A stretch of DNA of 64,000 nucleotides, taken from an uncultured Anaerolineae bacterium. Lineage in GTDB: Bacteria > Chloroflexota > Anaerolineae > Anaerolineales > Villigracilaceae. Position 1 is the stretch's first letter. Each line of letters opens with the position of its first letter. The notes beneath the pieces were generated by a model. It saw only the letters and a list, made by a program, of their open reading frames with translations. It made no database searches and had not been told where the DNA came from. The position numbers and the translations under genes were made by a program. This document shows, in pieces, positions 1-64,000 of the stretch. The stretch lies in NCBI GenBank assembly GCA_903838415.1, contig CAILYI010000146.1:62001-126000 (forward strand), in the 5' to 3' direction.

Positions 1-348
1 GGGCAAAGTCAGATCGTGACGCGGCGAGAAACAGACCACCCGGCAGATGCCACGCTCAGGAAGAGCAACCAGCAAAGGGTGCCCGGAAGCGTGGTTTTCG
101 GTCGATTCGTCCGGCAGCAGCGCGGCGAAATCGTTCTCGAAAACAAAAGTCCCGCTGTAATCGGGGTTGCTTACCCCGCCCGCCCGTTCGTTACGCGGAC
201 AAAGATAACAGGTGGGATCATATTGCGGCAGGGTGGCCGAAGGCGTTTTTTCAACCTGTCCCTGCCAGGGACGCCTGGCGCGATGGGGCGAAACCAGGAC
301 CCATTCACGAGTCAATGGATTAAAACGGCGATGTGGGGAATCGAGCAT
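1..348 (-). CDS. galT: Galactose-1-phosphate uridylyltransferase, N-terminal part
   Basis: The minus-strand frame stays open from an ATG at 348 to the window edge, giving about 116 residues. It reads [20 protein letters not shown] near the start, then a CxxC zinc pair in [25 protein letters not shown], and finally [17 protein letters not shown]. These are the conserved N-terminal blocks of the GalT (HIT superfamily) enzyme of the Leloir pathway, which exchanges UMP between UDP-glucose and galactose-1-phosphate in the cytoplasm. The catalytic HPH motif would lie beyond the window. The gene diverges from the LacI regulator at 492, so both probably share control elements in 349-491. Identification is firm; the C-terminal half is not visible. 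Confidence 0.93.
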
Positions 349-400
349 GGCAAATGTCCTATGAAAATATGATTAATGTCAGGATGTTTAAAAATGGTGC

Positions 401-429
401 TTGACAAACGAGATTATACCCTGTAAACT
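401..429 (+). promoter_or_regulatory. Sigma70-type promoter of the LacI/sugar-transporter operon
   Basis: A perfect -35 box TTGACA (401-406) is separated by 17 nt from TAAACT (424-429), a good -10 box. Transcription would begin near 436, inside the tandem palindromes that follow. It points at the lacI-type gene at 492. Confidence 0.72.
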
Positions 430-432
430 AAT

Positions 433-456
433 GTTACCGGTAACGTGACCGGTCAC
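433..456. promoter_or_regulatory. Two abutting LacI-type operators
   Basis: Two perfect 12-bp palindromes lie end to end: GTTACCGGTAAC (433-444) and GTGACCGGTCAC (445-456). They share the core TnACCGGTnA and a central CG, as is usual for LacI/GalR operators. They cover the predicted transcription start, which suggests autorepression by the LacI protein at 492 and possibly control of the divergent galT. That the protein at 492 is the binder is inference from position. Confidence 0.75.
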
Positions 457-491
457 ATTAGACTGAACAACCTAGAAATCAGGGAATCCCG

Positions 492-1505
492 ATGCATCGC
501 TCCCGCCCCACCATCCGAGATGTTGCCCGAGAAGCTGGCGTTTCTCACCAGACTGTCTCGCGCGTCATCAATGAGAGCGCGGATGTACTGCCAGAAACAC
601 GCGCCCGCGTGGAGGCAGCCATCGAGACATTGGGGTTTCGTCCCAGCGCCATTGCCCGCTCCATGGCACACGGACGTACCAATACCCTGGCCTGTATTGC
701 CCCCAACCTTACCGACTACACCCTCGCCAGCGTCATCGAAGGCGCGGAAATTGAAGCCCGACAGAATGGATATTTTCTGCTTTCATCCTCTGCCAATGAC
801 CCGGAGGCTTTTCGAGCCCTGGTAGATGAACTAGTGGGTCATCGCCGCGTGGATGGATTGATCGTCATCAACCCGTACATGGATGAGCGCTATCAGGCCA
901 TCCCGGAAAATTTCCCGGTGGTATTCGTGGGCGCAAAATCCCACGACAAATCGATTTGTTCCGTTTCGCTGGATGATGAAAAAGCTGCTTACGATGCAAC
1001 AAAACACTTAATATCGATCGGGCACCGTCAAATCGCCCTGGTGACAGGGCCGATGGAAGAAGACTGTTCCCGCGACCGCTCAGCTGGCTATGCACGCGCA
1101 TTGGATGAAGCCGGTATTCCGGTTGACCTAACAATGACCATCGAAGGGGATTGGTCAGCGACCTCCGGACAGGATGCCCTGCTCTCTCTGGCAGAACAGG
1201 GGCGACTCCCGAGTGCAATTTTCGCCCAAAACGACCGAATGGCATTGGGCGTATTGCACACGGCTCGTGACATGGGATTGCGCGTGCCAGAGCAGCTCGC
1301 GGTGATTGGCGTCGATGATATGCCGCTTTCTTCATACTTCGACCCGCCACTGACCACCATGCATCAAGATATGCCGCGGATTGGACTGGAAGCGACGCGC
1401 ATGTTACTGAAAGTCATCGACAGGTTAATCGAACAATGCTCTCAGATGAAATTATCAGCCCAGTTAATTATCCGGCAATCAACTTGTAATAAAGGAGGTG
1501 ATTGA
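492..1505 (+). CDS. LacI-family transcriptional regulator
   Basis: This 337-residue protein begins with a LacI helix-turn-helix and hinge (TIRDVAREAGVSHQTVSRVIN, residues about 7-27, then ARSMAHGRTNTLA). It continues into a periplasmic-binding-protein-like ligand domain containing GLIVINPYMDERY and the typical AIFAQNDRMALG and AVIGVDDMPLSSYFDPPLTT blocks. It is a cytoplasmic DNA-binding repressor expected to sense a sugar or sugar phosphate. It is the first gene of a sugar ABC transporter operon and sits just downstream of two palindromic operators, so it most likely controls its own operon. The stop codon at 1503 is about 100 nt before the binding-protein gene. The inducer cannot be told from sequence. 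Confidence 0.93.
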   Translation: MHRSRPTIRDVAREAGVSHQTVSRVINESADVLPETRARVEAAIETLGFRPSAIARSMAHGRTNTLACIAPNLTDYTLASVIEGAEIEARQNGYFLLSSSANDPEAFRALVDELVGHRRVDGLIVINPYMDERYQAIPENFPVVFVGAKSHDKSICSVSLDDEKAAYDATKHLISIGHRQIALVTGPMEEDCSRDRSAGYARALDEAGIPVDLTMTIEGDWSATSGQDALLSLAEQGRLPSAIFAQNDRMALGVLHTARDMGLRVPEQLAVIGVDDMPLSSYFDPPLTTMHQDMPRIGLEATRMLLKVIDRLIEQCSQMKLSAQLIIRQSTCNKGGD

Positions 1506-1605
1506 GCTCCCCAAAAGCAATTACGCCAAATTAGTATTTCCACATCCGTGTATTATCCCGAAGGTTTTTCGGGAAACCTGCATCTATCAAATTTCTGGAG
1601 GAAAG

Positions 1606-3009
1606 ATGAAACACAATTTGTTATGGAAACTGGCTAGCCTGATTCTGATGGTCGCCTTCGTTCTTTCGGCTTGCGGCACCCCCGCTGCACCCGCCACCGA
1701 AGCTCCTGCAGCCCCCGCAGCAACAGAAGCCCCCGCTGCAACCGTAGCTCCTACTGAAGCCCCCGCCGCAGCTCCCGCCGCCGACGTTCCACTACGCTGG
1801 CGCACACGCCCTGACAACAAAGAAGAAATCGCAGTCTATACCGATATCAGCAAAGCCATCGACACCAGCCTCGAAGGTATCACCCTGGCCTACGAACCGG
1901 GCGGCACCGAAGGTGCAAATTACCAGGATCAGTTGAAAACCGAAGTCGCCGCCGGGACTGCCCCGGACGTCTTCTGGATCCCAGGCACCGATATCGCCGA
2001 TTTCGCCACCCGCGGCCTGATCCTGAACCTGGCCCCCCTGGCTGCCAAGACCGAAGGCTTCGACACCAAAGCCTTCTATGCTGGCCCTATGTACCATATG
2101 ACCTTCAATCCCGATAGCGCCAAAAGCGGTGCTGACTCCGGCGCTCTGTGGGGCTTGCCCCGCGATGTTTCGACCTTCGTCCTTTACCTGAACCTGGACC
2201 TGATCAACGAAGCCGGCGCTGCCGATCCTCGTGAACTGGCCAAGCAGGGCAAATGGGACTGGGCCGCTTTCGCCGATGTCGCTTCCAAAACCCGCGCTCT
2301 GGGCTCCGATATCTACGGCTACGGCGCCAGCGCCTGGTGGGGACCCTACGGTGTCTGGCTGAATGCCGCCGGTGGTGGTTTCTACAATGCTGACCGCACC
2401 GCTTGCGCGCTCAACACCCCCGAATCCCTCAAGGGTCTGGAATTCCAGCGCTCCCTGTACCAGGATCTGAAAGTCGCCACGCCTTACGGCGAAGATCCTG
2501 AGCCTCCTTTCCGCGCTGGCAAGGTTGCCATGTTCCAGAACGGTCGTTGGGCCACCCCTGGCGTCCGCACCGTACCCTTCAACTGGGACGTTGTTGAACT
2601 CCCGAATGGCCCCTCCGGCACCCCCGGCAACTGGCTCTTCTGGGGCGCTTATGTCGTCAACGCCAAGACCGCTCACCCCGAAGAAGCTTGGAAGCTCGTT
2701 CAGGCTCTGACCACCGCTGAGAACCAGGGCAAGGTTGCCGCCCTCGGTGCCAACATCCCAAGCCGTGTTAGCCAGGAAGCTCTCGACGCTTTCGTCACCT
2801 TCACCCCGCCCGCCAACAACCAGGCTTTCCTGAACGGTATCGCTGATGCATCCAAGCCAACCGCTGAAGGTCCACTCTGGGCTGGTTCTTGGCCCGAATA
2901 CGACAAAATCATGGGACCCGCCATCCAGGCAGTCCTGACCGGCGGCAAGACCGTCGATGAATTCGGCGCGACCATCTGCGACGAAGCCAACAAAGTTTTC
3001 AAGAAGTAA
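1606..3009 (+). CDS. Sugar ABC transporter substrate-binding lipoprotein
   Basis: The ATG at 1606 follows a GGAGG ribosome site, giving 467 residues. The first 23 residues form a lipoprotein signal with lipobox LSAC (Cys23). A low-complexity Ala/Pro/Thr/Glu linker to about residue 60 would tether the protein to the membrane. The remainder is a family 1 extracellular solute-binding domain (APDVFWIPGTDIADFATRG, WGLPRDVST, GKVAMFQNGRW, LGANIPSR), which captures a sugar or oligosaccharide for the two permeases that follow. The frame is also open upstream of 1606, but only this start gives a signal peptide with a ribosome site. No ATPase gene is in the operon, so a shared MsmX/UgpC-type ATPase is probably used. 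The sugar is unknown. Confidence 0.92.
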   Translation: MKHNLLWKLASLILMVAFVLSACGTPAAPATEAPAAPAATEAPAATVAPTEAPAAAPAADVPLRWRTRPDNKEEIAVYTDISKAIDTSLEGITLAYEPGGTEGANYQDQLKTEVAAGTAPDVFWIPGTDIADFATRGLILNLAPLAAKTEGFDTKAFYAGPMYHMTFNPDSAKSGADSGALWGLPRDVSTFVLYLNLDLINEAGAADPRELAKQGKWDWAAFADVASKTRALGSDIYGYGASAWWGPYGVWLNAAGGGFYNADRTACALNTPESLKGLEFQRSLYQDLKVATPYGEDPEPPFRAGKVAMFQNGRWATPGVRTVPFNWDVVELPNGPSGTPGNWLFWGAYVVNAKTAHPEEAWKLVQALTTAENQGKVAALGANIPSRVSQEALDAFVTFTPPANNQAFLNGIADASKPTAEGPLWAGSWPEYDKIMGPAIQAVLTGGKTVDEFGATICDEANKVFKK

Positions 3010-3024
3010 TTTGTAAAGAAATCA

Positions 3025-3056
3025 ACACGGGCAGGCAGTTCACCGCCTGCCCGTGT
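3025..3056 (+). terminator. Intra-operon hairpin after the binding-protein gene
   Basis: Perfect 12-bp arms ACACGGGCAGGC (3025-3036) and GCCTGCCCGTGT (3045-3056) are separated by 8 nt and followed by only a short T-rich stretch. Its place between binding protein and permeases fits a partial terminator or mRNA-stabilising stem that raises binding-protein expression relative to the permeases. Confidence 0.7.
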
Positions 3057-3101
3057 TTGTAAAATAAACCAAAATTCCGTCTGCAATACGGAGAAGTAAT
3101 T

Positions 3102-4784
3102 ATGACTGAGATGTCTGATCGCTCGAGCACAACTGCTGCAAGTCAAAATGTACTTGTAATAAATCTTCTGACCGGGTGGCGCGTTCTCTTCAGCCTACTG
3201 GCCGTGGGCGGTGCATTAGCCCCCTGGATCGGCCTGCTACCTGATATACGACTCTGGCAGGGGGTACTCTTATCGGTTGTGCTGGGTCTATCAGCCATTT
3301 TCAGCCTTCTTGCAGCCTTGGATATCGCCAAACGCGAACATCGCGGCAGAACGATTTCCCTCATTATCGACTACCTGGGGCTGGTGGCAAGTATCGTCCT
3401 TCTGCTGCAATTCGGCGGTGTTTTTATCGGGATCGATGCGCTGGCTGAAAACTTTGGCGCGGGTGCCCCATCTTTGGGCATTCTCTTTGCCGGTTATATG
3501 GTCGGTGCTGCAGGGGATTATTTCCAAAGCGGCGCTTCCACAGAGAAGATTCTCCGCCAGATCGGCAAATGGATCATGATTGCCGGTGCCGTTTTCTTCT
3601 TCTTCGCGGTCAATGCAATCGATGGCATCATTGCAATCGTCACCAATCTGGCTTCGCCAATGGGCGTCATCAGTGTTGTGGGGTTGGTTATCTTTGGACT
3701 AGCCCTATGGGGCATGTGGCGCGCTCCCACGGCGCTGGCGCTGAAATCCAAGACATCCCATGAGCAGATGCTAAACGGCTGGCTGTTCCTCTCCCCAAAC
3801 CTGCTCGGCTTCCTGATCTTCTTTGCCGGGCCTCTGCTGCTCTCGTTCTACTTCTCGTTCACAGATTCAGATGCTTTCAATACTCCAAAATGGATTGGGC
3901 TGGACAACTACGCCAAAATCATCAACGTCACGATCAAGCCTCTGGCTACCCCCTCCCAATTAGCCAAAGAAGTGCTGGATATTACGACCTATGATGAAGT
4001 GGGACGACTGATCTTGGGCGGCGGCGGACTGGTTTTTGGCGCAGAAGATAAATTGTTCTGGCTGGCGTTAAAAAACACCCTCGTTTATGCCTTATTCGCA
4101 GTACCATTGAGCGTTATTCCGGCTCTCGTATTGGCAAACGTACTCAATAGTAAGCTACCCGGCATGAAGTTCTTCCGTGCCGTCTACTTCATCCCCAGCA
4201 TCGCCGCCATCGTCGGCATATCCCTTGTCTGGCAGTGGCTCTATAACGCGACGATCGGTTACATCAACTATTTCATCACGCTCGGAATCCAGTTCTGGAA
4301 TGCGTTGTTCAACGCCGGAGTAATGGATCCCAAAATCAACTGGGTTTCGGATGAAAAGACTGCGCTCCTGGCAATTATCATCATCGCCGCCTGGCAAACC
4401 ATGGGCTTCAACACCGTGCTCTTCCTGGCTGGTCTGGTCAACATCCCCGGCGAGCTGTATGAAGCCGCCACGATGGATGGAGCCGGAGCATGGGACAAGT
4501 TCTGGCGTATTACGCTCCCTATGCTGGCTCCCACAACCTTTTATGTGGTTTCAACCACCACCATCCAGGCCATGCAGGTTTTTGAGCAGGTATTCATCCT
4601 AATGAACCCGCCCGAAGGCCCAAACAACTCAACCATCACCCTGGTTTTGTATCTATATCGCAGCGGTTTCCAGAATTTCAAACAGGGTTACGCTTCGGCG
4701 CTCGCTTGGGTTCTGTTCATCGTGATCTTTGGGCTGACTCTGATTCAGTTTCAGAACCAGCGCAAAAGCAGCCTTTACGAATAA
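3102..4784 (+). CDS. Sugar ABC transporter permease, MalF type, with N-terminal membrane extension
   Basis: This is a 560-residue inner-membrane protein. The conserved permease core starts near residue 223 (LNGWLFLSPNLLGFLIFFAGP) and contains the EAA loop that contacts the ATPase (LYEAATMDGAGAWDKFWRITLP, about residues 450-472). Before it lie about 220 extra residues with several hydrophobic segments, such as VLLLQFGGVFIGIDAL and IMIAGAVFFFFAV, so the protein is far longer than the usual 290-330 residues of this family. A GGAGAAG site precedes the ATG. The gene sits between the binding protein and the MalG-type permease, 13 nt from the latter. Family assignment is firm; the role of the extension is unknown. 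Confidence 0.92.
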   Translation: MTEMSDRSSTTAASQNVLVINLLTGWRVLFSLLAVGGALAPWIGLLPDIRLWQGVLLSVVLGLSAIFSLLAALDIAKREHRGRTISLIIDYLGLVASIVLLLQFGGVFIGIDALAENFGAGAPSLGILFAGYMVGAAGDYFQSGASTEKILRQIGKWIMIAGAVFFFFAVNAIDGIIAIVTNLASPMGVISVVGLVIFGLALWGMWRAPTALALKSKTSHEQMLNGWLFLSPNLLGFLIFFAGPLLLSFYFSFTDSDAFNTPKWIGLDNYAKIINVTIKPLATPSQLAKEVLDITTYDEVGRLILGGGGLVFGAEDKLFWLALKNTLVYALFAVPLSVIPALVLANVLNSKLPGMKFFRAVYFIPSIAAIVGISLVWQWLYNATIGYINYFITLGIQFWNALFNAGVMDPKINWVSDEKTALLAIIIIAAWQTMGFNTVLFLAGLVNIPGELYEAATMDGAGAWDKFWRITLPMLAPTTFYVVSTTTIQAMQVFEQVFILMNPPEGPNNSTITLVLYLYRSGFQNFKQGYASALAWVLFIVIFGLTLIQFQNQRKSSLYE

Positions 4785-4797
4785 CCGGAGGCCCGCC

Positions 4798-6018
4798 ATG
4801 AATCTCAAGTCTTATCGTCTCATGCGCTTTTTGAGCAACTTGATCGTGTATGTCGTGCTAACGTTCTTCGCGTTAGTGATGATTTTCCCGTTCCTGTATA
4901 TGATTACTACCTCCCTGAAACTCCCGGCGGATACCTTCCGCTACCCGCCACGGATGCTGCCTCGCGACCCTGCGACGGTGACGGTCGCAGGCTTCAAGGC
5001 CCCGCTACCTCTCTATTATGTCGAAGTCAACGGCCAGAAGATGGAATATGCCCTCGCCAAAAGTAATATCAAGGTGGGAAAGTATGCCGATCCGAACAAA
5101 CCCACCGTCACGGTGGAACGCAACCTGGTGGATGTCAAGCCCACAGGCGGTACAGACGCCCAAAAGACGGTACAAGTCAACGGGAAAGAGGAAAAACTTT
5201 TCGATGTGGACGTGGATGGCAAAGTCACCCCCATGTACCTGGTCAGCCAGACCACTGTCGGTGAGTTTATCGACCCGAAGAACCCGGCTACCAAGGCGTA
5301 TCAGAACGTGCGCCTAAGCGTGCCAGTGGAAAGCGTCCAACTGCACCCGGAAAATTACACCAACGTCATCGAACTGAATAACATGGCCCGAGCCCTCGGC
5401 AACACAGCGCTGGTTACCATCCTCGTGGTCATCGGCACGCTGACCACCTCGGTCATCGGCGGCTACTCCTTCGCCCGTCTCAAATTCCCCGGACGTGACA
5501 CGGTTTTCGTCTTCTATCTGGGAACGATCATGATCCCCTTCGTAATGCTAATCGTCCCGCTCTACCAATTGATGGTGCTGATTGGTTGGACCGACCGTCT
5601 GGCGGCACTGATCGTCCCCTGGATATTCTCCGCATATGGCACCTTCCTGATGCGCCAGCACTTCGTCACATTCCCCAAAGAAATCGAAGAAGCCGCGTTG
5701 ATCGATGGCGCTTCTCGCATGCAAATCCTGACCAAGATCATCGTCCCAGCCAGCATCCCAGCGCTGGCGACTCAGGCCACCTTTACTTTTCTATATGCTT
5801 GGAATTCCTTCCTTTGGCCGCTGGTCATCATCAACGTCGGCAATGAAAAGAACCATGTGCTGACACTGGCCCTAAACGTGCTGCGCGGACGCGCCTCAGA
5901 TACGCCCAACCTGATTCTGGCAGGCGCAGCCATCGCCATTCTCCCACCCCTGATTGTCTTCATTCTCGGACAGCGATTCTTTGTTGAGAGTGTCACCAGC
6001 AGCGGGGTCAAAGGCTAA
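4798..6018 (+). CDS. Sugar ABC transporter permease, MalG type, with large loop insertion
   Basis: The protein has 406 residues. After a first membrane segment (about residues 18-45) comes a hydrophilic stretch of about 130 residues, probably extracytoplasmic. It is rich in Val, Thr and Lys (for example VERNLVDVKPTGGTDAQKTV) and lies before the remaining membrane helices. The canonical core follows (ALGNTALVTILVVIGTLTTSVIGGYSFARLKFPG), with the EAA loop EIEEAALIDGASRMQILTKI near residues 293-312. It pairs with the preceding MalF-type subunit. The long insertion is unusual, since typical MalG proteins have about 280 residues. It might contact the binding protein, but that is conjecture. Confidence 0.92.
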   Translation: MNLKSYRLMRFLSNLIVYVVLTFFALVMIFPFLYMITTSLKLPADTFRYPPRMLPRDPATVTVAGFKAPLPLYYVEVNGQKMEYALAKSNIKVGKYADPNKPTVTVERNLVDVKPTGGTDAQKTVQVNGKEEKLFDVDVDGKVTPMYLVSQTTVGEFIDPKNPATKAYQNVRLSVPVESVQLHPENYTNVIELNNMARALGNTALVTILVVIGTLTTSVIGGYSFARLKFPGRDTVFVFYLGTIMIPFVMLIVPLYQLMVLIGWTDRLAALIVPWIFSAYGTFLMRQHFVTFPKEIEEAALIDGASRMQILTKIIVPASIPALATQATFTFLYAWNSFLWPLVIINVGNEKNHVLTLALNVLRGRASDTPNLILAGAAIAILPPLIVFILGQRFFVESVTSSGVKG

Positions 6019-6037
6019 GGCAGATACTTTTGGTAAC

Positions 6038-6073
6038 AAACCGCCAGCCGGAAAACACTCCGGCTGGCGGTTT
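6038..6073 (+). terminator. Strong hairpin after the permease genes
   Basis: A perfect 15-bp stem is formed by 6038-6052 and 6059-6073 (core CCGCCAGCCGG / CCGGCTGGCGG) with a 6-nt loop and a short T run. It lies between the MalG-type gene and the UroD-family gene, so it should terminate or attenuate transcription before the last two genes. Confidence 0.8.
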
Positions 6074-6099
6074 CAAGAAAAGCTCTCACCGAAAATCAT

Positions 6100-7191
6100 A
6101 TGATTAAATTCAAACCCGACCTCGAAAAAACTATGAGGCGCATGGATGCCTTTTGGGAACGCTCGGTCCTTGACCAGCCTGTGACCCAATTTACCTTGAA
6201 TAAACCCGCATCCGAGCAGGTTCCGCTCCCAGAGTCACGTCACGCCTCCACTGCCGAACGCTGGCTGGATGTGGACTATCAATCCCAGCTGGCCGATGCC
6301 CAGCTTGCAAACCGCCTGTTCCTGGGTGACAGTCTCCCCGTCGCCTTTCCCAACCTCGGCCCCGAAGTTTTGGCCGCTTTCTACGGCGCTCAACTCAATT
6401 TTGGCGATTATGGAACCAGTTGGAGCGAACCCATTTTGAAAGACTGGACGATGGTCGAGGAAATCGTTCTGAACTGGTACAATTTCCATTTCCGCAAGCT
6501 GGAAGAACTGACCAACGCGATGCTGGCGCTTGGCAAAGATAAATATATCGTCGGCATGCCCGACTGGCACCCCGGCGGCGATCTGATTGCCGCGCTGCGC
6601 AACCCACAGGATCTGGCACTCGATTTGATCGAACGCCCTGATCAAGTCAAGGCCCTGCTGCAACGGGTGCAACCTGATTATTATAAGGTTTACGATTTTT
6701 GGTACAAAAAACTACAACAGGCTGGTCAGCCAATAACCAGTTGGCTGGATTTGGCGAGTTATTCGAAATACTACATTCCTTCCAATGATTTCGCGGCACT
6801 GATCAGTCCCAAGATGTATCGCGAATTTTTCCTGTCAGGGATTATCGAAGAATGCCGCTTCCTTGACCGTTCCATCTACCACCTTGATGGCCCCGGCGCA
6901 CTCCGCCACCTCGACACAATTCTCGAAATCCCGGAACTGGATGCTGTTCAATGGGTGCCAGGCGCGGGCCGTGAAGTCTTCTCGAGGTGGGTCCAGGTTT
7001 ATCAGAAAATCCAGGCGGCCGGGAAAGGAATCATCGTCTACTGTGAAGTCGGCGATCTGGAATTGGTCATGCGGACTCTCAATCCGCGCGGCCTGGCCCT
7101 CGCCATCAGCGGCGTACCCGACCTTGAAACGGGAGAAAATATCATCTCCAGGTTGGGAAAATGGACGCGGGAAGAAACGTCAACACAGTAA
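6100..7191 (+). CDS. Uroporphyrinogen decarboxylase (URO-D) family protein
   Basis: This 363-residue cytoplasmic protein resembles the URO-D/methyltransferase superfamily (TIM barrel) rather than true HemE. It shows YHLDGPGALRHLDTILEIPELDAVQWVPGAG in the C-terminal half and GMPDWHPGGDLIAALRNPQDLALDLIERPDQV in the middle. Family members include heme-biosynthetic decarboxylases and cobalamin:coenzyme-M-type methyltransferases. Divergent copies are also found beside sugar transporters, and their reaction is not known to me. Here it sits between a sugar ABC transporter and a GT-B-like protein, after a terminator-like stem. No strong ribosome site is visible before 6100. Family call is good, function open. 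Confidence 0.8.
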   Translation: MIKFKPDLEKTMRRMDAFWERSVLDQPVTQFTLNKPASEQVPLPESRHASTAERWLDVDYQSQLADAQLANRLFLGDSLPVAFPNLGPEVLAAFYGAQLNFGDYGTSWSEPILKDWTMVEEIVLNWYNFHFRKLEELTNAMLALGKDKYIVGMPDWHPGGDLIAALRNPQDLALDLIERPDQVKALLQRVQPDYYKVYDFWYKKLQQAGQPITSWLDLASYSKYYIPSNDFAALISPKMYREFFLSGIIEECRFLDRSIYHLDGPGALRHLDTILEIPELDAVQWVPGAGREVFSRWVQVYQKIQAAGKGIIVYCEVGDLELVMRTLNPRGLALAISGVPDLETGENIISRLGKWTREETSTQ

Positions 7192-7280
7192 AATCCAGCG
7201 CAATCCGCTGTAAAAAATTCGCCAAATTTGCAAAATTAAAGGCAGAATAGCAATCATATCTTTCTCAGGAGAATTTTTCG

Positions 7281-8804
7281 ATGAAAAAAGTCAACGGCCG
7301 CTACGAAGTGTACGGAAACGCCATTACCGAAACGCAAACCCGCGCGGCGGATCAATGGAAAGAGAAACTCGCCAAACAATTCAATTACGATCCGAACGAA
7401 ACCTATAATTTGAGCGTCAAAGACCACCCCTATGGCGGCGGGATTTTCGGGCTGAAAGAAATAGTCCGTGACGGCAACGGCACGCCGTTGAACAAAGAAA
7501 ACGGCGTCATCGTCAGCACCATCCGCATGGGCTTTGGTCATTACCGCATTGCGATGGCAGGCGTCTCGGCCGCCAAAGCGATGGGTTTCACACCTTATTG
7601 GCTGGACTTGCTCTCCACACCCGGCATCACGACTGACGTGATTAACTGGTGCAACAGCAACTACAGCAAATACTCGCGCATCTCGCAGCGCTACCCCTGG
7701 TTTGATAAATACGTCTGGGAAAGTCTGACCACCGGCGAACCATCGCTGCCCGGACTGAACACCCTGTTCAACAACTGGATTGTGACCTGGCCCTGGCGCT
7801 TCCTCAAAACCGAAGTCAAAGACTATAAGATGAGTGAGTTGTTCAAGAACCTGTACGGCACACTCCCCGCTGATATGCCGATCCTGACCTCGCATATGTG
7901 GAATTGCATGGGCGCGGTGGCAGGCGGGATGAGCAACGTGGTCGATATGATGTTCGATAACTGGCCGATGGCCTTCCAGTTGACCGAAGGCGCCAAGCAC
8001 GCTGTCCAATCGCCCTCCGGTTATTACGGTTTCCGCGCCATGCGTGGCTTTGACGACAAAAACAGCATCATGAAGCCCACCCCCTCAGACGCGCTGTTCT
8101 ACACCGGTCACCACGTTGACCACGAACTGGTCGAGAATATTGAAGTCGATTGCGAGGCTCGTCTGCGCCGTATGAAGGCCAAAGAGCCGCGCCGCTTCAT
8201 GGTCACGATGGGTGGGGCCGGGGCGCAGCGCGAACTGTTCAAAGCGATCATCGAACACGCCCTGCCACTCGTCCAGAAAGAAAAAATCGCCCTGTTCATC
8301 AACCTGGGCGACCACAAAAACAACTGGGAATGGCTGCAAGGCGAACTGGCCCAGCACAAGGACCTGATTAACACCCACTTCACCTGGGAAGACACCCGCG
8401 CCTTCACCGACAGCATCCGCGACACGCCCGCCCACGGCCTGCATGTTTTCCTGCACGATAACACCTTCCACGCCGTTTACGCCACCAACTACCTGATGCG
8501 CGTCATGGACGTGATGATCACCAAACCGTCCGAGCTGGCTTTTTACCCCATCCCCAAAATCTTCAACGCCCGCGTTGGCGGCCATGAAATGTGGGGCGCC
8601 ATCCGCGGCGCAGAGATTGGCGACAGCACCGTCGAAACCCGCACCATCCCACAGACTTTGCAAGCCATTGACTTGATGACCGACGAAGACGACCTGTTGA
8701 CTCTGTTCTGCGACCAAATTGTCAAGAACAAGAGCATTGGCATCTATGACGGCGCTTACAAGAGCGTCGAACTCGCCACCGGTAAAAAATTCGTGCGCAA
8801 TTAA
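7281..8804 (+). CDS. Uncharacterised protein with GT-B glycosyltransferase-like features
   Basis: This 507-residue soluble protein follows an AGGAG ribosome site. I do not recognise an assigned function. Residues about 75-100 read GVIVSTIRMGFGHYRIAMAGV, resembling the GxGH-type N-terminal loop of MurG and diacylglycerol glucosyltransferases. A later MVTMGGAGAQRELFKAIIEHAL block, followed by VMDVMITKPSELAFYPIPKI, resembles the second nucleotide-sugar-binding half (a GGSxGA-like loop, then a KPSE-like donor loop). A GT-B fold acting on an activated sugar is therefore plausible but unproven. It is the last gene before a strong terminator and probably belongs with the upstream sugar-uptake and URO-D genes. 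Confidence 0.6.
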   Translation: MKKVNGRYEVYGNAITETQTRAADQWKEKLAKQFNYDPNETYNLSVKDHPYGGGIFGLKEIVRDGNGTPLNKENGVIVSTIRMGFGHYRIAMAGVSAAKAMGFTPYWLDLLSTPGITTDVINWCNSNYSKYSRISQRYPWFDKYVWESLTTGEPSLPGLNTLFNNWIVTWPWRFLKTEVKDYKMSELFKNLYGTLPADMPILTSHMWNCMGAVAGGMSNVVDMMFDNWPMAFQLTEGAKHAVQSPSGYYGFRAMRGFDDKNSIMKPTPSDALFYTGHHVDHELVENIEVDCEARLRRMKAKEPRRFMVTMGGAGAQRELFKAIIEHALPLVQKEKIALFINLGDHKNNWEWLQGELAQHKDLINTHFTWEDTRAFTDSIRDTPAHGLHVFLHDNTFHAVYATNYLMRVMDVMITKPSELAFYPIPKIFNARVGGHEMWGAIRGAEIGDSTVETRTIPQTLQAIDLMTDEDDLLTLFCDQIVKNKSIGIYDGAYKSVELATGKKFVRN

Positions 8805-8842
8805 CGATTGGGCACGAATAGCAGGGAAAGATCAAAAGTAAT

Positions 8843-8879
8843 AAAAAAGGCCTTCGGCAAAATGCTGGAGGCCTTTTTT
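8843..8879. terminator. Bidirectional rho-independent terminator
   Basis: Arms AAAAAAGGCCT (8843-8853) and AGGCCTTTTTT (8869-8879) are perfectly complementary, with a further inner pairing CGGCA/TGCTG. A-tract and T-tract flank the stem, so it can act in both directions. It separates the converging genes ending at 8804 (+) and 8896 (-). Confidence 0.92.
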
Positions 8880-8895
8880 ATCGCCAAAAATTATC

Positions 8896-9501
8896 TCAGG
8901 CTGGTTTCACAGGTTTCTTGCCAAAACGTACCAACAGGTAAATACCAACCCCAAGCGCCAGGGCGCCAAGGATAAACCCGCTAAAGTTAGAGATAAAGTC
9001 GCTGATTAATTCCCATTGACTGCCGAAAGCGTAACCCAGGCCGCCATAAATCAGCACCCAGGTTAATTCACCCAGCATGACAAACATGAAGAATTTCCTG
9101 AAGCGGTAGCCGCTGCTGCCCGCTATCAAAGTGGTAGGCAGCGCCACGGCTGTCAACAGCCAGCGCGTCAAAAAGATGGCGATGCCGCCGCGACGAGTGA
9201 ATAGTTCGCGGGCGCTTTTCCAGGCGGCCGTCTCGCCAAAGCGCGCTTCGATGCGTGCGCTGGCAAAATAGCCGATACTGTAAAGCGTGGCATCCCCAAT
9301 AATCGTCCCGATATAGCCAAAAACCGGCGTGGAGTACAAATCCAGCAGATTCTGACGCATGAAAGCTCCAGATGCGATCACAATCAACGTAGCGGGAACT
9401 GGCACGCCTAGCCCACCCAAAAACAACATCCCTGCCACCATGGGCGAGCCATAAGCGGCAATCCAGCCAAGCGCGAGGGCAGTAATATCAATTCCGCTCA
9501 T
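8896..9501 (-). CDS. DedA/SNARE-associated family membrane protein
   Basis: The 201-residue protein has about five hydrophobic segments and DedA-family hallmarks: an early GxGxPVPATLIVIASGAF block, GTIIGDATLYSIGYFASARI, and FLTRWLLTAVALPTTLIAGSSGYRFRKF. The last resembles the conserved F/G-R-(F/W)-x-P-x-x-R region with the Arg retained. DedA proteins sit in the cytoplasmic membrane and act in lipid-carrier recycling and membrane homeostasis. Its start overlaps the end of the upstream gene by 4 nt (ATGA), indicating translational coupling. Confidence 0.85.
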   Translation of the reverse strand: MSGIDITALALGWIAAYGSPMVAGMLFLGGLGVPVPATLIVIASGAFMRQNLLDLYSTPVFGYIGTIIGDATLYSIGYFASARIEARFGETAAWKSARELFTRRGGIAIFLTRWLLTAVALPTTLIAGSSGYRFRKFFMFVMLGELTWVLIYGGLGYAFGSQWELISDFISNFSGFILGALALGVGIYLLVRFGKKPVKPA

Positions 9502-10127
9502 GGCTTCTTCCCTTGGCTGTCGACCACTTTTTGAACAGCCTCGACCAGCGCTTTTGGCCCGCCGGAGTATTGGACTTCGTTGCCCAGAAAGCCGAGCGGC
9601 TTAAAAGCATTCCCATCCATGGGAATACCGATTTCCTGGAATAAAGTTTCCTGGGGAATTCCGGTACAGTTGGAGACGTATTGGATCGTCATCCAATCGG
9701 TCACTTGTTGTTCGATCAGCCCGGTAGCGACAGGGTTCGCCCTGTACGTCAGGATGGCGTCGCGCAGGGTGCTTAGCAGCACCGGGCGTTTATCTTCTCC
9801 CTGCGGAAGGCGCATCTGTTTGTTCAGACGGTTAATCCCGATCATGCTGTTTTCTTTCTTGGGCTGGATCTTGGCGGCAGTAAATAGGTATTCCTGAGGA
9901 ACGCCATAAGCAACAGCAATATAGCGAATGCTCATCCAGGGCCGCAGTAAATCAGGCGAAGGATTCCCGGCCGCAAAATTGTTCTCGCTGGCGTAACGCA
10001 CTTCCTTGTAGAAATCGAACATGCCCTTCGCTTTTGGGATCATGATCGCCACGCCAACGACAATCAAGATGACTGCCAAAATTTGAACTTTTGAGATGGA
10101 TTTTATTTTTTCGATGAGCCTTTTCAT
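9498..10127 (-). CDS. Membrane-anchored protein with two internal repeats, function unknown
   Basis: This 209-residue protein has one N-terminal membrane segment (residues 14-32) and an otherwise soluble, probably extracytoplasmic part. It contains two related units: RPWMSIRYIAVAYGVPQEYL (from residue 62) and TDWMTIQYVSNCTGIPQETL (from residue 143). Both follow the pattern WM(S/T)I-x-Y(I/V)-x4-G(V/I)PQE, each followed by F-x3-(K/G)I. I do not know a named function for this unit. The gene overlaps the downstream DedA gene by 4 nt, so the two products probably work in the same membrane process. Coding status is supported by the coupling and coherent composition. Confidence 0.75.
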   Translation of the reverse strand: MKRLIEKIKSISKVQILAVILIVVGVAIMIPKAKGMFDFYKEVRYASENNFAAGNPSPDLLRPWMSIRYIAVAYGVPQEYLFTAAKIQPKKENSMIGINRLNKQMRLPQGEDKRPVLLSTLRDAILTYRANPVATGLIEQQVTDWMTIQYVSNCTGIPQETLFQEIGIPMDGNAFKPLGFLGNEVQYSGGPKALVEAVQKVVDSQGKKP

Positions 10128-10169
10128 TGGTCTCCGGGACCGTTGTGGTGATCAAACAAGGGAGAAATA

Positions 10170-11057
10170 TCAAGCCTGCAAAGCCTGCTCAGCCAACGCA
10201 ATGGCGCCTAAAACTCCGGCGCGATTGCCGAGGCCAGGCAGGACAATGTATTCAGCAATATTTTGCGTGATCGCTGACGACTGGACATATCCGTTGAGCA
10301 TCTTCTGCACTTTTGCGCGGATCAGCGGCATCATGTGCGCCTGCTGGGTCACACCGCCGCCGATGACAATTCTTTGCGGCGAAAGAGTGCAAATGTAGCT
10401 TTGAAGCGCCAGCGCAATATAATGGGCTTCCAAATCCCAGGCGGGATGATCGGGGGGCAGGGTTTCAGCTTTTTGGCCCCAACGTTTTTCGATGGCGGGA
10501 CCGGCAGCCAGACCTTCAAAGCAATCGTTGTGGAAGGGGCAGGCGCCGATAAATGGGTCACGTTCAAGATCATGCGGAAGTGGGATATGCCCCATTTCGG
10601 GATGAATCAAACCATGCAGTAAATTACCGTTAATCAGGGCCCCGCCACCAATCCCGGTGCCAATTGTCAGATAGAGGACGGGGTTACAGTTTTGGGCCGC
10701 GCCCCAACGCCATTCGCTGAGGGCCGCGCCGTCAACATCGGTATCGAAACCGACGGGCAAATCAAAGGCGGCTCGCAGCGCGCCGACCACATCAACGTTG
10801 GTCCAACCCGGTTTGGGCGTGGGCATAATCCGTCCGAATGTCGGCGAGGCCGGTGACGGGTCGAGTGGGCCAAAACAGGCCACCCCAATCGCGGAGAGTC
10901 CTTCATATTCCTTAAAAAATTCAACCGCTTTGCCCATTGTTTCAGCCGGGGTGGTGGTGGGAAAACGAGTTTCAGCGCGGATGTCATCCGGGCCGGTGCC
11001 GACGGCGCACACAAATTTCGTACCACCGCCTTCAATTCCGCCAAAAAGTGGTTTCAT
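10170..11057 (-). CDS. ROK-family sugar kinase (fructokinase-like)
   Basis: The start at 11057 gives 295 residues beginning [20 protein letters not shown], a ROK phosphate-binding loop. The catalytic Asp is in [10 protein letters not shown] (Asp106), and GTGIGGG lies at 134-139. The zinc motif is of the fructokinase type: His157, Cys173, His176 and Cys179 in MGHIPLPH and [19 protein letters not shown] fructokinases phosphorylate fructose, and some take mannose, glucose or N-acetylmannosamine, in the cytoplasm. An in-frame extension to 11150 exists, but it lacks a ROK sequence and overlaps the upstream gene, so 11057 is preferred. Confidence 0.9.
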
Positions 11058-11094
11058 ATGAATCTCCAAAAATAATGTCGGTGAAACAAGCCGC

Positions 11095-11664
11095 TTATTG
11101 AATATTTCCAACCAGGCCCAGCTCTGGCGCAATCGTGCGCATGGCGGCAATCACGTTGCCAACGTGTTCGCCCCACAGGTCAATGCCAAAATCCTGGGCG
11201 GCGCTTTCCATGCCGGAGCGATCGGTTCCGGCAGCGAAGGCTTTGTCTTTCCATTTTTTCTTGACGGATGAAGGCTCAAGGTCAAGAATTGAGCGGGATG
11301 GCCGCACCAACGAAACGGCGGTGATTAGCCCGGTGATTTCGTCGCAGGCGATGAGCGCCTTTTCCATGCGGCTGTCGCGCGAGACGCCGGTATTATCTCC
11401 GTGGCTGAGAATGGCGCGGATGATGACTTCATCCACGCCGCGCTGACGGAGCATGGGCGCGCCCGCGCTGGGATGCTGCTCGGCTGTGGGATGGATTTCC
11501 CAATCGAAGTCGTGCAGCAGGCCGGTCAGGCCCCACAGTTCCACGTCTTCGCCAAATTTTTCGGCATAGAAACGCATGGCGGCTTCGACGCACAACATGT
11601 GGCGCACCAGGCCTTCGGTTTTGACATATTCTCGAACAAGGGAAAGGGCTTCAGCGCGAGTCAT
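11095..11664 (-). CDS. HD-domain hydrolase
   Basis: The protein has 189 residues and an HD superfamily metal-binding pattern: His22 ([10 protein letters not shown]), the HD pair 51-52 in [11 protein letters not shown], a further His in [11 protein letters not shown], and Asp in [14 protein letters not shown] hydrolases cleave phosphoester bonds of nucleotides or similar substrates. This compact type is widespread and its substrate is usually unknown. Its start overlaps the preceding SanA/YdcF-like gene by 4 nt (ATGA), so the two are co-translated. The downstream ROK kinase begins 37 nt after its stop. Confidence 0.85.
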
Positions 11665-12320
11665 TGGGCATTCTCCGGAAAGATGGGTTCAGGGTTGCCG
11701 AGCACCGGCTCGGGACGGGTCAGGATATCGGCAAAGGCGGTCAGGGTGGCGGGCAGCTCGCGCATGTTCCAGAAGGCCAGGGAAACTTTGCGGTAAACGC
11801 GGTTGTTGGCTTCCACGCCGACGCCATCCAGGCCGAGGGCATTACATAGAAACAAGGCGCGCGCCAGATGGAATTTTTGCGTGACAAGAATGGGGTCCGT
11901 CAGACGGAAAATCTCTTTGGCGCGATAGCACGAATCGTAGGTGCGCCGCCCGGCGTAATCGAGCACGATGGCGGCATCGGGCACGCCCAGTTTCAGGGCA
12001 TACTGACGCATAGCTTCAGGTTCGTTATATTCCACAAAACGGTTATCGCCGCTCATCAGCAGTTTTTCGACTTTTCCGTCAAAATAGAGCCTGGCGCCGG
12101 TTTCGACTCGATCCTGTAAAACCGGCGTGGCCTCACCGCTGCGCGTCAACCCTGCGCCGAAGACAATCGCCGCGCGTCGAACAGGAACGTCAGACTCCGC
12201 GTAAGTTTTTTGCCACGCCACCAACCCGGTAATCACCCTGGCGAGAATAACGACTGCCGCACTTGCCAAAATCAGGTACCAGAACATTTTTAGACCCGCT
12301 TTGATAATTTTCTTAAACAT
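11661..12320 (-). CDS. SanA/YdcF-like DUF218 membrane protein
   Basis: The 219-residue protein has an N-terminal membrane anchor (about residues 10-32) followed by a DUF218 domain. Key blocks are AAIVFGAGLTRSGEATPVLQ, RVETGARLYFDGKVEKLLMSGDN, EPEAMRQYALKLGVPDAAIV, and a YDSCYRAKEIF/LVTQKFHLARALFLC region. DUF218 proteins such as SanA act at the membrane in envelope integrity (vancomycin sensitivity in Escherichia coli), but the reaction is not established. It is the first gene of a coupled pair with the HD hydrolase. Family assignment is confident. Confidence 0.88.
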   Translation of the reverse strand: MFKKIIKAGLKMFWYLILASAAVVILARVITGLVAWQKTYAESDVPVRRAAIVFGAGLTRSGEATPVLQDRVETGARLYFDGKVEKLLMSGDNRFVEYNEPEAMRQYALKLGVPDAAIVLDYAGRRTYDSCYRAKEIFRLTDPILVTQKFHLARALFLCNALGLDGVGVEANNRVYRKVSLAFWNMRELPATLTAFADILTRPEPVLGNPEPIFPENAQ

Positions 12321-12412
12321 TTAAAAGATTCTACCAGAAGATGCAGAGAGATGCCCCGGTTAACCGGGACTTTTGACGCACTGAAAAACCGCCCAAATTG
12401 CGTTTTTGACAG

Positions 12413-12440
12413 TTGTTCTGCCAATCAGAAACAGTATAAT
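12413..12440 (+). promoter_or_regulatory. Promoter of the DUF4230-like gene
   Basis: A perfect TATAAT (12435-12440) is preceded at 16 nt by TTGTTC (12413-12418). A better -35 sequence, TTGACA (12406-12411), is 23 nt away and too distant. An AAGGAG ribosome site at 12451 follows closely, implying a very short leader. Confidence 0.6.
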
Positions 12441-12465
12441 GAAATTCGCAAAGGAGCAACCGTAT

Positions 12466-13131
12466 ATGAATAAATCTTCCGCAATCTTGCTAATTCTCGT
12501 GCTGATTATCATCGGCGCGGCCTATTACTTGGTCACATCCATTCAGCAGAGCGCGAATGGCGCCATCAACAGCGCAGTCGCCCCGTTTCAACAAAGCAAT
12601 GCAGCTTTGCAAACCCAGGTCGCCGATCTACTCCACCCCACCCCCACCATCATCCCCGACCCGGTCACGATCATCAAGGACATCCAGGCGCTGGCCCGGC
12701 TTGAAACCATCCAATACACGGTTGAGAAGGTCATCACCGCCGAAATCGGCCAGGGAAATTTTGGCTTCCTGTTTGGCGATAAACTGCTCTTCGTGGCCCA
12801 CGGTTTCGTCATCGCCGGGATCGACATGGAAAAAATCCAGCCCGGCGATATGCAGATGGTCAACGGCGTCCTGAACGTCCGCCTGCCACCGGCTGAAGTG
12901 TTTATTGCCACGCTCGATAACGAAAAATCCTACGTTTACAACCGTGAAACCGGCCTGCTCACCCAGGGCGACCAGAATCTCGAGTCAACCGCGCGGCAGG
13001 CCGCCGAAGGCGAAATCAAGAAAGCGGCGGTCGAAGACGGCATCCTGAACCTGGCACAGCAAAACGCCGAAACCTTTCTTTCCAAGTTTTTTGGCGCGCT
13101 GGGCTTTCCAAACCCGGTTTTCATTCATTAA
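12466..13131 (+). CDS. DUF4230-domain membrane-anchored protein
   Basis: The start at 12466 lies 9 nt after AAGGAG and gives 221 residues beginning with a membrane segment (SSAILLILVLIIIGAAYYLV). An earlier in-frame ATG overlaps the promoter and is rejected. The rest resembles DUF4230: LARLETIQYTVEKVITAE, then FGDKLLFVAHGFVIAGIDMEKI, NGVLNVRLPPAEVF and a Gln/Glu/Ala-rich C-terminal helix. Proteins of this kind are anchored at the cell surface and have no established function. The gene stands alone, convergent with the octanoyltransferase-like gene. Confidence 0.8.
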   Translation: MNKSSAILLILVLIIIGAAYYLVTSIQQSANGAINSAVAPFQQSNAALQTQVADLLHPTPTIIPDPVTIIKDIQALARLETIQYTVEKVITAEIGQGNFGFLFGDKLLFVAHGFVIAGIDMEKIQPGDMQMVNGVLNVRLPPAEVFIATLDNEKSYVYNRETGLLTQGDQNLESTARQAAEGEIKKAAVEDGILNLAQQNAETFLSKFFGALGFPNPVFIH

Positions 13132-13149
13132 GCAGCACCGAACCAATGA

Positions 13150-13965
13150 CTATGACCGTTCCGTCCAATCGGAATGGTCATATTTTTTTTGGAAAAGTTC
13201 GTCCGCGCGGGCTTTTTCGCCTGTTGACAGTTCACCACGCTCCAGTCTGAGTCCCAGCTGGGACTCAAAAGCCGCCACGAAAGCCTGTGCCGCCGTTTCC
13301 CAGGCAATCACCTGCCCGGTAACGGACTCGGCTGTCGTGGCCCGCAAAAGCAGTTTCTGCGCGGCAGCGGCGCGCGCCGCTTCATCGGGGAAAGCCAAAA
13401 CCTGCGTGATGCGCGTCAGATCGCCAGTCAGCGGGAAGGTGCCATGTTGCAGCACACCCTCCTTTTTGCGAGCCTGCGCGGAACCAACCAGCTTTTTCCC
13501 AGCGACGACGATTTCATAGGCTGACGGCACTTCGAAACAAACCGGGCCTTTGGTGGCGCTGGCGGAGGGCGCATCCGCCTCCATTTCGACCGGCAAACCC
13601 AGTTGGCGCACCGCCTGGACGAGCGCGCCCGCCAACCGGTAATAACTCTCCAAAACGGAACCCAGCACCCGGGGCTCATTCAACGGAGCCGTTACAGAGT
13701 AGGTCAACTCGTCGATGTGCAAAATCGCCCGTCCGCCGGTGGCGCGCCGCACCACATCCCAACCATGGGCAGTCAGTCGGGCAACATCCACATCCCGGTA
13801 CGATTGGGCAAATCCAAGCGATAGACAGGCCGGAGCCCAGGCATATAAGCGCAAAGTGGGCAGGGATGCGCCGCGCCCGGCAGTTTCGAGAATTGCTTCA
13901 TCCACCGCCATATTCCATGCGCCGCGCGCCGGGGGCGTCATCAGTAAGCGCCAGGTATCAGTCAT
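13150..13965 (-). CDS. Lipoate/octanoate protein ligase-transferase (LipM/LplA family)
   Basis: The 271-residue protein carries the BPL/LplA fold signature RRATGGRAILH (residues 73-83) followed by DELTYSV. It also has CFEVPSAYEI with a Cys at 143, and GKKLVGSAQARK with the conserved Lys that binds the acyl chain. The Cys in this position is typical of LipM-type octanoyltransferases, which move octanoyl from acyl-carrier protein to GcvH-like domains. ATP-dependent LplA enzymes lack it. No other lipoylation gene is nearby. The 3' end of the gene contains the terminator stem of the converging gene. Confidence 0.85.
   Translation of the reverse strand: MTDTWRLLMTPPARGAWNMAVDEAILETAGRGASLPTLRLYAWAPACLSLGFAQSYRDVDVARLTAHGWDVVRRATGGRAILHIDELTYSVTAPLNEPRVLGSVLESYYRLAGALVQAVRQLGLPVEMEADAPSASATKGPVCFEVPSAYEIVVAGKKLVGSAQARKKEGVLQHGTFPLTGDLTRITQVLAFPDEAARAAAAQKLLLRATTAESVTGQVIAWETAAQAFVAAFESQLGLRLERGELSTGEKARADELFQKKYDHSDWTERS
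13152..13190 (+). terminator. Rho-independent terminator inside the end of the lipoate-ligase gene
   Basis: Arms ATGACCGTTCCG (13152-13163) and CGGAATGGTCAT (13170-13181) pair at 11 of 12 positions and are followed by a run of eight T (13183-13190). It terminates the plus-strand DUF4230-like gene. Because the converging gene ends at 13150, the terminator also encodes that protein's last residues. Confidence 0.88.
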
Positions 13966-13982
13966 AAGCAGTATCAGGAATC

Positions 13983-14273
13983 CTATCGGGAAGAACGAAA
14001 TTCAAAATCAATCAAGTCATTCGCGGGAGTTTCGTAATCCACACGGTGTTCGTCCACCCGTGAAGCGCGCGGACCGGTCTTTACCGCCTGGATGAACTGG
14101 TCAATTTGCAGACGAGTGCCCTGGGCCACAGCTTCGACCGTGTTCAGGCCAACATTGCGCACCCAGCCCACCACGCCAATATACCCGGCGCTCGCCACCA
14201 CGAAGGCGCGGAAACCCACGCCCTGCACGCGCCCGGTCACCCAGATGTGCACCCGCAGGGTTTCATCAGGCAT
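13983..14273 (-). CDS. acyP: Acylphosphatase
   Basis: The 96-residue protein has the acylphosphatase signature VTGRVQGVGFRAFV with catalytic Arg22, and GWVRNVGLNTVEAVAQG with catalytic Asn40. It hydrolyses carboxyl-phosphate bonds such as acetyl- or carbamoyl-phosphate in the cytoplasm. The length is normal for the family. Its start overlaps the end of the peptidase gene upstream by 8 nt, so they are probably co-transcribed. Confidence 0.95.
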   Translation of the reverse strand: MPDETLRVHIWVTGRVQGVGFRAFVVASAGYIGVVGWVRNVGLNTVEAVAQGTRLQIDQFIQAVKTGPRASRVDEHRVDYETPANDLIDFEFRSSR

Positions 14274-15462
14274 GTTTGGCCAGCTTGAACGTGAAAGCGT
14301 TGATTAAGGTCACGGCAATCAAGACCAGCAAAATTGCCAGGTATGGAAACAAATTGGCAAACGCAGTTGCGCCGATATTCTGTCCCAGAGAAGCGACGCG
14401 CCAATCGATCTCCATCTGGCTAAGCGGCTGACCAAGGGCGTTTTGTGCGCCCTGCTCGCAGTCAAGACCATCCACATAAGCGCTGATCAGCGCCAGCAGC
14501 CCCGTCTGCCCGTAGCGATCGACCAGGAAGCTGGTAAACGAGGCAGATTCGGCATAAGCCAGCGAAGCGTTCCCGCTTTCACTTGGGAAAGCACCGCACA
14601 GGTCCGCCAGGGGAATGATGGTCTTTTGTTCTGCGGCCAGCGCCAAAGCCTGCGCGTTGACCGGGTTGGCAGAAAGCTCGGCCTGCGTGGCAATACCCTC
14701 GCGCAGCCAGCCTGGCAAAAGGTTGTAGCCGCCCTGGATCAGGCCGTAGGTGAGGATATGCGCCAATTCGTGCGGAATTTCCCGGTCCATTTCCAGGCCT
14801 TGTTCAGGGCCGGGAGAAATGGCGACCAGGGCCAGTCGCAAATCCGGGCTGGCCTGGCCACCCACCCAGGTCGGCCCGCCGATTTCGAGCGCTTTTTGCA
14901 GGTCTGGGCTGGATGTGTAAACGTAGATATCAATGGGATTATCAGCAGTGCTCGCCAACAATTCGGTGGTGCGTTTGACGCCGCGCCGGGCCGCATCCAG
15001 GGCCGTCTGACCAAAGCTCAAATCCCCGGCGTACCAGTGCAGGGTCAGTCCGCCATCCGAAAGAGTTTGCCAGGGGAAGCGGTTGTCTTCGTAGCGGAAA
15101 AACAAATCTTCACTGACCAATTCCTGCCCATCCTGAAGTTTAGCATAGTAGGAATAGTGCACGGTCGCAAATGGACGGACCGGTCCCTGGTTCACATCGT
15201 AGGTGAAGGAAGTGCCGCCATTCTCATCCAGCGTAAGCGGAAAAACACGCGTGGATTCTTCCCCATCGGCCAGAAAGCGGATATCAACTTCGCTGGCGGG
15301 AGATGGCAGGATGAGACGGGCCTGAAAAGTGATATAGTCGCCAAACTGATAGAAGATGCCCAGATCGTCGACCTGGATTTTGTCAGTTTGCTCCGCGCGA
15401 ACAGGCTGAAACGCGGCGAGTAGCGCGGAGAGTGTGAACAGGAGAAAAACAAGTCGGCGCAT
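14266..15462 (-). CDS. Secreted, membrane-anchored gluzincin protease (peptidase MA-like)
   Basis: The 398-residue protein has an N-terminal signal sequence (about 1-23), a beta-rich region of about 120 residues, a zinc-protease domain and a C-terminal membrane segment (LFPYLAILLVLIAVTLINAF). The zinc site is HELAH at 231-235, with a probable third ligand Glu255 in GWLREGIATQAEL, the pattern of peptidase MA-like gluzincins. It therefore faces outside, tethered at its C terminus. Substrates are unknown. It overlaps the acylphosphatase gene and starts 1 nt after the AEC transporter ends. Confidence 0.85.
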   Translation of the reverse strand: MRRLVFLLFTLSALLAAFQPVRAEQTDKIQVDDLGIFYQFGDYITFQARLILPSPASEVDIRFLADGEESTRVFPLTLDENGGTSFTYDVNQGPVRPFATVHYSYYAKLQDGQELVSEDLFFRYEDNRFPWQTLSDGGLTLHWYAGDLSFGQTALDAARRGVKRTTELLASTADNPIDIYVYTSSPDLQKALEIGGPTWVGGQASPDLRLALVAISPGPEQGLEMDREIPHELAHILTYGLIQGGYNLLPGWLREGIATQAELSANPVNAQALALAAEQKTIIPLADLCGAFPSESGNASLAYAESASFTSFLVDRYGQTGLLALISAYVDGLDCEQGAQNALGQPLSQMEIDWRVASLGQNIGATAFANLFPYLAILLVLIAVTLINAFTFKLAKHA

Positions 15463-15463
15463 A

Positions 15464-16381
15464 TTATTTCCCCAAGAATAAGATCAACGGCGTCAGCGTG
15501 AATGGGCTTAGCAAGGTGCTGACAAAAACGGTGGCGGCAACCAGCGAGGTATCCAACTCGTATTCCGAGGCCAGGTTGGTGTTGGCCACGGCCGCAGACA
15601 TGGAGGCTTCCATCACGCCGACCTGGTGGCCCACGCCCTTGAGCCCGAGCGCGGAAGTGAAAATCAATCCGAGCACGGGGCCCGCCAAAAGACGGATGGA
15701 TGTGCTCAGTCCAAGCGCGGAGAAATTGCTCGTCCAGCGCATCTGGCGCAGTTCAAGCCCCAACAGCAAAATCATCAGCGGGACGCCCGCCCCGGCGGCA
15801 AGAGAAATTGTCCGGTCGACAGGCACAGGCAGGGTTATTCCAGATTGATTAATCAGCATCGCCAAAATCACAGCGTAAATGGTGGGTACTTTTATCATCC
15901 CGAGAGCGGCCTGTTTGAGATCAAGGTGCCCCAGCGATGCAATCAAAACACCGAAAGTATTGGTCAACAGCGACGAAAACACCAAATAAATGCTCGAATG
16001 CGCCAGCGCAGCCTGCCCAAAAGCAAAGGCGATCAGCGGCAAGCCATAATTGCCGTTATTCGCAAAGGCCGAAGTGATGATGGTGGAAACGAGCGCCTTG
16101 CGATCCAATTTGAGCAGCATCCCGCCCAAAAGAGCCAAAAGCCCTGATGCCAGTGTGACACAGACCGCCAACGCGCCGGTCCTGAGAATTTCGCCCGCCG
16201 GGAGATCGCTGTGAGTGAGCAAGCTAAAAACCAGCACCGGGCTAAAAAAGTAGAAAGTGACCCTGCCAATTGCGCGCGAATCAATATTGAGTGTTTTCCC
16301 CAATACAAAGCCAGCTCCACTGATCAGGATGAGCGGCAGGATATTGTTGGCGAAAGTGTTAATCAGCTCAGTTAGCGACAT
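15464..16381 (-). CDS. AEC-family (auxin efflux carrier-like) transporter
   Basis: This 305-residue membrane protein has about ten hydrophobic segments in two halves. It opens with LPLILISGAGFVLGKTLNIDSRAIGRVTFYFFSPVLVFSLL, and has SAFANNGNYGLPLIAFAFG in the middle and VMEASMSAAVANTNLASEYELD near the end. The NxGNYGLP-type and MxxxMSxAVxNxxLA motifs are those of the AEC/BASS-like permeases that transport organic acids or related anions. The gene is the first of a tight set with the peptidase MA and acylphosphatase genes. The substrate cannot be inferred. Confidence 0.9.
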   Translation of the reverse strand: MSLTELINTFANNILPLILISGAGFVLGKTLNIDSRAIGRVTFYFFSPVLVFSLLTHSDLPAGEILRTGALAVCVTLASGLLALLGGMLLKLDRKALVSTIITSAFANNGNYGLPLIAFAFGQAALAHSSIYLVFSSLLTNTFGVLIASLGHLDLKQAALGMIKVPTIYAVILAMLINQSGITLPVPVDRTISLAAGAGVPLMILLLGLELRQMRWTSNFSALGLSTSIRLLAGPVLGLIFTSALGLKGVGHQVGVMEASMSAAVANTNLASEYELDTSLVAATVFVSTLLSPFTLTPLILFLGK

Positions 16382-16484
16382 TAAAGCTCAGTGTTACAGG
16401 GTTACCTGTCAATTGTAAACCCCTCCCCTGAAAACGGGGAGAAGAATAAAGAATAATCCACGGCGGAACGATCGGGATTAATGA

Positions 16485-16529
16485 AAAGCCGTCAGGATAG
16501 ACTGTTCTAAATGCCATCCTGACGGCTTT
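16485..16529 (-). terminator. Terminator of the HEAT-repeat gene
   Basis: Perfect 14-bp arms AAAGCCGTCAGGAT (16485-16498) and ATCCTGACGGCTTT (16516-16529) surround a 17-nt loop. Read on the minus strand the stem ends in CTTTTC, so it fits termination after the gene ending at 16562. Confidence 0.75.
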
Positions 16530-16561
16530 GGACTGCGAACGGAAGCTATAAATTGGGGAAT

Positions 16562-17527
16562 TTAATGGTCTTCGTCCAATTCATCATCCACATCGAGGGC
16601 CAGCAGGTCAAATTTCTCGAGGTCTGCTGTATAGGACAGGTTGGCAAGCGCTTCATCGATGAATTCCATCATATCATCATCATCTGTTTCATCCAGGATG
16701 GCCTGGAGGTAGGTGCTCACGTCATCGCCGCCGATTTGTGAGAGCGACCAGATGACCGCCCGGTAAACGTCTTCGTCAACTTCGTCTTCGAGCATTTCGA
16801 GCAGAACATTGCGCGCCAGCTTCAGTTCCAATTCACCGGCGGCTTGCGCAGCCACCAGACGCACGGCGATATCTTCGCTCAGCAAACCAGTGATGACCTG
16901 TTCCTGCCAGCGGTTATCAGCGGAACGGCCAGCGGCAAACAGAGCGGTAGCCTGCCAGAGTGGGTCGGGCCGGTTGAAAGCCGAAAGGATTAAATCATCC
17001 AGTTCCGGGCGGCTTGAATATCCCAGGGCTTCGAGCGCGGCGCGGGCGATATGACTGTCTTCAACGCGGGCAGCTTTCAGCAGCGTTTCTTCCACGAGGG
17101 CACGATTGACCGCTGATAACTCTTCCAATTCAGCCATGCGGACAAATTCTCCAAGCACGACGGCGGCTCCGGCGCGGGCTGAAGGTTCCGGGTCGGTCTC
17201 GATGATTTTTGCCAGTTGAGGAATCAAGCGCGCGTTCGTGGTCTCTTCCATCAATTTGAGAGCGCGAGTCCGCACTTCGCCATCTTGATCCAGCAAAAGC
17301 CTGGCGCCAATCGATTCGAATGAAAGCAGATTATCTTCATCGAATTTTTCGTTCAGGTTCTTGAGCAATGTGCGTTTGCGAGTCAGCGAGACTTTCGGCC
17401 AGGCCTGCATCAGGGCGTTCAAATCAGCGGAACCGAGGTCAGAAAAGCGCGGCAGATAGCGCGAGGGAAAGGCCTGATCGGGGTTGGTCAGGGCAGTCAG
17501 TATGGTGGAAAAAGGGATTTCTTTCAT
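16562..17527 (-). CDS. HEAT-repeat protein
   Basis: The 321-residue soluble protein consists mostly of alpha-helical HEAT-like repeats of 30-40 residues. Examples are GEVRTRALKLMEETTNARLI, EPSARAGAAVVLGEFVRMAE, VEDSHIARAALEALGYSSRP and DEDVYRAVIWSLSQIGGDDV. It ends in a strongly acidic tail rich in Asp and Glu. Such scaffolds mediate protein-protein contacts; no catalytic motif is seen. It lies immediately downstream of the site-2 protease gene (48 nt) on the same strand, so the two may be co-expressed. The specific role is unknown. Confidence 0.85.
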   Translation of the reverse strand: MKEIPFSTILTALTNPDQAFPSRYLPRFSDLGSADLNALMQAWPKVSLTRKRTLLKNLNEKFDEDNLLSFESIGARLLLDQDGEVRTRALKLMEETTNARLIPQLAKIIETDPEPSARAGAAVVLGEFVRMAELEELSAVNRALVEETLLKAARVEDSHIARAALEALGYSSRPELDDLILSAFNRPDPLWQATALFAAGRSADNRWQEQVITGLLSEDIAVRLVAAQAAGELELKLARNVLLEMLEDEVDEDVYRAVIWSLSQIGGDDVSTYLQAILDETDDDDMMEFIDEALANLSYTADLEKFDLLALDVDDELDEDH

Positions 17528-17575
17528 GTTGGTCTGTTTTTAGAAAATTGGCCGCGTTTTTGCGCGGCCAGTTGA

Positions 17576-18688
17576 TTACGGCAATTTGATGTTGGCCGGA
17601 TTGATGAAGTCCATCGCGTTAATAAACAACATCAACGCAATGAGCACAAGCATGGCGACGCCATTGATGACGTTTTCAAGCTTGTAGGGAATACGGCGGC
17701 GGAAAAGAATTTCCGGCAAAGCGAACAGGATGCGGCCGCCATCCAACGCGGGGATGGGCAGCAGGTTAAAGACTGCCAGCGAAACGCTCAACATCGCAAT
17801 CAGTGAAAGGATGTAATTAGTCGGCTCGGTGGCAGCGCTTTGAGCCGCTCCGCCAGTGGATGTCGCTGCTGTGAGTTGACGACTCTCTGCGTCGCGCTGT
17901 ACGGCCTGGCCGAAAATATCGTAAATGCCCTTCATGCCAATCAACCGGGCATCGCCTGGCGCGATCACGCCCTGAATCAGTCCAACCGGCAGATACAGAA
18001 TATTAAGGGCTTGCGCGCCGGTATAGATAAATCCGCCGCCGATGATCTCACCGATATTGGCCGGGCGGCGCGGATAGGAAAGGCCGATCCCCAGGGCACC
18101 CTGCTCCACCGAGCGGCTGGAAAGCGGCGTGGCGGTAATATTCAACTGCTGACCAGCACGCTCAATCGTCATCTCGAGCGGCGTGTCGATTCCATCACGG
18201 ATTAACGCTTTGGCATCGTCCAGCGTGCTGACGGGCGTACCACTGACGGAAAGCAGCACATCATTGGCCTGCAAACCAGCTTGTTGGGCGGGAGAGGCAT
18301 CTGACACGTTTTCAATCAAAACCTTGCCGGGCACGCCAACGCCCATCTGCGCAATGATGATCGCAGCCACCACCACCGCCGTCAGCAAATTCATCGCCGG
18401 ACCGGCAAACAGCACCGCCAATCGCTTCCAGGGATTGGCGGCAGCCAGGCCGTCCATCACGTTCGGGTCGTTTTCGCCCTTCGGACGCACAAAGCCACCG
18501 ATCGGCAGAGCATTCAGCGTAAATTCGGTGCCCTGCCACTTAAACAAAGTGACAATTTTGGGAGGCAGGCCAAAACCGAATTCTTCCACTTCAATTTTCA
18601 ACAGGCGGGCAGCCATAAAATGGCCAAACTCGTGCAGAAACACCATGCCGCCAAATACCAAAACCACAATTATTAGGGTCATATTCAT
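17576..18688 (-). CDS. rseP: Site-2 zinc metalloprotease, RseP/RasP family
   Basis: The 370-residue membrane protein has HELFGH-type zinc motif HEFGH (19-23) in the first membrane segment and a PDZ domain around residues 110-190 (VSDASPAQQAGLQANDVLLS, GTPVSTLDDAKALI). The second active-site region FNLLPIPALDGGRIL supplies the aspartate ligand. Such proteases cut regulatory membrane proteins, such as anti-sigma factors and signal peptides, within the bilayer. In many bacteria the gene lies near dxr, cdsA and isoprenoid genes; here a mevalonate-pathway decarboxylase lies upstream. One PDZ domain is present, as in Gram-positive RasP. Confidence 0.93.
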   Translation of the reverse strand: MNMTLIIVVLVFGGMVFLHEFGHFMAARLLKIEVEEFGFGLPPKIVTLFKWQGTEFTLNALPIGGFVRPKGENDPNVMDGLAAANPWKRLAVLFAGPAMNLLTAVVVAAIIIAQMGVGVPGKVLIENVSDASPAQQAGLQANDVLLSVSGTPVSTLDDAKALIRDGIDTPLEMTIERAGQQLNITATPLSSRSVEQGALGIGLSYPRRPANIGEIIGGGFIYTGAQALNILYLPVGLIQGVIAPGDARLIGMKGIYDIFGQAVQRDAESRQLTAATSTGGAAQSAATEPTNYILSLIAMLSVSLAVFNLLPIPALDGGRILFALPEILFRRRIPYKLENVINGVAMLVLIALMLFINAMDFINPANIKLP

Positions 18689-18974
18689 CCTTCTCCGCGT
18701 AAATACCGTTTATAAAACGCGGTAAGAAGATTATATCGTCTTTTTGTTAGCGGAATATTAGATGTAACCGTTAACGGGGCATGTTTTCACCGCCAAGACG
18801 CCGAGAAAAACGCCAAGTTTGCCAAGTTTTTATAAAAACAGCCCGTTTTGCAACAACTCAGGCGCACCTGAGTTCAAGTTCAAAGTTTTTCTTTATAACT
18901 TTGGCGCCTTGTGTCCCTGGACACCCCGAAGTGCAGGGGGGCGATTGGCGGTTAATGGGTCTGAACGCTTACGA
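18689..18974. repeat. Gene-free interval with low-complexity CGCCAAG-type palindromic sequence
   Basis: No convincing gene lies here. Around 18788-18830 the sequence repeats CGCCAAGACGCC / AACGCCAAG. Around 18890-18912 an opposite-strand counterpart appears (CTTTGGCGCCTTG), so the interval can fold back imperfectly. A small perfect dyad CAGGCGCACCTG is seen near 18859. Similar CTTTGCGTCCTT-type sequences occur in other intergenic spaces of the window. Confidence 0.5.
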
Positions 18975-19949
18975 TTAGATAAGTCTGGCCGGGCCGCCCA
19001 CGGTGGCCGTCAAAACGCTCAGCACGCCGGGCAGAGCTGCCAGTAGTTCGGTCACCTGCCCGGCCGCAGCCTGCTGACAGATGACGTGCACATTGGCCCC
19101 GGCATCGATCGTATAAGCCACTTCCAGGCCGCCTTTGCGCCACTCGCGCACGGCCTGCGTCACCGTCAGGGTGGCCGGCTGCCAGTAAAACAAGGCCGGA
19201 TGCGAGGTCATCATGACGGCATGCATCAGGTCCGAATCCAGTTCGATCATGGCGGACAGAGCTTCAAAATCGCGCGCCAGAATCGCCTTCCGGCAGACAT
19301 CCAGGCGGCGCGGCGCATCCGCCACGCGCGCCGCTTGCAGCGGGCTGGTCGGCGCCAGGGCGTGGCCCTCCGTCGAACCGGTGGATTTTGGCCCGGATGC
19401 CACCACCGCCACACAATCGGCCAGCGCCCAATGATCCGGCGGCGTAATGGAAACGGCGATCGAGTCATCGTCGCCGGTTCCCATTTTCCATTCGACAAAA
19501 CCGGAGGGTACGCTGCGTGAGGCGGAACCGGACCCGAGGCGGGCCAAGCGCGAAATCTGACTCTCGCTCCATTCCAACCCGGCCGCCCTGGTCGCCGCCA
19601 AAGCGAGGGCCGCAAACGCTGCGGCGGAGCTGGCGATCCCGGCGCCGGTGGGGAAATTGTTATCCGAGACGACTTCAGCCTTTGACTCCATCCCCGCTGC
19701 CTGGCGGACCAGCTCCAAAATGGCCGAAACGCGCGTCAGACCCTTACCCATCACTTCGTGACCATTGATGATGAGTTCATCCAATCCCAACGATGGCTGA
19801 AAACTGACAGTGGTACGCGTGAACAGCCCCTCCAGGTTCATCGAAATGGAGCCGTTGACCGGCAAGCGCAGGGCGGAGTCGCGGTTGCCCCAGTATTTGA
19901 TGAAGGCAATGTTTGGGTGAGCGAGGGCGGTAGCTGAAAGAGTTTTCAT
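18975..19949 (-). CDS. mvaD: Mevalonate-pathway decarboxylase (diphosphomevalonate or phosphomevalonate type)
   Basis: The 324-residue GHMP-superfamily protein begins with ALAHPNIAFIKYWGNRD, the hallmark of diphosphomevalonate decarboxylase, followed by LPVNGSISMNL. The nucleotide loop lies in NNFPTGAGIASSAAAFAALA, and SGSASRSVPSGFVEW is the region with conserved Ser and Arg. DAGANVHVIC near the end holds the last active-site block. It decarboxylates a (di)phosphorylated mevalonate in isopentenyl diphosphate synthesis. In Roseiflexus (also Chloroflexota) a related enzyme prefers phosphomevalonate, so the exact substrate is uncertain. No other pathway gene is adjacent in the window. Confidence 0.9.
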   Translation of the reverse strand: MKTLSATALAHPNIAFIKYWGNRDSALRLPVNGSISMNLEGLFTRTTVSFQPSLGLDELIINGHEVMGKGLTRVSAILELVRQAAGMESKAEVVSDNNFPTGAGIASSAAAFAALALAATRAAGLEWSESQISRLARLGSGSASRSVPSGFVEWKMGTGDDDSIAVSITPPDHWALADCVAVVASGPKSTGSTEGHALAPTSPLQAARVADAPRRLDVCRKAILARDFEALSAMIELDSDLMHAVMMTSHPALFYWQPATLTVTQAVREWRKGGLEVAYTIDAGANVHVICQQAAAGQVTELLAALPGVLSVLTATVGGPARLI

Positions 19950-20076
19950 ATCGTCTCTATGTGTGAATATTGGATATTAAAAATATTTTTTGGGGGAACA
20001 AAGCAAGTTTACCATGCCCGTGACAACAATTTACGGCATGAGGCCCACTTCGCTGCAGCTTGAATTAAGTAAGTGG

Positions 20077-20910
20077 TTATTGCCCGTTCGCCAGCTCCAG
20101 GACGGCTTTTACATCCCTGACCTGGTGGTCCGAGATGCCGAGGGCCTGTAATTCCACCGGGCTGCCAGAAACGATCTGCTGTCCCAGGCCTGAATGCCGC
20201 CACATTTTCAGGTCTTCTTCCAGCGGTGAGCCGATGCGATCTTCGCGCACAATTTTCCCATCAGCCATCACCAGCACACGTTGGGTTTGCCGCGCAACGG
20301 AAGGATCATGGGTAACGATCACGAACGTGACCCCTTGTGATTGGTTCAACTCTTTGAGCAGATGCATCAACTCCTGCCCGGCGCTGGTATCCAGGCTGCC
20401 GGTGGGTTCATCCGCCAGCACCAACGGAGGTTGATTGGCCAGGGCGCGGGCAACAGCCACCCGCTGACGCTGTCCGCCGGAAAGCTGACCGGGCAGGTGA
20501 TTCTGCCGGTCAGCCAGCCCGACCAGCCCCAGCAGCTCCACGGCGCGTGCACGACGGGCGCGGGCCTCCAGAAAACCCGTCATCGGGATTTCGACGTTTT
20601 CACGGGCGGTCATGGTGGGCAGAAGGTTGTGAAGCTGAAACATAAAGCCAACTGTCTTGGCCCTGAATTTATCCACATCGCGCAGAGTGGACAAATCCTG
20701 CCCGTTGACGAGTACTTTGCCGCTGGTGGGGCTGTCGAGCGTGCCCAAGACATTCAGCAGAGTGCTTTTTCCGCTGCCGCTGGGCCCCATGATCGCCAGG
20801 AATTCCCCGGCTTCCACGGACATCGAGACGCCATCCAGGGCGCGGATCTCTTCCCCATCCCCATAGATACGAGTCAGGTCATGGGTTTCAATCATCAAAT
20901 CGGCGTTCAT
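20077..20910 (-). CDS. ABC transporter ATP-binding protein, MacB/LolD type
   Basis: The 277-residue ATPase shows Walker A GPSGSGKS, signature LSGGQRQRVAVARA and Walker B LVLADEPTGSLD. These, with the early MIETHDLTRIYGDGEEIRALD, place it in the MacB/LolD/FtsE-like class that powers mechanotransmission permeases rather than solute importers. A C-terminal extension of about 50 residues follows the core. Its start overlaps the adaptor gene by 4 nt (ATGA). Together with the two upstream genes it forms a complete exporter. Confidence 0.94.
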   Translation of the reverse strand: MNADLMIETHDLTRIYGDGEEIRALDGVSMSVEAGEFLAIMGPSGSGKSTLLNVLGTLDSPTSGKVLVNGQDLSTLRDVDKFRAKTVGFMFQLHNLLPTMTARENVEIPMTGFLEARARRARAVELLGLVGLADRQNHLPGQLSGGQRQRVAVARALANQPPLVLADEPTGSLDTSAGQELMHLLKELNQSQGVTFVIVTHDPSVARQTQRVLVMADGKIVREDRIGSPLEEDLKMWRHSGLGQQIVSGSPVELQALGISDHQVRDVKAVLELANGQ

Positions 20911-22091
20911 CCACTCACCTCGATATCCGCAAAAGCGGTCATGCCCCAGCGCAATTCCGCGGGGATGTTTTCAAGCGAAATAACCGCGGTGTAGTTCACT
21001 CCGGAGCCATCGGCGGATTTGCTCGCCACCCACAGAATGGTACCCTGTACCGTGACATCCGGCAGGGCGTCGAAGGTGACGGCCACCACATCTTGCGAAT
21101 GGACGCGGGCTGCGTCGATTTCACTTAGATCGGTGGTTTCCACGCGCAGGCTGTCCAGGTCGCCCAACTGCAGGATGGAAAGGCCCGGAACGACCCATTC
21201 GCCGACGCGCACATCTAGGTTGCACACGACACCCTCAAACGGAGCGCGCAGTTCGAGATCTGCAGCGGCTTCCTGGGCGGCCTGCACCTGGGCTTTGGCC
21301 AGGGTGATACGCGCCTCAGCCTGGGTCAGCAAGTCCCTGTCAGGGCCATCTTTGCGCTGATCATATTCGGCCTGGGAGCGGGCCAGGTCGGCCTGGGCAA
21401 CCGCCAGCGCGGCGCGGAATTTAGCGGCATCGATTTCGTCGGGTTGGCCCGTGTACCAGTTCAGGAGAGAAATCCGGTTATCCAGATAGGTGCGGGCCTT
21501 GACCAGGGCCAGTTCGGCCTCCGCCCTTAGTGAATCGCCTTCGGGTCGTTTTTTGACGAGCTTAAAGGCGTCCTCCGCCCTGGAGATCTGTTTCTTGGCC
21601 AGATCAATCTCATCCTCGGTCTGGGTGATCAAATCATCCGAAGCGCGCCGGTAAGTCAGCTTGTCGACATCATCCTGGGCATCGTGCACGGCCTGCATGG
21701 CATTTGCCACGGCCTGCTGTGCGCGAGATGCTTCCGTATCGGCATTTTCCTTCAGGGTATCGAGCGCTTGTTGGGCGTTGATGAGTTCGTACTGCGCAGC
21801 GCTCAATTTTGCCTGCGCGGCAGCCTGACCATCCAGCCGCACCAAGGGCTGCCCGGCAGATACCCGCTCCCCTTCGGTCACAAGCACCTCGACCACCACA
21901 GCCTGGCTGCGCGCACTTAAAGTGGCCCAGTTCTCAGGGACGACAATCCCGGTTGTGCTGATGACTGCGCCGGTGTCTTGCAGCCCGGCGCTTTCCGGGC
22001 TGGGAGCAGCATCCTTTTCAGCAGAACCGCAGCCGGATAAAACCAGGCAGGTGATCAGAATGGCGAAAATCGCTTTAAGATAAGGTTTCAT
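20907..22091 (-). CDS. HlyD-family adaptor lipoprotein of a MacAB-type exporter
   Basis: The 394-residue protein starts with a lipoprotein signal, lipobox LSGC (Cys21). It then has the adaptor layout: a lipoyl half (VPENWATLSARSQAVVVEVLV, GERVSAGQPLVRLD), a long Gln/Ala/Glu-rich coiled-coil hairpin (about residues 100-260), the second lipoyl half (LRAPFEGVVCNLDVRVGEWV) and a beta-barrel domain. It would extend from the outer face of the membrane to a partner. It lies between permease and ATPase genes. Attachment by lipid instead of a membrane helix fits a monoderm-like envelope. Confidence 0.9.
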   Translation of the reverse strand: MKPYLKAIFAILITCLVLSGCGSAEKDAAPSPESAGLQDTGAVISTTGIVVPENWATLSARSQAVVVEVLVTEGERVSAGQPLVRLDGQAAAQAKLSAAQYELINAQQALDTLKENADTEASRAQQAVANAMQAVHDAQDDVDKLTYRRASDDLITQTEDEIDLAKKQISRAEDAFKLVKKRPEGDSLRAEAELALVKARTYLDNRISLLNWYTGQPDEIDAAKFRAALAVAQADLARSQAEYDQRKDGPDRDLLTQAEARITLAKAQVQAAQEAAADLELRAPFEGVVCNLDVRVGEWVVPGLSILQLGDLDSLRVETTDLSEIDAARVHSQDVVAVTFDALPDVTVQGTILWVASKSADGSGVNYTAVISLENIPAELRWGMTAFADIEVSG

Positions 22092-22130
22092 GGCAACCTC
22101 CTACGCAAACGCACAGCCGATGGATGGCCG

Positions 22131-24380
22131 TTACTCATAGCGCAAAGCCTCCACCGGCTGGAGACGCGTGGCGCGATAGGCCGGGTACAAACCGCCGATC
22201 GCGCCCAGGAATATGGAAAGTAAAAACGCCCGGGCGAAGATATCCCAGCTCCAAACCGGGTCCACCCAACTTCCCAGCGCGGCGTTCAATTTCATCAATG
22301 CGATCAAGCCAAAGGAAAGAGCAATCCCCGCCAGCCCGCCGAGCAGCCCCAACAGCACCGCTTCGCGCAAGATCATCACCAATACCGCCGCCCGACGCCA
22401 GCCCAAAGCCCGCAAGACACCAATCTCGCGGGTCCGTTCAAAAACCGACATCAACATGGTATTAAGCACGCTCAACCCGCCCGCAGCAATCGCGATCAGG
22501 GAAATGCCGTCCAGCATGGCATTGGAACTCTGGATATCGGGCATTTCCTCGGCAAATTCTGCGCTCAAGGCTGCATACAGGCCCGGATGTTTGGCATTCA
22601 AACGTTCGACAAGGGCCGGAGCCTGATCCGCATCCTTGAGTTTCACCGCAATCATGCTGACCTGGCGCGGACGGCCGATAAAGTTCTGGGCGTCGCGCAG
22701 GGTGACCACGCCTCCGGTTTGTTCCCAGCCGATATTCGTTTCGTAGATACCCACCACTCTGAAACGCATCCCGCTGATTTCGACCATATCGCCCACCCCT
22801 TTTTTGAGCGTATCGGACATCAACCGGCCCAACAGGATTTGACGATTTCCGGCAAGCCTCCGCCCTTCGACAAGATGAAAGCGCTGGATAATAACATCAT
22901 TGGGGGAATAGCCTTGCAGCAGGAACATCACGCCCGAATCAGGCAGGATCAAGCCGGTAAACACCACCCCGCTGGCGCTTTGCACTTCAGACATGGCGGC
23001 AATGGAATCGACCACACGCTCATCAATCACGCTCAAGGTGGTATCGGCAATATCAGCCTGACGGATCATGATCTCGGCCTGTGTGCCGCTGGCCATATCC
23101 GTAAAAGATGCCACAAAACCCTGGACGACCGCCTCCAACGCCAGGATGGCACCAACCGTCAGGCCAATCGCGCCAAGCGTGAGCAGGCTGCGGGTGGAGC
23201 GCTGCCACAAACTCTGGACAGCCATGCCGCCGAAGGGCAGACGGCGAACGCGGGCACTGCCGCCTTCATAACGCAGCGCTTCAACGGGTTGCAAGAGGGA
23301 TGCTCTCCATGCCGGGTAGAGTCCACCCACCAGGCCCAGCACCATCACCACCAGGAAGGCTTGAGCCATCAATCCCAGGCTGACCGTACCAGTCTGGGTA
23401 CCCATCAGAACGGTGATCTGTGAAAGTCCCTTGAGCAACAACCAGCCTTGCAAAATGCCAAATAAGCCGCCAGCCAGGCAGACCAGCACCGATTCACCCA
23501 GGATCATCCCGAGCACCTGTTGACGAGTCCAGCCCAGCGCACGCAGGACGCCAATCTCGCGGGTACGCTCGAAAATTGCCATCAGTTGGGCGTTCAGCAT
23601 GCCCACCCCGCCGATGACGATCGCCAATCCGCCAATGACCCACACAAACGCCCGCAGAATGGTCTGCATGGACTGTTGATTGGCAAACTCGGATGTGCCG
23701 CTCAACAACAAATCCGGCCATTTATGGGCGATACGTTCTTCGACGCGGCTGCGGAGGCTGGTATCCGTGAGACGGATGTAGAACAGGCTGACCTGGTTAC
23801 TTTTCCCCAACAAATCCTGCGCGTCATCCAGGCGCATAAGCGCGGCGCTGTCTTCAAAAACATCGCCGGTCTCGTAAACGCCAACAATGCGATAGGTGGT
23901 ACTGGTAATGCGCAGCGTATCACCGACCCCCTTGTCCATCACTTCCGCGGCGGCCGAGCCCAAAAGGATCGGCTTGCCACGCAATTCGCGCGGCAGGCGC
24001 TCATACAACGCGAATCCATCCCTGACTTTAAAGCGCTCCAGCATGAAACTTTCTTCAGGATAACCGAAAACGATGAAAAATGGCTCGCTCTCCGTTTGCA
24101 CCAACCCCTGGAGCATCCCGCTGACTGATTCGATTTCCGGCATGGCCGCCAATTCGGCGCCGTTCGCTTCTTTGACGGCGCTATAACTGACATCCATGGT
24201 GTCTGGCTGACTGAGTACCAGATCCGCCTTGCTGCCTTGCATCATGGAACTGTAGCCCGCCTGAAATCCATCCGCCAGGGTGCCCAGGACAATGATCACG
24301 GTAACCCCCACGCCAATTCCCAGGATGGTCAGAGAAGTGCGGATTTTGCGTCGCAGGAGGTTCCTGAAAATGATGCTCAC
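22131..24380 (-). CDS. Tandem-duplicated FtsX/MacB-type ABC permease
   Basis: The 749-residue membrane protein contains two full MacB-like permease units. Each has a first membrane helix, an extracytoplasmic MacB_PCD domain and three C-terminal helices with an FtsX domain. The repeats are evident as ERTREIGVLRALGWTRQQVL and ERTREIGVLRALGWRRAAVL, and as GLVGGLYPAWRASLLQPVEALRYE and GAIGGLYPAYRATRLQPVEALRYE. A single gene thus supplies the dimer normally built from two MacB chains. It is the first gene of the exporter operon (permease, adaptor, ATPase), with 39 nt to the adaptor. The cargo is unknown. Confidence 0.93.
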   Translation of the reverse strand: MSIIFRNLLRRKIRTSLTILGIGVGVTVIIVLGTLADGFQAGYSSMMQGSKADLVLSQPDTMDVSYSAVKEANGAELAAMPEIESVSGMLQGLVQTESEPFFIVFGYPEESFMLERFKVRDGFALYERLPRELRGKPILLGSAAAEVMDKGVGDTLRITSTTYRIVGVYETGDVFEDSAALMRLDDAQDLLGKSNQVSLFYIRLTDTSLRSRVEERIAHKWPDLLLSGTSEFANQQSMQTILRAFVWVIGGLAIVIGGVGMLNAQLMAIFERTREIGVLRALGWTRQQVLGMILGESVLVCLAGGLFGILQGWLLLKGLSQITVLMGTQTGTVSLGLMAQAFLVVMVLGLVGGLYPAWRASLLQPVEALRYEGGSARVRRLPFGGMAVQSLWQRSTRSLLTLGAIGLTVGAILALEAVVQGFVASFTDMASGTQAEIMIRQADIADTTLSVIDERVVDSIAAMSEVQSASGVVFTGLILPDSGVMFLLQGYSPNDVIIQRFHLVEGRRLAGNRQILLGRLMSDTLKKGVGDMVEISGMRFRVVGIYETNIGWEQTGGVVTLRDAQNFIGRPRQVSMIAVKLKDADQAPALVERLNAKHPGLYAALSAEFAEEMPDIQSSNAMLDGISLIAIAAGGLSVLNTMLMSVFERTREIGVLRALGWRRAAVLVMILREAVLLGLLGGLAGIALSFGLIALMKLNAALGSWVDPVWSWDIFARAFLLSIFLGAIGGLYPAYRATRLQPVEALRYE

Positions 24381-24438
24381 GTCAATCGCATCTCCTGGTT
24401 ATGCCATCAGCGCGCGGTTGCGCGCAGTGCTTAATATC

Positions 24439-24466
24439 ATTCTAAGCCGTCAGGGAAAAAAGTCAA
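24439..24466 (-). promoter_or_regulatory. Promoter of the MacB-type exporter operon
   Basis: On the minus strand TTGACT (24466-24461) and TAGAAT (24444-24439) are spaced by 16 nt and face the permease gene starting at 24380. No obvious palindromic operator overlaps it. Confidence 0.6.
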
Positions 24467-24824
24467 CAAAACTTTCCCGGCAACTCCAAATGTAGACGCA
24501 GTTTTTACAGATTTAGCCGATTCGTGCGGATTAAACCTGGTCCGAAAAAGAAAAATCCCAAAAATCCGCGTTCATCCGTGGCAAAAAAGCCCTTTCCCCG
24601 AGCCAACCAAACCCGCGCCATCTGGCAAGTGCCCGTGTTCAGATTTGGAATTGCTGTTTCCTTATAGGATTTTCATGATATCGACTTATTGGGTGATTTG
24701 CGTCGAAACCGTCCACGAAAAGCCACGGATGCTCGAATTTGCGGCCCATATTCGTTTATTCGCGCAAAATTCGAGGACGGTTTGGGGAAACTCCACCAGA
24801 ACCAAGGTTTTCCAACAGCGGGCT
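24467..24824. other. Gene-free interval
   Basis: About 360 nt without a supportable gene separate the exporter promoter from the end of the amine-dehydrogenase-like gene. Around 24500-24590 there is AT-rich sequence with phrases such as AAAAATCCGCGTTCATCCGTGG, which look like the low-complexity intergenic filler seen elsewhere in the window. No clear hairpin terminator for the gene ending at 24825 was found. Confidence 0.4.
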
Positions 24825-26906
24825 TCAGGCCAGCCGGATGCGCTCGACCTTGAAGGGCGTCCCATCCACGGGGGCTTCGTCAAACTCACGGGCGGCCAGG
24901 TGCCCGGTGAAAATGGCCTGGGCGATGGTACCGGGCGCTTCAGCGTCGCCAATCAAGCGCAGGGAATTCAGCCTGCCGTCAGCCAGGGCCGGTTTGAGCG
25001 CTTGATACAGCCCGTCGTTGGGGATGCGGTCACTGACCAGGATCACGGCTTCGCGCGGCAGGTGGGTTTCTTTCCCGGTGTAAGCGCAGGTCAGGGTGAC
25101 GGCCTCGGGCTGAATCTCCGTCAACGTGTGGCGCACAAAAATCCGAACGCCCAATCCCATTAATCGGCGCTGGATGCGTTCCTGTTCGAGCGTAAACTGC
25201 GTCCAGGGCGAAACCATCGCCGCGGCGGTCACCAAAGTCACCTGGCTGCCCTGCGCCGCCATCAATTCCGCCAGCACACCGCCCAGATAGTAATTGTCAT
25301 CATCATAAATCACCACGCTGCGCCAGCAAGCGGATGGAACGGCCTCGCCGTCCGCTGATTTGCCGGTCATCAGGTCATCGGGACTCAAAACTCCCGGCAA
25401 ATCATGGCCGGGGATGGGCTGAAACAGCGTCCGGCCCATGCCGTCACGCCGCCAATTGGCCCCGGTGGCGATGACGACATTCCTGATGCCGCTATCCAGG
25501 ATGTCGGAGACGCTCATCGGACTGCCGGGGTAGACCGCAACGTTTGCCAGCTTTTTGATCTGGGTCGTGCGCCAATCTGCCACGCGACGCCATTCGCTCA
25601 GACCGGGCAGAGCGGATTCACGGATGACGCGCCCGCCCAACTCGCGGCGCGCCTCGAGCAGCGTCACATCATAGCCGCGCTGACCCAGGGCGCGCGCGGC
25701 CTCGCTGCCCGCCGGGCCAGCGCCGACGATCAACACTTCGCTCCGGCTTTTGCGGGGCGCGATGATTTCGGGGTGCCAGCCGCGCCGCCATTCCTCGCCC
25801 ATGCTGGGGTTTTGCGTGCAGCGAATTGGCACGAAGCGCGTATCGCCGGTGACGCAAATATTACAGCCAATGCACTCGCGGATGTCTTCAAGCCGGTTTT
25901 CCTTGACTTTGGTCGGTAGGAAGGGATCGGCGATGGAGGGCCGCGCCGCGCCGATCAGGTCCAGGACTCCGCGCCGGACTGCGGAAGCCATCGCATCGGG
26001 CGTGGTGTAGCGTCCCACGCCGACTACCGGTTTGGTGGTGAGTGTCTTGACGAAAGCCGTGTATTTTTCTTGAAAACCTTCTTTTTCAAAGCGCGAAGTG
26101 GCCGAATCGTTATTCCAACTGCTGACGTTGACATCCCATAAATCGGGCAGTTCAGCCAGCATGGCGACCACGTCATGCCCTTCGCCCTGATGAGTGATGC
26201 CATCCTTGCCGAGCATTTCATCCACGGCAAAACGCACCGCCACGGCGCACTTATCCCCAACGGCATCCTTGGTGTCTTCCAGCAATTCGCGCAGAAAGCG
26301 GGCGCGATTCTCCAGGCTGCCGCCGTATTCATCGCTGCGATCATTGAAGCGGCGCATCAGCAGTTGCATGGCAAGCGTCAGCCCGTGCGCGGCATAACAG
26401 TACACGATGTCGAATCCGGCCTGCTTGGCGCGCAAAGCGGCCTGTCGATGCCAGCGCCGCACATTGCGGAAGTCTTCCTTATCCATGCTGCGGCATTGCA
26501 CCGGATCATAGCCGGAACCACCCAGTGTGCTGATGGAACGCGGCCCAAGCGGCGCAGTGCGCGAGTACAGGTTGGGCGCATCCAGGCCATTGTAAGCCAA
26601 CTGAATCCCGGCCAGCGCGCCGTGCGCATGGACAGATTCCACCATCAGCGCCAGGGCCGGGATGTCGGCATCGTCCCAGAGACGGCCTTCAAAATAGGGC
26701 GCCAGGTCGCTCGAGTGATGGATTTCCACTTCCTCGGTGCAGACGACGCCCCAGCCGCCCTGCGCCTTCATACCGCGCATGGCGGCCAGGCCTTGCGGCA
26801 TGCGATAGCCAAATCCATTGCAGTGCGGAACCTGGTAAAAACGGTTTTTTGTGGTGACAGGGCCAATGCGGACGGGTTCAAACAGAATATCATAGGGGCT
26901 GGTCAT
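24825..26906 (-). CDS. Trimethylamine-dehydrogenase-like flavin/Fe-S oxidoreductase
   Basis: The 693-residue protein has an N-terminal old-yellow-enzyme TIM barrel, a [4Fe-4S] motif and C-terminal FAD/ADP-binding domains (VLIVGAGPAGSEAARALG, about 391-408), as in trimethylamine and dimethylamine dehydrogenases. Cys29 in VPHCNGFG matches the cysteine that covalently binds FMN in TMADH. Cys345, Cys348, Cys351 and Cys363 match its cluster ligands, and Tyr171, His174 and Asp267 match its catalytic Tyr169, His172 and Asp267. Of the amine-binding aromatic bowl (Tyr60, Trp264, Trp355) only Trp264 is kept; the others align with Glu59 and about Asp355. It likely oxidises an amine other than trimethylamine. 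It lies 58 nt after an MttB-like gene on the same strand. Confidence 0.85.
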   Translation of the reverse strand: MTSPYDILFEPVRIGPVTTKNRFYQVPHCNGFGYRMPQGLAAMRGMKAQGGWGVVCTEEVEIHHSSDLAPYFEGRLWDDADIPALALMVESVHAHGALAGIQLAYNGLDAPNLYSRTAPLGPRSISTLGGSGYDPVQCRSMDKEDFRNVRRWHRQAALRAKQAGFDIVYCYAAHGLTLAMQLLMRRFNDRSDEYGGSLENRARFLRELLEDTKDAVGDKCAVAVRFAVDEMLGKDGITHQGEGHDVVAMLAELPDLWDVNVSSWNNDSATSRFEKEGFQEKYTAFVKTLTTKPVVGVGRYTTPDAMASAVRRGVLDLIGAARPSIADPFLPTKVKENRLEDIRECIGCNICVTGDTRFVPIRCTQNPSMGEEWRRGWHPEIIAPRKSRSEVLIVGAGPAGSEAARALGQRGYDVTLLEARRELGGRVIRESALPGLSEWRRVADWRTTQIKKLANVAVYPGSPMSVSDILDSGIRNVVIATGANWRRDGMGRTLFQPIPGHDLPGVLSPDDLMTGKSADGEAVPSACWRSVVIYDDDNYYLGGVLAELMAAQGSQVTLVTAAAMVSPWTQFTLEQERIQRRLMGLGVRIFVRHTLTEIQPEAVTLTCAYTGKETHLPREAVILVSDRIPNDGLYQALKPALADGRLNSLRLIGDAEAPGTIAQAIFTGHLAAREFDEAPVDGTPFKVERIRLA

Positions 26907-26964
26907 GGAGGTTTGCCTTCAGAATGGGAGTTCGATGGATGGCAGGGAATGGTCGTTTTTTTGA

Positions 26965-28389
26965 TTAAAGAGGCAGGGATGCGATATAAGCCTCGCCTTT
27001 TCTGATTAATTCGTCGTGATCGGCGGGCGCCGGGGCTGCCTCCATTAATTGGACGGTATATTCCTGCAAGGCCTGAGCGGCACTTGGTTGGGCCGCGGCC
27101 TGCCACTTTTCCATGCTGAAATGGGGGAAAATCGGGCTGACGTAATAGCCGGTTTTGTAATTCTGCCGGGTGCTCGGCGACGTAAGAAAGCTGCCGCCCG
27201 AACCGACTTTGTCAATTTCATTCAGCGCCGCTTTCTGGTCATCCAATTGGAATCCGCTTGCAAAACGCAGTGACTGGTCGATCACTTCGTGGATATACAC
27301 CAGCGTCTTGGGCGAAATCGCCTTGGATGTGAGCGTATCGCCCACAAATGGCGCCAACCCGCCGCGCGACAGGCTGTAGGTGAGCGTATTCATCCAATAG
27401 GTATCCGCCGCAATCAGGTCAGCGCCCCAGCCCGTGCCGCTGCCGGAAGTGCCGCAGTGCGGCAGGTTGTAATGCTCCATCATTTCGGCGCAGGCCAGGT
27501 TAATCAAAATACTCTGCGGATCATAAAAATTGACCAGTTGCTTCATGTCAAAATAGACCGGCAGCATCCCCAACAGGATCGGCGCGCCCGCCTTCATGAT
27601 CTGGCTGATCGTCAGCCCGGCCAGCAATTCAGCCATCAAGACCGCCAAAATCCCTGCCGGGGTGATGGGCGTGGATGCCCCGGCCATGCTGTAATTGGAG
27701 AAAATGACCGGCAGTCCGCGCTCGATGGCAAGCTGCATCTTCTCCAATGTCCCGGCATTCATCACCAGCGGAGAAAGCGGGTTGAAATAGGGGATCACAA
27801 ACGGTTTCTCGCCAAGATTACCATGCAGATGCTCGAACATATCCAGAACTGCCGGGAATTTCTCTTCGTCAGAGACCAGCAGGACGATCGGTTTGGTGGT
27901 GTTGGCGATCATTTCGAGATTGCCATACAAGTCCGAGTATTTTTCGGGCACATCCTGGACAATTCCGACGGTTGAAATGACTTCATAGTGCTTCAGGCGC
28001 GAACCGAGCCGCACCATCTCGCGCATATTGGCGCGGGTGAAGGCGGTCAGGTTGTCAGTGTGCGGGTCCTGATAGTACAAAGCCGTCACCCCAACGCCAA
28101 AGTGCATGCGCCCATCCCCCATCCGAAAGGCCGGATTTCCCAGCCGGTCGAAGATTTCGATCGTGGACGGGGCCGTGCCGAGCGCCCACTCCACCACTTC
28201 GGCGGGAAAACGCACCTGCGCCCCATCCACCGCATTCGGCCCCAGCTTTTTAATCAAAAGTTCCCGCACCGGGACAGAATCGATGCGAACACCGGTCGTC
28301 GAAAGGATTTCCAGGGCATACTGATGGACTTGCTCAATTTGCTCATCAGATAGAAGCGAGATACGCGGGCGGGCATTGTTGGCAGACAT
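26965..28389 (-). CDS. Non-pyrrolysine MttB-family methyltransferase
   Basis: The 474-residue protein belongs to the trimethylamine methyltransferase (MttB) superfamily. It begins LSDEQIEQVHQYALEILSTTG, then has SRLKHYEVISTVGIVQDVPE, PLSPLVMNAGTLEKM and GTSGSGTGWGADLIAADTYW. Its frame contains no amber codon, so it is a non-Pyl member like the glycine-betaine:corrinoid methyltransferase MtgB and its relatives. Family members move a methyl group from a quaternary or tertiary amine to a corrinoid protein. No corrinoid protein or corrinoid:folate methyltransferase gene is in the window. It is co-oriented with the TMADH-like gene, suggesting joint use of a methylated amine. Confidence 0.88.
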   Translation of the reverse strand: MSANNARPRISLLSDEQIEQVHQYALEILSTTGVRIDSVPVRELLIKKLGPNAVDGAQVRFPAEVVEWALGTAPSTIEIFDRLGNPAFRMGDGRMHFGVGVTALYYQDPHTDNLTAFTRANMREMVRLGSRLKHYEVISTVGIVQDVPEKYSDLYGNLEMIANTTKPIVLLVSDEEKFPAVLDMFEHLHGNLGEKPFVIPYFNPLSPLVMNAGTLEKMQLAIERGLPVIFSNYSMAGASTPITPAGILAVLMAELLAGLTISQIMKAGAPILLGMLPVYFDMKQLVNFYDPQSILINLACAEMMEHYNLPHCGTSGSGTGWGADLIAADTYWMNTLTYSLSRGGLAPFVGDTLTSKAISPKTLVYIHEVIDQSLRFASGFQLDDQKAALNEIDKVGSGGSFLTSPSTRQNYKTGYYVSPIFPHFSMEKWQAAAQPSAAQALQEYTVQLMEAAPAPADHDELIRKGEAYIASLPL

Positions 28390-28549
28390 GAGTACTCCTG
28401 AATGAATTAAGAATGACAGCTGAAGTACAGATCATCAAGGGAGATGGGCCGGAAAAAGCTTTTTTGGTACAGTCGCCGTTCAGCAGGGTAATATTTTACA
28501 GGAAATCCGGGAAAACCTGTACCGAAAAGATGCTTCGTCAGCATCAAAA

Positions 28550-28579
28550 CCGGGCTCCGAGATTGAACTCGGAACCCGG
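28550..28579 (-). terminator. Terminator of the sensor kinase gene
   Basis: Arms CCGGGCTCCGAG (28550-28561) and CTCGGAACCCGG (28568-28579) pair at 11 of 12 positions with a 6-nt loop. On the minus strand the stem is followed by TTTT. It lies just after the kinase stop at 28607. Confidence 0.75.
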
Positions 28580-28606
28580 TCGAAGCCAGATTCGTTTTGC
28601 GGATTT

Positions 28607-30310
28607 TCAAATTCCCTGGGGTTGCTGCGCTGTTTCCAGACGCCGCCGCACCGGGAGCTGCAGGCGAATCCGTGTGCCGGTTCCAGGCGCACTTTCGATG
28701 AAGAACTGCCCTGCAAACTGTCGGGTACGCTCGCACATATTTATCAGCCCCATGCCCCCGATTCGAACCTGGTTTGGATCAAATCCGCAGCCATTATCGG
28801 CAACCTCGGCCATAAAAAGACCATCACCCTGCCGTAAACTGATCGAGATCGTATCGGCTCCGGAATGTCGTAAGGCATTATTCAACGCTTCGAGCAGGAT
28901 ATAAAAAATTTCGCGCTGCTGGGCAGCCTCCAGAGAAAGTGAAGGCGGCGCTTCAAAATGGATCTGCGTTTCAGCCTGAGAGCCAACCTGAGCAATCCGC
29001 TCCGTGATGGCCTTGACGAGATCAAAACCAAGATCAGCGGTCGATTCCAGTTGAAGTTCGGTAATTAAAGCCCGCATTTCGCTCAAGGCCAGCCTTGAAC
29101 TGGTCGTGATACGTGACATCACGGATTCCACCTGTTCATATTTGGCCTGTTCCAGGCGCTGACTGGCAGTTTCAGCTGAAAGCACCAGGCTGTTTAGATA
29201 TTGGGTGATCGAATCATGCAGGGTGCGGGCGATTTTCTGACGTTCTTGCCAGGCGAATTGACGATTGCTTTCGGCGACTTTGAGCTGCTCCGCCTCCACC
29301 CAATCGCTGACGTCACGCAGGATCATCAAATCCCCAGCGTATCCCCGGCCACGGATCATCAAGGGGGTCGTTTTCACCTGGGTTGGGATTCCATGCAGCG
29401 AAAACATCTTCTCGCTCCCTTGCCGGAGTTTGATCTCCGAAAAGAATTCGGCGATTTCAGCCGAAACGGTTTCCAGGGTGTGACCGACCAGGCTTGCTTG
29501 AGGGATTTGTAGAAATTTTTGCGCAGCCGGATTGACCTGCATCACTCTGCCCCTGGCATCCAGCACAAGAATCCCATCATCGGTCTGCTCAAAAAAAAGG
29601 TTATACGCCACGGGCAAAAAATCGAGCAATCTGAAACGCAGCAGCGCCAGATAAATCACCAGAACCGTCCCCAAAAAACCAATCGGAGTGATATCAAGGT
29701 GAGGGATTAGCGTAATCCTAAAGATGTACATTGTTCCGCTCAGCAGCGGAAACATATACGCCACCATCAACGCAGCAATCTGCCGCTGGTACAAAAAATT
29801 AAATGAGGCCCAATCGTGAATCAGACGAAAATAAACAAAGAGTGCCGCTGCATAAATATAACCTGTATGCACCCAGAACCAGAAACCGTGCTGATAGATC
29901 AGTACATTTGCCTGAGCATCCCCTAAAACAAAGCCACTCCACACCCAGCCATGCCAGGCATTGGTCAAGGCAAAAACCAGGGTGAGCGCCGGGATCAGAA
30001 AAATCGCCAGCATGCCGCGCGCTGAAATACTTGTGCCCAAATACGTCAGCGTAAACAGGATTAGAAACGGCGATACGGCAGAAAAACCGATATAAAGAAT
30101 TTGCGAACAGAGGATTTTTTGCGCCGGATCAATGATGAGGGCTTCGATCGCCGCCACCAAGGACCATTGTGAAATGGCGATTGTGCTCAATACCAGCCAA
30201 TTTCCCCCCGGCCCAGCGCGATGCTTCCAGACCGCCCATACCAAAATTGCTGAGATCAGGAACGTAGCGAGATATGCAAAAACAAAAGGCAGCTCAAATG
30301 GCGATCTCAT
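28607..30310 (-). CDS. 7TM sensor histidine kinase with PAS domain (NarL/DegS-type kinase core)
   Basis: The 567-residue protein has about seven N-terminal membrane helices (to about residue 225) of the histidine-kinase 7TM type. A PAS domain follows (VAYNLFFEQTDDGILVLDAR, about 235-345), then a HisKA_3 dimerisation segment with phosphoacceptor His365 in RTLHDSITQYL. A HATPase domain completes it, with an N box (LLEALNNALRHSGA), DNGCGFD and GGMGL. Kinases of this class phosphorylate LuxR/NarL-type response regulators. None is encoded next to it, so it is an orphan by location. The input signal is unknown. Confidence 0.93.
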   Translation of the reverse strand: MRSPFELPFVFAYLATFLISAILVWAVWKHRAGPGGNWLVLSTIAISQWSLVAAIEALIIDPAQKILCSQILYIGFSAVSPFLILFTLTYLGTSISARGMLAIFLIPALTLVFALTNAWHGWVWSGFVLGDAQANVLIYQHGFWFWVHTGYIYAAALFVYFRLIHDWASFNFLYQRQIAALMVAYMFPLLSGTMYIFRITLIPHLDITPIGFLGTVLVIYLALLRFRLLDFLPVAYNLFFEQTDDGILVLDARGRVMQVNPAAQKFLQIPQASLVGHTLETVSAEIAEFFSEIKLRQGSEKMFSLHGIPTQVKTTPLMIRGRGYAGDLMILRDVSDWVEAEQLKVAESNRQFAWQERQKIARTLHDSITQYLNSLVLSAETASQRLEQAKYEQVESVMSRITTSSRLALSEMRALITELQLESTADLGFDLVKAITERIAQVGSQAETQIHFEAPPSLSLEAAQQREIFYILLEALNNALRHSGADTISISLRQGDGLFMAEVADNGCGFDPNQVRIGGMGLINMCERTRQFAGQFFIESAPGTGTRIRLQLPVRRRLETAQQPQGI

Positions 30311-30464
30311 CAGCGATCAATTCACCCGGAAACTTCATCGGCGGCAATAATACTGATGTAGATTATAGCATTCCCCGAAGTTTGAGCTATGAGCAATTCT
30401 CGTAATCTCGTAAGTCAGGAGATAGCACGAAGCCCATCGCGCTGTCACCATTCAACAGGGCGGA

Positions 30465-31073
30465 TCAAGCCATCATCAACCAAAATGTCAGACCAAAGAT
30501 CATCAGCCCGGCGGCGAAACCAGCCAACACATCCAAAATGTAATGCTGTTTGGTAAACAGAGTGGAAATCGCAATCAAAATAGCCCAAATCAGGGTCATA
30601 CTGCCCGCTGCCGCGCCAAATGTCATAAAAATGACCGCAACCACCGGCACCGAAAGCCCGACGTGCATACTTGGGAAATTGCCATAAGGCTTACAGGTCG
30701 CCTGGAACAAGGTAAGCAGTTTGCCCGAAAACCCGGCAGCGTTGACCTGCTCCACCCGCTCGATTTTGCTGGGAACAATGGCATGAATCAGGCTGGAAAT
30801 CACGCTGATGGCGACAAAGCTGACCAGCATCCAATAAAATTGCCTCGCATCGGACAGCACAAGGAAGGGCAGGATGACAAAGATGTAGGTAGAAAAATAT
30901 GCCAGCGCGAAAAGCGGCATGAAGGGAATTTTCCGGTCGATGGACAGTCCCAGGTCAAGGCGACGATCGGGGTCCACTTGCAGGCGGTTGACAAAAAAAT
31001 AGATAACGAGCCACCCCAACAGGGTCAGAGTCAGGATTTCGAGGCGAAAAGGTAGTGAGAGAACTTCGTGCAA
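30465..31073 (-). CDS. PAP2-family membrane phosphatase
   Basis: The 202-residue protein has about six hydrophobic segments and the PAP2 signature split over the second half: KPYGNFPSMHVGLS (with PSMH in place of the usual PSGH) and TKQHYILDVLAGFAAG with the catalytic His. Such enzymes dephosphorylate lipid phosphates, for example phosphatidate or polyprenyl diphosphate, or transfer phospho-headgroups as in inositol-phosphoceramide-synthase-like members. The PSMH variant is typical of the latter subgroup. It stands alone between the sensor kinase and the GntR regulator. Confidence 0.85.
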   Translation of the reverse strand: MHEVLSLPFRLEILTLTLLGWLVIYFFVNRLQVDPDRRLDLGLSIDRKIPFMPLFALAYFSTYIFVILPFLVLSDARQFYWMLVSFVAISVISSLIHAIVPSKIERVEQVNAAGFSGKLLTLFQATCKPYGNFPSMHVGLSVPVVAVIFMTFGAAAGSMTLIWAILIAISTLFTKQHYILDVLAGFAAGLMIFGLTFWLMMA

Positions 31074-31181
31074 GGTTTACTCCGCTGATACTCAGGTGAT
31101 TTTTGGTGAGCACACAGCAACATTGTACCAGCCACAGCATCAGTGCTTGCCATTTGTGCTTCATCGCACTATACTCAAAGC

Positions 31182-32276
31182 ATGGATCAATCCCATCTTT
31201 ACCAGCAAATCGTCGAATCAATTCGCGCTGAGATTCTCTCGGGTGTGCTCAAACCGGGCGATCCCCTGCCCGCCATGCGCAAACTGACCGAGCAATGGGA
31301 CTGCACCACCGGCACGATCATGCGCGCTTACCAGGAACTGGCCCGCCAGGGACTGGTAATCAGTCATGTTGGTCAGGGCACCAAGGTGGTGGATACGCTG
31401 CCGGAGCAGAATCAAACTCCGTTGCGGCGGGCGACGCTCTTTAATCGCACCGAGTCTTTCCTGCTTGAAATCATGACCGCCGGATACACTCCCGATGAAA
31501 TTGAACAATCGCTGCGCGTGGCGCTCGACCGCTGGCGGACATTCTCCAGCGCACCGGAGCAGCCAGCGCCTGATGTTTTACGCTTTGTCGGCAGCCACGA
31601 CCCGGCCATGGCGCTGATCGCCGCCCATTATCACGAAGTGACCGAAGGCTTTACCCTGCAACTCTCTTTCACCGGCAGCCTGGGCGGACTGATTGCCCTG
31701 GCTGAGAAAAAAGCCGATCTGGCAGGTTGTCACCTGTGGGATGAGAATACCGATACTTACAACGAGCCCTTTGTGCAAAAATTATTGCCGGGACAAAAAG
31801 TAGCGCTGTTGACGCTGGCCCAGCGCCGCGTGGGCTTGATCCTCACGCCGGGAAATCCGCTCGGGGTGCGGGATTTGACGGATCTGGCCCGGGTGGGAAT
31901 CCGTTTCGTTAATCGGCAGCCAGGCTCCGGGACGCGCGTCTGGCTGGATGCCCAGCTCCAGCGCGCGGGCCTCGACCCATCCACCATATCCGGCTATTCC
32001 GACGAAAAAATGACTCATTCCGAAGTGGCGCGCGCCATCAGCAAGGGCCAGGTGGATGTCGGCCTGGGCGTGGAAACCGCGGCGCTGTCCTTCGGGCTCA
32101 ATTTCCAACTGCTGACGACCGAGCGCTACGATCTGGTCATCCCCGCCGAAACATGGGAGATGGACACCGTCCAGGCGCTCAAAGGCTGGCTCGACTCGCC
32201 CCAGGCCAAAACCGCCATCCACAACCTGGGCGGCTACGATACCACCCAGACCGGCACGGTTCACTGGGTTGCGTAA
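31182..32276 (+). CDS. GntR-type regulator with PBP-like ligand domain
   Basis: The ATG at 31182 gives 364 residues. Residues 1-70 form a GntR winged helix (DQSHLYQQIVESIRAEILSG, GDPLPAMRKLTEQW, GTIMRAYQELARQGLV). The C-terminal part is a substrate-binding-protein-like domain (PBP_like) with GSLGGLIALAEKKADLAGCH, GNPLGVRDLTDLARVGIRFVNRQPGSGTR and VDVGLGVETAA. PBP_like domains also occur in MoeA-like and molybdate-related proteins. With XdhC immediately downstream (convergent) and ModAB nearby, a ligand such as molybdate, tungstate or a cofactor is plausible but inferred. The in-frame extension to 31143 is rejected as it lacks family sequence. Confidence 0.85.
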   Translation: MDQSHLYQQIVESIRAEILSGVLKPGDPLPAMRKLTEQWDCTTGTIMRAYQELARQGLVISHVGQGTKVVDTLPEQNQTPLRRATLFNRTESFLLEIMTAGYTPDEIEQSLRVALDRWRTFSSAPEQPAPDVLRFVGSHDPAMALIAAHYHEVTEGFTLQLSFTGSLGGLIALAEKKADLAGCHLWDENTDTYNEPFVQKLLPGQKVALLTLAQRRVGLILTPGNPLGVRDLTDLARVGIRFVNRQPGSGTRVWLDAQLQRAGLDPSTISGYSDEKMTHSEVARAISKGQVDVGLGVETAALSFGLNFQLLTTERYDLVIPAETWEMDTVQALKGWLDSPQAKTAIHNLGGYDTTQTGTVHWVA

Positions 32277-32311
32277 ATCTTCTTAAACACGATCCCGCAA
32301 CGAACGCGGGA

Positions 32312-32365
32312 CAAGCGGACACGAAGAACTCAAAGGAAAACCTTTGCGTCCTTCGTGTCCGCTTG
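32312..32365. repeat. Long perfect hairpin between converging genes
   Basis: Arms CAAGCGGACACGAAG (32312-32326) and CTTCGTGTCCGCTTG (32351-32365) are perfectly complementary. Inside them CAAAGG (32331-32336), AAAA and CCTTTG (32341-32346) form a second stem. It may terminate the converging GntR and XdhC genes, but it lacks a T tract and its right arm resembles the element near 36155, so it may be a dispersed palindromic element. Confidence 0.7.
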
Positions 32366-32382
32366 CTCCGCCGAATTACCAA

Positions 32383-33447
32383 TTACAAATTACCACTCGC
32401 CGGCATGCCATGCTTCGCCGAGACCATCTCCGCCAAAATCGACAACGCAATTTCATCCGGCAGCACCGCGCCGATATTCATTCCGATTGGCGCGCGCAGG
32501 CGCCCCAACTGCTCATCGCTCACGCCCAGGTCCCGCAGCGCCGCAAAACGCAGCGGGATTTTTTTGCGCGTCCCCAGCACGCCCACGTAGCGCGCCGGGC
32601 TTTTCAGCGCCACCGCCAGCGCCGGATTATCCAGTTTCTCGTCATGGCTGATGACAGCAATATACGTACCTTCGTCCGGGCGCAGTTTTTCCAGCGCGAT
32701 GGACGGCCAATCGGTCAGCAGTTCATCGACGTGCGGAAAGCGCTCACGCGTGGCAAACGCCTCGCGCGGATCAATCACAATCGTGTGATACCCCAGCGCC
32801 TTGCCCAGCGTTACCAGCGGGATGGCAATATGCACCGCGCCAATCACCACCAGCCGCGAGAGCGGCGCGAACACGTCCACAAACACATCCACCGTTTCGC
32901 CCGCCAGCGTAAAAGCCTTCCAGGTGGTTTCCTGCACGGCGATCTGCGCCTGCATCCACTCGGCAGCCTGTTCATCGAGCGCCGCGCTGCCCAGGCTGCC
33001 GAGCGTGCGCCCGTCCGGCCAGAGCATCAACTTGTTTCCCAGCCCCGCCCCGGCGATGACCGTCGCCACCGCCGCCAGCTGTCCCTGCTCCAGGCAGGTT
33101 TTCAGCGATGGGTAAATTTCAACCCAACCCGGCGATTCCAGCGTCTCGACGAACACATCCAGCGAGCCGCCGCAACTCAGTCCCACTTCCCACGGGTTTT
33201 CGTCACCCACCACGCCATAATGCAACAGTTTCGGCGTGCCGCTTTTCATCACGCCCTGCGCTTCCTCGTACACCACGCCCTCGATACAGCCACCCGTCAC
33301 CGACCCGGCGATTTCCTGCTGGGTGGTCATCGCCATCTTGGCCCCCAGCGGGCGCAGCGACGACCCTTCACGCTTGACATTCGTGGCAATCGCCACCGGC
33401 TTCCCGGCTGCGCGCCAGGCTTCCACTTCCACAAAAACTTCACGCAT
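32383..33447 (-). CDS. xdhC: XdhC/CoxI-family molybdenum hydroxylase maturation protein
   Basis: The start at 33447 follows GCGAGG and gives 354 residues. Family marks are VAIATNVKREGSSLRPLGAKM, EIAGSVTGGCIEG and VGLSCGGSLDVFVE. A C-terminal Rossmann domain follows (LVVIGAVHIAIPLVTLGKALG, YHTIVIDPREAFATRERFPHVDE). XdhC proteins bind molybdopterin cofactor, promote its sulfuration and insert it into xanthine-dehydrogenase-type enzymes. The target here is presumably the aldehyde-oxidoreductase-like enzyme at 40278. The gene overlaps the CoA-ligase-like gene by 8 nt and ends the accessory operon. Confidence 0.92.
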   Translation of the reverse strand: MREVFVEVEAWRAAGKPVAIATNVKREGSSLRPLGAKMAMTTQQEIAGSVTGGCIEGVVYEEAQGVMKSGTPKLLHYGVVGDENPWEVGLSCGGSLDVFVETLESPGWVEIYPSLKTCLEQGQLAAVATVIAGAGLGNKLMLWPDGRTLGSLGSAALDEQAAEWMQAQIAVQETTWKAFTLAGETVDVFVDVFAPLSRLVVIGAVHIAIPLVTLGKALGYHTIVIDPREAFATRERFPHVDELLTDWPSIALEKLRPDEGTYIAVISHDEKLDNPALAVALKSPARYVGVLGTRKKIPLRFAALRDLGVSDEQLGRLRAPIGMNIGAVLPDEIALSILAEMVSAKHGMPASGNL

Positions 33448-34723
33448 TTTGACCTCGCTTGAGCACTCGTTTAAGTAAATTTCCAACTTCGTGTGGATTA
33501 TGGTGGCAGCGCACCACTGTTTTTATGGATGAAACGCCCCGCAGCGCCTGCTCCACCAAACTGGTGGAATCCACGTTGGTCAGCATCTGCGTTTCGACGA
33601 GCAGGGACGCTTCCGCCCCGACTCCTGTCACCGTTACCGAAAAATTGAGCAGCCCCGGTATGGGAAACAACGCCTCGTCAAAATCCGGCAACTTCAGGGT
33701 TTCATCGCCAACGGAGACGAACCCGCTAAAGCGCCCGCGGACTTTTTCCAGCGTCCGCAAGCCGGTCTCACACGGACACTTTCCCGGCACAAACCGGCTC
33801 CGGTCGCCTATCCGGTAGCGGATCAGCGGCATTCCGCGCCGCGTCAGCGTGGTAAAAACCACCTCGCCGTATTCGCCATCCGGCACCGGCTCCCCGCTTT
33901 CAGGGTTGACAATCTCAAAGTACAAATCCGCTTCGCGCAGGTGATAACCGCGGTGGGCTTCACATTCCACGCCGCCGCCCAGGCCCATCTCCGTCGCGCC
34001 GTAGTGATTGAACACTTCGCAGCCCCAAATCCGCTCCAGCTCGCGCACAATCGCCGCCGGGACGTAATCCGTCGAGAGCAGCACCGTGCGCGGCGCCTTG
34101 TTGCGCGGATTCCAGCGCCGCGCCAGTCCCAAAATCTGCGTCGGCGACCCGACCAGGCAATCCGCCTGTTCACGTTCCGAGTTAGTCCCGGTTCCAGCAC
34201 GGGACATCGTTTCCAGGGCATGGTTCGGGTCACGCACCGGCCCATACGGCAGCGGGATTCTATCCTGCCGAGCCAATCCCAGACGAAGCAAATCGCCCAC
34301 ACTGCCGGGCGTTTCACCGGGCAAAAAAATCAGCACCCGCTCCCCCGGCTCCGTCAGCGTGGACATGCCCGCCCCGAAAAAGTCGATGGTCAGTTCCTGG
34401 TCCTCCGCGGTGAAATAAATCCGCTTGGGTTCGCCGGTTGTCCCCGAACTTTGCAGCGTCACCACGCGCCGAATCTCATCCTGCGAGACGCACACAAACC
34501 GCAACGGATTCTCACGCACGTCCTCCGGCGTGGTGAACGGGAACTGCCGGAAATCCGCCAAATTCTCCAGTTTTTCAGGCATTCCGGCCAAATGTTTGCG
34601 GTAAAACGCACTTTTGCCGCGTGCCAAGGCCAGTGTTTCATTCAACTTCAACAACTGCCAATCGGCAAGGTCGCTGGCGAATGTTTTTTGTTTAATCCAG
34701 GGGTCAAGTGACGTGAGTTTCAT
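33440..34723 (-). CDS. AMP-dependent CoA-ligase-like protein (DVU_1553 type)
   Basis: The 427-residue protein resembles phenylacetate-CoA ligase. It has the AMP-binding loop LQSSGTTGEPKRIYFT, GCEVFNHYGATEMGLGGGVECE, and GMPLIRYRIGDRSRFVPGKCPC before the mobile C-terminal domain. Such enzymes adenylate a carboxylate and form a thioester. In this setting, between a radical SAM protein and XdhC, it matches the family I recall as DVU_1553 AMP-dependent CoA ligases, which accompany aldehyde-oxidoreductase-type molybdenum enzymes. It might activate the acid produced by the oxidoreductase, but that is conjecture. Its start lies within the end of the radical SAM gene (20-nt overlap). A short GC-rich repeat is inserted at 34182-34205. 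Confidence 0.85.
   Translation of the reverse strand: MKLTSLDPWIKQKTFASDLADWQLLKLNETLALARGKSAFYRKHLAGMPEKLENLADFRQFPFTTPEDVRENPLRFVCVSQDEIRRVVTLQSSGTTGEPKRIYFTAEDQELTIDFFGAGMSTLTEPGERVLIFLPGETPGSVGDLLRLGLARQDRIPLPYGPVRDPNHALETMSRAGTGTNSEREQADCLVGSPTQILGLARRWNPRNKAPRTVLLSTDYVPAAIVRELERIWGCEVFNHYGATEMGLGGGVECEAHRGYHLREADLYFEIVNPESGEPVPDGEYGEVVFTTLTRRGMPLIRYRIGDRSRFVPGKCPCETGLRTLEKVRGRFSGFVSVGDETLKLPDFDEALFPIPGLLNFSVTVTGVGAEASLLVETQMLTNVDSTSLVEQALRGVSSIKTVVRCHHNPHEVGNLLKRVLKRGQNA
34182..34205. repeat. Short GC-rich repeat, copy A
   Basis: TAGTCCCGGTTCCAGCACGG on the plus strand matches, in opposite orientation, the copies at 37455-37477 and 39864-39887. In the minus-strand CoA-ligase gene it is read as residues SRAGTGT before NSERE, an apparent in-frame insertion. 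Confidence 0.6.
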
Positions 34724-36065
34724 AGGCTTTCCGATACAGCGAGCGCCCTTGCCGGTCCGTCAAGTTGTAAGCGCAGAACGGCACCAGGCGTCCATCCGGG
34801 CTGGCGGTGTGGATGTAGCAGTCGCGCAGACGATCCAAGTCGAGGGTCCAGGCGTCCTGAAAGGCCATCCCGGAGACGCAGAAGGTGTGGGTGCGCTTGC
34901 GTTCGAGAAAGACATCCCATTCGCCAAAACTCGGCCCACTGATAACGGAAAGGCTCGTCGCGGGCGTTGACCAATGCTCGGCCACAAATTCACGCGAGCG
35001 GGCTGCCCCCTCCGCCGCCGGGACGGGCTGACAGCACGACTCGCCTTGATGGCGGGTGAGTGGCTTGAGCGCGCCATCCGGCATCAGTACATAGTTGCCG
35101 TGGAAGGAACACAGCGCGTTCTCCCCGCCGGGCGGACACAGCGTCGCTACGGGAATCAGGCCGCCGGTTTGGGTTTCGATGGCGCGGATCACTTCCGGGA
35201 TGGTGATGCGCCTTTCGTCGGTGGGCGGCTCAGGATAGCGTCCAAAATAACTGACCGGCTGGAAGTTCACACCTCGCACCGTCGGCATGTGACTCAGCGC
35301 CAGTTTCAGAATTTCGCCAATATTGTCGGTGTTGACGCCCGGCACGAGCGTCGGCACCAACACCACGCCGATACCCAGGCTGGCGCAGTTTTCGATGACC
35401 GCCATTTTCTTTTCGAGCAATTCCCGCCCACGAATGGCGCGGAAAATTTCGTCGCGTGTGCCGTCAAATTGCAGGAAAACCGTCGAAAGCCCGGCATCCT
35501 TGAGTTCGGCCAGGTACGGTAAATCGCGGGCAATCCGCAGGCCATTGGTGTTCAACTGGAAAAAGGTAAAGCCATACGAGCGCCCAATGCGGATGATTTC
35601 GGGCAAATCGTCACGGACGCACGGCTCGCCGCCCGAAAGCTGGATGTTGAACGGCCCGCCCGCTTCCAGCAGTCGTTGGAACCAGGCGCGGATTTCGGCG
35701 TAGGTCAGGTCAGGCGGAGGGCAGTTCGCCGCATCCGCAAAGCAGACCGGGCAATGCAAATCACAGCGCTGCGTTACTTCGAGCAGCACGCAACAGGATT
35801 GCTGTTCATGCTCGGGGCACAAGCCGCAGTCAAACGGACAGCCCTGCCGCACTTCGGTGAACGGATTTTTGGGATACGAAGGGGTTTTGGGACGCACCCA
35901 GCCAGAGAAAGCCGGGATTCCGCGCCAGATGATGGTCTTAAAATGCCCGTGTTCGGGGCATTCCTTTTCGAGATAGACGTCCTCGCCATATTGCACCCGC
36001 GCGGCGGGGATGCGGGCGAGGCAGTCAGGGCAAACACTCTCTGTTGTCGAGAGAATTTCAGCCAT
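34704..36065 (-). CDS. trsS: Radical SAM protein of the molybdenum hydroxylase accessory locus (TrsS-like)
   Basis: The 453-residue protein has a radical SAM CxxxCxxC motif, Cys101, Cys105 and Cys108 (RCDLHCPVCFA), with LSGGEPCVRDD downstream. It also has cysteine pairs before the core: CPDC (12-15), Cys36, and CPFDCGLC (76-83) followed by CC at 91-92. This cysteine-rich N terminus and the gene context fit the family I recall as radical SAM (seleno)protein TrsS. Here all sites read as Cys and no in-frame TGA suggests selenocysteine. The reaction is unknown. It lies between the C-GCAxxG-C-C gene and the CoA ligase, whose start it overlaps. Confidence 0.88.
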   Translation of the reverse strand: MAEILSTTESVCPDCLARIPAARVQYGEDVYLEKECPEHGHFKTIIWRGIPAFSGWVRPKTPSYPKNPFTEVRQGCPFDCGLCPEHEQQSCCVLLEVTQRCDLHCPVCFADAANCPPPDLTYAEIRAWFQRLLEAGGPFNIQLSGGEPCVRDDLPEIIRIGRSYGFTFFQLNTNGLRIARDLPYLAELKDAGLSTVFLQFDGTRDEIFRAIRGRELLEKKMAVIENCASLGIGVVLVPTLVPGVNTDNIGEILKLALSHMPTVRGVNFQPVSYFGRYPEPPTDERRITIPEVIRAIETQTGGLIPVATLCPPGGENALCSFHGNYVLMPDGALKPLTRHQGESCCQPVPAAEGAARSREFVAEHWSTPATSLSVISGPSFGEWDVFLERKRTHTFCVSGMAFQDAWTLDLDRLRDCYIHTASPDGRLVPFCAYNLTDRQGRSLYRKAYETHVT

Positions 36066-36097
36066 TATCGTTCAAGCCTATAAAACGAACTACCACC

Positions 36098-36185
36098 CCA
36101 CATAAAAACGCGGGGCAAGCGCCCGCAAAGCGCACGAAGTTTAAGAAGGTTTTCCTTTGCGTTCTTTGCGCCCTTCGCGGTTCGA
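36098..36185. repeat. Imperfect palindromic intergenic element
   Basis: The interval contains CGCAAAGCGCACGAAG, then AAGG-TTTT-CCTT, then GCGTTCTTTGCGCCCTTCGCGG, which fold back imperfectly. Its right half resembles that of the hairpin at 32312-32365 (shared CCTTTGCGT-(T/C)-CTT), suggesting a dispersed element family. Confidence 0.5.
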
Positions 36186-36194
36186 TGATTTTTA

Positions 36195-36647
36195 TTATGC
36201 ATCTTCCAACCCCGAAAGGTCATAGCCGTTTTCCACCAATAATTCCTTGACCTTCTGGAGCACGCCCGTCACCAAAATCGGACAGCGCGTGGCCTGATTC
36301 TGGCTGTTTCCGGCCAAAATCTCCTCACAGCGGATGCCGCCAAACTGCTCGCTATACTCGGCCTTGAACCACTTGACCAAATCCTGCACCATAAAATCGA
36401 GACGCGGGTCTTCGAGCTGATCCGACGTACCTTTGCCAGCGTACAGCCCCAGCAGGGATGCGCCGCCGGTCAACGCGCCGCACAGCTCGCCCGAAAAACC
36501 CAATCCACCCGCCAGCCCATGCATGGCGCGGATCAGTTCCGGGTTGCTCTTGCCCATCTGTTCCAGCCCTTGCAGCATCAGGATTTGGCTGCAATAAAAA
36601 CCCTGACGGCGCAAAACCATTAATTGTTCAAGTTCATCATTCATCAT
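36195..36647 (-). CDS. C-GCAxxG-C-C family protein (DVU_1555 type)
   Basis: The 150-residue protein has the family cysteine pattern: Cys19 in GFYCSQILM, Cys56 in GELCGALTGG, Cys107 in IRCEEIL and Cys122 in TRCPILV. The central box is CGALTG rather than GCAxxG. Such proteins are thought to bind a metal or cluster through these cysteines and are often found beside redox or radical SAM genes; their reaction is unestablished. It starts with two Met codons just after an AAGGTGA site. It sits between the methyltransferase and radical SAM genes, the position of DVU_1555 in the Desulfovibrio locus as I recall it. Confidence 0.87.
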   Translation of the reverse strand: MMNDELEQLMVLRRQGFYCSQILMLQGLEQMGKSNPELIRAMHGLAGGLGFSGELCGALTGGASLLGLYAGKGTSDQLEDPRLDFMVQDLVKWFKAEYSEQFGGIRCEEILAGNSQNQATRCPILVTGVLQKVKELLVENGYDLSGLEDA

Positions 36648-36666
36648 TCACCTTTTCCCAGACAGT

Positions 36667-36756
36667 AGGGGCGACCCGCTCCGGCCAGCGTGAACACATT
36701 TAAGCAAAAAATCCTTGCCAGCCGTGACGCTGATTATGCCCGGAAGGGTCGCCCTT
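36667..36756. repeat. Intergenic inverted element AGGGGCGACCC
   Basis: AGGGGCGACCC (36667-36677) and GGGTCGCCCTT (36746-36756) form imperfect complementary ends of an interval of about 90 nt between the methyltransferase and C-GCAxxG-C-C genes. The right end overlaps the methyltransferase stop codon. A related pair occurs at 40133-40221. Confidence 0.5.
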
Positions 36757-37510
36757 ACCGTTGCGCCACCAGCACGAAATATCCCAACTTCGCCCGGCTG
36801 ATGGCGATTTGCAGATCAAACGGATTCGCCTGCGGCTCAGATTTGCTCCAGAACTCGTTCAGCGAGCCGTGTGCCAGGATCATCTGCGCGGCGATGGTTT
36901 TCAGCGTTTCGGAGTGGTCTTCCCAGGCGACGATTTCAAAGCCATGCGCCCGGAGCTGCGCCGTCAATTCGGCTTGCGTCAGCGCCTCGCGCATACCACA
37001 GCTGAAAGGCAGCGCCCGCAAGGCAGGCAATCCTTCCGGGTTGCGGACGTAGAGATCGCTGACCGAGAGCCGCCCGCCGGGGCGCAGCACGCGCCAACAT
37101 TCCGCCAGCACCGCATCCAGGTCGGACATGGTCGACAGGCTGCATTCTGCCAGGATGGCGTCAAACTGACCGGAGACCAGGGGCAGAGATTTGCTCCAGC
37201 CGCACAAAACCGGCAGGGACGGAGCCGACATCTTCCCGGTTTGAAGCAGCAGTTCGGAGCGGTCCAGGCCGACAGCACGGAAACCCACCTCCAGCAGGGA
37301 GTCAACCGTCGAGCCGGTGCCGCAGCCCAAATCCAGGATGTGTGCTTGAGCGGGTAAATCTGCCAGCGTCAGCATCCGCTCGGTCAAATCCACACCGCCC
37401 GGACGCAGCTGCCCGCCAGTCACCCGGCTGAGCACGCCGTTTTCATATCCCGTGCCCCGTACTGGAACCGGGACTACTTCGCTGAAACCGGGACTACCGC
37501 GCATCGTCAC
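36755..37510 (-). CDS. trsM: SAM-dependent methyltransferase of the accessory locus (TrsM-like)
   Basis: The 251-residue protein is a class I methyltransferase with motif I LDLGCGTGSTVDSLL, AVGLDRSELLL, FDAILAECSLSTMSDLDAVL and the post-II stretch WRVLRPGGRLSVSDLYVRN. The context, between the two-CxxC mini-protein and the C-GCAxxG-C-C gene, fits the family I recall as DVU_1556/TrsM. Its substrate is unknown. Its start overlaps the mini-protein gene by 4 nt (ATGA). The first 25 residues (GSPGFSEVVPVPVRGTG) derive from two copies of a short GC-rich repeat, so the N terminus may be a recent extension. Confidence 0.88.
   Translation of the reverse strand: MTMRGSPGFSEVVPVPVRGTGYENGVLSRVTGGQLRPGGVDLTERMLTLADLPAQAHILDLGCGTGSTVDSLLEVGFRAVGLDRSELLLQTGKMSAPSLPVLCGWSKSLPLVSGQFDAILAECSLSTMSDLDAVLAECWRVLRPGGRLSVSDLYVRNPEGLPALRALPFSCGMREALTQAELTAQLRAHGFEIVAWEDHSETLKTIAAQMILAHGSLNEFWSKSEPQANPFDLQIAISRAKLGYFVLVAQR
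37455..37498. repeat. Short GC-rich repeat, copy B (one full, one partial)
   Basis: CCCCGTACTGGAACCGGGAC (from 37455) and the partial CTGAAACCGGGACTACC (from 37482) are tandem copies of the element also present at 34182 and 39864. They encode the N-terminal GSPGFSEVVPVPVRGTG of the methyltransferase. Confidence 0.6.
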
Positions 37511-37719
37511 TTATCCTCCAGCGCCTTCTCAACTTCGACCATTTTGCCGAGCGCCAGTTCTTCGGGGACGAAAACCAGGCCGCAGCCGGGACATTTGAGC
37601 AGTTCCACCGGGAAGGAATTGCCCAGGTAAGAAACATCCACATTTCCGGGCACGAGCGGCTGGCCGCAATCGGCGCAGGCCCAGCCCTGATAAGCGGAAA
37701 GGTCAACATACTGGCTCAT
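37507..37719 (-). CDS. Two-CxxC small redox/zinc protein (DVU_1557 type)
   Basis: The start at 37719 gives only 70 residues with two cysteine pairs: CADC (15-18) and CPGC (43-46), the latter in VELLKCPGCGLVFVPEEL. This spacing suggests a zinc ribbon or rubredoxin-like iron site. It overlaps the FAD/Fe-S oxidoreductase gene by 4 nt at its start and the methyltransferase by 4 nt at its end, so it is tightly coupled to both. In the order of the locus it takes the place of the DVU_1557 redox protein. Electron transfer or metal handling is inferred only. An upstream in-frame extension to 37806 lies inside the neighbouring gene and is rejected. Confidence 0.85.
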   Translation of the reverse strand: MSQYVDLSAYQGWACADCGQPLVPGNVDVSYLGNSFPVELLKCPGCGLVFVPEELALGKMVEVEKALEDK

Positions 37720-40109
37720 TTTTGCGCTCCCATGCCAATTTCCATGCGGTGACTGTAGGCGCGGTGCACCAAAAACGCGCCATCCACCGGCGTGTACTCG
37801 ACCCAATAGGTGACGCTGGTGGGCTTGTAATAGGCCAGGTAGTGTCCACTGGCGGCGCTGAACATGCGCTTGCCGGTGCGCTCGGCATATTCGAGCACTT
37901 TTTGCATGTCTTCCACCAAAATCAGGCGGTCTTCCACCATTTGCTGCACATCCTCGGGCAAAATCAAGCGGATTTTTTCAAATTCAGCGCCTTCGGGCAT
38001 GGTTTCACTCCATAATTCTCGTAAAAGTTTTTCTTTCAGCCGCGCGCGGTTTTCGTGACGCTGTGAAAAGCCGACAGGCGAGGCGGTTGTTGAGCCTGTC
38101 GAAACATCACCATAGATTAAATCTAACAAATGCAGCGTGCGTTTGCCGCGCCGCGCAAAAAAGTCGCGGCACATGGCGCAGTAGGTCACATAATCGAGCG
38201 GACTTTCGTTAATGCGGTGCTGCACCATTTTTTCGGCAACCGGCTTGTTCGCCAGCCACAGCACGCCGCCGTACGAACAACACTCGGTTTTTTCGCGGCT
38301 GTTGACCAGTTCATCCACTTCACAGCCCAGTTTTTTCAGGATGTTCCGGACTGAATCCTGGATACCGTTTTCGTAGCGCGTCGAACAGGGATCATGTACC
38401 GTTAGCGGGGCGGGAAATTCCCGCGCCGGTAACTGCAGAGGCCCAAGCTGGTCATACAACTCCCAGAGTGAGACAATCTCCACATCTGGATAATGTTTCT
38501 GGAATACCTGATAACAGCTTGAACAGGCCAGCACCACCTTCGGTTTACCCAGTTTCTCATACTCAGCGCGGAATTCCGCCTGTGAATTGGCAAAGACTGC
38601 CTGGCGCCCGGCCCAATCGGCAGGCGCGCCACAGCAGCGCAGCATCAGCCCCACGTTTGGGAGTTTCTCGCGCAGGAACGCGTAGGCTTTTTCGACATGC
38701 TCCGGCGACGAACCGCTCAGCTGGCAGCCGGGGAAAAACACATATTCCGACACCGCGACGACGGGGGCGTTCCTGGCCAACGCAAATTTTTCCCCGTTGG
38801 AAAACGCCATATCCTGCAAGGCAAAATCATGCGCCGAGGCGGGCATGCGCTTCTGCTCCACCATCGTCACGCGCGCATCGTGGCAGACTGCGCCCATATC
38901 CACATCCGTCGGGCAGATTTCGGCGCACAATCCGCACAACGCGCAGGAATTGATGAACTGATTGGAGTGGCGCGTGCCCATCACAATCGAAAGATTGTTA
39001 TACACCTCGCGGATGTATTTCTTGGGATATCCTTTGTAATGGCTGAGATACTCGCAGTTCTTGACACACTCCAGGCACTCGCACTGGATGCAGCGCGCCG
39101 CTTCGGTTTCAGCCACTTCGCGGCCGTAGCGGGTGGATAAATCGGCAGGGAACAGTGTAGTTTGGGGAGCAATTCCGTCTGTGTTGGTGTAAAGGCGGGT
39201 TTCGTAGGCGCCTTCGTTGCTGCGCGAAGCCGTCAGCGAGACTTTTTGCAGGAAGCGGTCGATCGAAGTGGCGGCGCGGCGTCCATCCGAAATGGATAAA
39301 ACCGCTGAACGCCTGATTTCTCGCCCGGGTGCCTGGACAGATACCCTTAATACATCGCCCCCAGCGAAAACTTTTTCGAGGCTGGTCTGAAAGGTGAGCG
39401 GATCAACCTGCACCTGACCGTTGGCGTCCAGCTGGAGATCAGGAATGTCCGTGGAATGAGCGCCAATCCCTAGAAAGACGGCGTCATATTCCTCGCATAG
39501 CCGCGCCAGGAAGGTGCTGTGCCCGTTACCGCCGCTGCGGCCCACGCTTGAATTCAGGCGGATGTCCACGCCCAGGGTTTCGATCACCTTCAGGTCGTTG
39601 ACCAGCACCTCGCGCGGCAGCAGATCAGGCGGACTCTGCCACAATCCACCGCCCAGCCGGTCGCTGGCCTCGAAAATCACCACGCCCCAGCCTTTGCGCG
39701 CCAAATCGTGCGCGACAGTTAATCCGCTGATGCCCGCGCCGATGACTGCCACCGTTTTCGACTTGCGCGGCAGCGCCTTAATGGCTTCAGCGTCCGCAGA
39801 ACCAAATTCCAGCGCAGCCCGTTCCAGCGCGGCGATTTCGATCGAGCCGCCCAAATCCTTTCGCCCCGTGCCGGAACCGGGACTACCTCGCAGGCAGGTC
39901 AACTGGCAGGGTTGGTCACAAATCCGGCTGACGATGCCGGGAAACGGCACCGCCTTACGGTACAACTTATACGCGGCGGCAAAATCCCCTCTGGCGATTT
40001 CCGCTGCCAGTCCACGCGCATCCACATGCGCCGGGCAGGCAGCGGTGCAGGCCGGAGCCTGTTCCTGGATACAACGATTTTCCTGTTCGCGCAGTTGTTT
40101 TTGATCCAT
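37716..40109 (-). CDS. FAD/Fe-S oxidoreductase with HdrB-like CCG domains (DVU_1558 type)
   Basis: The start at 40109 gives 797 residues. Domains in order are: a glutamate-synthase/dihydropyrimidine-dehydrogenase-like Fe-S helical domain (Cys13, 21, 25, 64, 68, 72), a FAD-binding Rossmann fold (VAVIGAGISGLTVAHDLARKG, about 120-140), a dicluster ferredoxin region (CIQCECLECVKNC, CALCGLCAEICPTDVD), and two cysteine-rich CCG domains. The last are RCCGAPADWAGR with ACSSCYQVF, and TECCSYGGVLWLANK with TYCAMCRDFF, which resemble heterodisulfide reductase subunit HdrB. It would carry electrons between a pyridine nucleotide or flavin and a disulfide or quinone-like acceptor, perhaps for the molybdenum hydroxylase. 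A GC-rich repeat encodes residues 75-82. Confidence 0.88.
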   Translation of the reverse strand: MDQKQLREQENRCIQEQAPACTAACPAHVDARGLAAEIARGDFAAAYKLYRKAVPFPGIVSRICDQPCQLTCLRGSPGSGTGRKDLGGSIEIAALERAALEFGSADAEAIKALPRKSKTVAVIGAGISGLTVAHDLARKGWGVVIFEASDRLGGGLWQSPPDLLPREVLVNDLKVIETLGVDIRLNSSVGRSGGNGHSTFLARLCEEYDAVFLGIGAHSTDIPDLQLDANGQVQVDPLTFQTSLEKVFAGGDVLRVSVQAPGREIRRSAVLSISDGRRAATSIDRFLQKVSLTASRSNEGAYETRLYTNTDGIAPQTTLFPADLSTRYGREVAETEAARCIQCECLECVKNCEYLSHYKGYPKKYIREVYNNLSIVMGTRHSNQFINSCALCGLCAEICPTDVDMGAVCHDARVTMVEQKRMPASAHDFALQDMAFSNGEKFALARNAPVVAVSEYVFFPGCQLSGSSPEHVEKAYAFLREKLPNVGLMLRCCGAPADWAGRQAVFANSQAEFRAEYEKLGKPKVVLACSSCYQVFQKHYPDVEIVSLWELYDQLGPLQLPAREFPAPLTVHDPCSTRYENGIQDSVRNILKKLGCEVDELVNSREKTECCSYGGVLWLANKPVAEKMVQHRINESPLDYVTYCAMCRDFFARRGKRTLHLLDLIYGDVSTGSTTASPVGFSQRHENRARLKEKLLRELWSETMPEGAEFEKIRLILPEDVQQMVEDRLILVEDMQKVLEYAERTGKRMFSAASGHYLAYYKPTSVTYWVEYTPVDGAFLVHRAYSHRMEIGMGAQK
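39864..39887. repeat. Short GC-rich repeat, copy C
   Basis: CCCCGTGCCGGAACCGGGAC (from 39864), continued by TACC, is the third copy of the element. On the coding strand it gives GSPGSGTG between CQLTCLR and RKDLGG of the FAD/Fe-S oxidoreductase, directly after the last N-terminal cluster cysteine. Confidence 0.6.
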
Positions 40110-40132
40110 AGAATTTCCGCCAATGAAAATGA

Positions 40133-40221
40133 AAGGGCGACCCTTCGAGGCCATCTGGTGCAATGTTACGCCAGATTCTTTCGCCAGACAAGACGAAATT
40201 TTAGCCCGGTGGGTAGCCCCT
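40133..40221. repeat. Intergenic inverted element, second copy
   Basis: AAGGGCGACCC (40133-40143) and GGGTAGCCCCT (40211-40221) are near-complementary ends like those at 36667-36756. The interval separates the aldehyde-oxidoreductase-type gene from the accessory operon. Confidence 0.45.
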
Positions 40222-40232
40222 ACAGCTGATTC

Positions 40233-40264
40233 AAAAGGGGAGCGTCCGTTGACGAACGCTCCCC
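40233..40264 (-). terminator. Terminator after the molybdenum hydroxylase gene
   Basis: GGGGAGCGT (40237-40245) and ACGCTCCCC (40256-40264) form a perfect 9-bp stem with extra pairing inside. On the minus strand it is followed by TTTTG. It should partly separate the hydroxylase transcript from the accessory genes downstream. Confidence 0.82.
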
Positions 40265-40277
40265 TGGGTTGAAAAGA

Positions 40278-43007
40278 TTACGCGGGCTGCAGGGCCTTCA
40301 GTCCAGCCAACACCTTGTCGGGGCGGGCGGGCAAATGGCGGATGCGCACACCAGTCGCGTTGTAGATGGCGTTGATGACCGCCACATGCGGCGAGGTCAG
40401 CGGGAGTTCACCCACACCAGCGGCGCCGAACGGGCCGTGTTCGCGGGCATTCTCAAAGTAGTGGATATCGAACTTGTCGGGGATATCCTTGGCGTAGGGG
40501 ATGCCAGCGCCCAGCATGGTGCTGTGCTTGTCGATATCCTCGAAGTCTTCGGAGAGCGCCAGACCAATACCCTGCGCCACACCACCGTAAATCTGACCAT
40601 CGACGACCAGTTTGTTGTTGATCTTGCCGATGTCGGCCATGACGGTCATGCCCTCAACCGTGGTCTTGCCGCTCTTGGTATTGACATTGACTTCGGCCAG
40701 GAAAGCGCCGTACATGTAGACGGCGAAGGGGTTACCCTGACCGTTCGCATCGCAGTTGGAGTTCATCGAAGCGGCCCACTTGCCGGTGTAGCGCAGTTGA
40801 GCGCCAGCGGCGACCATTTCATCGTAGCTTCGGAAGCTGCCATCTGGTTTGGTCATGGCGGCGATCAGTTGTTCGCAACCGTTCTTGATGGCGTTGCCGG
40901 TCACAACCTGGCTGCGGGAGCCGCCCGAAGGACCGCTGTTGGGGGCCAGGCCGGTATCATTCATGACCAGTTTGATCTGGGTCGGGGCGATGCCGAGCGG
41001 GCGCAGGGCTTCGTGAGCGGTGCCCAGGGTGCCCATATCCGCGCCCTGGCCGTGATCCTGCCAGGTGTTGTAGACAGTCACGCCGTCTTTGGTCAGTTCA
41101 ACGTCAGCTTCAGCGCCGTCCACGCCGTCCAGACCGCAGCCATAGATACCGATGGTGACGCCGACGCCCTTCTTGTTTTCGGGAGTCGATTCACGGGCGG
41201 CTTTCTCTTTGGCTTCCTTATAAATCGGGCGCAGTTTTTCAAGCATTTCGGGCAGGGAATAGACTTCGGGGTCCTGTCCGGTGGGGGTGGTGGAGCCGGG
41301 GCGATAAGCGTTGATATAGCGGAATTCGAGCGGGTCCATGCCCATTTTTTCCGCGAGTTCATCCACCAGGCTTTCAGAAGCCAAGAAGGACTGCGGGGAA
41401 CCATAAGCGCGGAAGGCCGAGCCCCAAACATGGTTGGTGGCGACGGTGCGGCCGCGGCCACGGATGCTGGGGATGTTGTAACCAGCGCCGATGTACTGCG
41501 CGCCGCGCAGGGTCAGCAGATCGCCAAATTCGGAGTAGGGGCCGTGGTCGACGATGTAATCGTGTTCCATCGCGATGATCTTGCCATCTTTGTCGGCGGC
41601 CATCTTGATATCCAGCCAGAACGGCGAGCGTTTGCCGGTGTACTGCATGTACTGCTGATAATCGTATTCCAGGTAAACCGGGTGTCCGGTGGCGATACAG
41701 GCTGCACCGAGCAGGGCTTCCATGGTCGGGCTGAACTTGTAGCCGAAGGTGCCGCCAGCCGGGTTCTGGACCAGGCGCAGTTTTTCGGGTTCAACGCCCA
41801 GGCCGGGGGCGATCATGTACAGGTGCAGGTACAGGCCGATCGATTTGGAGTGAATGGTCAGGCGGTCTTGTTCATCGTAATAGGCAAAGCCCATATCCGA
41901 TTCAATCGTCAGATGGGGCTGGCGCTGCAGATAGAAGCTATCGCTGACGACGTAGGGCGCCGATTCCATGATGTCTTTGGTATCGGGACCCTTGGCAATC
42001 TTCTGTTCGAAGTAAATGTTGGGGGTGCCGGGGTGGATTTCGATGGCGTCATCAGCCATGGCGGCCGGAGCGCTCATATAGGCGGGCAGTTCTTCCAATT
42101 CCACTTTGACTTTTTCAGCGGCGGCCTTGGCCTGCTCAATGGTATCAGCGCAGACAATGGCAATCGCGTCGCCGTACTGGAAGACCTTGGTGTCGCACAG
42201 AATCGGGCGATCCCAGCCATCACCCTTGTTGGTCGGGAAGGTGATCAGGCCGGTGATGCGGTTCTTGCCTTTAACATCCTTGTGGGTGACGACTTTGAAG
42301 ACGCCGGGCATTTTCTCGGCTTCGGAGGTATCAATCGAGAGAATATTGGCGTGCGAGACCTTGGCCTGCACCAGCGCCAGCTGCAGGGTGTCGGATGGCA
42401 TTTTCAGGCCCAGATCCTGTCCAAAGTCCAACGTGCCGGTGACTTTGCCAACCGCGGTCGGGCGTGGATATTTTCCGCCCCAAATTTTGCCGTCGGCGGG
42501 GAGTTTGTATTCCAAATCATCGAGCTTCATCTCGCCGCGCATGACCTTGCCGGCTTCCATAATGGCGTCCACAATCGGTTTGTAACCGGTGCAGCGGCAG
42601 GCGTTGTGATGCTTGGTCAGCCAGTCACGGACCTGTTCGCGGGTCGGGTTGGGGTTGCTGTCCAACAGGGCCTTGGCTGAAACAACCATGCCAGGGGTGC
42701 AGAAACCGCACTGAGCCGCGCCGAACACCGCAAATGCAACCTGGATCGCGTGCATTTTTTCGGGGGTGCCAATGCCTTCAACAGTGACGATGGAGGCGCC
42801 ATCCGCAACTTTGCTCATCTTGGTCACACAGGCCAGGGTGAGTTTGCCATCAACAATGACCGAGCAGGCGCCGCAGTGTCCATCATTGCACGACACTTTC
42901 GTGCCGGTCAGGAGCAGTTGCTTGCGCAAAACATCAGCCAGGCTGACTTCGGGATCAATAATCAATGATTTGCTGACCCCATTTATGACGAGCGACTTTT
43001 TTAACAT
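40278..43007 (-). CDS. Aldehyde-oxidoreductase-type molybdenum hydroxylase (single chain)
   Basis: The start at 43007 follows CGGAGG and gives 909 residues, close to the 907 of Desulfovibrio gigas Mop. The plant-ferredoxin cluster ligands Cys40, 45, 48 and 60, and the second cluster ligands Cys100, 103, 137 and 139, are at the same positions as in Mop. The molybdenum domain follows, and GVGELPLTSPH supplies the catalytic Glu (Glu867, equivalent to Glu869). There is no FAD domain, as in Mop, so electrons must leave through a partner. It hydroxylates aldehydes or related compounds using the Mo-cytosine-dinucleotide cofactor. It heads the accessory gene series and lies beside molybdate uptake genes. 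Confidence 0.95.
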   Translation of the reverse strand: MLKKSLVINGVSKSLIIDPEVSLADVLRKQLLLTGTKVSCNDGHCGACSVIVDGKLTLACVTKMSKVADGASIVTVEGIGTPEKMHAIQVAFAVFGAAQCGFCTPGMVVSAKALLDSNPNPTREQVRDWLTKHHNACRCTGYKPIVDAIMEAGKVMRGEMKLDDLEYKLPADGKIWGGKYPRPTAVGKVTGTLDFGQDLGLKMPSDTLQLALVQAKVSHANILSIDTSEAEKMPGVFKVVTHKDVKGKNRITGLITFPTNKGDGWDRPILCDTKVFQYGDAIAIVCADTIEQAKAAAEKVKVELEELPAYMSAPAAMADDAIEIHPGTPNIYFEQKIAKGPDTKDIMESAPYVVSDSFYLQRQPHLTIESDMGFAYYDEQDRLTIHSKSIGLYLHLYMIAPGLGVEPEKLRLVQNPAGGTFGYKFSPTMEALLGAACIATGHPVYLEYDYQQYMQYTGKRSPFWLDIKMAADKDGKIIAMEHDYIVDHGPYSEFGDLLTLRGAQYIGAGYNIPSIRGRGRTVATNHVWGSAFRAYGSPQSFLASESLVDELAEKMGMDPLEFRYINAYRPGSTTPTGQDPEVYSLPEMLEKLRPIYKEAKEKAARESTPENKKGVGVTIGIYGCGLDGVDGAEADVELTKDGVTVYNTWQDHGQGADMGTLGTAHEALRPLGIAPTQIKLVMNDTGLAPNSGPSGGSRSQVVTGNAIKNGCEQLIAAMTKPDGSFRSYDEMVAAGAQLRYTGKWAASMNSNCDANGQGNPFAVYMYGAFLAEVNVNTKSGKTTVEGMTVMADIGKINNKLVVDGQIYGGVAQGIGLALSEDFEDIDKHSTMLGAGIPYAKDIPDKFDIHYFENAREHGPFGAAGVGELPLTSPHVAVINAIYNATGVRIRHLPARPDKVLAGLKALQPA

Positions 43008-43156
43008 AGTTCCTCCGAATATCCTTTCCGATTTTGAGTGGTGCTTTTGATGGACAATGGCTGGTACAGAGAATATTTTCAGAGATAAAACCTGAGAATT
43101 CTCCACAAGGAGAATATTAGCACAGCACGCTTATTGTTTCAATTGTTTCATTACAA

Positions 43157-43205
43157 ACGTCACATTGAATCGTGACGTCATTTTGTGTATACTCATTTAT
43201 TGAGC
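43157..43205 (+). promoter_or_regulatory. padR1 promoter with two operators
   Basis: TTGAAT (43165-43170) and TATACT (43188-43193), 17 nt apart, form the promoter. An inverted repeat ACGTCAC-N8-GTGACGT (43157-43178) covers the -35 box. ACTCA-N5-TGAGC (43191-43205) covers the end of the -10 box and the start site. The second motif recurs at the modA and padR2 promoters. Confidence 0.72.
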
Positions 43206-43224
43206 AAGGAGAATTTGACCTGAC

Positions 43225-43770
43225 ATGTCCCCAATGGTAAGACGTCCGCCCGGAATCGAACTGGCCCTGCTGGGATTTTTAAAGCAGGGGCCTCAGCATG
43301 GATATCAGATTCATCTGCTGCTATCTGACTCTGAAGGATTGGCGCCGATCTGGCATCTGAAACAAAGTCAGCTATACGCGCTGCTGGCCAAACTGGAAGA
43401 TGATGGTTACACCTGGGGCGTGCTGCAGCCGCAGGATGCCGCCCGCCCGCCTCGCCGGGTATTTCATCTCACCCATGAAGGACAGACCGCTTTTCAGAAA
43501 TGGCTGCTTTCCCCCGTTAATATGCCGCGTCTGATGCGCCAGGAATTTATGGCCAAGTTGTATTTTGCGCGTCAGGATGGCCCGGAAAAAACCCGCGCTT
43601 TACTGGCCTTGCAGTACAGCACCTGTCAGAAGTGGCTGGATACGTTTTCCGCGGAAATAATCCCACCAGACTCTTTTCACCAGACGATTCGCCAGTATCG
43701 TATCGGCCAAATCGAGGCCACCCTAGCCTGGCTGAAGCAGTCACTACCCGATTCGTCGGAAGCTCAATGA
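43225..43770 (+). CDS. PadR-family regulator 1
   Basis: The 181-residue protein has a PadR winged-helix domain (ELALLGFLKQGPQHGYQIHLLL, LAPIWHLKQSQLYALLAKLEDDG, and a wing in PPRRVFHLTHEGQTAFQKWL). A C-terminal helical dimerisation region with TCQKWLDTF follows. PadR proteins are mostly repressors of nearby transport or catabolic genes. It diverges from the molybdenum hydroxylase gene and converges on modB with a 7-nt overlap, so it probably controls the molybdenum genes and itself. Confidence 0.92.
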   Translation: MSPMVRRPPGIELALLGFLKQGPQHGYQIHLLLSDSEGLAPIWHLKQSQLYALLAKLEDDGYTWGVLQPQDAARPPRRVFHLTHEGQTAFQKWLLSPVNMPRLMRQEFMAKLYFARQDGPEKTRALLALQYSTCQKWLDTFSAEIIPPDSFHQTIRQYRIGQIEATLAWLKQSLPDSSEAQ

Positions 43771-44588
43771 TGCTGCTGACTCTCGTCCAGTTTTCTCATT
43801 ACCCCCAGCAGAATCAACGAGACCAGTACCAGCACAACTGAAAGCACGACCGCCACATCCAGGTTGCGCTCAAAGCTGAGGTAAATTGCCAGCGGCATGG
43901 TCTGAGTCACCCCTTCCAGGTTGCCAGCAAACAAAATCGTCGCGCCGAATTCGCCCAAAGCGCGCGTCCAGGCCAAAATCGCGCCGCTGATCAGCGCCCG
44001 GCCAGCCAGCGGAAACATGACCAGGGTAAACATCTGCACCTGGGTGGCGCCTTCGACGTGCGCGGCCTCCTCCAACTGCGGATCAATGCTGGCAAACCCA
44101 ATTCGCGCCGAGCGGACGAAAAGCGGCGCGGAGACAAACGTCTGGGCGATGACTACCGCCGCGGTGGTGAAGGGCAGCTGGATCCCGAGGGCATCCAGCC
44201 AGCCGCCGAACAAACCACGGCGCCCGAAGGCGATCAACAGCGCCAGGCCAGCCACGGAGGGCGGCAGGACGACCGGCAGGTCGAGCAACAGTTCCAGCGC
44301 GGCGCGGCCCGGAAATTCCCAACGCGCCAGGATGTAGGCCAGCGGCGTCCCAATCAGCAGGGAAATGGTCAGGCTGATCAGGCTGGTGACCAGGCTTAAT
44401 TGAAGCGCCGAAAGCGCTGTCTCCGAAAGGGCATAACCGAAAAAGTCTCCACCGGCGGCGCGCAGGAAAAGCGCCAGCAGCGGTAATCCAAGCAAAAGGA
44501 CGAGCAGCAGTCCGGGAATAACAAACAGCCAGTCAGACTGGCTGTTTGGAGTAACAATGCGGTGAATGGAGGAGCGGCGCAGGCGCAT
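43764..44588 (-). CDS. modB: Molybdate ABC transporter permease ModB
   Basis: The 274-residue membrane protein has a CysTWA/ModB-type permease core with about six helices: LSLVTSLISLTISLLIGTPLAYILARWEFPGR, LLLDLPVVLPPSVAGLALLIAFGRRG, and the ATPase-contact loop LEEAAHVEGATQVQMFTLVMFPLA. GAILAWTRALGEFGATILFAG is diagnostic for ModB/CysT. It follows modA by 4 nt. No modC ATPase gene is next to it; its 3' end overlaps the converging padR1 by 7 nt. Molybdate is the expected substrate, with tungstate possible. Confidence 0.93.
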   Translation of the reverse strand: MRLRRSSIHRIVTPNSQSDWLFVIPGLLLVLLLGLPLLALFLRAAGGDFFGYALSETALSALQLSLVTSLISLTISLLIGTPLAYILARWEFPGRAALELLLDLPVVLPPSVAGLALLIAFGRRGLFGGWLDALGIQLPFTTAAVVIAQTFVSAPLFVRSARIGFASIDPQLEEAAHVEGATQVQMFTLVMFPLAGRALISGAILAWTRALGEFGATILFAGNLEGVTQTMPLAIYLSFERNLDVAVVLSVVLVLVSLILLGVMRKLDESQQHH

Positions 44589-44592
44589 GCAG

Positions 44593-45444
44593 TTATTTTA
44601 CTGGCAAAAAGCCATATTTTGCCAAAACAGCCTGCCCATCCGGAGATAAGATAAAAGCGACGAAGGCTTTGGCCAGGTCGGCGTTCTTGCTATCCGCGAC
44701 AGGCGCAATCGGATACGAGGCAATGGTGTAGAGCGCATCGGGGATATCCAACGTTCCGAGTTTATCAGCCACTGCTGTGGTGACATCCGTCACGTAAACG
44801 ATCCCTGCATCCGCTTCACCCATGCTGACCTTGGTGATGATTGCTTTGACATTGTCTTCATACGAAACCACATTTTTGATGACACTGTCTTTGTAAGTCG
44901 GATCAAAACCCGGGTCTTTGATGGCTTTATCCAGGAAATCCAGCGCATACTGGCCGCACGGGACAGCTTTATCGCCCAAATCCAGCTTGAGACCGGCCTT
45001 GGATAAATCCTGGAGTTCCCTGATGCCCGCCGGATTATCCTTGGGGAAGATGACAACCAGGCGATTCCTGGCAAAAGGTTGAGCCGCGTCTGCGCTGACG
45101 CGGTTGGACTTTACAGCCGCATCCATGTATTTCTTGCTGGCACTGGCGAAGACATCGGCTGCCGCGCCCTGATCGAGCTGCTGGGCCAACTGCTGTGATC
45201 CGGCAAAGCTGAACACAACCGTCACGCCGGGATTCTGAGCTTCAAACGCTTTGCCCAGCTCTGTGAAGGATTCGGTCAGGGAAGCGGCGGCCAAAACGGT
45301 CAATGTTTGGGGAGCTGGCGGCGCTACCGTGGGCGGGACAGCGGTCGGCGCCGGGAGTTCGGCAGCGGGAGTTGCCTGTGGCGCGCAAGCCGCACTGGTC
45401 AGCAGGACGATCAACATCAGCAATGCGAGGATCCTGGTTTTCAT
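44593..45444 (-). CDS. modA: Molybdate-binding lipoprotein ModA
   Basis: The start at 45444 follows AAGGAG and gives 283 residues. A lipoprotein signal (TSAAC, Cys20) and a Pro/Ala/Thr linker precede a ModA domain: LTVLAAASLTESFTELGKAF, VVFSFAGSQQLAQQLDQGA, ADVFASASKKYMDAA, and GEADAGIVYVTDV with the metal-anion ligands expected nearby. It captures molybdate or tungstate at the membrane surface for ModB. An in-frame Met six codons upstream is rejected because the ribosome site fits the internal one. A PadR-type operator lies in its promoter. Confidence 0.93.
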   Translation of the reverse strand: MKTRILALLMLIVLLTSAACAPQATPAAELPAPTAVPPTVAPPAPQTLTVLAAASLTESFTELGKAFEAQNPGVTVVFSFAGSQQLAQQLDQGAAADVFASASKKYMDAAVKSNRVSADAAQPFARNRLVVIFPKDNPAGIRELQDLSKAGLKLDLGDKAVPCGQYALDFLDKAIKDPGFDPTYKDSVIKNVVSYEDNVKAIITKVSMGEADAGIVYVTDVTTAVADKLGTLDIPDALYTIASYPIAPVADSKNADLAKAFVAFILSPDGQAVLAKYGFLPVK

Positions 45445-45511
45445 GATTTTTCTCCTTCTCAAAAGAATATGAAAACGGTTGTTTCAGGCGGTCAAAACAA
45501 ATTTCATATTT

Positions 45512-45572
45512 TTACTCACTCACTGAGTAATACTCTTTCGGTAAGTATATCAAGATGCGCAATTTAAAGCAA
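45512..45572 (-). promoter_or_regulatory. modA promoter with PadR-type operator
   Basis: On the minus strand TTGCTT (45572-45567) and TATACT (45549-45544) are 17 nt apart. Downstream lies TTACTCA-N5-TGAGTAA (45512-45530), a perfect 7-bp dyad. Spacer and core promoter sequence (GCGCATCTTGATATACT) closely resemble the padR2 promoter. Confidence 0.8.
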
Positions 45573-45657
45573 GATAGCTGTGCGCTATCCTGACAGGAAA
45601 AACCTTTTATTTAAAAATAGGGGGAAATTGTTGATTGAAGCGCTGCTCTATCCGGTT

Positions 45658-46104
45658 TTATGGATGCGCGCGCGTGCCGTACCAGCCGAGTTTCTCCACC
45701 GCGCGGATGTCAAATTCGGGCACATACGGTTTGATGTCCAACAGCGGCGTGCCATCCAGCATATCGACCTGCTGAATTTTCAGCCGCGACCCGCTTCTCT
45801 CGAGCAAACGAACAACCGAAATCCCGATTGGGTTGGGCCGTTTATAAAAGCGAGTGGCGAAAATTCCATGTTCGTGGTTGTCCAGGAACGGTTTGACCAT
45901 CAAGTCTGGGCTTTTAAGGGCTTCATGGAAAACGTAGATCAGGATCAGGTCTGACAGTTCGTCAATACTTTCCAGCCCGGCGACATATTCCGGAAATACT
46001 TCGATCTCGCCCAACGCAGTGGAACGCGAAGACTGGATCGGCATCCCGGCCGCTTCTTTGAAGGGCGTATGAATCACCCCAATCGGTTTCATGGAAAATT
46101 CCAT
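45658..46104 (-). CDS. TrmO-like (UPF0066/VirR) methyltransferase
   Basis: The start at 46104 follows AGGAG and gives 148 residues, the size of a minimal TrmO domain. It begins MKPIGVIHTPFKEAAGMPIQ after a short lead, then has GEIEVFPEYVAGLESIDELS, IYVFHEA and FATRFYKRPNPIGISVVRLL, ending with DGTPLLDIKPYVPEFD. The TrmO family methylates N6-threonylcarbamoyl-adenosine 37 in tRNA using SAM; archaeal-type short members have less clear roles. It is 20 nt after padR2 and probably co-transcribed with it, which is an odd partner for a tRNA enzyme. Confidence 0.88.
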   Translation of the reverse strand: MEFSMKPIGVIHTPFKEAAGMPIQSSRSTALGEIEVFPEYVAGLESIDELSDLILIYVFHEALKSPDLMVKPFLDNHEHGIFATRFYKRPNPIGISVVRLLERSGSRLKIQQVDMLDGTPLLDIKPYVPEFDIRAVEKLGWYGTRAHP

Positions 46105-46124
46105 AATGGCGTCTCCTGTGGCAG

Positions 46125-46670
46125 CTAAAAATTCTGCTGGCACTCGTCCAGCCATTCCAGCACGGTATTTAACTGTTTCAGACGCAAATCCAGGCTCATG
46201 CGGTTGTAGATTTGATCGCCGGGCAGTTCGCTGCGCGCAATTTCCAGCCGGGCAATATGACTCCGCGCCTCGGCCTTTTGCAGTTGAAAGGCATCCGCCA
46301 GCTTTTCAGGCTGATACTGACTCAAAAAATACAGGCGCGTGACAAATTCCATGCGGATGGCGCGGGTGCTGCCGCCGCTGGGAGCTGAGAGCCATTCCAA
46401 AAAGCGTTGACGTCCCTGCGGCGTCAGACTCAGCAGCTGGCGCGTGGGCAGCTTTTCTTGGAGAATTTCCTCCACTGAAATATCGCCCTGCGCTTCGAGA
46501 CGCTTCAAAATCGAATAGGCCTGACTCTGGCTGAGATGCCAGACCTGCCCCAGGTCGCTGACCACCTTGCGGTGCAGGTCATAGCCGTGCCCCGGCTCGC
46601 CAAAGAGCAAACCCAACAGCGCCATTTCAGGCGAAAGCGTGCCAATATGATGTGGTTTATGTTCTTTCAT
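46125..46670 (-). CDS. PadR-family regulator 2
   Basis: The 181-residue protein has a PadR winged helix (SPEMALLGLLFGEPGHGYDLH, LGQVWHLSQSQAYSILKRLEAQG, LPTRQLLSLTPQGRQRFLEWL) and a helical C terminus, the same size and layout as PadR1 at 43225. Both share the operator motif in their promoters, so they may bind the same sites or cross-regulate. It is followed by the TrmO-like gene. The signal is unknown. Confidence 0.92.
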   Translation of the reverse strand: MKEHKPHHIGTLSPEMALLGLLFGEPGHGYDLHRKVVSDLGQVWHLSQSQAYSILKRLEAQGDISVEEILQEKLPTRQLLSLTPQGRQRFLEWLSAPSGGSTRAIRMEFVTRLYFLSQYQPEKLADAFQLQKAEARSHIARLEIARSELPGDQIYNRMSLDLRLKQLNTVLEWLDECQQNF

Positions 46671-46693
46671 TTTCTACTCACTGGTTCAGCCTT

Positions 46694-46734
46694 ACTCATT
46701 GGATGAGTGTATCAAGTTGTGCGACTTTGAGCAA
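46694..46734 (-). promoter_or_regulatory. padR2 promoter with PadR-type operator
   Basis: On the minus strand TTGCTC (46734-46729) and TACACT (46711-46706) are spaced by 17 nt. ACTCA-N5-TGAGT (46694-46708) overlaps the -10 box. A half site ACTCAC lies nearer the gene at about 46674. Confidence 0.78.
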
Positions 46735-46763
46735 GATGGAAAAACAAAAAATTGATCTGACTT

Positions 46764-47801
46764 TTACGCTTTTTTCTCGCAGATTGAACTGCGCCGGATG
46801 ACCAGTTCCGGTTGGATGATGTGCTGCCGGGGAGCGACCGGCTGATTTACGCCAGCTTCGATGATTTGATGGAGCTGCTCAACCGCAATTTGACCTGATT
46901 GCAGCAATCCCTGGCTTACTGAAGTCAGCGGCGGCCAGTAGGAGGCCACTTCGGGGGTGTTGTCGTATCCGACCAGGAGCAGATCGTCCGGGATTGACAG
47001 CCCTCGTCGGCAGGCGGTATGGATTGCGCCCAGGGCCATGCTGTCGTTGCAGGCGAAAACCGCATCGATATCCGGGCGCTGATTTAGCAGGGTTTCCATG
47101 CAGTTTTTCCCGCTTTCGGCCAGCCAATTCCCCTCCAACACCAGGGAAACGTCAGTATCCAGACCGGCCTGTTCGAGGGTCTGCCGCCAGCCTGCCAGGC
47201 GGGCTTTCGATTCCCACCAATCCGCCGGACCGGTGATGATGCCGATTGTGCGGCAGCCCTGTTCGATCAGGTGCGCAACCGCCAGGCTGGCACCAGCCTG
47301 ATTGTCGATGGTGACCACGTTCAGGGCCGGATCGGGGTGCATATGCAGAAAGATGATCGGAGGGTAGTTTCCTGTCAGAGTATGCCTAACCCACTCCCGG
47401 TTGCCGTCAATCTCATGGATGGCCCAGATGATACCGTCCGCCCGCCGGGCGCTGATCTGATTCAAGGTGTTGATAATCTCATCTTCCGTTGAGCCGTTGA
47501 CAAAGTGCAGCATGATGGAATATCCCAGCTCGTTGGCTTCCCGCTGAATACCTGTCAGGGCGGAGGAGTAGCCATACAAACCCAGATCACTGAGCTCCTT
47601 GATGACGATCGAGAGCACATGACTGCGCTGATTGACCAATCCGCGCGCCAACAGATTGGGATGGTAGCCCAATTCGTCCATGGCGGCCAAAATTCGCTGG
47701 CGTGTCTCTACCGCCACCGGGCGCTTGCCGCTCAAGGCATTCGAGACCGTCCCAATCGAGACTCCTGCGCGCCTGGCAACATCCTGAATGGTAGCTCGCA
47801 T
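46764..47801 (-). CDS. LacI-family transcriptional regulator 2
   Basis: The start at 47801 follows GGAG and gives 345 residues beginning MRATIQDVARRAGVSIGTVS, a LacI helix-turn-helix, then RPVAVETRQRILAAMDELGYHPN and a ligand domain (RADGIIWAIHEIDG, IDAVFACNDSMALGAIHTA, LLLVGYDNTPEVASYWPPLT). An extension of seven residues upstream is unsupported. It diverges from the isomerase-kinase-aldolase operon at 47957. A perfect palindrome in the shared interval is a likely binding site, so it should repress that sugar pathway in the absence of inducer. Confidence 0.93.
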   Translation of the reverse strand: MRATIQDVARRAGVSIGTVSNALSGKRPVAVETRQRILAAMDELGYHPNLLARGLVNQRSHVLSIVIKELSDLGLYGYSSALTGIQREANELGYSIMLHFVNGSTEDEIINTLNQISARRADGIIWAIHEIDGNREWVRHTLTGNYPPIIFLHMHPDPALNVVTIDNQAGASLAVAHLIEQGCRTIGIITGPADWWESKARLAGWRQTLEQAGLDTDVSLVLEGNWLAESGKNCMETLLNQRPDIDAVFACNDSMALGAIHTACRRGLSIPDDLLLVGYDNTPEVASYWPPLTSVSQGLLQSGQIAVEQLHQIIEAGVNQPVAPRQHIIQPELVIRRSSICEKKA

Positions 47802-47841
47802 CCAATTCTCCGGCTTTTCCAAAAATAAGGAAATTCGTTAC

Positions 47842-47895
47842 TTGACAAGTTAAGTTGTTGTTATTATAACTATTATACCGATTAAAACGTTTTAA
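47842..47895 (+). promoter_or_regulatory. Promoter and LacI-type operator of the isomerase operon
   Basis: TTGACA (47842-47847) and TATAAC (47865-47870) are 17 nt apart. The perfect palindrome TTAAAACGTTTTAA with central CG (47882-47895) covers the predicted start region. It lies between the divergent lacI2 and isomerase genes. Confidence 0.78.
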
Positions 47896-47956
47896 CTGAA
47901 GTTTATTCAGCCATTTTGGTTCGCAGAAGATCATTTTCGCACCCCAGGAGACCCGT

Positions 47957-49372
47957 ATGACTCAAAAATCCAGATTCGCTTTATTTTTTGGTAACCGTGG
48001 ATTCTTCCCGGCTTCGTTGATTGCCAGCGCTCGTGAAGAGATGAAGCATGAATTGAATAGCATGGGGCACGAGGTCTTGATGTTGGAGACTGAAGCGACG
48101 CGCTATGGCGCGGTTGAGACGCCCCAGGAAGGCGATGTGTATGCAAACTTCCTGCGAGCCAACCGCGGCAAGTTCGACGGCGTGATTGTCTGCCTGCCCA
48201 ATTTTGGGGACGAGACCGGCGCGGTAGCCGCGCTGCAGGAAGCCGGTGTGCCGATTTTGATCCACGCTTATCCGGATGAATATGACAAGATGTCCCCCGC
48301 CCTGCGGCGCGATTCTTTTTGCGGCAAGATTTCGATCATGGACGTTTTCCGCCAGTATGGCGTGAAATTCACCGCGCTCAAGCCGCACACCGTCAAACCG
48401 GGCAGTCCGCGCTTCAAAGCCAACATTGACGAATTTGACCGCATCTGCCGGGTGGTGGGCGGCGTAAAGGGGATGGTCGTCGGGGCGATTGGCGCGCGCA
48501 CCACACCTTTCAAAACGGTGCGCATTGACGAGGTCGCTTTGCAGCGGCACGGCATCACGGTCGAAACCTTCGACCTGTCAGATATTTTCCTGCGCATGAA
48601 AGCGGTCAAACCGGGAGATTCCGGCTATATCGACAAGGCCAAAGGCCTGCAGGCCGCATCCTCCTGGCAAAGTGTGCCCGAAAAGGCCTTCGACAACCTG
48701 GTACGCCTGGGCGTCACGCTCGATAAAGTGGCAGAAGAAGCCCGGCTGGACGCCATGGCGATCCGCTGTTGGACGGAAATGCAGATGCAGATGGGAATTT
48801 CTCCCTGCGTGGCGATGGGCATTCTCAATGAAACCGGCCTGGCCACCGCCTGCGAAGTGGACCTGGGCAACGCTGTCGCCATGCGCGCCCTGCACCTGGC
48901 ATCCGGTGACCCGGTCGGCCTGTTGGATTGGAATAATAATTACGGCGATGAAGATGATAAGTGCATCCTGTTCCACTGCGGCCCGATGCCAGCCAGCCTG
49001 ATGGAAGGTCTGGGACAAATCAGCGATCACGCCATCCTGATTAACGCTGTCGGTGAAGGGAATGCCTACGGCTGCAACGTGGGCCGCATCAAGCCGATGG
49101 ATTTCACCTTCGGCAGCCTGATGACCGATGAGGGCCGGGTGAAAATGTTCCTAGGAGAAGCTCGCTTCACATCCGATCCGATTCCGGGCAACTTCTTCGG
49201 CGTGGCGGGCGTGGCGGAAATCCGCAATTTGCAGGATGTGCTGCTGCATGTCGGCCTGAATGGACACCGGCATCACGTCAGCATCACGCCGGGGCATGTA
49301 CAGGCGCCGCTGCGCCATGCTTTGGAGCATTATCTCAACTTTGACGTGTCGCTGCCACAGGATCAGGCATAA
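47957..49372 (+). CDS. L-fucose/L-arabinose isomerase-family protein
   Basis: The 471-residue protein belongs to the fucose/arabinose isomerase superfamily: FALFFGNRGFFPASLIASAREEM at the start, FDGVIVCLPNFGDETGAVAA, VVGAIGARTTPFKTVRIDE, and MAIRCWTEMQMQMGISPCVAMG with a metal-ligand Glu. FHCGPMP and GHRHHVSITPGHV follow near the end. These Mn-dependent enzymes convert aldoses to ketoses. The following kinase and class II aldolase make a complete isomerase-kinase-aldolase route. The particular sugar is unknown; sulfoquinovose-type isomerases also belong here. It follows an AGGAGA site. Confidence 0.88.
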   Translation: MTQKSRFALFFGNRGFFPASLIASAREEMKHELNSMGHEVLMLETEATRYGAVETPQEGDVYANFLRANRGKFDGVIVCLPNFGDETGAVAALQEAGVPILIHAYPDEYDKMSPALRRDSFCGKISIMDVFRQYGVKFTALKPHTVKPGSPRFKANIDEFDRICRVVGGVKGMVVGAIGARTTPFKTVRIDEVALQRHGITVETFDLSDIFLRMKAVKPGDSGYIDKAKGLQAASSWQSVPEKAFDNLVRLGVTLDKVAEEARLDAMAIRCWTEMQMQMGISPCVAMGILNETGLATACEVDLGNAVAMRALHLASGDPVGLLDWNNNYGDEDDKCILFHCGPMPASLMEGLGQISDHAILINAVGEGNAYGCNVGRIKPMDFTFGSLMTDEGRVKMFLGEARFTSDPIPGNFFGVAGVAEIRNLQDVLLHVGLNGHRHHVSITPGHVQAPLRHALEHYLNFDVSLPQDQA

Positions 49373-49381
49373 GGAGACATT

Positions 49382-50887
49382 ATGAGCCTCCTGGGGATCG
49401 ACGTTGGGACGAGCGGCTGCAAAGCGGCAGTCTTTTCAGAAGACGGGCGGCTGCTTGGTTTGGTCTACGATGAGTACGACTATCAAAGTCCGCAGCACGG
49501 CTGGGCAGAATTGGATTCGGTCGACGTTTGGCGGAAGGTGAAGCTCACCATCCGTCAGGCGGTGGCTGAAACAAAGTCTGATCCCGTCAAGGCGGTATGC
49601 GTCTCGTCGCTGGGCGAGACGGTCGTGCCGGTTACGGCTGAGCGCAAGATTCTCGGCCCGGCCCTGTTAAATTTCGACGTGCGCGGCGATGAATATCTCG
49701 CTGAACTGCGCGGCCGCCTTCCCGATGAAATGTTGTATCAGATTAACGGAAACACACTCGGCAATCAGTATGCGCTCACCAAGCTGAAGTGGCTGCGGCA
49801 GCATCAGCCTGATATCTACCGTCAGAGCGCGTTTTTTCTGGCCTGGAGCGGCTTTGTCTCCTTTATGTTGGGCGCTGAAGCCCGAGTGGATTATTCGCTG
49901 GCAAATCGCACCCTGCTGTTCGACCTGGAACGCTGCGATTGGTCGGATGAACTGTTGGAGCTGGCCCAACTGGAGCGGGCCAAACTGCCCCCCACCGTTC
50001 CCTCCGGGGTGGTGATTGGCACGGTGGCGAACGAGATCGCCGCGGAACTGGGCCTGCCTGCAGGCATTCCCATCGTCAGCGGCGGGCACGACCAATGCTG
50101 TAACGGAATCGGCAGCGGTGTGCTCGCGCCAGGACAGGCCATGTATGGCATGGGCACTTACTTGTGCATGACGCCGGTTTTTGAGCAGCGCCCCGCAACG
50201 GCGCTCATGCTTAAACGCGGCTTGAACACCGAACATCACACCGTGCCGGGACAATACGTCAGCTTTCTTTACAACCAGGGCGGATCATTGGTCAAATGGT
50301 TCCGAAATACGTTTGCCGCCGCCGAACGTCAACAGGCCCAGGCCAGCGGGCAGGACCTGTACGCGACGTTGTTGTCAGAAATGCCCGCGGATTTGAGTCA
50401 CGTCATGGTGCTGCCGCATTTTGCCATCACCGGCCCGCCGAACTTTATCTCCGATTCATGCGGAGCCATGGCAGGCCTGAAACTGGAAACTTCGCGCGGT
50501 GAAATCTTGAAGGGCCTGATCGAAGCGATGACTTTCTACATTCGCGAGAGCTTCGAGACGCTGCCGGGAGCCGGGATCGACGTGACGGATTTCCGCGCGG
50601 TTGGCGGAGGCAGCAAATCGGACCTGTGGATTCAGATCAGCGCCGACATTTTTGGACGCCCGTTTGTGCGGCCCAAAATCACCGAAGCGGGCGCCCTGGG
50701 TGCGGCCATCCTGGCGGGAGTGGGCTGCGGCGTATTCGCATCACTGGAAAGCGGCGTGGCAACCATGGTTCATTTGGATCGCACCTTCGAGCCTGATCCG
50801 AAAAAACAGGCCGCTTACGATGAGCGTTTTTCAAAATACCAGCGTTTTTGGCCGTTGATGGCCGATTATTTGCGCGAACTGGCGTGA
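49382..50887 (+). CDS. FGGY-family carbohydrate kinase
   Basis: The 501-residue protein has both FGGY halves: LLGIDVGTSGCKAAVFSEDG (ATP loop), YQSPQHGWAELDSVDVW, GIPIVSGGHDQCCNGIGSG and the C-terminal signature region FRAVGGGSKSDLWIQISADI with FVRPKITEAGALGAAILAG. It phosphorylates a ketose such as a xylulose or fuculose type before aldol cleavage. It follows the isomerase by 9 nt. Xylulokinase-like proteins are closest, but the substrate is set by the isomerase and cannot be named. Confidence 0.92.
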   Translation: MSLLGIDVGTSGCKAAVFSEDGRLLGLVYDEYDYQSPQHGWAELDSVDVWRKVKLTIRQAVAETKSDPVKAVCVSSLGETVVPVTAERKILGPALLNFDVRGDEYLAELRGRLPDEMLYQINGNTLGNQYALTKLKWLRQHQPDIYRQSAFFLAWSGFVSFMLGAEARVDYSLANRTLLFDLERCDWSDELLELAQLERAKLPPTVPSGVVIGTVANEIAAELGLPAGIPIVSGGHDQCCNGIGSGVLAPGQAMYGMGTYLCMTPVFEQRPATALMLKRGLNTEHHTVPGQYVSFLYNQGGSLVKWFRNTFAAAERQQAQASGQDLYATLLSEMPADLSHVMVLPHFAITGPPNFISDSCGAMAGLKLETSRGEILKGLIEAMTFYIRESFETLPGAGIDVTDFRAVGGGSKSDLWIQISADIFGRPFVRPKITEAGALGAAILAGVGCGVFASLESGVATMVHLDRTFEPDPKKQAAYDERFSKYQRFWPLMADYLRELA

Positions 50888-50984
50888 TTCATCCCGCCGG
50901 TGGCTTTCGTCCAGGTAGACGGGCCTTTCGTCCAGATGGACGGAGAAAAAATTCACCCATATCAAACTAAGAAAAGGATCCCAG

Positions 50985-52013
50985 ATGGCCAAACTCTTCA
51001 ATCGTTCCTGGACACGTTCGGAATTACACAGTTACGTTGGCGACCTGTCGCAAATTGCCGGGATCAAACTGGCAGAATGGGCGGATGGCACCGAACGCGG
51101 GCTGCGCGTGGCGGATGTTCGCAGCGGGTCGGGACTAAGCTTCAGCGTCTTGCTCGACCGTGGCATGGATATCGGCCCGGCGGCTTACAAAGGCATGCCG
51201 CTGGCCTGGGCTTCCCCGGCCGGTTGGGGGCATCCCATGTATTACGAACCACAGGGCGCGGGCTGGGTGCGCACCTTTGGCGGTGGCCTGCTGACCGGCT
51301 GCGGCCTGACCTATCTCGGCGCGCCGGACGAAGATCAAGGCGAGTCGCTCGGCCTGCATGGGCGCTTATCGCATCTCCCGGCGCAGCGCGTACACATCGA
51401 CGAAGCCTGGCAGGGCGACGAATGCTCTTTTTGGGTCGAAGGCGAAATGCGACAGGTGCGCGCGCTCGGTGAGCACCTGCGCTTAAAGCGCCGCATCTCG
51501 GTGGCTTTGGGAGGAAACCGCATCCTGATTCAGGACCGGGTCGAGAACCTGGGAGCAGTCGAAAGCCCGCTGATGCTTTTGTACCATATCAATGTGGGTT
51601 TCCCCTTCCTTGACGAAACCAGCGAACTGCTGACCGAACCGCATCCGGTGGAGGCGCGGGATGCCATCGCTCAACCAGGTCTGCCTGAATGGATGCATTT
51701 TCAGAAACCGACGCCGGGCTATCTTGAACAGGTCTTTTACCATAACCTGCCAGCAGATCAGGACGGCTGGGCCGGTGTCCAGTTGGTCAACCGCGCGCGC
51801 AAGCTGGGGCTGTCAGTCCGTTTCCAGAAAGCAACCCTGCCCGAACTCGTTCAATGGAAGATGATGGCGCACAGCAACTATGTGCTGGGGATTGAACCGG
51901 CCAACTGCCGGGTCAGTGGCCGCAGCCAGGAACGCGCGCGTGGCGCGCTGCAATTTCTACAGCCGGGCGAACAACGCGAATTTCAAGTCGCAATCGAAGT
52001 AAACGAAGCATAA
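50985..52013 (+). CDS. DUF4432 aldose-1-epimerase-like protein
   Basis: The 342-residue protein resembles the DUF4432 branch of the aldose 1-epimerase (galactose mutarotase) fold: RGLRVADVRSGSGLSFSVLLDRGMDIGPAAYKG, WVRTFGGGLLTGCGLTYLGAP, LHGRLSHLPAQRVHID and LLYHINVGFPFLDET with conserved His. Members often accompany sugar isomerase, kinase or aldolase genes and may mutarotate the substrate. It is the third gene of the operon, separated from the kinase by 97 nt that contain a near repeat of CTTTCGTCCAG-GT-GACGG. Confidence 0.85.
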   Translation: MAKLFNRSWTRSELHSYVGDLSQIAGIKLAEWADGTERGLRVADVRSGSGLSFSVLLDRGMDIGPAAYKGMPLAWASPAGWGHPMYYEPQGAGWVRTFGGGLLTGCGLTYLGAPDEDQGESLGLHGRLSHLPAQRVHIDEAWQGDECSFWVEGEMRQVRALGEHLRLKRRISVALGGNRILIQDRVENLGAVESPLMLLYHINVGFPFLDETSELLTEPHPVEARDAIAQPGLPEWMHFQKPTPGYLEQVFYHNLPADQDGWAGVQLVNRARKLGLSVRFQKATLPELVQWKMMAHSNYVLGIEPANCRVSGRSQERARGALQFLQPGEQREFQVAIEVNEA

Positions 52014-52024
52014 TAGGAGAGTAT

Positions 52025-52873
52025 ATGACGCTGGTCTCGATCAAAAACGAAATGACGAAGGCGCGCCGGGAACGTTATGCGATTCCCCTGTTTGATGTCT
52101 TTGATATGCAAGGCATGGAAGGCCTGCTGGACGCCCTGATTGCCAAACGCGCCCCAACCATCGTTGGCATTTATTCACCTTTCGCAGCCTTGCCCAATTG
52201 TCACGCCCTGGCAGCCTACATCCACAGCCGCGCGGATGATACCGATGTGCCGATCTCGCTGATGCTCGATCACGGCGCCAGCGTGGAGCAATGCCTGGAA
52301 ATGCTTTCCTTCGGCTTTACCGACGTGATGTATGACGGCTCAAAACTTCCGCTGGAGGAGAACATCGCCAACACCAGGCAGGTGGTCAGCGCTGCGCATG
52401 CCGTTGGCGCGGGCGTTGAAGCCGAACTGGGGCATGTCGGAATGGGCGATCAATACGACTCTTTGGGCGGACAGCGCATCGGATTCACGGACCCGGATAG
52501 CGTTGTCCGTTTTGTCGAGGAGACTGGCGTCGACTTCCTGGCGATCGCCTTTGGAAATGCCCACGGACTCTACAAAGGCGAACCCCATCTGGACCTGGAA
52601 CTGGTTGCTGAAATTCGTGGACGGGTAACTGTGCCGCTGGTCATGCACGGTGGGACGGGGCTATCTGACGAACAATTCCGCGGCGCGATTGCGGCAGGCA
52701 TCAGCAAAATCAACTTTGCCACCAGTATCATGAATGCCGCGGCCGACAACATGCGCGCCACCGCCGCCAAACCGGATTCCACCATGTTTGACATCTCCGA
52801 TGGAATCCGTGCCGCCTACTCCAAGTGGTGCGGCGATCTGTACGAAGTCTTTGGAACTGCCAGTCGCAGTTAA
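52025..52873 (+). CDS. Class II (zinc) ketose-bisphosphate aldolase-family protein
   Basis: The 282-residue protein has the class II aldolase landmarks: AIPLFDVFDMQGMEGLLDAL, MLDHGAS with catalytic Asp82 and zinc His83, FGFTDVMYDGSKLPLEENI, FGNAHGLYKGEPHLDL (zinc His), VMHGGTGL (zinc His) and KINFAT. It resembles the KbaY/GatY/FBA group that splits tagatose- or fructose-bisphosphate to triose phosphates, or a related sugar phosphate. It ends the operon, 11 nt after the epimerase-like gene, and a terminator follows. Confidence 0.93.
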   Translation: MTLVSIKNEMTKARRERYAIPLFDVFDMQGMEGLLDALIAKRAPTIVGIYSPFAALPNCHALAAYIHSRADDTDVPISLMLDHGASVEQCLEMLSFGFTDVMYDGSKLPLEENIANTRQVVSAAHAVGAGVEAELGHVGMGDQYDSLGGQRIGFTDPDSVVRFVEETGVDFLAIAFGNAHGLYKGEPHLDLELVAEIRGRVTVPLVMHGGTGLSDEQFRGAIAAGISKINFATSIMNAAADNMRATAAKPDSTMFDISDGIRAAYSKWCGDLYEVFGTASRS

Positions 52874-52888
52874 CCGGCTTTCAACACT

Positions 52889-52931
52889 CGGGCCGTACAC
52901 CGCCACCAAAATGGAGGCAATGTACGGCCCG
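52889..52931 (+). terminator. Terminator of the sugar-pathway operon
   Basis: CGGGCCGTACA (52889-52899) and TGTACGGCCCG (52921-52931) are perfectly complementary and followed by ATTTGTTTG. It lies between the converging aldolase and SDR genes. Confidence 0.8.
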
Positions 52932-52960
52932 ATTTGTTTGTCACTCTCTCACACCTGAAT

Positions 52961-53725
52961 CTACGTTCCCACCACAATCCCGCCATCCACCCGCAGGGTT
53001 TCGCCGGTGATAAAGGAGGCTTCGTCGGAGGCCAGAAACAGATAGGCGTTGGCGATGTCGCGCGGTTCGCCCAGGCGTCCAAGCGGAGTGCGCGCTTTCA
53101 TGCCATCCAGGATTTTTTCGGGCATGGCAGCGACCATCTCGGTGGCGGTGAAGCCGGGAGCCACGGCGTTGACACGGATGCCGAACTTGCCCAGTTCACG
53201 CGACCAGACTTTGGTCATGCCGATCACGCCCGCTTTGGCGGCGACGTAGTTGGTCTGCCCGAAGTTGCCGTCCAGCCCAACGATGGATGTGGCGTTCAGG
53301 ATCACGCCGCCGCCCTGCTTCGCCATCAGCGGAGCCACCGCCTGGGTGCAGTTAAAGACACCTTTCAGGTTGACCGATATCACAGCATCGAAATCGGCCT
53401 CCGCCATTTGTCCGGTCAATTGGCCATCCTTGAACTTGATCAACTGCCCATCACGCAGAATTCCCGCGTTGTTGACGAGCACGTCAACCCGGCCATATTT
53501 GGCGACGACAGCCTCGATCCAGGCCTGAACCTCGGCGTGGCTGACAACATTGACCTTGTAGAAGGCGGCTTTTTCGCCAAGCAATTTGACGGTTTCCTGC
53601 CCGGCGGCTTCATTCAGGTCACAAATCACAATGATTGCGCCTTCTTCAGCGAAACGCAGGGCAGTCGCTTTCCCAATGCCCGCCGCGCCGCCAGTGACGA
53701 GGACAACTTTTTCTTTCATACGCAT
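52961..53725 (-). CDS. Short-chain dehydrogenase/reductase (SDR)
   Basis: The start at 53725 follows AAGGAG and gives 254 residues. Marks are VVLVTGGAAGIGKATALRFA (NAD(P) loop TGGxxGIG), LVNNAGI, catalytic Ser in NATSIVG with YVAAK (Tyr-x3-Lys), and PLGRLGEPRDIANAYLFLAS. Sequence resembles the FabG-like branch, including a VSVNLKG-like ISVNLKGVF block. It is the last gene of the TetR-led operon, after the M20 peptidase. Substrate unknown; a hydroxy/keto compound released by the hydrolases upstream is a guess. Confidence 0.92.
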   Translation of the reverse strand: MRMKEKVVLVTGGAAGIGKATALRFAEEGAIIVICDLNEAAGQETVKLLGEKAAFYKVNVVSHAEVQAWIEAVVAKYGRVDVLVNNAGILRDGQLIKFKDGQLTGQMAEADFDAVISVNLKGVFNCTQAVAPLMAKQGGGVILNATSIVGLDGNFGQTNYVAAKAGVIGMTKVWSRELGKFGIRVNAVAPGFTATEMVAAMPEKILDGMKARTPLGRLGEPRDIANAYLFLASDEASFITGETLRVDGGIVVGT

Positions 53726-53779
53726 GGAATCTCCTTGAGTGAAAAGTAAGTGGCTGGATGATAATTCAATCACAAACGA

Positions 53780-55114
53780 TTAAGCCCGGTTGCTTTGCAG
53801 CGCCTGATAGATCGCCTTCACGCCAAAATCGAGCGCATCCACTGGCAGACGCTCATCAGCGGCATGGATGGTGCGGTTGAAGCTGAAATCATCGGGGAGC
53901 TTGAGCGGGGTAAAGCCGTAGGTCTGGATTCCCAGCTTGGAAAAGAAGCGCGCATCCGTCACGCCGCCCAACACCAGCGGGACAGGGGCGCCATCCGGGT
54001 CGAGGGTTCGGAGGGTACTCGCCAGCGCATCAAACATGCCCAGATCCGGTGCGGCAGGGCCGGGATCGTGCCCCACAATCTCCAGGATGTAATCATCGCC
54101 AAGTAAAGCGCGCAGTTCCCGCACCAGTGTTTCGGGAGCAAAACCAGGCACCAGGCGCCCGTCCAGCCCGATGGAAACCTCCGCAGGAATGACATTGACC
54201 TTGGTGCTGGCTTGCAGCATGGTCGCGCTGACGGTGTTGCGCAGCACAGGTGCGATGCCATCCGCCTTGTCACCGAGCAGCTTGAGAACGTTATTCGCCA
54301 GCAGCGGATTGGCTGCCTGACCGAGAACCATGCCGGGCAGTCCGCCCACAGCCTTGGAAATACCCTCGATCATCAGCCGAACGGGTTCAGTCAGGTGGTA
54401 AGGCAGGTTGTGCTGATCCATCAAGGTCAAAGCGCGCGCCGCCTTGGCCATGGCGCCGCCCCGAATGGGCATTGAGCCGTGTCCGCCGCGGCCCTGAAAA
54501 GTCAGCTTGATGCCGCAAAGTTGCTTTTCGGCCACCATGATGGGGTATAAACGCTTCCCGGCAATGGTCATGTTAAAGCCGCCGAACTCGCCGAAGGCGT
54601 AGCGGACATCCTTGAAGAGTTGGGGATGTTCACCCACCAGGAAGCGCGCGCCAAAATGGCCACCGTTCTCCTCATCCGCCACCGCGCAGAAGATGACATC
54701 GCCAGGCAGAGAGACGCCCTGCTCTTTGGCTTTTAAGAAAGCTGCCAGCAGCATGGCAACCCCGCCCTTCATGTCGAGCGCTCCGCGCCCCCAGATGTAT
54801 CCATCGACAATATCGGCGGCAAAAGGCGGGTGCTGCCAGTTTTGATTCTCAGTGGTAACAACATCAACATGACCGTATAACAGCAAAGGTGAAGCGCGCC
54901 CATTTCCTTTTAATCGCGCAATCACGTTCGTGCGCTGGGGCGTTTTCCCCAGGATGGTGGTCTGGAAACCGGCCTCGGTCAGCAGGCTATTGATGTACTG
55001 GATGCATTCGGTTTCGTTGCCGGGCGGATTGGTGGTGTCAAACCGGATCAGCTTCTGCAGTAGTTCGATTGGACGATCGTACAGCGATGTGGTTGGATTG
55101 AGATGATTACTCAT
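53780..55114 (-). CDS. M20-family metallopeptidase/deacylase
   Basis: The 444-residue protein has the M20 (ArgE/DapE/ACY1) metal site: LLLYGHVDVV, GRGALDMKGGVAMLL with bridging Asp, and VADEENGGHFGARFLV with catalytic Glu. A dimerisation domain (LTFQGRGGHGSMPIRGGA) and the C-terminal GVTDARFF and HAADERLPVDAL follow. Such di-zinc enzymes remove an N-acyl group or a C-terminal residue. It follows an AGGAGA site, 28 nt after the alpha/beta hydrolase gene. Confidence 0.93.
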   Translation of the reverse strand: MSNHLNPTTSLYDRPIELLQKLIRFDTTNPPGNETECIQYINSLLTEAGFQTTILGKTPQRTNVIARLKGNGRASPLLLYGHVDVVTTENQNWQHPPFAADIVDGYIWGRGALDMKGGVAMLLAAFLKAKEQGVSLPGDVIFCAVADEENGGHFGARFLVGEHPQLFKDVRYAFGEFGGFNMTIAGKRLYPIMVAEKQLCGIKLTFQGRGGHGSMPIRGGAMAKAARALTLMDQHNLPYHLTEPVRLMIEGISKAVGGLPGMVLGQAANPLLANNVLKLLGDKADGIAPVLRNTVSATMLQASTKVNVIPAEVSIGLDGRLVPGFAPETLVRELRALLGDDYILEIVGHDPGPAAPDLGMFDALASTLRTLDPDGAPVPLVLGGVTDARFFSKLGIQTYGFTPLKLPDDFSFNRTIHAADERLPVDALDFGVKAIYQALQSNRA

Positions 55115-55142
55115 GATGATCTCCTATCAATATTGGGGATGT

Positions 55143-56045
55143 TCACTGGAAACCGGATTGAATCAACCGCTCGACGATTTCCCGGCCGTGATGGTAAAGG
55201 AGGGAGATGTGGCCCTCGTTGTCCAGGAAGGTGGCCCGACAGTTTGGTATTTGTCCTGCAACCGCGCGGCCCATCGTCACCGGGACGTTTCGATCCAGGC
55301 CTCCATGCCAGAGTTGAACATGCGGCACGCGGACATCATTCATCTCAAACTGCCAGGGCTGGGTCATCAGAATTTCTTCCTGAACCCAACCTGAGACGCC
55401 GCTAGTCAGCGCATCCCGCGTAATAGCGAGAATGCCATCCGCGAAGTGCTGATCCTGTTCCAGAACCTGCCGGTCGGGCTCCGGCATTTGCTGCCAGATT
55501 GTTTTCAATTGACGCGCAAGCCGCTCGGGTTGGCGGCGCAGCGTCGAAAACACCAGCCACAACATCAGCCGGGCCAGCCAGGGCAAACGCTGCGCCAGGC
55601 TGAATTTCTTCCGGTTGGATTCGTGCATGCCCTGGGGGCCGATGTCAGCCGGGCCAACCCCCGAAACGACCGCCAGCGAAGCCAATCGTCCGGGAATTTG
55701 TGCAGCGCAGGCCAGGGCAAACGGACCTCCCCCGGAATATCCCAAAACAGCAAATTTGGCAATTTTCAGTTGATCCGCCAACGCGACGACATCGCCGGGA
55801 AAATCGACAATTCGAAAGTTGCGCTTCGGGCTGGAACGGCCATAACCGGGTCGATCCATGCCGATAAAGCAGACGTCATCCCGACCGATATAGTCTGCAA
55901 TCAAGGCAGCTTCGCGGCGCGAACCAGGTATGCCGTGAAAGTCGAAGACCGGGAAACCTGCCGGATCGCCATAGATGCCATATCCGAGCACCCGGCCATC
56001 TGGCAGTGTGAGGGTGTTTTCAATCATCGCGGCGGTTTCAGGCAT
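55143..56045 (-). CDS. Alpha/beta-hydrolase
   Basis: The 300-residue protein has a typical hydrolase fold: oxyanion region FDFHGIPGSRREAALIAD, FIGMDRPGYGRSSP, and nucleophile elbow VLGYSGGGPFALACA (Ser in GYSGG). A helical cap (EPDRQVLEQDQHFADGILAI) precedes the catalytic His in DNEGHISLLYHHG. It lies 8 nt overlapping with the MFS gene. The chosen start keeps this overlap; a Met six codons later is an alternative. Ester or lactone hydrolysis is likely, substrate unknown. Confidence 0.9.
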   Translation of the reverse strand: MPETAAMIENTLTLPDGRVLGYGIYGDPAGFPVFDFHGIPGSRREAALIADYIGRDDVCFIGMDRPGYGRSSPKRNFRIVDFPGDVVALADQLKIAKFAVLGYSGGGPFALACAAQIPGRLASLAVVSGVGPADIGPQGMHESNRKKFSLAQRLPWLARLMLWLVFSTLRRQPERLARQLKTIWQQMPEPDRQVLEQDQHFADGILAITRDALTSGVSGWVQEEILMTQPWQFEMNDVRVPHVQLWHGGLDRNVPVTMGRAVAGQIPNCRATFLDNEGHISLLYHHGREIVERLIQSGFQ

Positions 56046-57369
56046 TGGCGCGGATTTCGCCTTTTTTGATCGGAAACAGCGTGATGAAAGCCAGCAGGAC
56101 CACGATAAACTGGGCGAGAAAAATCACGCCATAATTATAACCACTGGCTTCAATCACAATCCCGGTCAGGGCCGGGCCGATCGACATCCCGGCCATATTG
56201 GCCATGGAAGTCAGGGCTGTCATCGTCCCCAGGGTTTTATCATCCGGCGCAGCGTCGATCAGGGTGACAAAGCTGTTCACAAACCAGAGCGTATAAAAAG
56301 CCGCCACCATCACCATCAACGGTATGAACAACGCTTTGGATGGAAACATAAATATCAGGAGGGCGCCGGCGGCCCAACCGAGACAGCCAATCATCATGGT
56401 CGTCTTTCGTCCAATCTTGTTGGCAAGCAAAGCCGCCGGGAAGGATACCAGCATCAGGGTTGCGCCCGCCACCAGGAACGGCAGCCCGGCCTGCGCCTGG
56501 CTCGCCCCCATGACCGTCATGTTGTAAGAACTGATGAAGGCCTGGATTAATGAGAAACCAAACATACCCAGAAAAATATTCAGGGTCATAAAGATAATGC
56601 TGCGCTTGTTTTCCTCGGGAAAACCGCGCACCACGGATAAGGTTCGCTTCAACCCCATTTCGTTCGCCTGGTTTGCCAGTTCATCTTCGGCGCCAATCTC
56701 GCTGCCTTTGCGCTCTTTAATGGAGACCAATCCGATCCCTGTCAGGATCAGCGTGACCACCAGCGACAGGATAAACGGCAAGGTGATGTTAATGTCATAG
56801 AGCAGGCTGCTGCCAATCCCCAACCCGATGGAAAGCAGAGTTGCCAGGATAATCCCGAGCGAGCGCGCCTTGGTGCGATCCTTGGAGGGTGCGAGGTCAT
56901 ACACCAACGCGTCAATCGGCGTGCGCGCCACAGCCAGCGGCACAAGCACCAGCATCAGCATCAGAAAAAAGGGGATAAATAACGGCAGAAGCAATTGAAA
57001 GTTCCCGCTTGATTCTGGCGTGATTCCCTTATAAATGAGAGGAACCGCCGCCAGAGCAATCGCCGCCAGGGGCGCGGTCGCCACGACGAACGGCATGCGC
57101 CTGCCCAAGCGCCCGCGATATCCATCACTCATCGCACCGATGACGGGTGCCAGCAGAAAAGCGGCAATATTATCAAGCACCAGGATGATGCCAACGGTCT
57201 TGGGCGTCAAGCCAAACCCGATCACATCCGCCTGGAAATTCGGATTTCCGCCCTGCAAATACAGGGGGATATAAGTGTTGTACAGATACCACATGAAACC
57301 ATCGATCGCGCCCGCCCCGATCAGGAGCACAAGTACAACCTGCCACCAGTTTGTCCTCTGTCTGTCCAT
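56038..57369 (-). CDS. MFS transporter (sugar:cation symporter-like, GPH/SLC45 group)
   Basis: The 443-residue protein has about twelve membrane helices: VVLVLLIGAGAIDGFMWYLYNTYIPLYLQ at the start, LDNIAAFLLAPVIGAMSDGYRGRLGRRMPF (the MFS loop 2-3 motif with D-x-RRGRR-like Arg) and a central charged loop (KERKGSEIGAEDEL). This resembles the GPH/sucrose-type branch for glycosides or oligosaccharides. It follows a GGAGG site, 27 nt after the TetR gene. It probably imports the substrate of the enzymes downstream. Confidence 0.88.
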   Translation of the reverse strand: MDRQRTNWWQVVLVLLIGAGAIDGFMWYLYNTYIPLYLQGGNPNFQADVIGFGLTPKTVGIILVLDNIAAFLLAPVIGAMSDGYRGRLGRRMPFVVATAPLAAIALAAVPLIYKGITPESSGNFQLLLPLFIPFFLMLMLVLVPLAVARTPIDALVYDLAPSKDRTKARSLGIILATLLSIGLGIGSSLLYDINITLPFILSLVVTLILTGIGLVSIKERKGSEIGAEDELANQANEMGLKRTLSVVRGFPEENKRSIIFMTLNIFLGMFGFSLIQAFISSYNMTVMGASQAQAGLPFLVAGATLMLVSFPAALLANKIGRKTTMMIGCLGWAAGALLIFMFPSKALFIPLMVMVAAFYTLWFVNSFVTLIDAAPDDKTLGTMTALTSMANMAGMSIGPALTGIVIEASGYNYGVIFLAQFIVVLLAFITLFPIKKGEIRANA

Positions 57370-57396
57370 CTTCCATCCTCCGTGCGATTTTGGGAT

Positions 57397-58089
57397 TTAT
57401 TCGAACCCGACGGCTTGCATAAATCGCCTGATCTCGATTTGCGCAAATTCATCGGTATGATCTGCCAGGATGACTTGATATTGTTGGTTCAATTCCAGGG
57501 AGGTGATGCCGTGGATAAAACTCCAGGCTGACAGCGCAAGATGAATGACCTGGGGCGATTGCGTTTCCCCCGAATTCTCCAAAGCTGTCAGCTGCGCATC
57601 CAACGCCGGGGTGTGTGTTATTTTTTGGAGCGTCCCAGATAATTTCCCGGCTTGATCGGCGGCCTGTATCACGCTTAACAGGACCTGAAAGCTGTGGTCG
57701 CCAGCCTGCCCAGCCTCGGCAGTCAACGTATAACCCGGGACGGGGTTGCCGAACAAAAGGCTGTATGGCTCTGGATGGCTGAGCGCCCACTGCCGGTATG
57801 CGCTAAACAGCGCCAATAATCTCCCGGCGTGCTCTTCTGGCGGCAGGCTGTCCCGGGCTTGTTCGAGAGCCGCTGTGAAAGAACGATAAGCGTCTTGAAT
57901 GAGCGCCGAAACCAGATCATTCCTGCTGGAAAAGTATCGATACAGCGCGGGCGTGGTCAAAACCATTTCGCGCGCGATCGATCCCAACGAAAGCGAAGAA
58001 GCACCCGTCTGGGCGATCTGTTTCCAGGCGATCGCTTTAATTTCTTCGCGGATATTTTCGTGGAGCAGCTGTCTGCGGTTGGATGTCAT
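57397..58089 (-). CDS. TetR/AcrR-family regulator
   Basis: The start at 58089 gives 230 residues. The HTH spans about residues 20-60 (AWKQIAQTGASSLSLGSIAREMVLTTPALYRYFSSR). The C-terminal part with YRQWALSHPEPYSLLFGNPVPGY resembles the WHG-type ligand domain. It leads the operon MFS-hydrolase-M20-SDR. A perfect palindrome downstream of its -10 box supports autorepression. Met at residue -7 (58110) is rejected because it overlaps the operator. Confidence 0.92.
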   Translation of the reverse strand: MTSNRRQLLHENIREEIKAIAWKQIAQTGASSLSLGSIAREMVLTTPALYRYFSSRNDLVSALIQDAYRSFTAALEQARDSLPPEEHAGRLLALFSAYRQWALSHPEPYSLLFGNPVPGYTLTAEAGQAGDHSFQVLLSVIQAADQAGKLSGTLQKITHTPALDAQLTALENSGETQSPQVIHLALSAWSFIHGITSLELNQQYQVILADHTDEFAQIEIRRFMQAVGFE

Positions 58090-58112
58090 GGGAATAACCG
58101 GAACTCGCAATA

Positions 58113-58155
58113 GTTAATACCATTAACAGTATAGTGAGCAAAGAAAATTTGTCAA
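58113..58155 (-). promoter_or_regulatory. TetR-operon promoter and operator
   Basis: On the minus strand TTGACA (58155-58150) and TATACT (58133-58128) are spaced by 16 nt. Directly downstream, GTTAAT-N3-ATTAAC (58113-58127) is a perfect inverted repeat, the likely TetR operator. Confidence 0.82.
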
Positions 58156-58305
58156 GAGAGTTTCTGCGCCACGTTGCAGACTAGGCGCGGCAGTCCACCT
58201 ACCCATTCTTGAATACACACCGACTTGCTTTTCAACACCGCATAATAAAATGGATTGTGCTACACTGAAACCATCCCCGCATAACGGGAAAGAATGTGAG
58301 ATGAA

Positions 58306-58707
58306 ATGGCCACACCAAACGAAACAGATAATGAAATCATGGTTCCATGCAAGCTTTGCCCCAACCCGGTTTGGATTCGAAAAGACCGGATGCAAACACA
58401 TGTACAGAAAGTCCACTCAGCCAAGGCTGCTCCAAAAAAAAGTTTTACAACTTACAAAGCACGGATTGCGAGCACCTTCCCCCCAAAAGTGGTCACGAAA
58501 TCGGTAACTGTCAAACAGGCTGGCGTACCAAAGGGTGCGATTAAAATCATCCTTACATCAAGAGCAGGCTTGCGAGTTGGCCAGGGAATCTGCGCAGAAT
58601 GTGGAGTTGAGCAGTTGTCCCTATGGCGCTATTCTGAAAGTAATCAGGGAGCAGTGGAAATTTGCAGCGGGTGCAAGCAAAACGTTTTTGATCGATCTTT
58701 CAGTTAG
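58306..58707 (+). CDS. Small protein with two zinc-binding motifs
   Basis: This 133-residue protein is not a family I can name. Residues 15-37 form a C2H2-like finger (Cys15, Cys18, His32, His37 in CKLCPNPVWIRKDRMQTHVQ). A basic linker rich in Lys, Thr and Ala follows to about residue 90. The C terminus carries a second CxxC...CxxC pair (Cys96, 99, 120, 123 in CAECG and CSGCKQNVFD). Lys-rich content and fingers suggest nucleic-acid binding. A strong terminator 52 nt beyond its stop supports an expressed gene. It stands alone between the TetR promoter and HicB. Confidence 0.75.
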   Translation: MATPNETDNEIMVPCKLCPNPVWIRKDRMQTHVQKVHSAKAAPKKSFTTYKARIASTFPPKVVTKSVTVKQAGVPKGAIKIILTSRAGLRVGQGICAECGVEQLSLWRYSESNQGAVEICSGCKQNVFDRSFS

Positions 58708-58758
58708 GCCAGTGTTTCTGAAAATGATTAGGGCGTGATAAAACATGGTGTGAGAATC

Positions 58759-58795
58759 GAAAAGAGAGCTGGTAGTTATTACCATCTCTCTTTTC
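58759..58795. terminator. Strong bidirectional terminator
   Basis: GAAAAGAGAG (58759-58768) and CTCTCTTTTC (58786-58795) pair perfectly, with TGGTA/TACCA pairing inside around a 5-nt loop. A and T runs within the arms suit termination in both directions, for the zinc-finger gene and the converging HicB gene. Confidence 0.85.
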
Positions 58796-58898
58796 AAACC
58801 AGCTTTATGTATGTGTACTTGGGCGTTGAGGGGTAGCACCATTCTCTTTCGTTATTTCAAAAAGCGCAGCCCTAACAATCAGACTTGGTACCGCCAAT

Positions 58899-59129
58899 TT
58901 ATCCAGCAACAGCCGCCAATTGGTAAATGGCTGGACGATGCTTCGGGCGGGAAATAGGCTTATGCTCCGCCTTTGCAGCTTCCAACCATGCTTTTTTAGC
59001 AATCAAAGCCTGTACCAGAGCTGCCTCTGGTGTCTCTCCAAAGGCAGAACAATGTGCAAGATCAGGAAAATCGGCAATATAACCCCCGTCTTCGTCACTA
59101 TAGAAAATATTGATATGAGAGTCTTTCAT
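58899..59129 (-). CDS. hicB: HicB-like antitoxin, without recognisable HicA
   Basis: The 76-residue protein matches the HicB fold: INIFYSDEDGGYIADFPDLA, HCSAFGETPEAALVQALIA and a C-terminal KPISRPKHRPAIYQ tail. HicB proteins neutralise the HicA mRNA interferase and repress their own operon. No HicA-like frame is adjacent. Upstream, between 59136 and 59235, a short open segment ending LMQLIERYDLKLEE overlaps no known family and may be a remnant of a partner. It follows a GGAGG site. Confidence 0.85.
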   Translation of the reverse strand: MKDSHINIFYSDEDGGYIADFPDLAHCSAFGETPEAALVQALIAKKAWLEAAKAEHKPISRPKHRPAIYQLAAVAG

Positions 59130-59236
59130 GGTTACTCCTCCAGCTTCAGGTCATATCGTTCAATCAGTTGCATTAAATCATTTTGAATCGTAGCGGCGCT
59201 TACGGAATTTCCAAATGAACTCGCGATACCCGGTAA

Positions 59237-62200
59237 TTACCCACTTAAGATCAGCTGCACATCCGCCCGTGACAGAAAAACCTCGCGCAGTTCTGGTGAA
59301 CCAGCATGATCTGCAATAAACATTACCTCGGCACAAGCACGTTCCTGCATACAGGCCGATGCCGATTCATTTCCCCGTTCATCTTCCAGCATTCCGAGCG
59401 CTGCACACATTTCCCAAACTTCACGGTGCGCGCCGATTTCATCGGACAATGCCAATGCATTGGAAAGCGTTCGGCGAGCTTCTTCCTTTTGTCCAGCCGC
59501 CGATTCAACTCGAGCCTGAAGATATAAGACCCCAGGCTTGAAGTGACGCAGATTCAGTTCGTCATATTTCGCCAGCAGCTGATCGATACAACGCATGGCT
59601 CGTGTCAGATCGCCCTGCGCAAGTGCCAATTCTGCCTCCGCCGATAAAATAAAAGGAATTTCCCACCAATCGAGATAGGTATTCGACTGAAGATCGAGAT
59701 TCTCCCAACCCTTGGCCACAGCTTCTTCTGATTCTTTTAACTCTCCACGCCTGATATGTAGCAAAGCCAAAAACGTGAAGGCCGGAGAATGGCCTATAGG
59801 ATTTATTGGACCATAATTTTTGATTGCGTTTCTACATTGCAAGAGACCCTTCTCGTAGGCGCCTAGATCATAATAGCACCATGCAAACTGAAGGCGGATC
59901 GCCGCTTGTAACCATGCCGTGATTTGGGTTTCATCCATTTCGAGTGCGGGTCGTAATACGTCCATTACCCGATCATATTCACCTTGCAGCATATAAATTA
60001 CATTTCGAGTGGCAGCCAGGTTAAATGTTGTTCCGGGAACGCCAATCACCTTATCTGAGTGGTACGCTTCTTCCAGATAGGCCAGAGCGATATCAAACTC
60101 CCCGGCTCCCATGTGGATGCCAGCCAAACATTGCAGGGAAGTTCGTAAATTCGGATGATGATTGAGTTCACGAAATATCCGCACAGCTTCCAATAAAGCC
60201 AACTTGGCAGGTTCAAGCCTGCCAAGCAAACTATATGATACTCCCAGATCCATGGTGGCTAAAGCTAACTGCTCGCGCAAGCCAGCCCGGCGCGCCAGTT
60301 CCGCTGAGGAATTAAAATGGAGAATCGCTGGTTCGATTTGCTCATCGCCATATTTGTGCGTCCGGGCCAGACTATACTCGATTCGTGCCTGTGATCCCAG
60401 ATCCTCAAGCGCTTGCGCCAGAGGCAGAGCCTCATCAGCTAGAACTCTCGCCTTTTCTACATCCTGCGTTTTATGTGGCAACGGTAGTATTAGACAACGC
60501 GCCACCAACGATGCCAGTTCCATTTCGCGGCTGTCCCGTACAGCAGCCAGTGTCTGCATTTCCTCGTAAATGTTCAGCGCCTTGTGGTACTGGTATTCCA
60601 ATTCGTAAGCCTTTCCAAGGCGCATATAGAGATGCTGACATGCCGCATTATCCACATCCGCATTGTTCTCATTGAGTAGCGCACGGGCATTTTCATAATG
60701 CTGGGCCGCGCCTGCTACCGCAAAGAGACGCATCGCTTCATCTCCTGCGCTCACACTGTGTTGGAAAGCAAACTGCCATTCCTGCGCACATAACGCGTGA
60801 TGCGCCAGTTCTGCGGGCGGAACGTTTTGGACCGTCAACGCGGTTAAAGTGCGCCGATGAAAGATCTGTTGGCGAGCCGTGCTGAGTTGGGAATAAACCA
60901 CTTCACGGATGCGGTCATGCGAAACGGTGTAAGGACGGGCTTCATTCCTGATTTCCACGATCATGCGGGCGGAGAGCAACTCATCCAGTGCATTCAAGCT
61001 ATCCAGTTCATCAGTACCCGCTACCTGACTCAACAAACGAAAACTACAGTTGCGCCCGATCACTGCCGCGGCAGATAGCATGGTCGACGCGGATTGACTC
61101 AACCACTCAAGCCGTGACAGGACTACATCGCGGATAGCGGGGGCCAACGACTGAGGCCCCATCGATTTCAAATTGGCGAGCGTCGCCAGTGGATCCAATT
61201 TGCGAACGGTTGGTTCTCCGTGCCAGATTAATGCTCTATATTCATTGAGTGCAGTCAGGGTTTCAGCCAGGAAAAAGGGTTGCCCGGCCGTTTCAGCAGT
61301 AAACCAGGCAGAGAGTTCAGACGCGCCTGGAGCATTTTCTCCGGCGAGCGAGAAAATCAATTGTCCCACATCGTCAGTATTCATTGCCGAAAGGCTAAAA
61401 CGGGTGATCGGGATATCCCGTAACAGACCGCTCATCCATTCGCGCAGGTTCATTCCATGACCAGGCGCCTCATTGCGCATCAGGATCAAAAGCAGAATCG
61501 GTGTGTTACCTTTTCGCCAGTTGCGGCTGAGATAGTGGAGCAAATTCAATGTTTCTGCATCCGCCCAGTTCAGATCATCCACCAACCAAATTACGGGTTG
61601 CCGGGCAGAGAGTGCATCCATCAGGCGCGCAATCGCCTCAAACAAGCGGTTGCGCAACGTGGAATCGTCGCCTGTCGCAGGTGGCAGATCGGGATAGCGC
61701 TCGCGCAGTTCGGGCAGGATGCGTGTCAGTTCGGCCAGCCAGGCATCGTCGAGCAGGTCTTCGGGGGCATTTTCGCGATCCAACCGTTCGCGCAGGGCAT
61801 CGATAATCGGCTGATAAGGGAGCATTTGCCCGCTGGTCTCGAAGGCACGCCCGCGCAAAATATCTGCCCCCTCAGTGCCCGCCCATTTCAGGAATTCATC
61901 CGCAAGGCGTGTCTTGCCGATGCCAGATTCACCTGAGATGACCGCCACCTGCGGCTTGCCTTTTTGTATTGAGCGGAAGCAATGTGCCAAGCCTTGATAT
62001 TCCGTGGAGCGGCCAACAAACGGGATACGGAGCGGTTTCCGCGCCTCAATTCCTGAATCAGTGACCGGAGCAGGCGTTTGGCTGGAGCGGATAAACACCA
62101 GCATATCTTCTATTTCTGCGGAGGGTTTGAAGCCCAGTTCCTGATTCAATACATCGCGACAGCTTTCGTAGGCTTGCAAAGCTACCAACCGGTCCCCGTT

Positions 62201-62821
62201 CAGAAAGTGTAAACGCATAAGGCGTTGATATGCGGTTTCATTTAAATAGTCCAAGACAAGCCAGTGAGTGACCGTCTCAATGGCAGGCTGAATGAGATGA
62301 TTTTCAAGTTGGTAATTGGATAAACGGTCATGGATGAGATTCACGCGTTGCCCCCACTTCACGCGTTGGATCGTCAGCCACTCATCGAAGGCGGGCGCGT
62401 CTGGCGGGGAAACGCCATCCATGAATGGACCGCGGCAAGATTGCACAGCTCTCACCAGCAAAGCCACGACAGGCGGCACAATTTTTGCAGGCTGGGTATC
62501 CGCCAGCGACCGTGCGACGAGTTCAAGATCCAGGGTGAAGGCGAGTGAATGGTTAAATCTGACTCGATCACCTTCCATCCGCAGTGGTTCATCGATACCT
62601 TGTAGAGCATCCTTGATGCGGGCCAGCGTATTCCTTAACGCAGACTGCGCCAGATGAGTCTCGCTTTCGGGCCAGAACAGGCTCATCAGTTTTTCACGGG
62701 GATGCGCGCCGCTTTCAATCACCAGATAAGCAAACAAAGCCAGCGCCTTGCGGGTGGCAAATTTCAACGGCGTGCCGTCAAACGAGATTTCAGGGGTACC
62801 CATGAATTTCAGATCCAACAT
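59237..62821 (-). CDS. Large SARP-type transcriptional regulator with BTAD, AAA-ATPase and TPR domains
   Basis: The 1194-residue protein starts with an OmpR-like winged helix (LDLKFMGTPEISFDGTPLKF), then a BTAD domain (about 95-245: DEWLTIQRVKWG, LDYLNETAYQRLMRLHFLNG, AYESCRDVLNQELGFKPS). A NACHT/AAA-type ATPase follows, with Walker A GESGIGKT (297-304) and VIWLVDDLNWADAETL. The last part, about residues 680-1194, is helical TPR-like repeats (ELEYQYHKALNIYEEM, LALLEAVRIFRELNHHPN). This is the AfsR/DnrI-like SARP layout, an ATP-dependent transcriptional activator. It diverges from the leader ORF and secreted-protein gene, which it may control. Confidence 0.92.
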   Translation of the reverse strand: MLDLKFMGTPEISFDGTPLKFATRKALALFAYLVIESGAHPREKLMSLFWPESETHLAQSALRNTLARIKDALQGIDEPLRMEGDRVRFNHSLAFTLDLELVARSLADTQPAKIVPPVVALLVRAVQSCRGPFMDGVSPPDAPAFDEWLTIQRVKWGQRVNLIHDRLSNYQLENHLIQPAIETVTHWLVLDYLNETAYQRLMRLHFLNGDRLVALQAYESCRDVLNQELGFKPSAEIEDMLVFIRSSQTPAPVTDSGIEARKPLRIPFVGRSTEYQGLAHCFRSIQKGKPQVAVISGESGIGKTRLADEFLKWAGTEGADILRGRAFETSGQMLPYQPIIDALRERLDRENAPEDLLDDAWLAELTRILPELRERYPDLPPATGDDSTLRNRLFEAIARLMDALSARQPVIWLVDDLNWADAETLNLLHYLSRNWRKGNTPILLLILMRNEAPGHGMNLREWMSGLLRDIPITRFSLSAMNTDDVGQLIFSLAGENAPGASELSAWFTAETAGQPFFLAETLTALNEYRALIWHGEPTVRKLDPLATLANLKSMGPQSLAPAIRDVVLSRLEWLSQSASTMLSAAAVIGRNCSFRLLSQVAGTDELDSLNALDELLSARMIVEIRNEARPYTVSHDRIREVVYSQLSTARQQIFHRRTLTALTVQNVPPAELAHHALCAQEWQFAFQHSVSAGDEAMRLFAVAGAAQHYENARALLNENNADVDNAACQHLYMRLGKAYELEYQYHKALNIYEEMQTLAAVRDSREMELASLVARCLILPLPHKTQDVEKARVLADEALPLAQALEDLGSQARIEYSLARTHKYGDEQIEPAILHFNSSAELARRAGLREQLALATMDLGVSYSLLGRLEPAKLALLEAVRIFRELNHHPNLRTSLQCLAGIHMGAGEFDIALAYLEEAYHSDKVIGVPGTTFNLAATRNVIYMLQGEYDRVMDVLRPALEMDETQITAWLQAAIRLQFAWCYYDLGAYEKGLLQCRNAIKNYGPINPIGHSPAFTFLALLHIRRGELKESEEAVAKGWENLDLQSNTYLDWWEIPFILSAEAELALAQGDLTRAMRCIDQLLAKYDELNLRHFKPGVLYLQARVESAAGQKEEARRTLSNALALSDEIGAHREVWEMCAALGMLEDERGNESASACMQERACAEVMFIADHAGSPELREVFLSRADVQLILSG

Positions 62822-62920
62822 GCTTCCTGCCTAATGCTTCCGCCTATATCGTCACGAGCCCCTTTCGGGCCTCGCAACGCTTGCACCGATCCGCAAGTGC
62901 AGGTGTGACATCCTGATTCC

Positions 62921-62949
62921 TTGATACGCCTTTGATACGCTTCTATTAT
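62921..62949 (+). promoter_or_regulatory. Promoter of the secreted-protein gene with 11-bp direct repeat
   Basis: TTGATA (62921-62926) and TATTAT (62944-62949) are spaced by 17 nt. TTGATACGC occurs twice with an 11-bp period (62921-62929 and 62932-62940), overlapping the -35 box. SARP proteins are known to bind direct repeats of 11-bp spacing near the -35 region, and a SARP gene diverges here. Confidence 0.7.
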
Positions 62950-63021
62950 AGACTTTTATTAGCTTATTTATCCGAATTTGAAGTAAAAAAAACTTCACCT
63001 AAGGAGGTGAACTCAACAACT

Positions 63022-63114
63022 ATGAATGATTATATGACCAAACCCCCAACTTGCAATCCCCAATGTAATTTATTGTCGACTATCGCCGCGCTCACGCGCG
63101 GATGTCTTATTTAA
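63022..63114 (+). CDS. Short leader ORF (30 residues)
   Basis: A very strong ribosome site, AAGGAGGTGA (63001-63010), precedes an ATG at 63022 by 11 nt. The frame of 30 codons has Cys11, Cys15 and Cys28 and a Pro/Cys-rich first half (TKPPTCNPQCN). A stem CCGCGC-TCAC-GCGCGG lies within its last codons. It precedes the secreted-protein gene by 20 nt, so it may be a regulatory leader peptide rather than a functional protein. It resembles no peptide family known to me. Confidence 0.45.
   Translation: MNDYMTKPPTCNPQCNLLSTIAALTRGCLI
63086..63101 (+). terminator. Small GC stem, possible attenuator
   Basis: CCGCGC (63086-63091) and GCGCGG (63096-63101) pair perfectly around TCAC inside the end of the leader ORF. 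The stem is followed by ATGTCTTATTTAATTT, moderately T-rich. A terminator or ribosome-controlled attenuator is possible. Confidence 0.4.
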
Positions 63115-63134
63115 TTTCACAGGAGAATTGAACC

Positions 63135-64000
63135 ATGTTATCTATTAGAAACAAAGCTCGTTTCATGTCAGTAATTACGATATTGGCAATGCTGTTTAGT
63201 TTTGCCCAAGTCAGCCCGGCCGAAGCCGTTGGGTCGCCCCCTACCTATTATCCCTTTGGTCCTCAAGCCAATGTGCCTGAGAGCAGCTTGGTTGGTTGGC
63301 AATTGTGTTATCGTGCTTTTTATAACACTTTTTCACCCAGCCTGGCCACGATCCAAACCGCCTGCAACGGCGATTATCTGTTGCTCGCTGGTCGACCGGT
63401 AGGCAGCACCACATTCACTGTTGTTGCGGCCGGACCACGGGCGGATGTATTGTTTGACACTGGTGGCAGCAGTTCATCGACCAGAAATGTGCCCCACAAC
63501 GCTAACGGCACCGGGTGGTACTACAACGCAAGCTGGTCTTGGGGATATGCAAAAGCGGGCGACCCCATCAATCGCGTTAGTTGCGATGTCGAATCTATCA
63601 ATGGCACTCTGCGCCTGTGCTGGCATACCGGAAACGGAAACATCAATGGAGGTTATCGTGCCGGCACCACCGCAGGTTTGAATAGCAGCACGGCCTGGGA
63701 GCGTTTCATTTATCAACCCGTCGCTGTCGTGGACACCATCGCCCCCACAGCCAGCCCAACCCAGTCACCCGCCGCAAACGGCGCGGGCTGGAACAACAGC
63801 AACGTCACCGTTACCTGGCACTGGACGGATAACGCGGGCGGATCGGGCATTAACCCTGCCACATGCGTTACGAGCAGTGGTACATCGAGCGAAGGTAATC
63901 CTCTCACGCTCAACGCGATCTGCCAGGATCTCACTGGCAATACCGGCAGCGCATCCTACAATGTTATGGTCGATAAAACCAATCCTACGATTAGCGGAAG
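63135..64000 (+). CDS. Secreted Ig-like-repeat protein, 5' part
   Basis: An AGGAG site precedes ATG 63135 and the frame stays open to the window edge (at least 288 residues). Residues 1-31 are a Sec signal (MSVITILAMLFSFAQVSPAEA). The next region, to about residue 195, has four Cys and is rich in Gly, Asn, Ser and Trp (NVPHNANGTGWYYNASWSWG), probably a beta domain. It is followed by VDTIAPTASPTQSPAANGAG with WNNSNVTVTWHWTDNAGGSG, and VDKTNPTISG, two starts of bacterial Ig-like surface repeats. It is exported, perhaps an adhesin-like or surface-layer protein. No catalytic motif is visible in the part present. Confidence 0.85.
   Translation, partial: MLSIRNKARFMSVITILAMLFSFAQVSPAEAVGSPPTYYPFGPQANVPESSLVGWQLCYRAFYNTFSPSLATIQTACNGDYLLLAGRPVGSTTFTVVAAGPRADVLFDTGGSSSSTRNVPHNANGTGWYYNASWSWGYAKAGDPINRVSCDVESINGTLRLCWHTGNGNINGGYRAGTTAGLNSSTAWERFIYQPVAVVDTIAPTASPTQSPAANGAGWNNSNVTVTWHWTDNAGGSGINPATCVTSSGTSSEGNPLTLNAICQDLTGNTGSASYNVMVDKTNPTISG

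Follow-up and report, generated by a model that had tools for sequence, protein, structure and literature searches.

The aldehyde oxidoreductase (Mop) of D. gigas, studied by structural and spectroscopic methods for 40 years, has become a textbook enzyme; in the consulted portions of the source it is described at 1.28 Å with a plain MCD cofactor and without need of a sulfido ligand, flavodoxin receives its electrons in vitro, and the operon around it finds no mention (PMC10223205). BamB, a tungsten enzyme, likewise carries a pyranopterin according to the consulted excerpts (PMC13328260, PMC10223205), but what it reduces is an aromatic ring and no aldehyde (PMC13328260). The radical SAM protein MJ0619 was reassigned to tetraether synthesis, and its pterin-methylase assignment was not upheld, in the part of the source available (PMC9433317). 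Here we analysed a DNA stretch of 64,000 nt (the window), in which a minus-strand gene set at 32383-43007 joins a relative of the first of these enzymes with a relative of the third.

The ORF list contained all eight minus-strand genes that an earlier note on this DNA had described (Table 1). Starts overlap preceding stops, as had been claimed, at four of the seven junctions (B/C and C/D by 4 nt each, F/G by 20 nt, G/H by 8 nt), and the remaining three junctions are gaps of 168, 107 and 129 nt. The Mop start is the ATG at 43007 with GGAGGA upstream, and the start codons of XdhC and B are our choice of ATG. The hairpin between Mop and B is possibly a partial terminator, judging from the predicted folding energy of a 76-nt segment (-37.3 kcal/mol vs. 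-21.2 +/- 2.9 for shuffles, z -5.5); it was not among the sites listed by the pattern scanner. Both flanking regulators recur in relatives, the GntR + PBP_like protein next to the locus in nine loci (cluster c6) and the PadR-type protein in ten (cluster c3), the window included in each count. The likely Chloroflexota host proposed earlier agrees with the nearest TrsS, 91% identical in the best segment, which belongs to an Anaerolineae MAG. The reported lack of a MobA-like DVU_1551 counterpart also stands, as none is present at the window locus and the rest of the same genome gave only matches under the cut-off (best 127.8 bits, cut-off 315).

Table 1. Features of the gene set and its flanks in the window
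Feature	Position	Strand	Description and basis
GntR + PBP_like regulator	31143..32276	(+)	Convergent with XdhC; Pfam PF00392 + PF12727
H, XdhC-type Moco maturation factor	32383..33447	(-)	Pfam XdhC_CoxI + XdhC_C
G, DVU_1553 family ligase	33440..34723	(-)	PaaK-like, AMP-forming; NF045666
F, TrsS	34704..36065	(-)	Radical SAM, tetraether-lipid-synthase kind; NF045646; 7TOL
E, DVU_1555 family	36195..36647	(-)	C-GCAxxG-C-C protein; NF045669
D, TrsM, DVU_1556 family	36755..37510	(-)	Class I methyltransferase; NF045667
C, DVU_1557 family (DUF7479)	37507..37719	(-)	CxxC...CxxC mini-protein, LEDK end; NF045645
Bct	37716..38009	(-)	C-terminal domain of B, ~95 aa; elsewhere own ORF or fused to DVU_1557
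B	37716..40109	(-)	FAD/NAD(P) (GltD-like) + 4Fe-4S dicluster + two CCG (HdrB/D-like) stretches + separate C-terminal domain Bct
Hairpin between Mop and B	40236..40265	(-)	13 pairs, then TTTGAAT
Mop	40278..43007	(-)	909 aa; 2x[2Fe-2S] + Moco domains; NF045668 + Pfam domains
PadR-type regulator	43225..43770	(+)	Divergent from Mop; PF03551
Molybdate transporter permease ModB + binding protein ModA	43764..45462	(-)	TIGR02141 208 bits (cut-off 183); TIGR01256 158 bits (62.5)

The family names given earlier were compared with curated NCBIfam cut-offs, and they held for seven of the eight genes: Mop (NF045668, 1658 bits, cut-off 1100), B (NF045663, a dicluster family, 1018 vs. 530; Pfam domains Fer4_20, Pyr_redox_2, Fer4_17 and CCG), DVU_1557 (NF045645, 104 vs. 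60), TrsM (NF045667, 232 vs. 155), the CGCAxxGCC protein (NF045669, 164 vs. 103), TrsS (NF045646, 688 vs. 490) and the ligase (NF045666, 448 vs. 300). XdhC stayed under its cut-off (NF045664, XdhC-related AOR maturation factor, 207 vs. 350), with Pfam XdhC domains present. By family, Mop is a molybdopterin-dependent aldehyde oxidoreductase, for which aldehyde oxidation is predicted. In line with the earlier note, the literature searched, in the parts consulted, described no reaction for the less familiar proteins of the set. The D. vulgaris gene numbers used here come from that note, family names and paper tables, and the genome comparison used a D. gigas-type genome, not D. vulgaris.

The mapped catalytic and metal sites are kept, in alignments that hold 3-5 repeated rows per family (contigs present twice are L095/L195, L100/L194, L103/L202, L104/L200 and L119/L197). 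Of 103 distinct ligase rows, 97 retain the C-terminal Lys418 and six have a gap there, and the Cys/His site of the ligase is kept as well; a degenerate ligase was ruled out because this Lys is conserved. The cysteines of DVU_1557 and of the CGCAxxGCC protein are invariant or nearly so. DVU_1557 looks like a zinc ribbon, and the last four residues are [LM]E[DY]K in 94 of its 96 distinct homologues. The CGCAxxGCC protein has four invariant Cys and an almost all-helical model, for which a fold search of the PDB returned no match at E<=0.001. In TrsM, Cys63 is nearly invariant and Glu122-Cys123 is invariant (96 rows, 92 distinct). The Cys/Sec column of TrsS, which over 82 rows holds C 39, G 24 and A 11 times and in L120 corresponds to an in-frame TGA, is Gly in the window; the family score does not depend on Cys or Sec there. 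The AlphaFold model of Bct has a pLDDT of mostly 83-94, and the PDB fold search with the Bct-DVU_1557 model gave nothing significant at E<=0.001; a weak likeness of Bct to RelE-type toxins (best such targets at a TM-score by target length of about 0.5) was not used. Bct and DVU_1557 form one ORF in eight loci of the order of Geobacter argillaceus (nine copies), Bct is a stand-alone ORF in L040, and whole B and DVU_1557 form one ORF in L135 and L180, the genome of the latter having broken frames.

Gene content and order were compared among 80 named loci, the best 80 of 503 confirmed matches and thus weighted to close relatives of the query, 55 of which had enough flank for order scoring. The exact order Mop-B-C-D-E-F-G was found in 43 of these 55 and is kept across phyla; Mop was present in 52, B in 54 (counting L118 by the C-terminal domain only), C in 54, D in 53, E in 52, G in 53 and XdhC in 37, so that D, E and G are each absent from some loci. 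Co-occurrence was then counted in two orders, each named from a single member. The order of Salidesulfovibrio was represented by 120 genomes, of which 62 had both Mop and TrsS, five Mop alone, one TrsS alone and 52 neither, a near one-to-one co-occurrence that includes unlinked cases. Of 141 genomes from the order of G. argillaceus, 19 matched Mop (17 above the cut-off), and every one of these had TrsS. Fisher values for these counts overstate significance, because the genome samples share kinship and are not phylogenetically independent. In six genomes whose TrsS locus lacked Mop or ran off a contig end, Mop was found elsewhere in the genome; one locus (L179, G312) had Mop but, over the 19 kb covered, none of the accompanying set, and another (L040, G121) had the core without Mop or a known partner. 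The D. gigas-type genome, so called from a Mop match of 100% over 206 residues (G402), carries the complete operon in the order c1-Mop-B-C-D-E-F-G-H (L178). The earlier proposal that the eight genes are one functional unit is thus well supported by the conserved order, the co-occurrence of Mop and TrsS and the presence of the same operon in this genome, and the textbook D. gigas enzyme appears to be part of an operon whose members accompany Mop across phyla.

The further claim of a set reserved for a molybdenum hydroxylase was not supported, since the core genes are linked to BamB-2, a tungsten benzoyl-CoA reductase paralogue, in eight genomes from the order of G. argillaceus, seven of them without Mop. 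These cassettes contain the Bct-DVU_1557 fusion and TrsS, and mostly also TrsM, the CGCAxxGCC protein and the ligase; the FAD/Fe-S part of B was found in none of them and XdhC in none of the eight stretches. L118 and L217 were also seen to encode BamC-2. TrsS was present in nine of 11 BamB-2 genomes (G675 and G703 gave none). Of the 14 genomes that have BamB copies but no BamB-2, a single one contains TrsS, and this genome also has Mop. The line separating BamB-2 from the remaining BamB copies was drawn at 86% identity after a gap from 86% to 71% had been seen. In 13 of the 14 genomes the best-matching copy shares 65-71% identity with BamB-2; these copies were sorted by identity to BamB-2 and not by comparison with 4Z3W. 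In the TrsS tree the BamB-2-linked proteins form one group, so the exchange of molybdenum for tungsten enzyme would need only a single event. A canonical AOR, suggested as the Geobacter partner by sequence reading and an NCBIfam match, was replaced by a BamB paralogue upon PDB search. AOR genes near L071 and L102 fall in the same sequence cluster, that of L102 being closest to true AORs, and were not counted as partners because Mop is present in both loci.

The exchange of the core between Mop and a tungsten enzyme suggests an undescribed small pathway and not a toolkit for building a metal cofactor. We tentatively favour, at somewhat less than an even chance, the reading that the operon encodes a small processing pathway, with one aldehyde/carboxylate redox step done by the Mo/W pterin enzyme. 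In its favour, two unrelated families, Mop and BamB-2, occupy one slot, and aldehyde/carboxylate redox is known chemistry of both the XDH-type and the AOR-type family (see PMC13328260); that such a step is common to Mop and BamB-2 themselves is a guess, because BamB reduces an aromatic ring. Other observations weigh against this reading: a single event would account for the BamB-2 exchange, D, E and G are each absent from some loci, G675 and G703 have BamB-2 but gave no TrsS, L040 has the core without Mop or a known partner, L179 has Mop without the set over the stretch covered, and the MoeA, XdhC and MocA neighbours, with yqeB and mocA near L207, are equally consistent with maturation. We infer the substrate, the direction and each reaction of the pathway as follows. 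Mop would carry out the redox step, and B would take its electrons via FAD, 4Fe-4S and HdrB-like centres. XdhC would mature the cofactor of Mop itself, helped in relatives by MocA-type and cysteine-desulfurase-like genes. The portable core of Bct-DVU_1557, TrsM, the CGCAxxGCC protein, TrsS and the ligase would act on the same metabolite as the pterin enzyme: the ligase may convert a carboxylate via acyl-AMP to a thioester or amide, TrsS may abstract hydrogen at an unactivated carbon and join C-C or C-S in the manner of tetraether synthase, thereby modifying the carbon skeleton, TrsM would provide a methylation step, and the small Cys-rich proteins could carry electrons or an intermediate. The formation of CoA esters and a coupling to thiol/disulfide chemistry are possible.

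It is rather unlikely that the unfamiliar genes instead act on the pyranopterin cofactor, or on the polypeptide of Mop or BamB-2, in building, modification, insertion or repair, a role that the earlier note had also considered and that is now the weaker reading. Genes for XdhC, MocA-HD, MoCF and cysteine-desulfurase-like proteins do adjoin the set, MoeA lies between BamC-2 and the core in L118 and is also present in L214, the BamB-2 locus L207 has yqeB and mocA some 7 kb away from TrsS and on the opposite strand, and both partners contain pyranopterin in the consulted accounts (PMC13328260, PMC10223205). However, the D. gigas-type operon holds the full set for an enzyme described, in the portions consulted, with plain MCD and no required sulfido ligand (PMC10223205), TrsS was lacking in 13 of the 14 genomes with other BamB copies only, and the pterin-methylase role of its relative MJ0619 was not upheld in the available part of the source (PMC9433317).

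Still less probable is a redox-support chain in which B, DVU_1557 and the CGCAxxGCC protein connect Mop or BamB-2 with NAD(P)H or a disulfide, and TrsS, TrsM and the ligase make the carrier. The FAD, dicluster and CCG domains of B, its single-ORF fusions with DVU_1557 in whole or as Bct, and the conserved cysteines of both small proteins fit such a chain, but BamB-2 cassettes dispense with the FAD/Fe-S part of B, flavodoxin takes the electrons of D. gigas Mop in vitro in the consulted text (PMC10223205), and DVU_1557 has the look of a zinc ribbon. We consider it quite improbable that DVU_1557, alone or Bct-fused, is a protein-bound carrier whose LEDK tail is the place where the ligase attaches, or TrsS and TrsM modify, a novel prosthetic group or a redox carrier derived from a peptide, for use by two unrelated pterin oxidoreductases, Mop (XDH-type) and BamB-2 (AOR-type). 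It is very improbable that the set is a catabolic branch by which anaerobes degrade an aldehyde or acid, aromatic or long-chain, and in which TrsS and TrsM tailor an unusual substrate: the ligase is PaaK-like and bamB-2 of G. metallireducens is induced 23.6-fold on benzoate in the consulted part of the report (PMC1924859), but no degradation gene cluster was seen among the commonest neighbours of the 80 named loci, of which the commonest clusters were identified.

If the core of the favoured processing pathway also serves BamB-2, one undescribed chemistry would join molybdenum and tungsten enzymes. Such a link would span sulfate reducers, acetogens, metal reducers and Chloroflexota, and would make genetically tractable hosts available for finding the true substrate of the enzyme.

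Compared with the accessory systems of selenium-dependent molybdenum hydroxylases (YqeB/YqeC), the set likewise has MocA/XdhC-type helpers near an XDH-family enzyme, including a YqeC-MocA fusion in L047, whereas the window enzyme reaches 452 bits against the cut-off of 830 for selenium-dependent xanthine dehydrogenase (TIGR03311) and its accessory set is different. The ligase belongs to the sequence family of PaaK-type phenylacetate-CoA ligases and shares their conserved C-terminal Lys and Cys/His set, but scores 126 bits vs. 646 for PaaK (TIGR02155) and 65 vs. 459 for F390 synthetase (TIGR03335). TrsS (301 bits to 7TOL) keeps the rubredoxin, N-cluster and SAM-cluster sites of Tes/GDGT-MAS (C12/C15/C36/H39, C76/C80/C83/H86 and C101/C105/C108), with M400 as the equivalent of the labile Met439; it differs in its score for tetraether lipid synthase (NF045702, 355 bits, cut-off 450) and in Thr420, which aligns with Tyr459 of Tes. 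Pterin methylation by TrsS was dropped given the reassignment of MJ0619 in the available part of the source (PMC9433317). The window Mop is of the same enzyme family as D. gigas Mop, whose structure (1SIJ/1VLB) was its best match among those solved, with 1416 bits across residues 2-904, and the window locus shares gene set and order with L178; unlike there, the host is a Chloroflexota, MoCF and DVU_1551 genes are absent from the locus and XdhC scores under the NCBIfam cut-off. BamB-2/BamC-2 are tungsten benzoyl-CoA reductase paralogues of Geobacter in the consulted parts of the sources (PMC1924859, PMC2996986). The eight linked genomes place core genes beside BamB-2; those loci have an AOR-family tungsten enzyme, no XdhC seen and Bct fused to DVU_1557 without the FAD/Fe-S part of B, whereas the window has an XDH-family molybdenum enzyme and a complete B.

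All eight genes that the earlier note had placed in this minus-strand set were found in an ORF listing with the Mop start checked, and the start-stop overlaps noted there were located at four of the seven junctions (4, 4, 20, and 8 nt), the remaining three being gaps of 168, 107, and 129 nt. The families named in the earlier note were borne out by curated NCBIfam cut-offs for seven of the eight proteins; XdhC fell short, having the expected Pfam domains yet scoring 207 of the 350 bits required. The gap between Mop and B, the FAD/Fe-S/CCG protein, contains a strong hairpin (−37.3 kcal/mol in a 76-nt context, z −5.5) with a short T run behind it. Expression levels may therefore differ between Mop and the accessory genes; judged from its sequence, the hairpin is possibly a partial terminator that would set the enzyme:helper ratio. 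The set is flanked by two regulators and the molybdate transporter pair ModB and ModA, both above an NCBIfam cut-off, and such flanking genes were seen again in relatives (clusters c3, c6, c7, and c10 in 10, 9, 9, and 6 loci, window counted). The window comes from a draft genome (completeness 98.99%, contamination 8.63%) whose nearest TrsS relatives are Anaerolineae.

A TrsS scan with the window and L011 proteins as queries yielded 503 confirmed relatives, and profiles from the eight window proteins were applied to the best 80 of them (L042-L121), L040, and the window. Fifty-five of these 80 loci had at least 7.5 kb before and at least 1.5 kb after TrsS, and carried Mop in 52, B in 54, DVU_1557 in 54, TrsM in 53, CGC in 52, ligase in 53, and XdhC in 37 cases, B of L118 being counted by its C-terminal domain (Bct) alone. 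The exact order Mop-B-DVU_1557-TrsM-CGC-TrsS-ligase was present in 43 of the 55, which upheld the proposed conservation across phyla; the 12 exceptions comprised loci with Mop inverted nearby (L050, L051), CGC relocated (L071, L078, L087), TrsM and CGC swapped (L101, L102), no CGC (L088), no ligase (L104), or a reduced set (L108, L109, L118). The TrsS tree rows were labelled Chloroflexota, Bacillota, Thermodesulfobacteriota, Myxococcota, Acidobacteriota, and one Pseudomonadota MAG. The most frequent additional neighbor clusters, each identified from one or two members, were the merged c0 (DVU_1551 MocA-HD protein plus CobC-like histidine phosphatase, 37 loci), c1 (MoCF_biosynth protein before Mop, 17 loci), c5 (cysteine-desulfurase-like, 10 loci, the one member scored reaching 340 bits vs. 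a cut-off of 377), and c4 (DUF4213/DUF364 protein, 10 loci, in Chloroflexota often between Mop and B). The helpers expected for an MCD enzyme, in the available part of PMC2997495, fit c0, c1, and c5 but not c4. MocA-type fusions were also observed, as was a B-DVU_1557 fusion in Desulfovibrio sp. An276, whose TrsS and ligase lie on a separate stretch (L115).

Coordinates of individual features
Locus	Positions	Feature
Window	40236-40265 (minus strand)	Hairpin in the Mop-B gap
L118	3079-3279	Small ORF just upstream of BamB-2
L214	15723-15923	Small ORF just upstream of BamB-2
L207	15009-15230	Small ORF just upstream of BamB-2
L216	15044-15274	Small ORF just upstream of BamB-2
L217	4596-4937	Small ORF just upstream of BamB-2
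L059	13695-15439	MocA-type gene fused to HD domain, adjoining CobC-like histidine phosphatase
L047	12312-13703	MocA-type gene fused to YqeC
L135	4359-7076	B and DVU_1557 as one 906-aa ORF without LEDK tail

Co-occurrence of TrsS with Mop was supported in 120 genomes of the Salidesulfovibrio order (that of L097), where 62 had both Mop and TrsS, five Mop only, one TrsS only, and 52 neither (over cut-off, Mop 67 and TrsS 63; Fisher 6e-27, kinship ignored); a sub-cut-off TrsS running off its contig (G376) was left out of the counts. Among the Mop-only genomes, the contig stops inside B in G386 and G390 and inside Mop in G388, and TrsS is split over three frames in G393, so that G312 was the only real exception within the stretch read; in the TrsS-only G328, Mop lies in two pieces on two contigs. 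Second Mop copies in this order (L186, L187) had no profiled accessory genes within their 15 kb stretches, and an AOR-family gene adjoins that of L187. Both genes were rare in the window phylum (each over cut-off in 2 of 301 genomes), the window genome alone having both, G121 TrsS only, and G264 Mop only. Whole genomes were searched for Mop for G121 and for seven TrsS loci without Mop or running off a contig (L108, L109, L114-L118), with the genomes of L082 and L097 as positive comparisons. Mop was found over cut-off elsewhere in six (L108, L109, L114-L117), and none was found in G121 or in Geobacter argillaceus (G301, L118). G121 (Chloroflexota; L040, L041) carries a divergent reduced core of CGC, Bct, DVU_1557, TrsM, TrsS, and ligase, with an XDH-family large subunit ~16 kb off on the same contig.

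In the 141 genomes of the G. argillaceus order, TrsS was present in 30 and Mop in 19, of which 29 and 17, respectively, exceeded the cut-off; TrsS accompanied Mop in all 19. One locus was annotated for each TrsS genome other than G301, 29 in all, and core genes were found to adjoin an AOR-family enzyme in eight genomes (G301/L118, G665/L214, G684/L218, G685/L216, G693/L217, G698/L213, G701/L207, G750/L208). The best match of this enzyme in L118 and L217 was BamB (1005 and 999 bits to 4Z3W), which is the tungsten subunit of benzoyl-CoA reductase, and those of the other six loci share 86-99% identity with the L217 protein; the available parts of PMC1924859 and PMC2996986 name these genes bamB-2/bamC-2, and report that benzoate raises G. 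metallireducens bamB2 23.6-fold and that a putative molybdenum-cofactor gene lies nearby. L217 reads BamB-2, BamC-2 (Fe-S), Bct-DVU_1557 fusion, TrsM, CGC, TrsS, ligase. The CGC profile had no match in L118, L214, and L208, nor the ligase profile in L207 and L208; TrsM of L208 lies on the opposite strand, and L213 has two sets. Bct and DVU_1557 are joined in a single ORF in each of the eight loci, with nine copies measuring 164-188 aa from stop to stop, and a small ORF matching the N-terminal ~45 positions of the AOR/BamB profile was seen in five. Mop was absent from seven of the eight genomes and lies ~12 kb from BamB-2 in G750. Of the other genomes with TrsS and without Mop, G764 has BamB-2 on one contig and the core on another, G674 and G714 have sets that include XdhC and break off at contig ends, and the fourth is G737.

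With BamB-2 defined as at least 86% identity to the L217 protein, 11 genomes carried it and nine of these had TrsS (not G675 and G703). Fourteen genomes had only other BamB copies, which share about two-thirds of their sequence with BamB-2 in most genomes, and TrsS occurred in just one of these, the Mop-carrying G735 (p = 2e-4, kinship ignored). The core goes with BamB-2 and not with other BamB copies. All ten rows from BamB-2 genomes, including L219 of G764, formed one group in a quick TrsS tree (SH-aLRT 95), so one exchange, kept thereafter, suffices.

The earlier suggestion that the set builds or repairs a cofactor fared less well. In its favor, MoeA lies behind BamC-2 in L118, yqeB and mocA lie in L207 on the strand opposite to that of TrsS, and c0, c1, and c5 helpers are near Mop. 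One c0-profile match in L208 likewise lies on the strand opposite to that of TrsS. Against it, profile annotation found XdhC in none of the eight BamB-2 stretches; XdhC and MocA-type genes travel with Mop, and the BamB-2 operons proper lack them but retain the core. Furthermore, a 206-residue stretch of the crystallized D. gigas enzyme was 100% identical to a G402 protein (348 genomes searched), whose locus L178 reads MoCF-Mop-B-DVU_1557-TrsM-CGC-TrsS-ligase-XdhC, then part of c0. In the available part of PMC10223205, the D. gigas enzyme holds MCD and needs no sulfido ligand, its 1.28 Å structure having very well defined metal centers and pterin rings; the operon being complete, its product, as published there, carries an ordinary cofactor. 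A modification that disappears when the enzyme is purified, or a part in its reactivation, would be compatible with this. Collectively, the Mop-linked XdhC and MocA genes, the core's association with BamB-2 among BamB copies, and the D. gigas enzyme favor a pathway centered on the Mo/W enzyme over a cofactor tool. In such a pathway, aldehyde/carboxylate redox would be the step common to the Mop and BamB-2 families, with the ligase acting on the resulting acid.

Among the papers searched, TrsS with 'radical SAM' appeared in only one line of a selenoprotein table (PMC13188914), and DVU_1551-1559 only as DVU_1559, in tables of two papers, and DVU_1558, mentioned once in one paper. Across relatives, the ligase keeps Cys254/His261/Cys316/Cys318 (106/106 rows) and C-terminal Lys418 (97 of 103 distinct rows, with gaps in the remaining six), and TrsM keeps Glu122-Cys123 (96/96). 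DVU_1557 keeps four Cys (98-100% of 99 rows), and of 96 distinct sequences 94 terminate exactly in LEDK (90), MEDK (3), or LEYK (1), the two misfits being L136, with unread bases there, and L135, fused to B and with another end. The CGC model was confident and almost all-helical. For the L118 fusion, AlphaFold modeled the Bct domain with confidence and the C-terminal helix loosely; neither model had a significant PDB match. The selenocysteine column of TrsS holds Gly in the window (C 39, G 24, A 11 among 82 rows) and an in-frame TGA in L120. Compared with the tetraether lipid synthase Tes, TrsS keeps the mapped metal ligands C12/C15/C36/H39, C76/C80/C83/H86, and C101/C105/C108 (98-100% of 110 rows) as well as M400 (99%), the residue aligned to Tes Met439, whereas Tes Tyr459 falls on Thr420.
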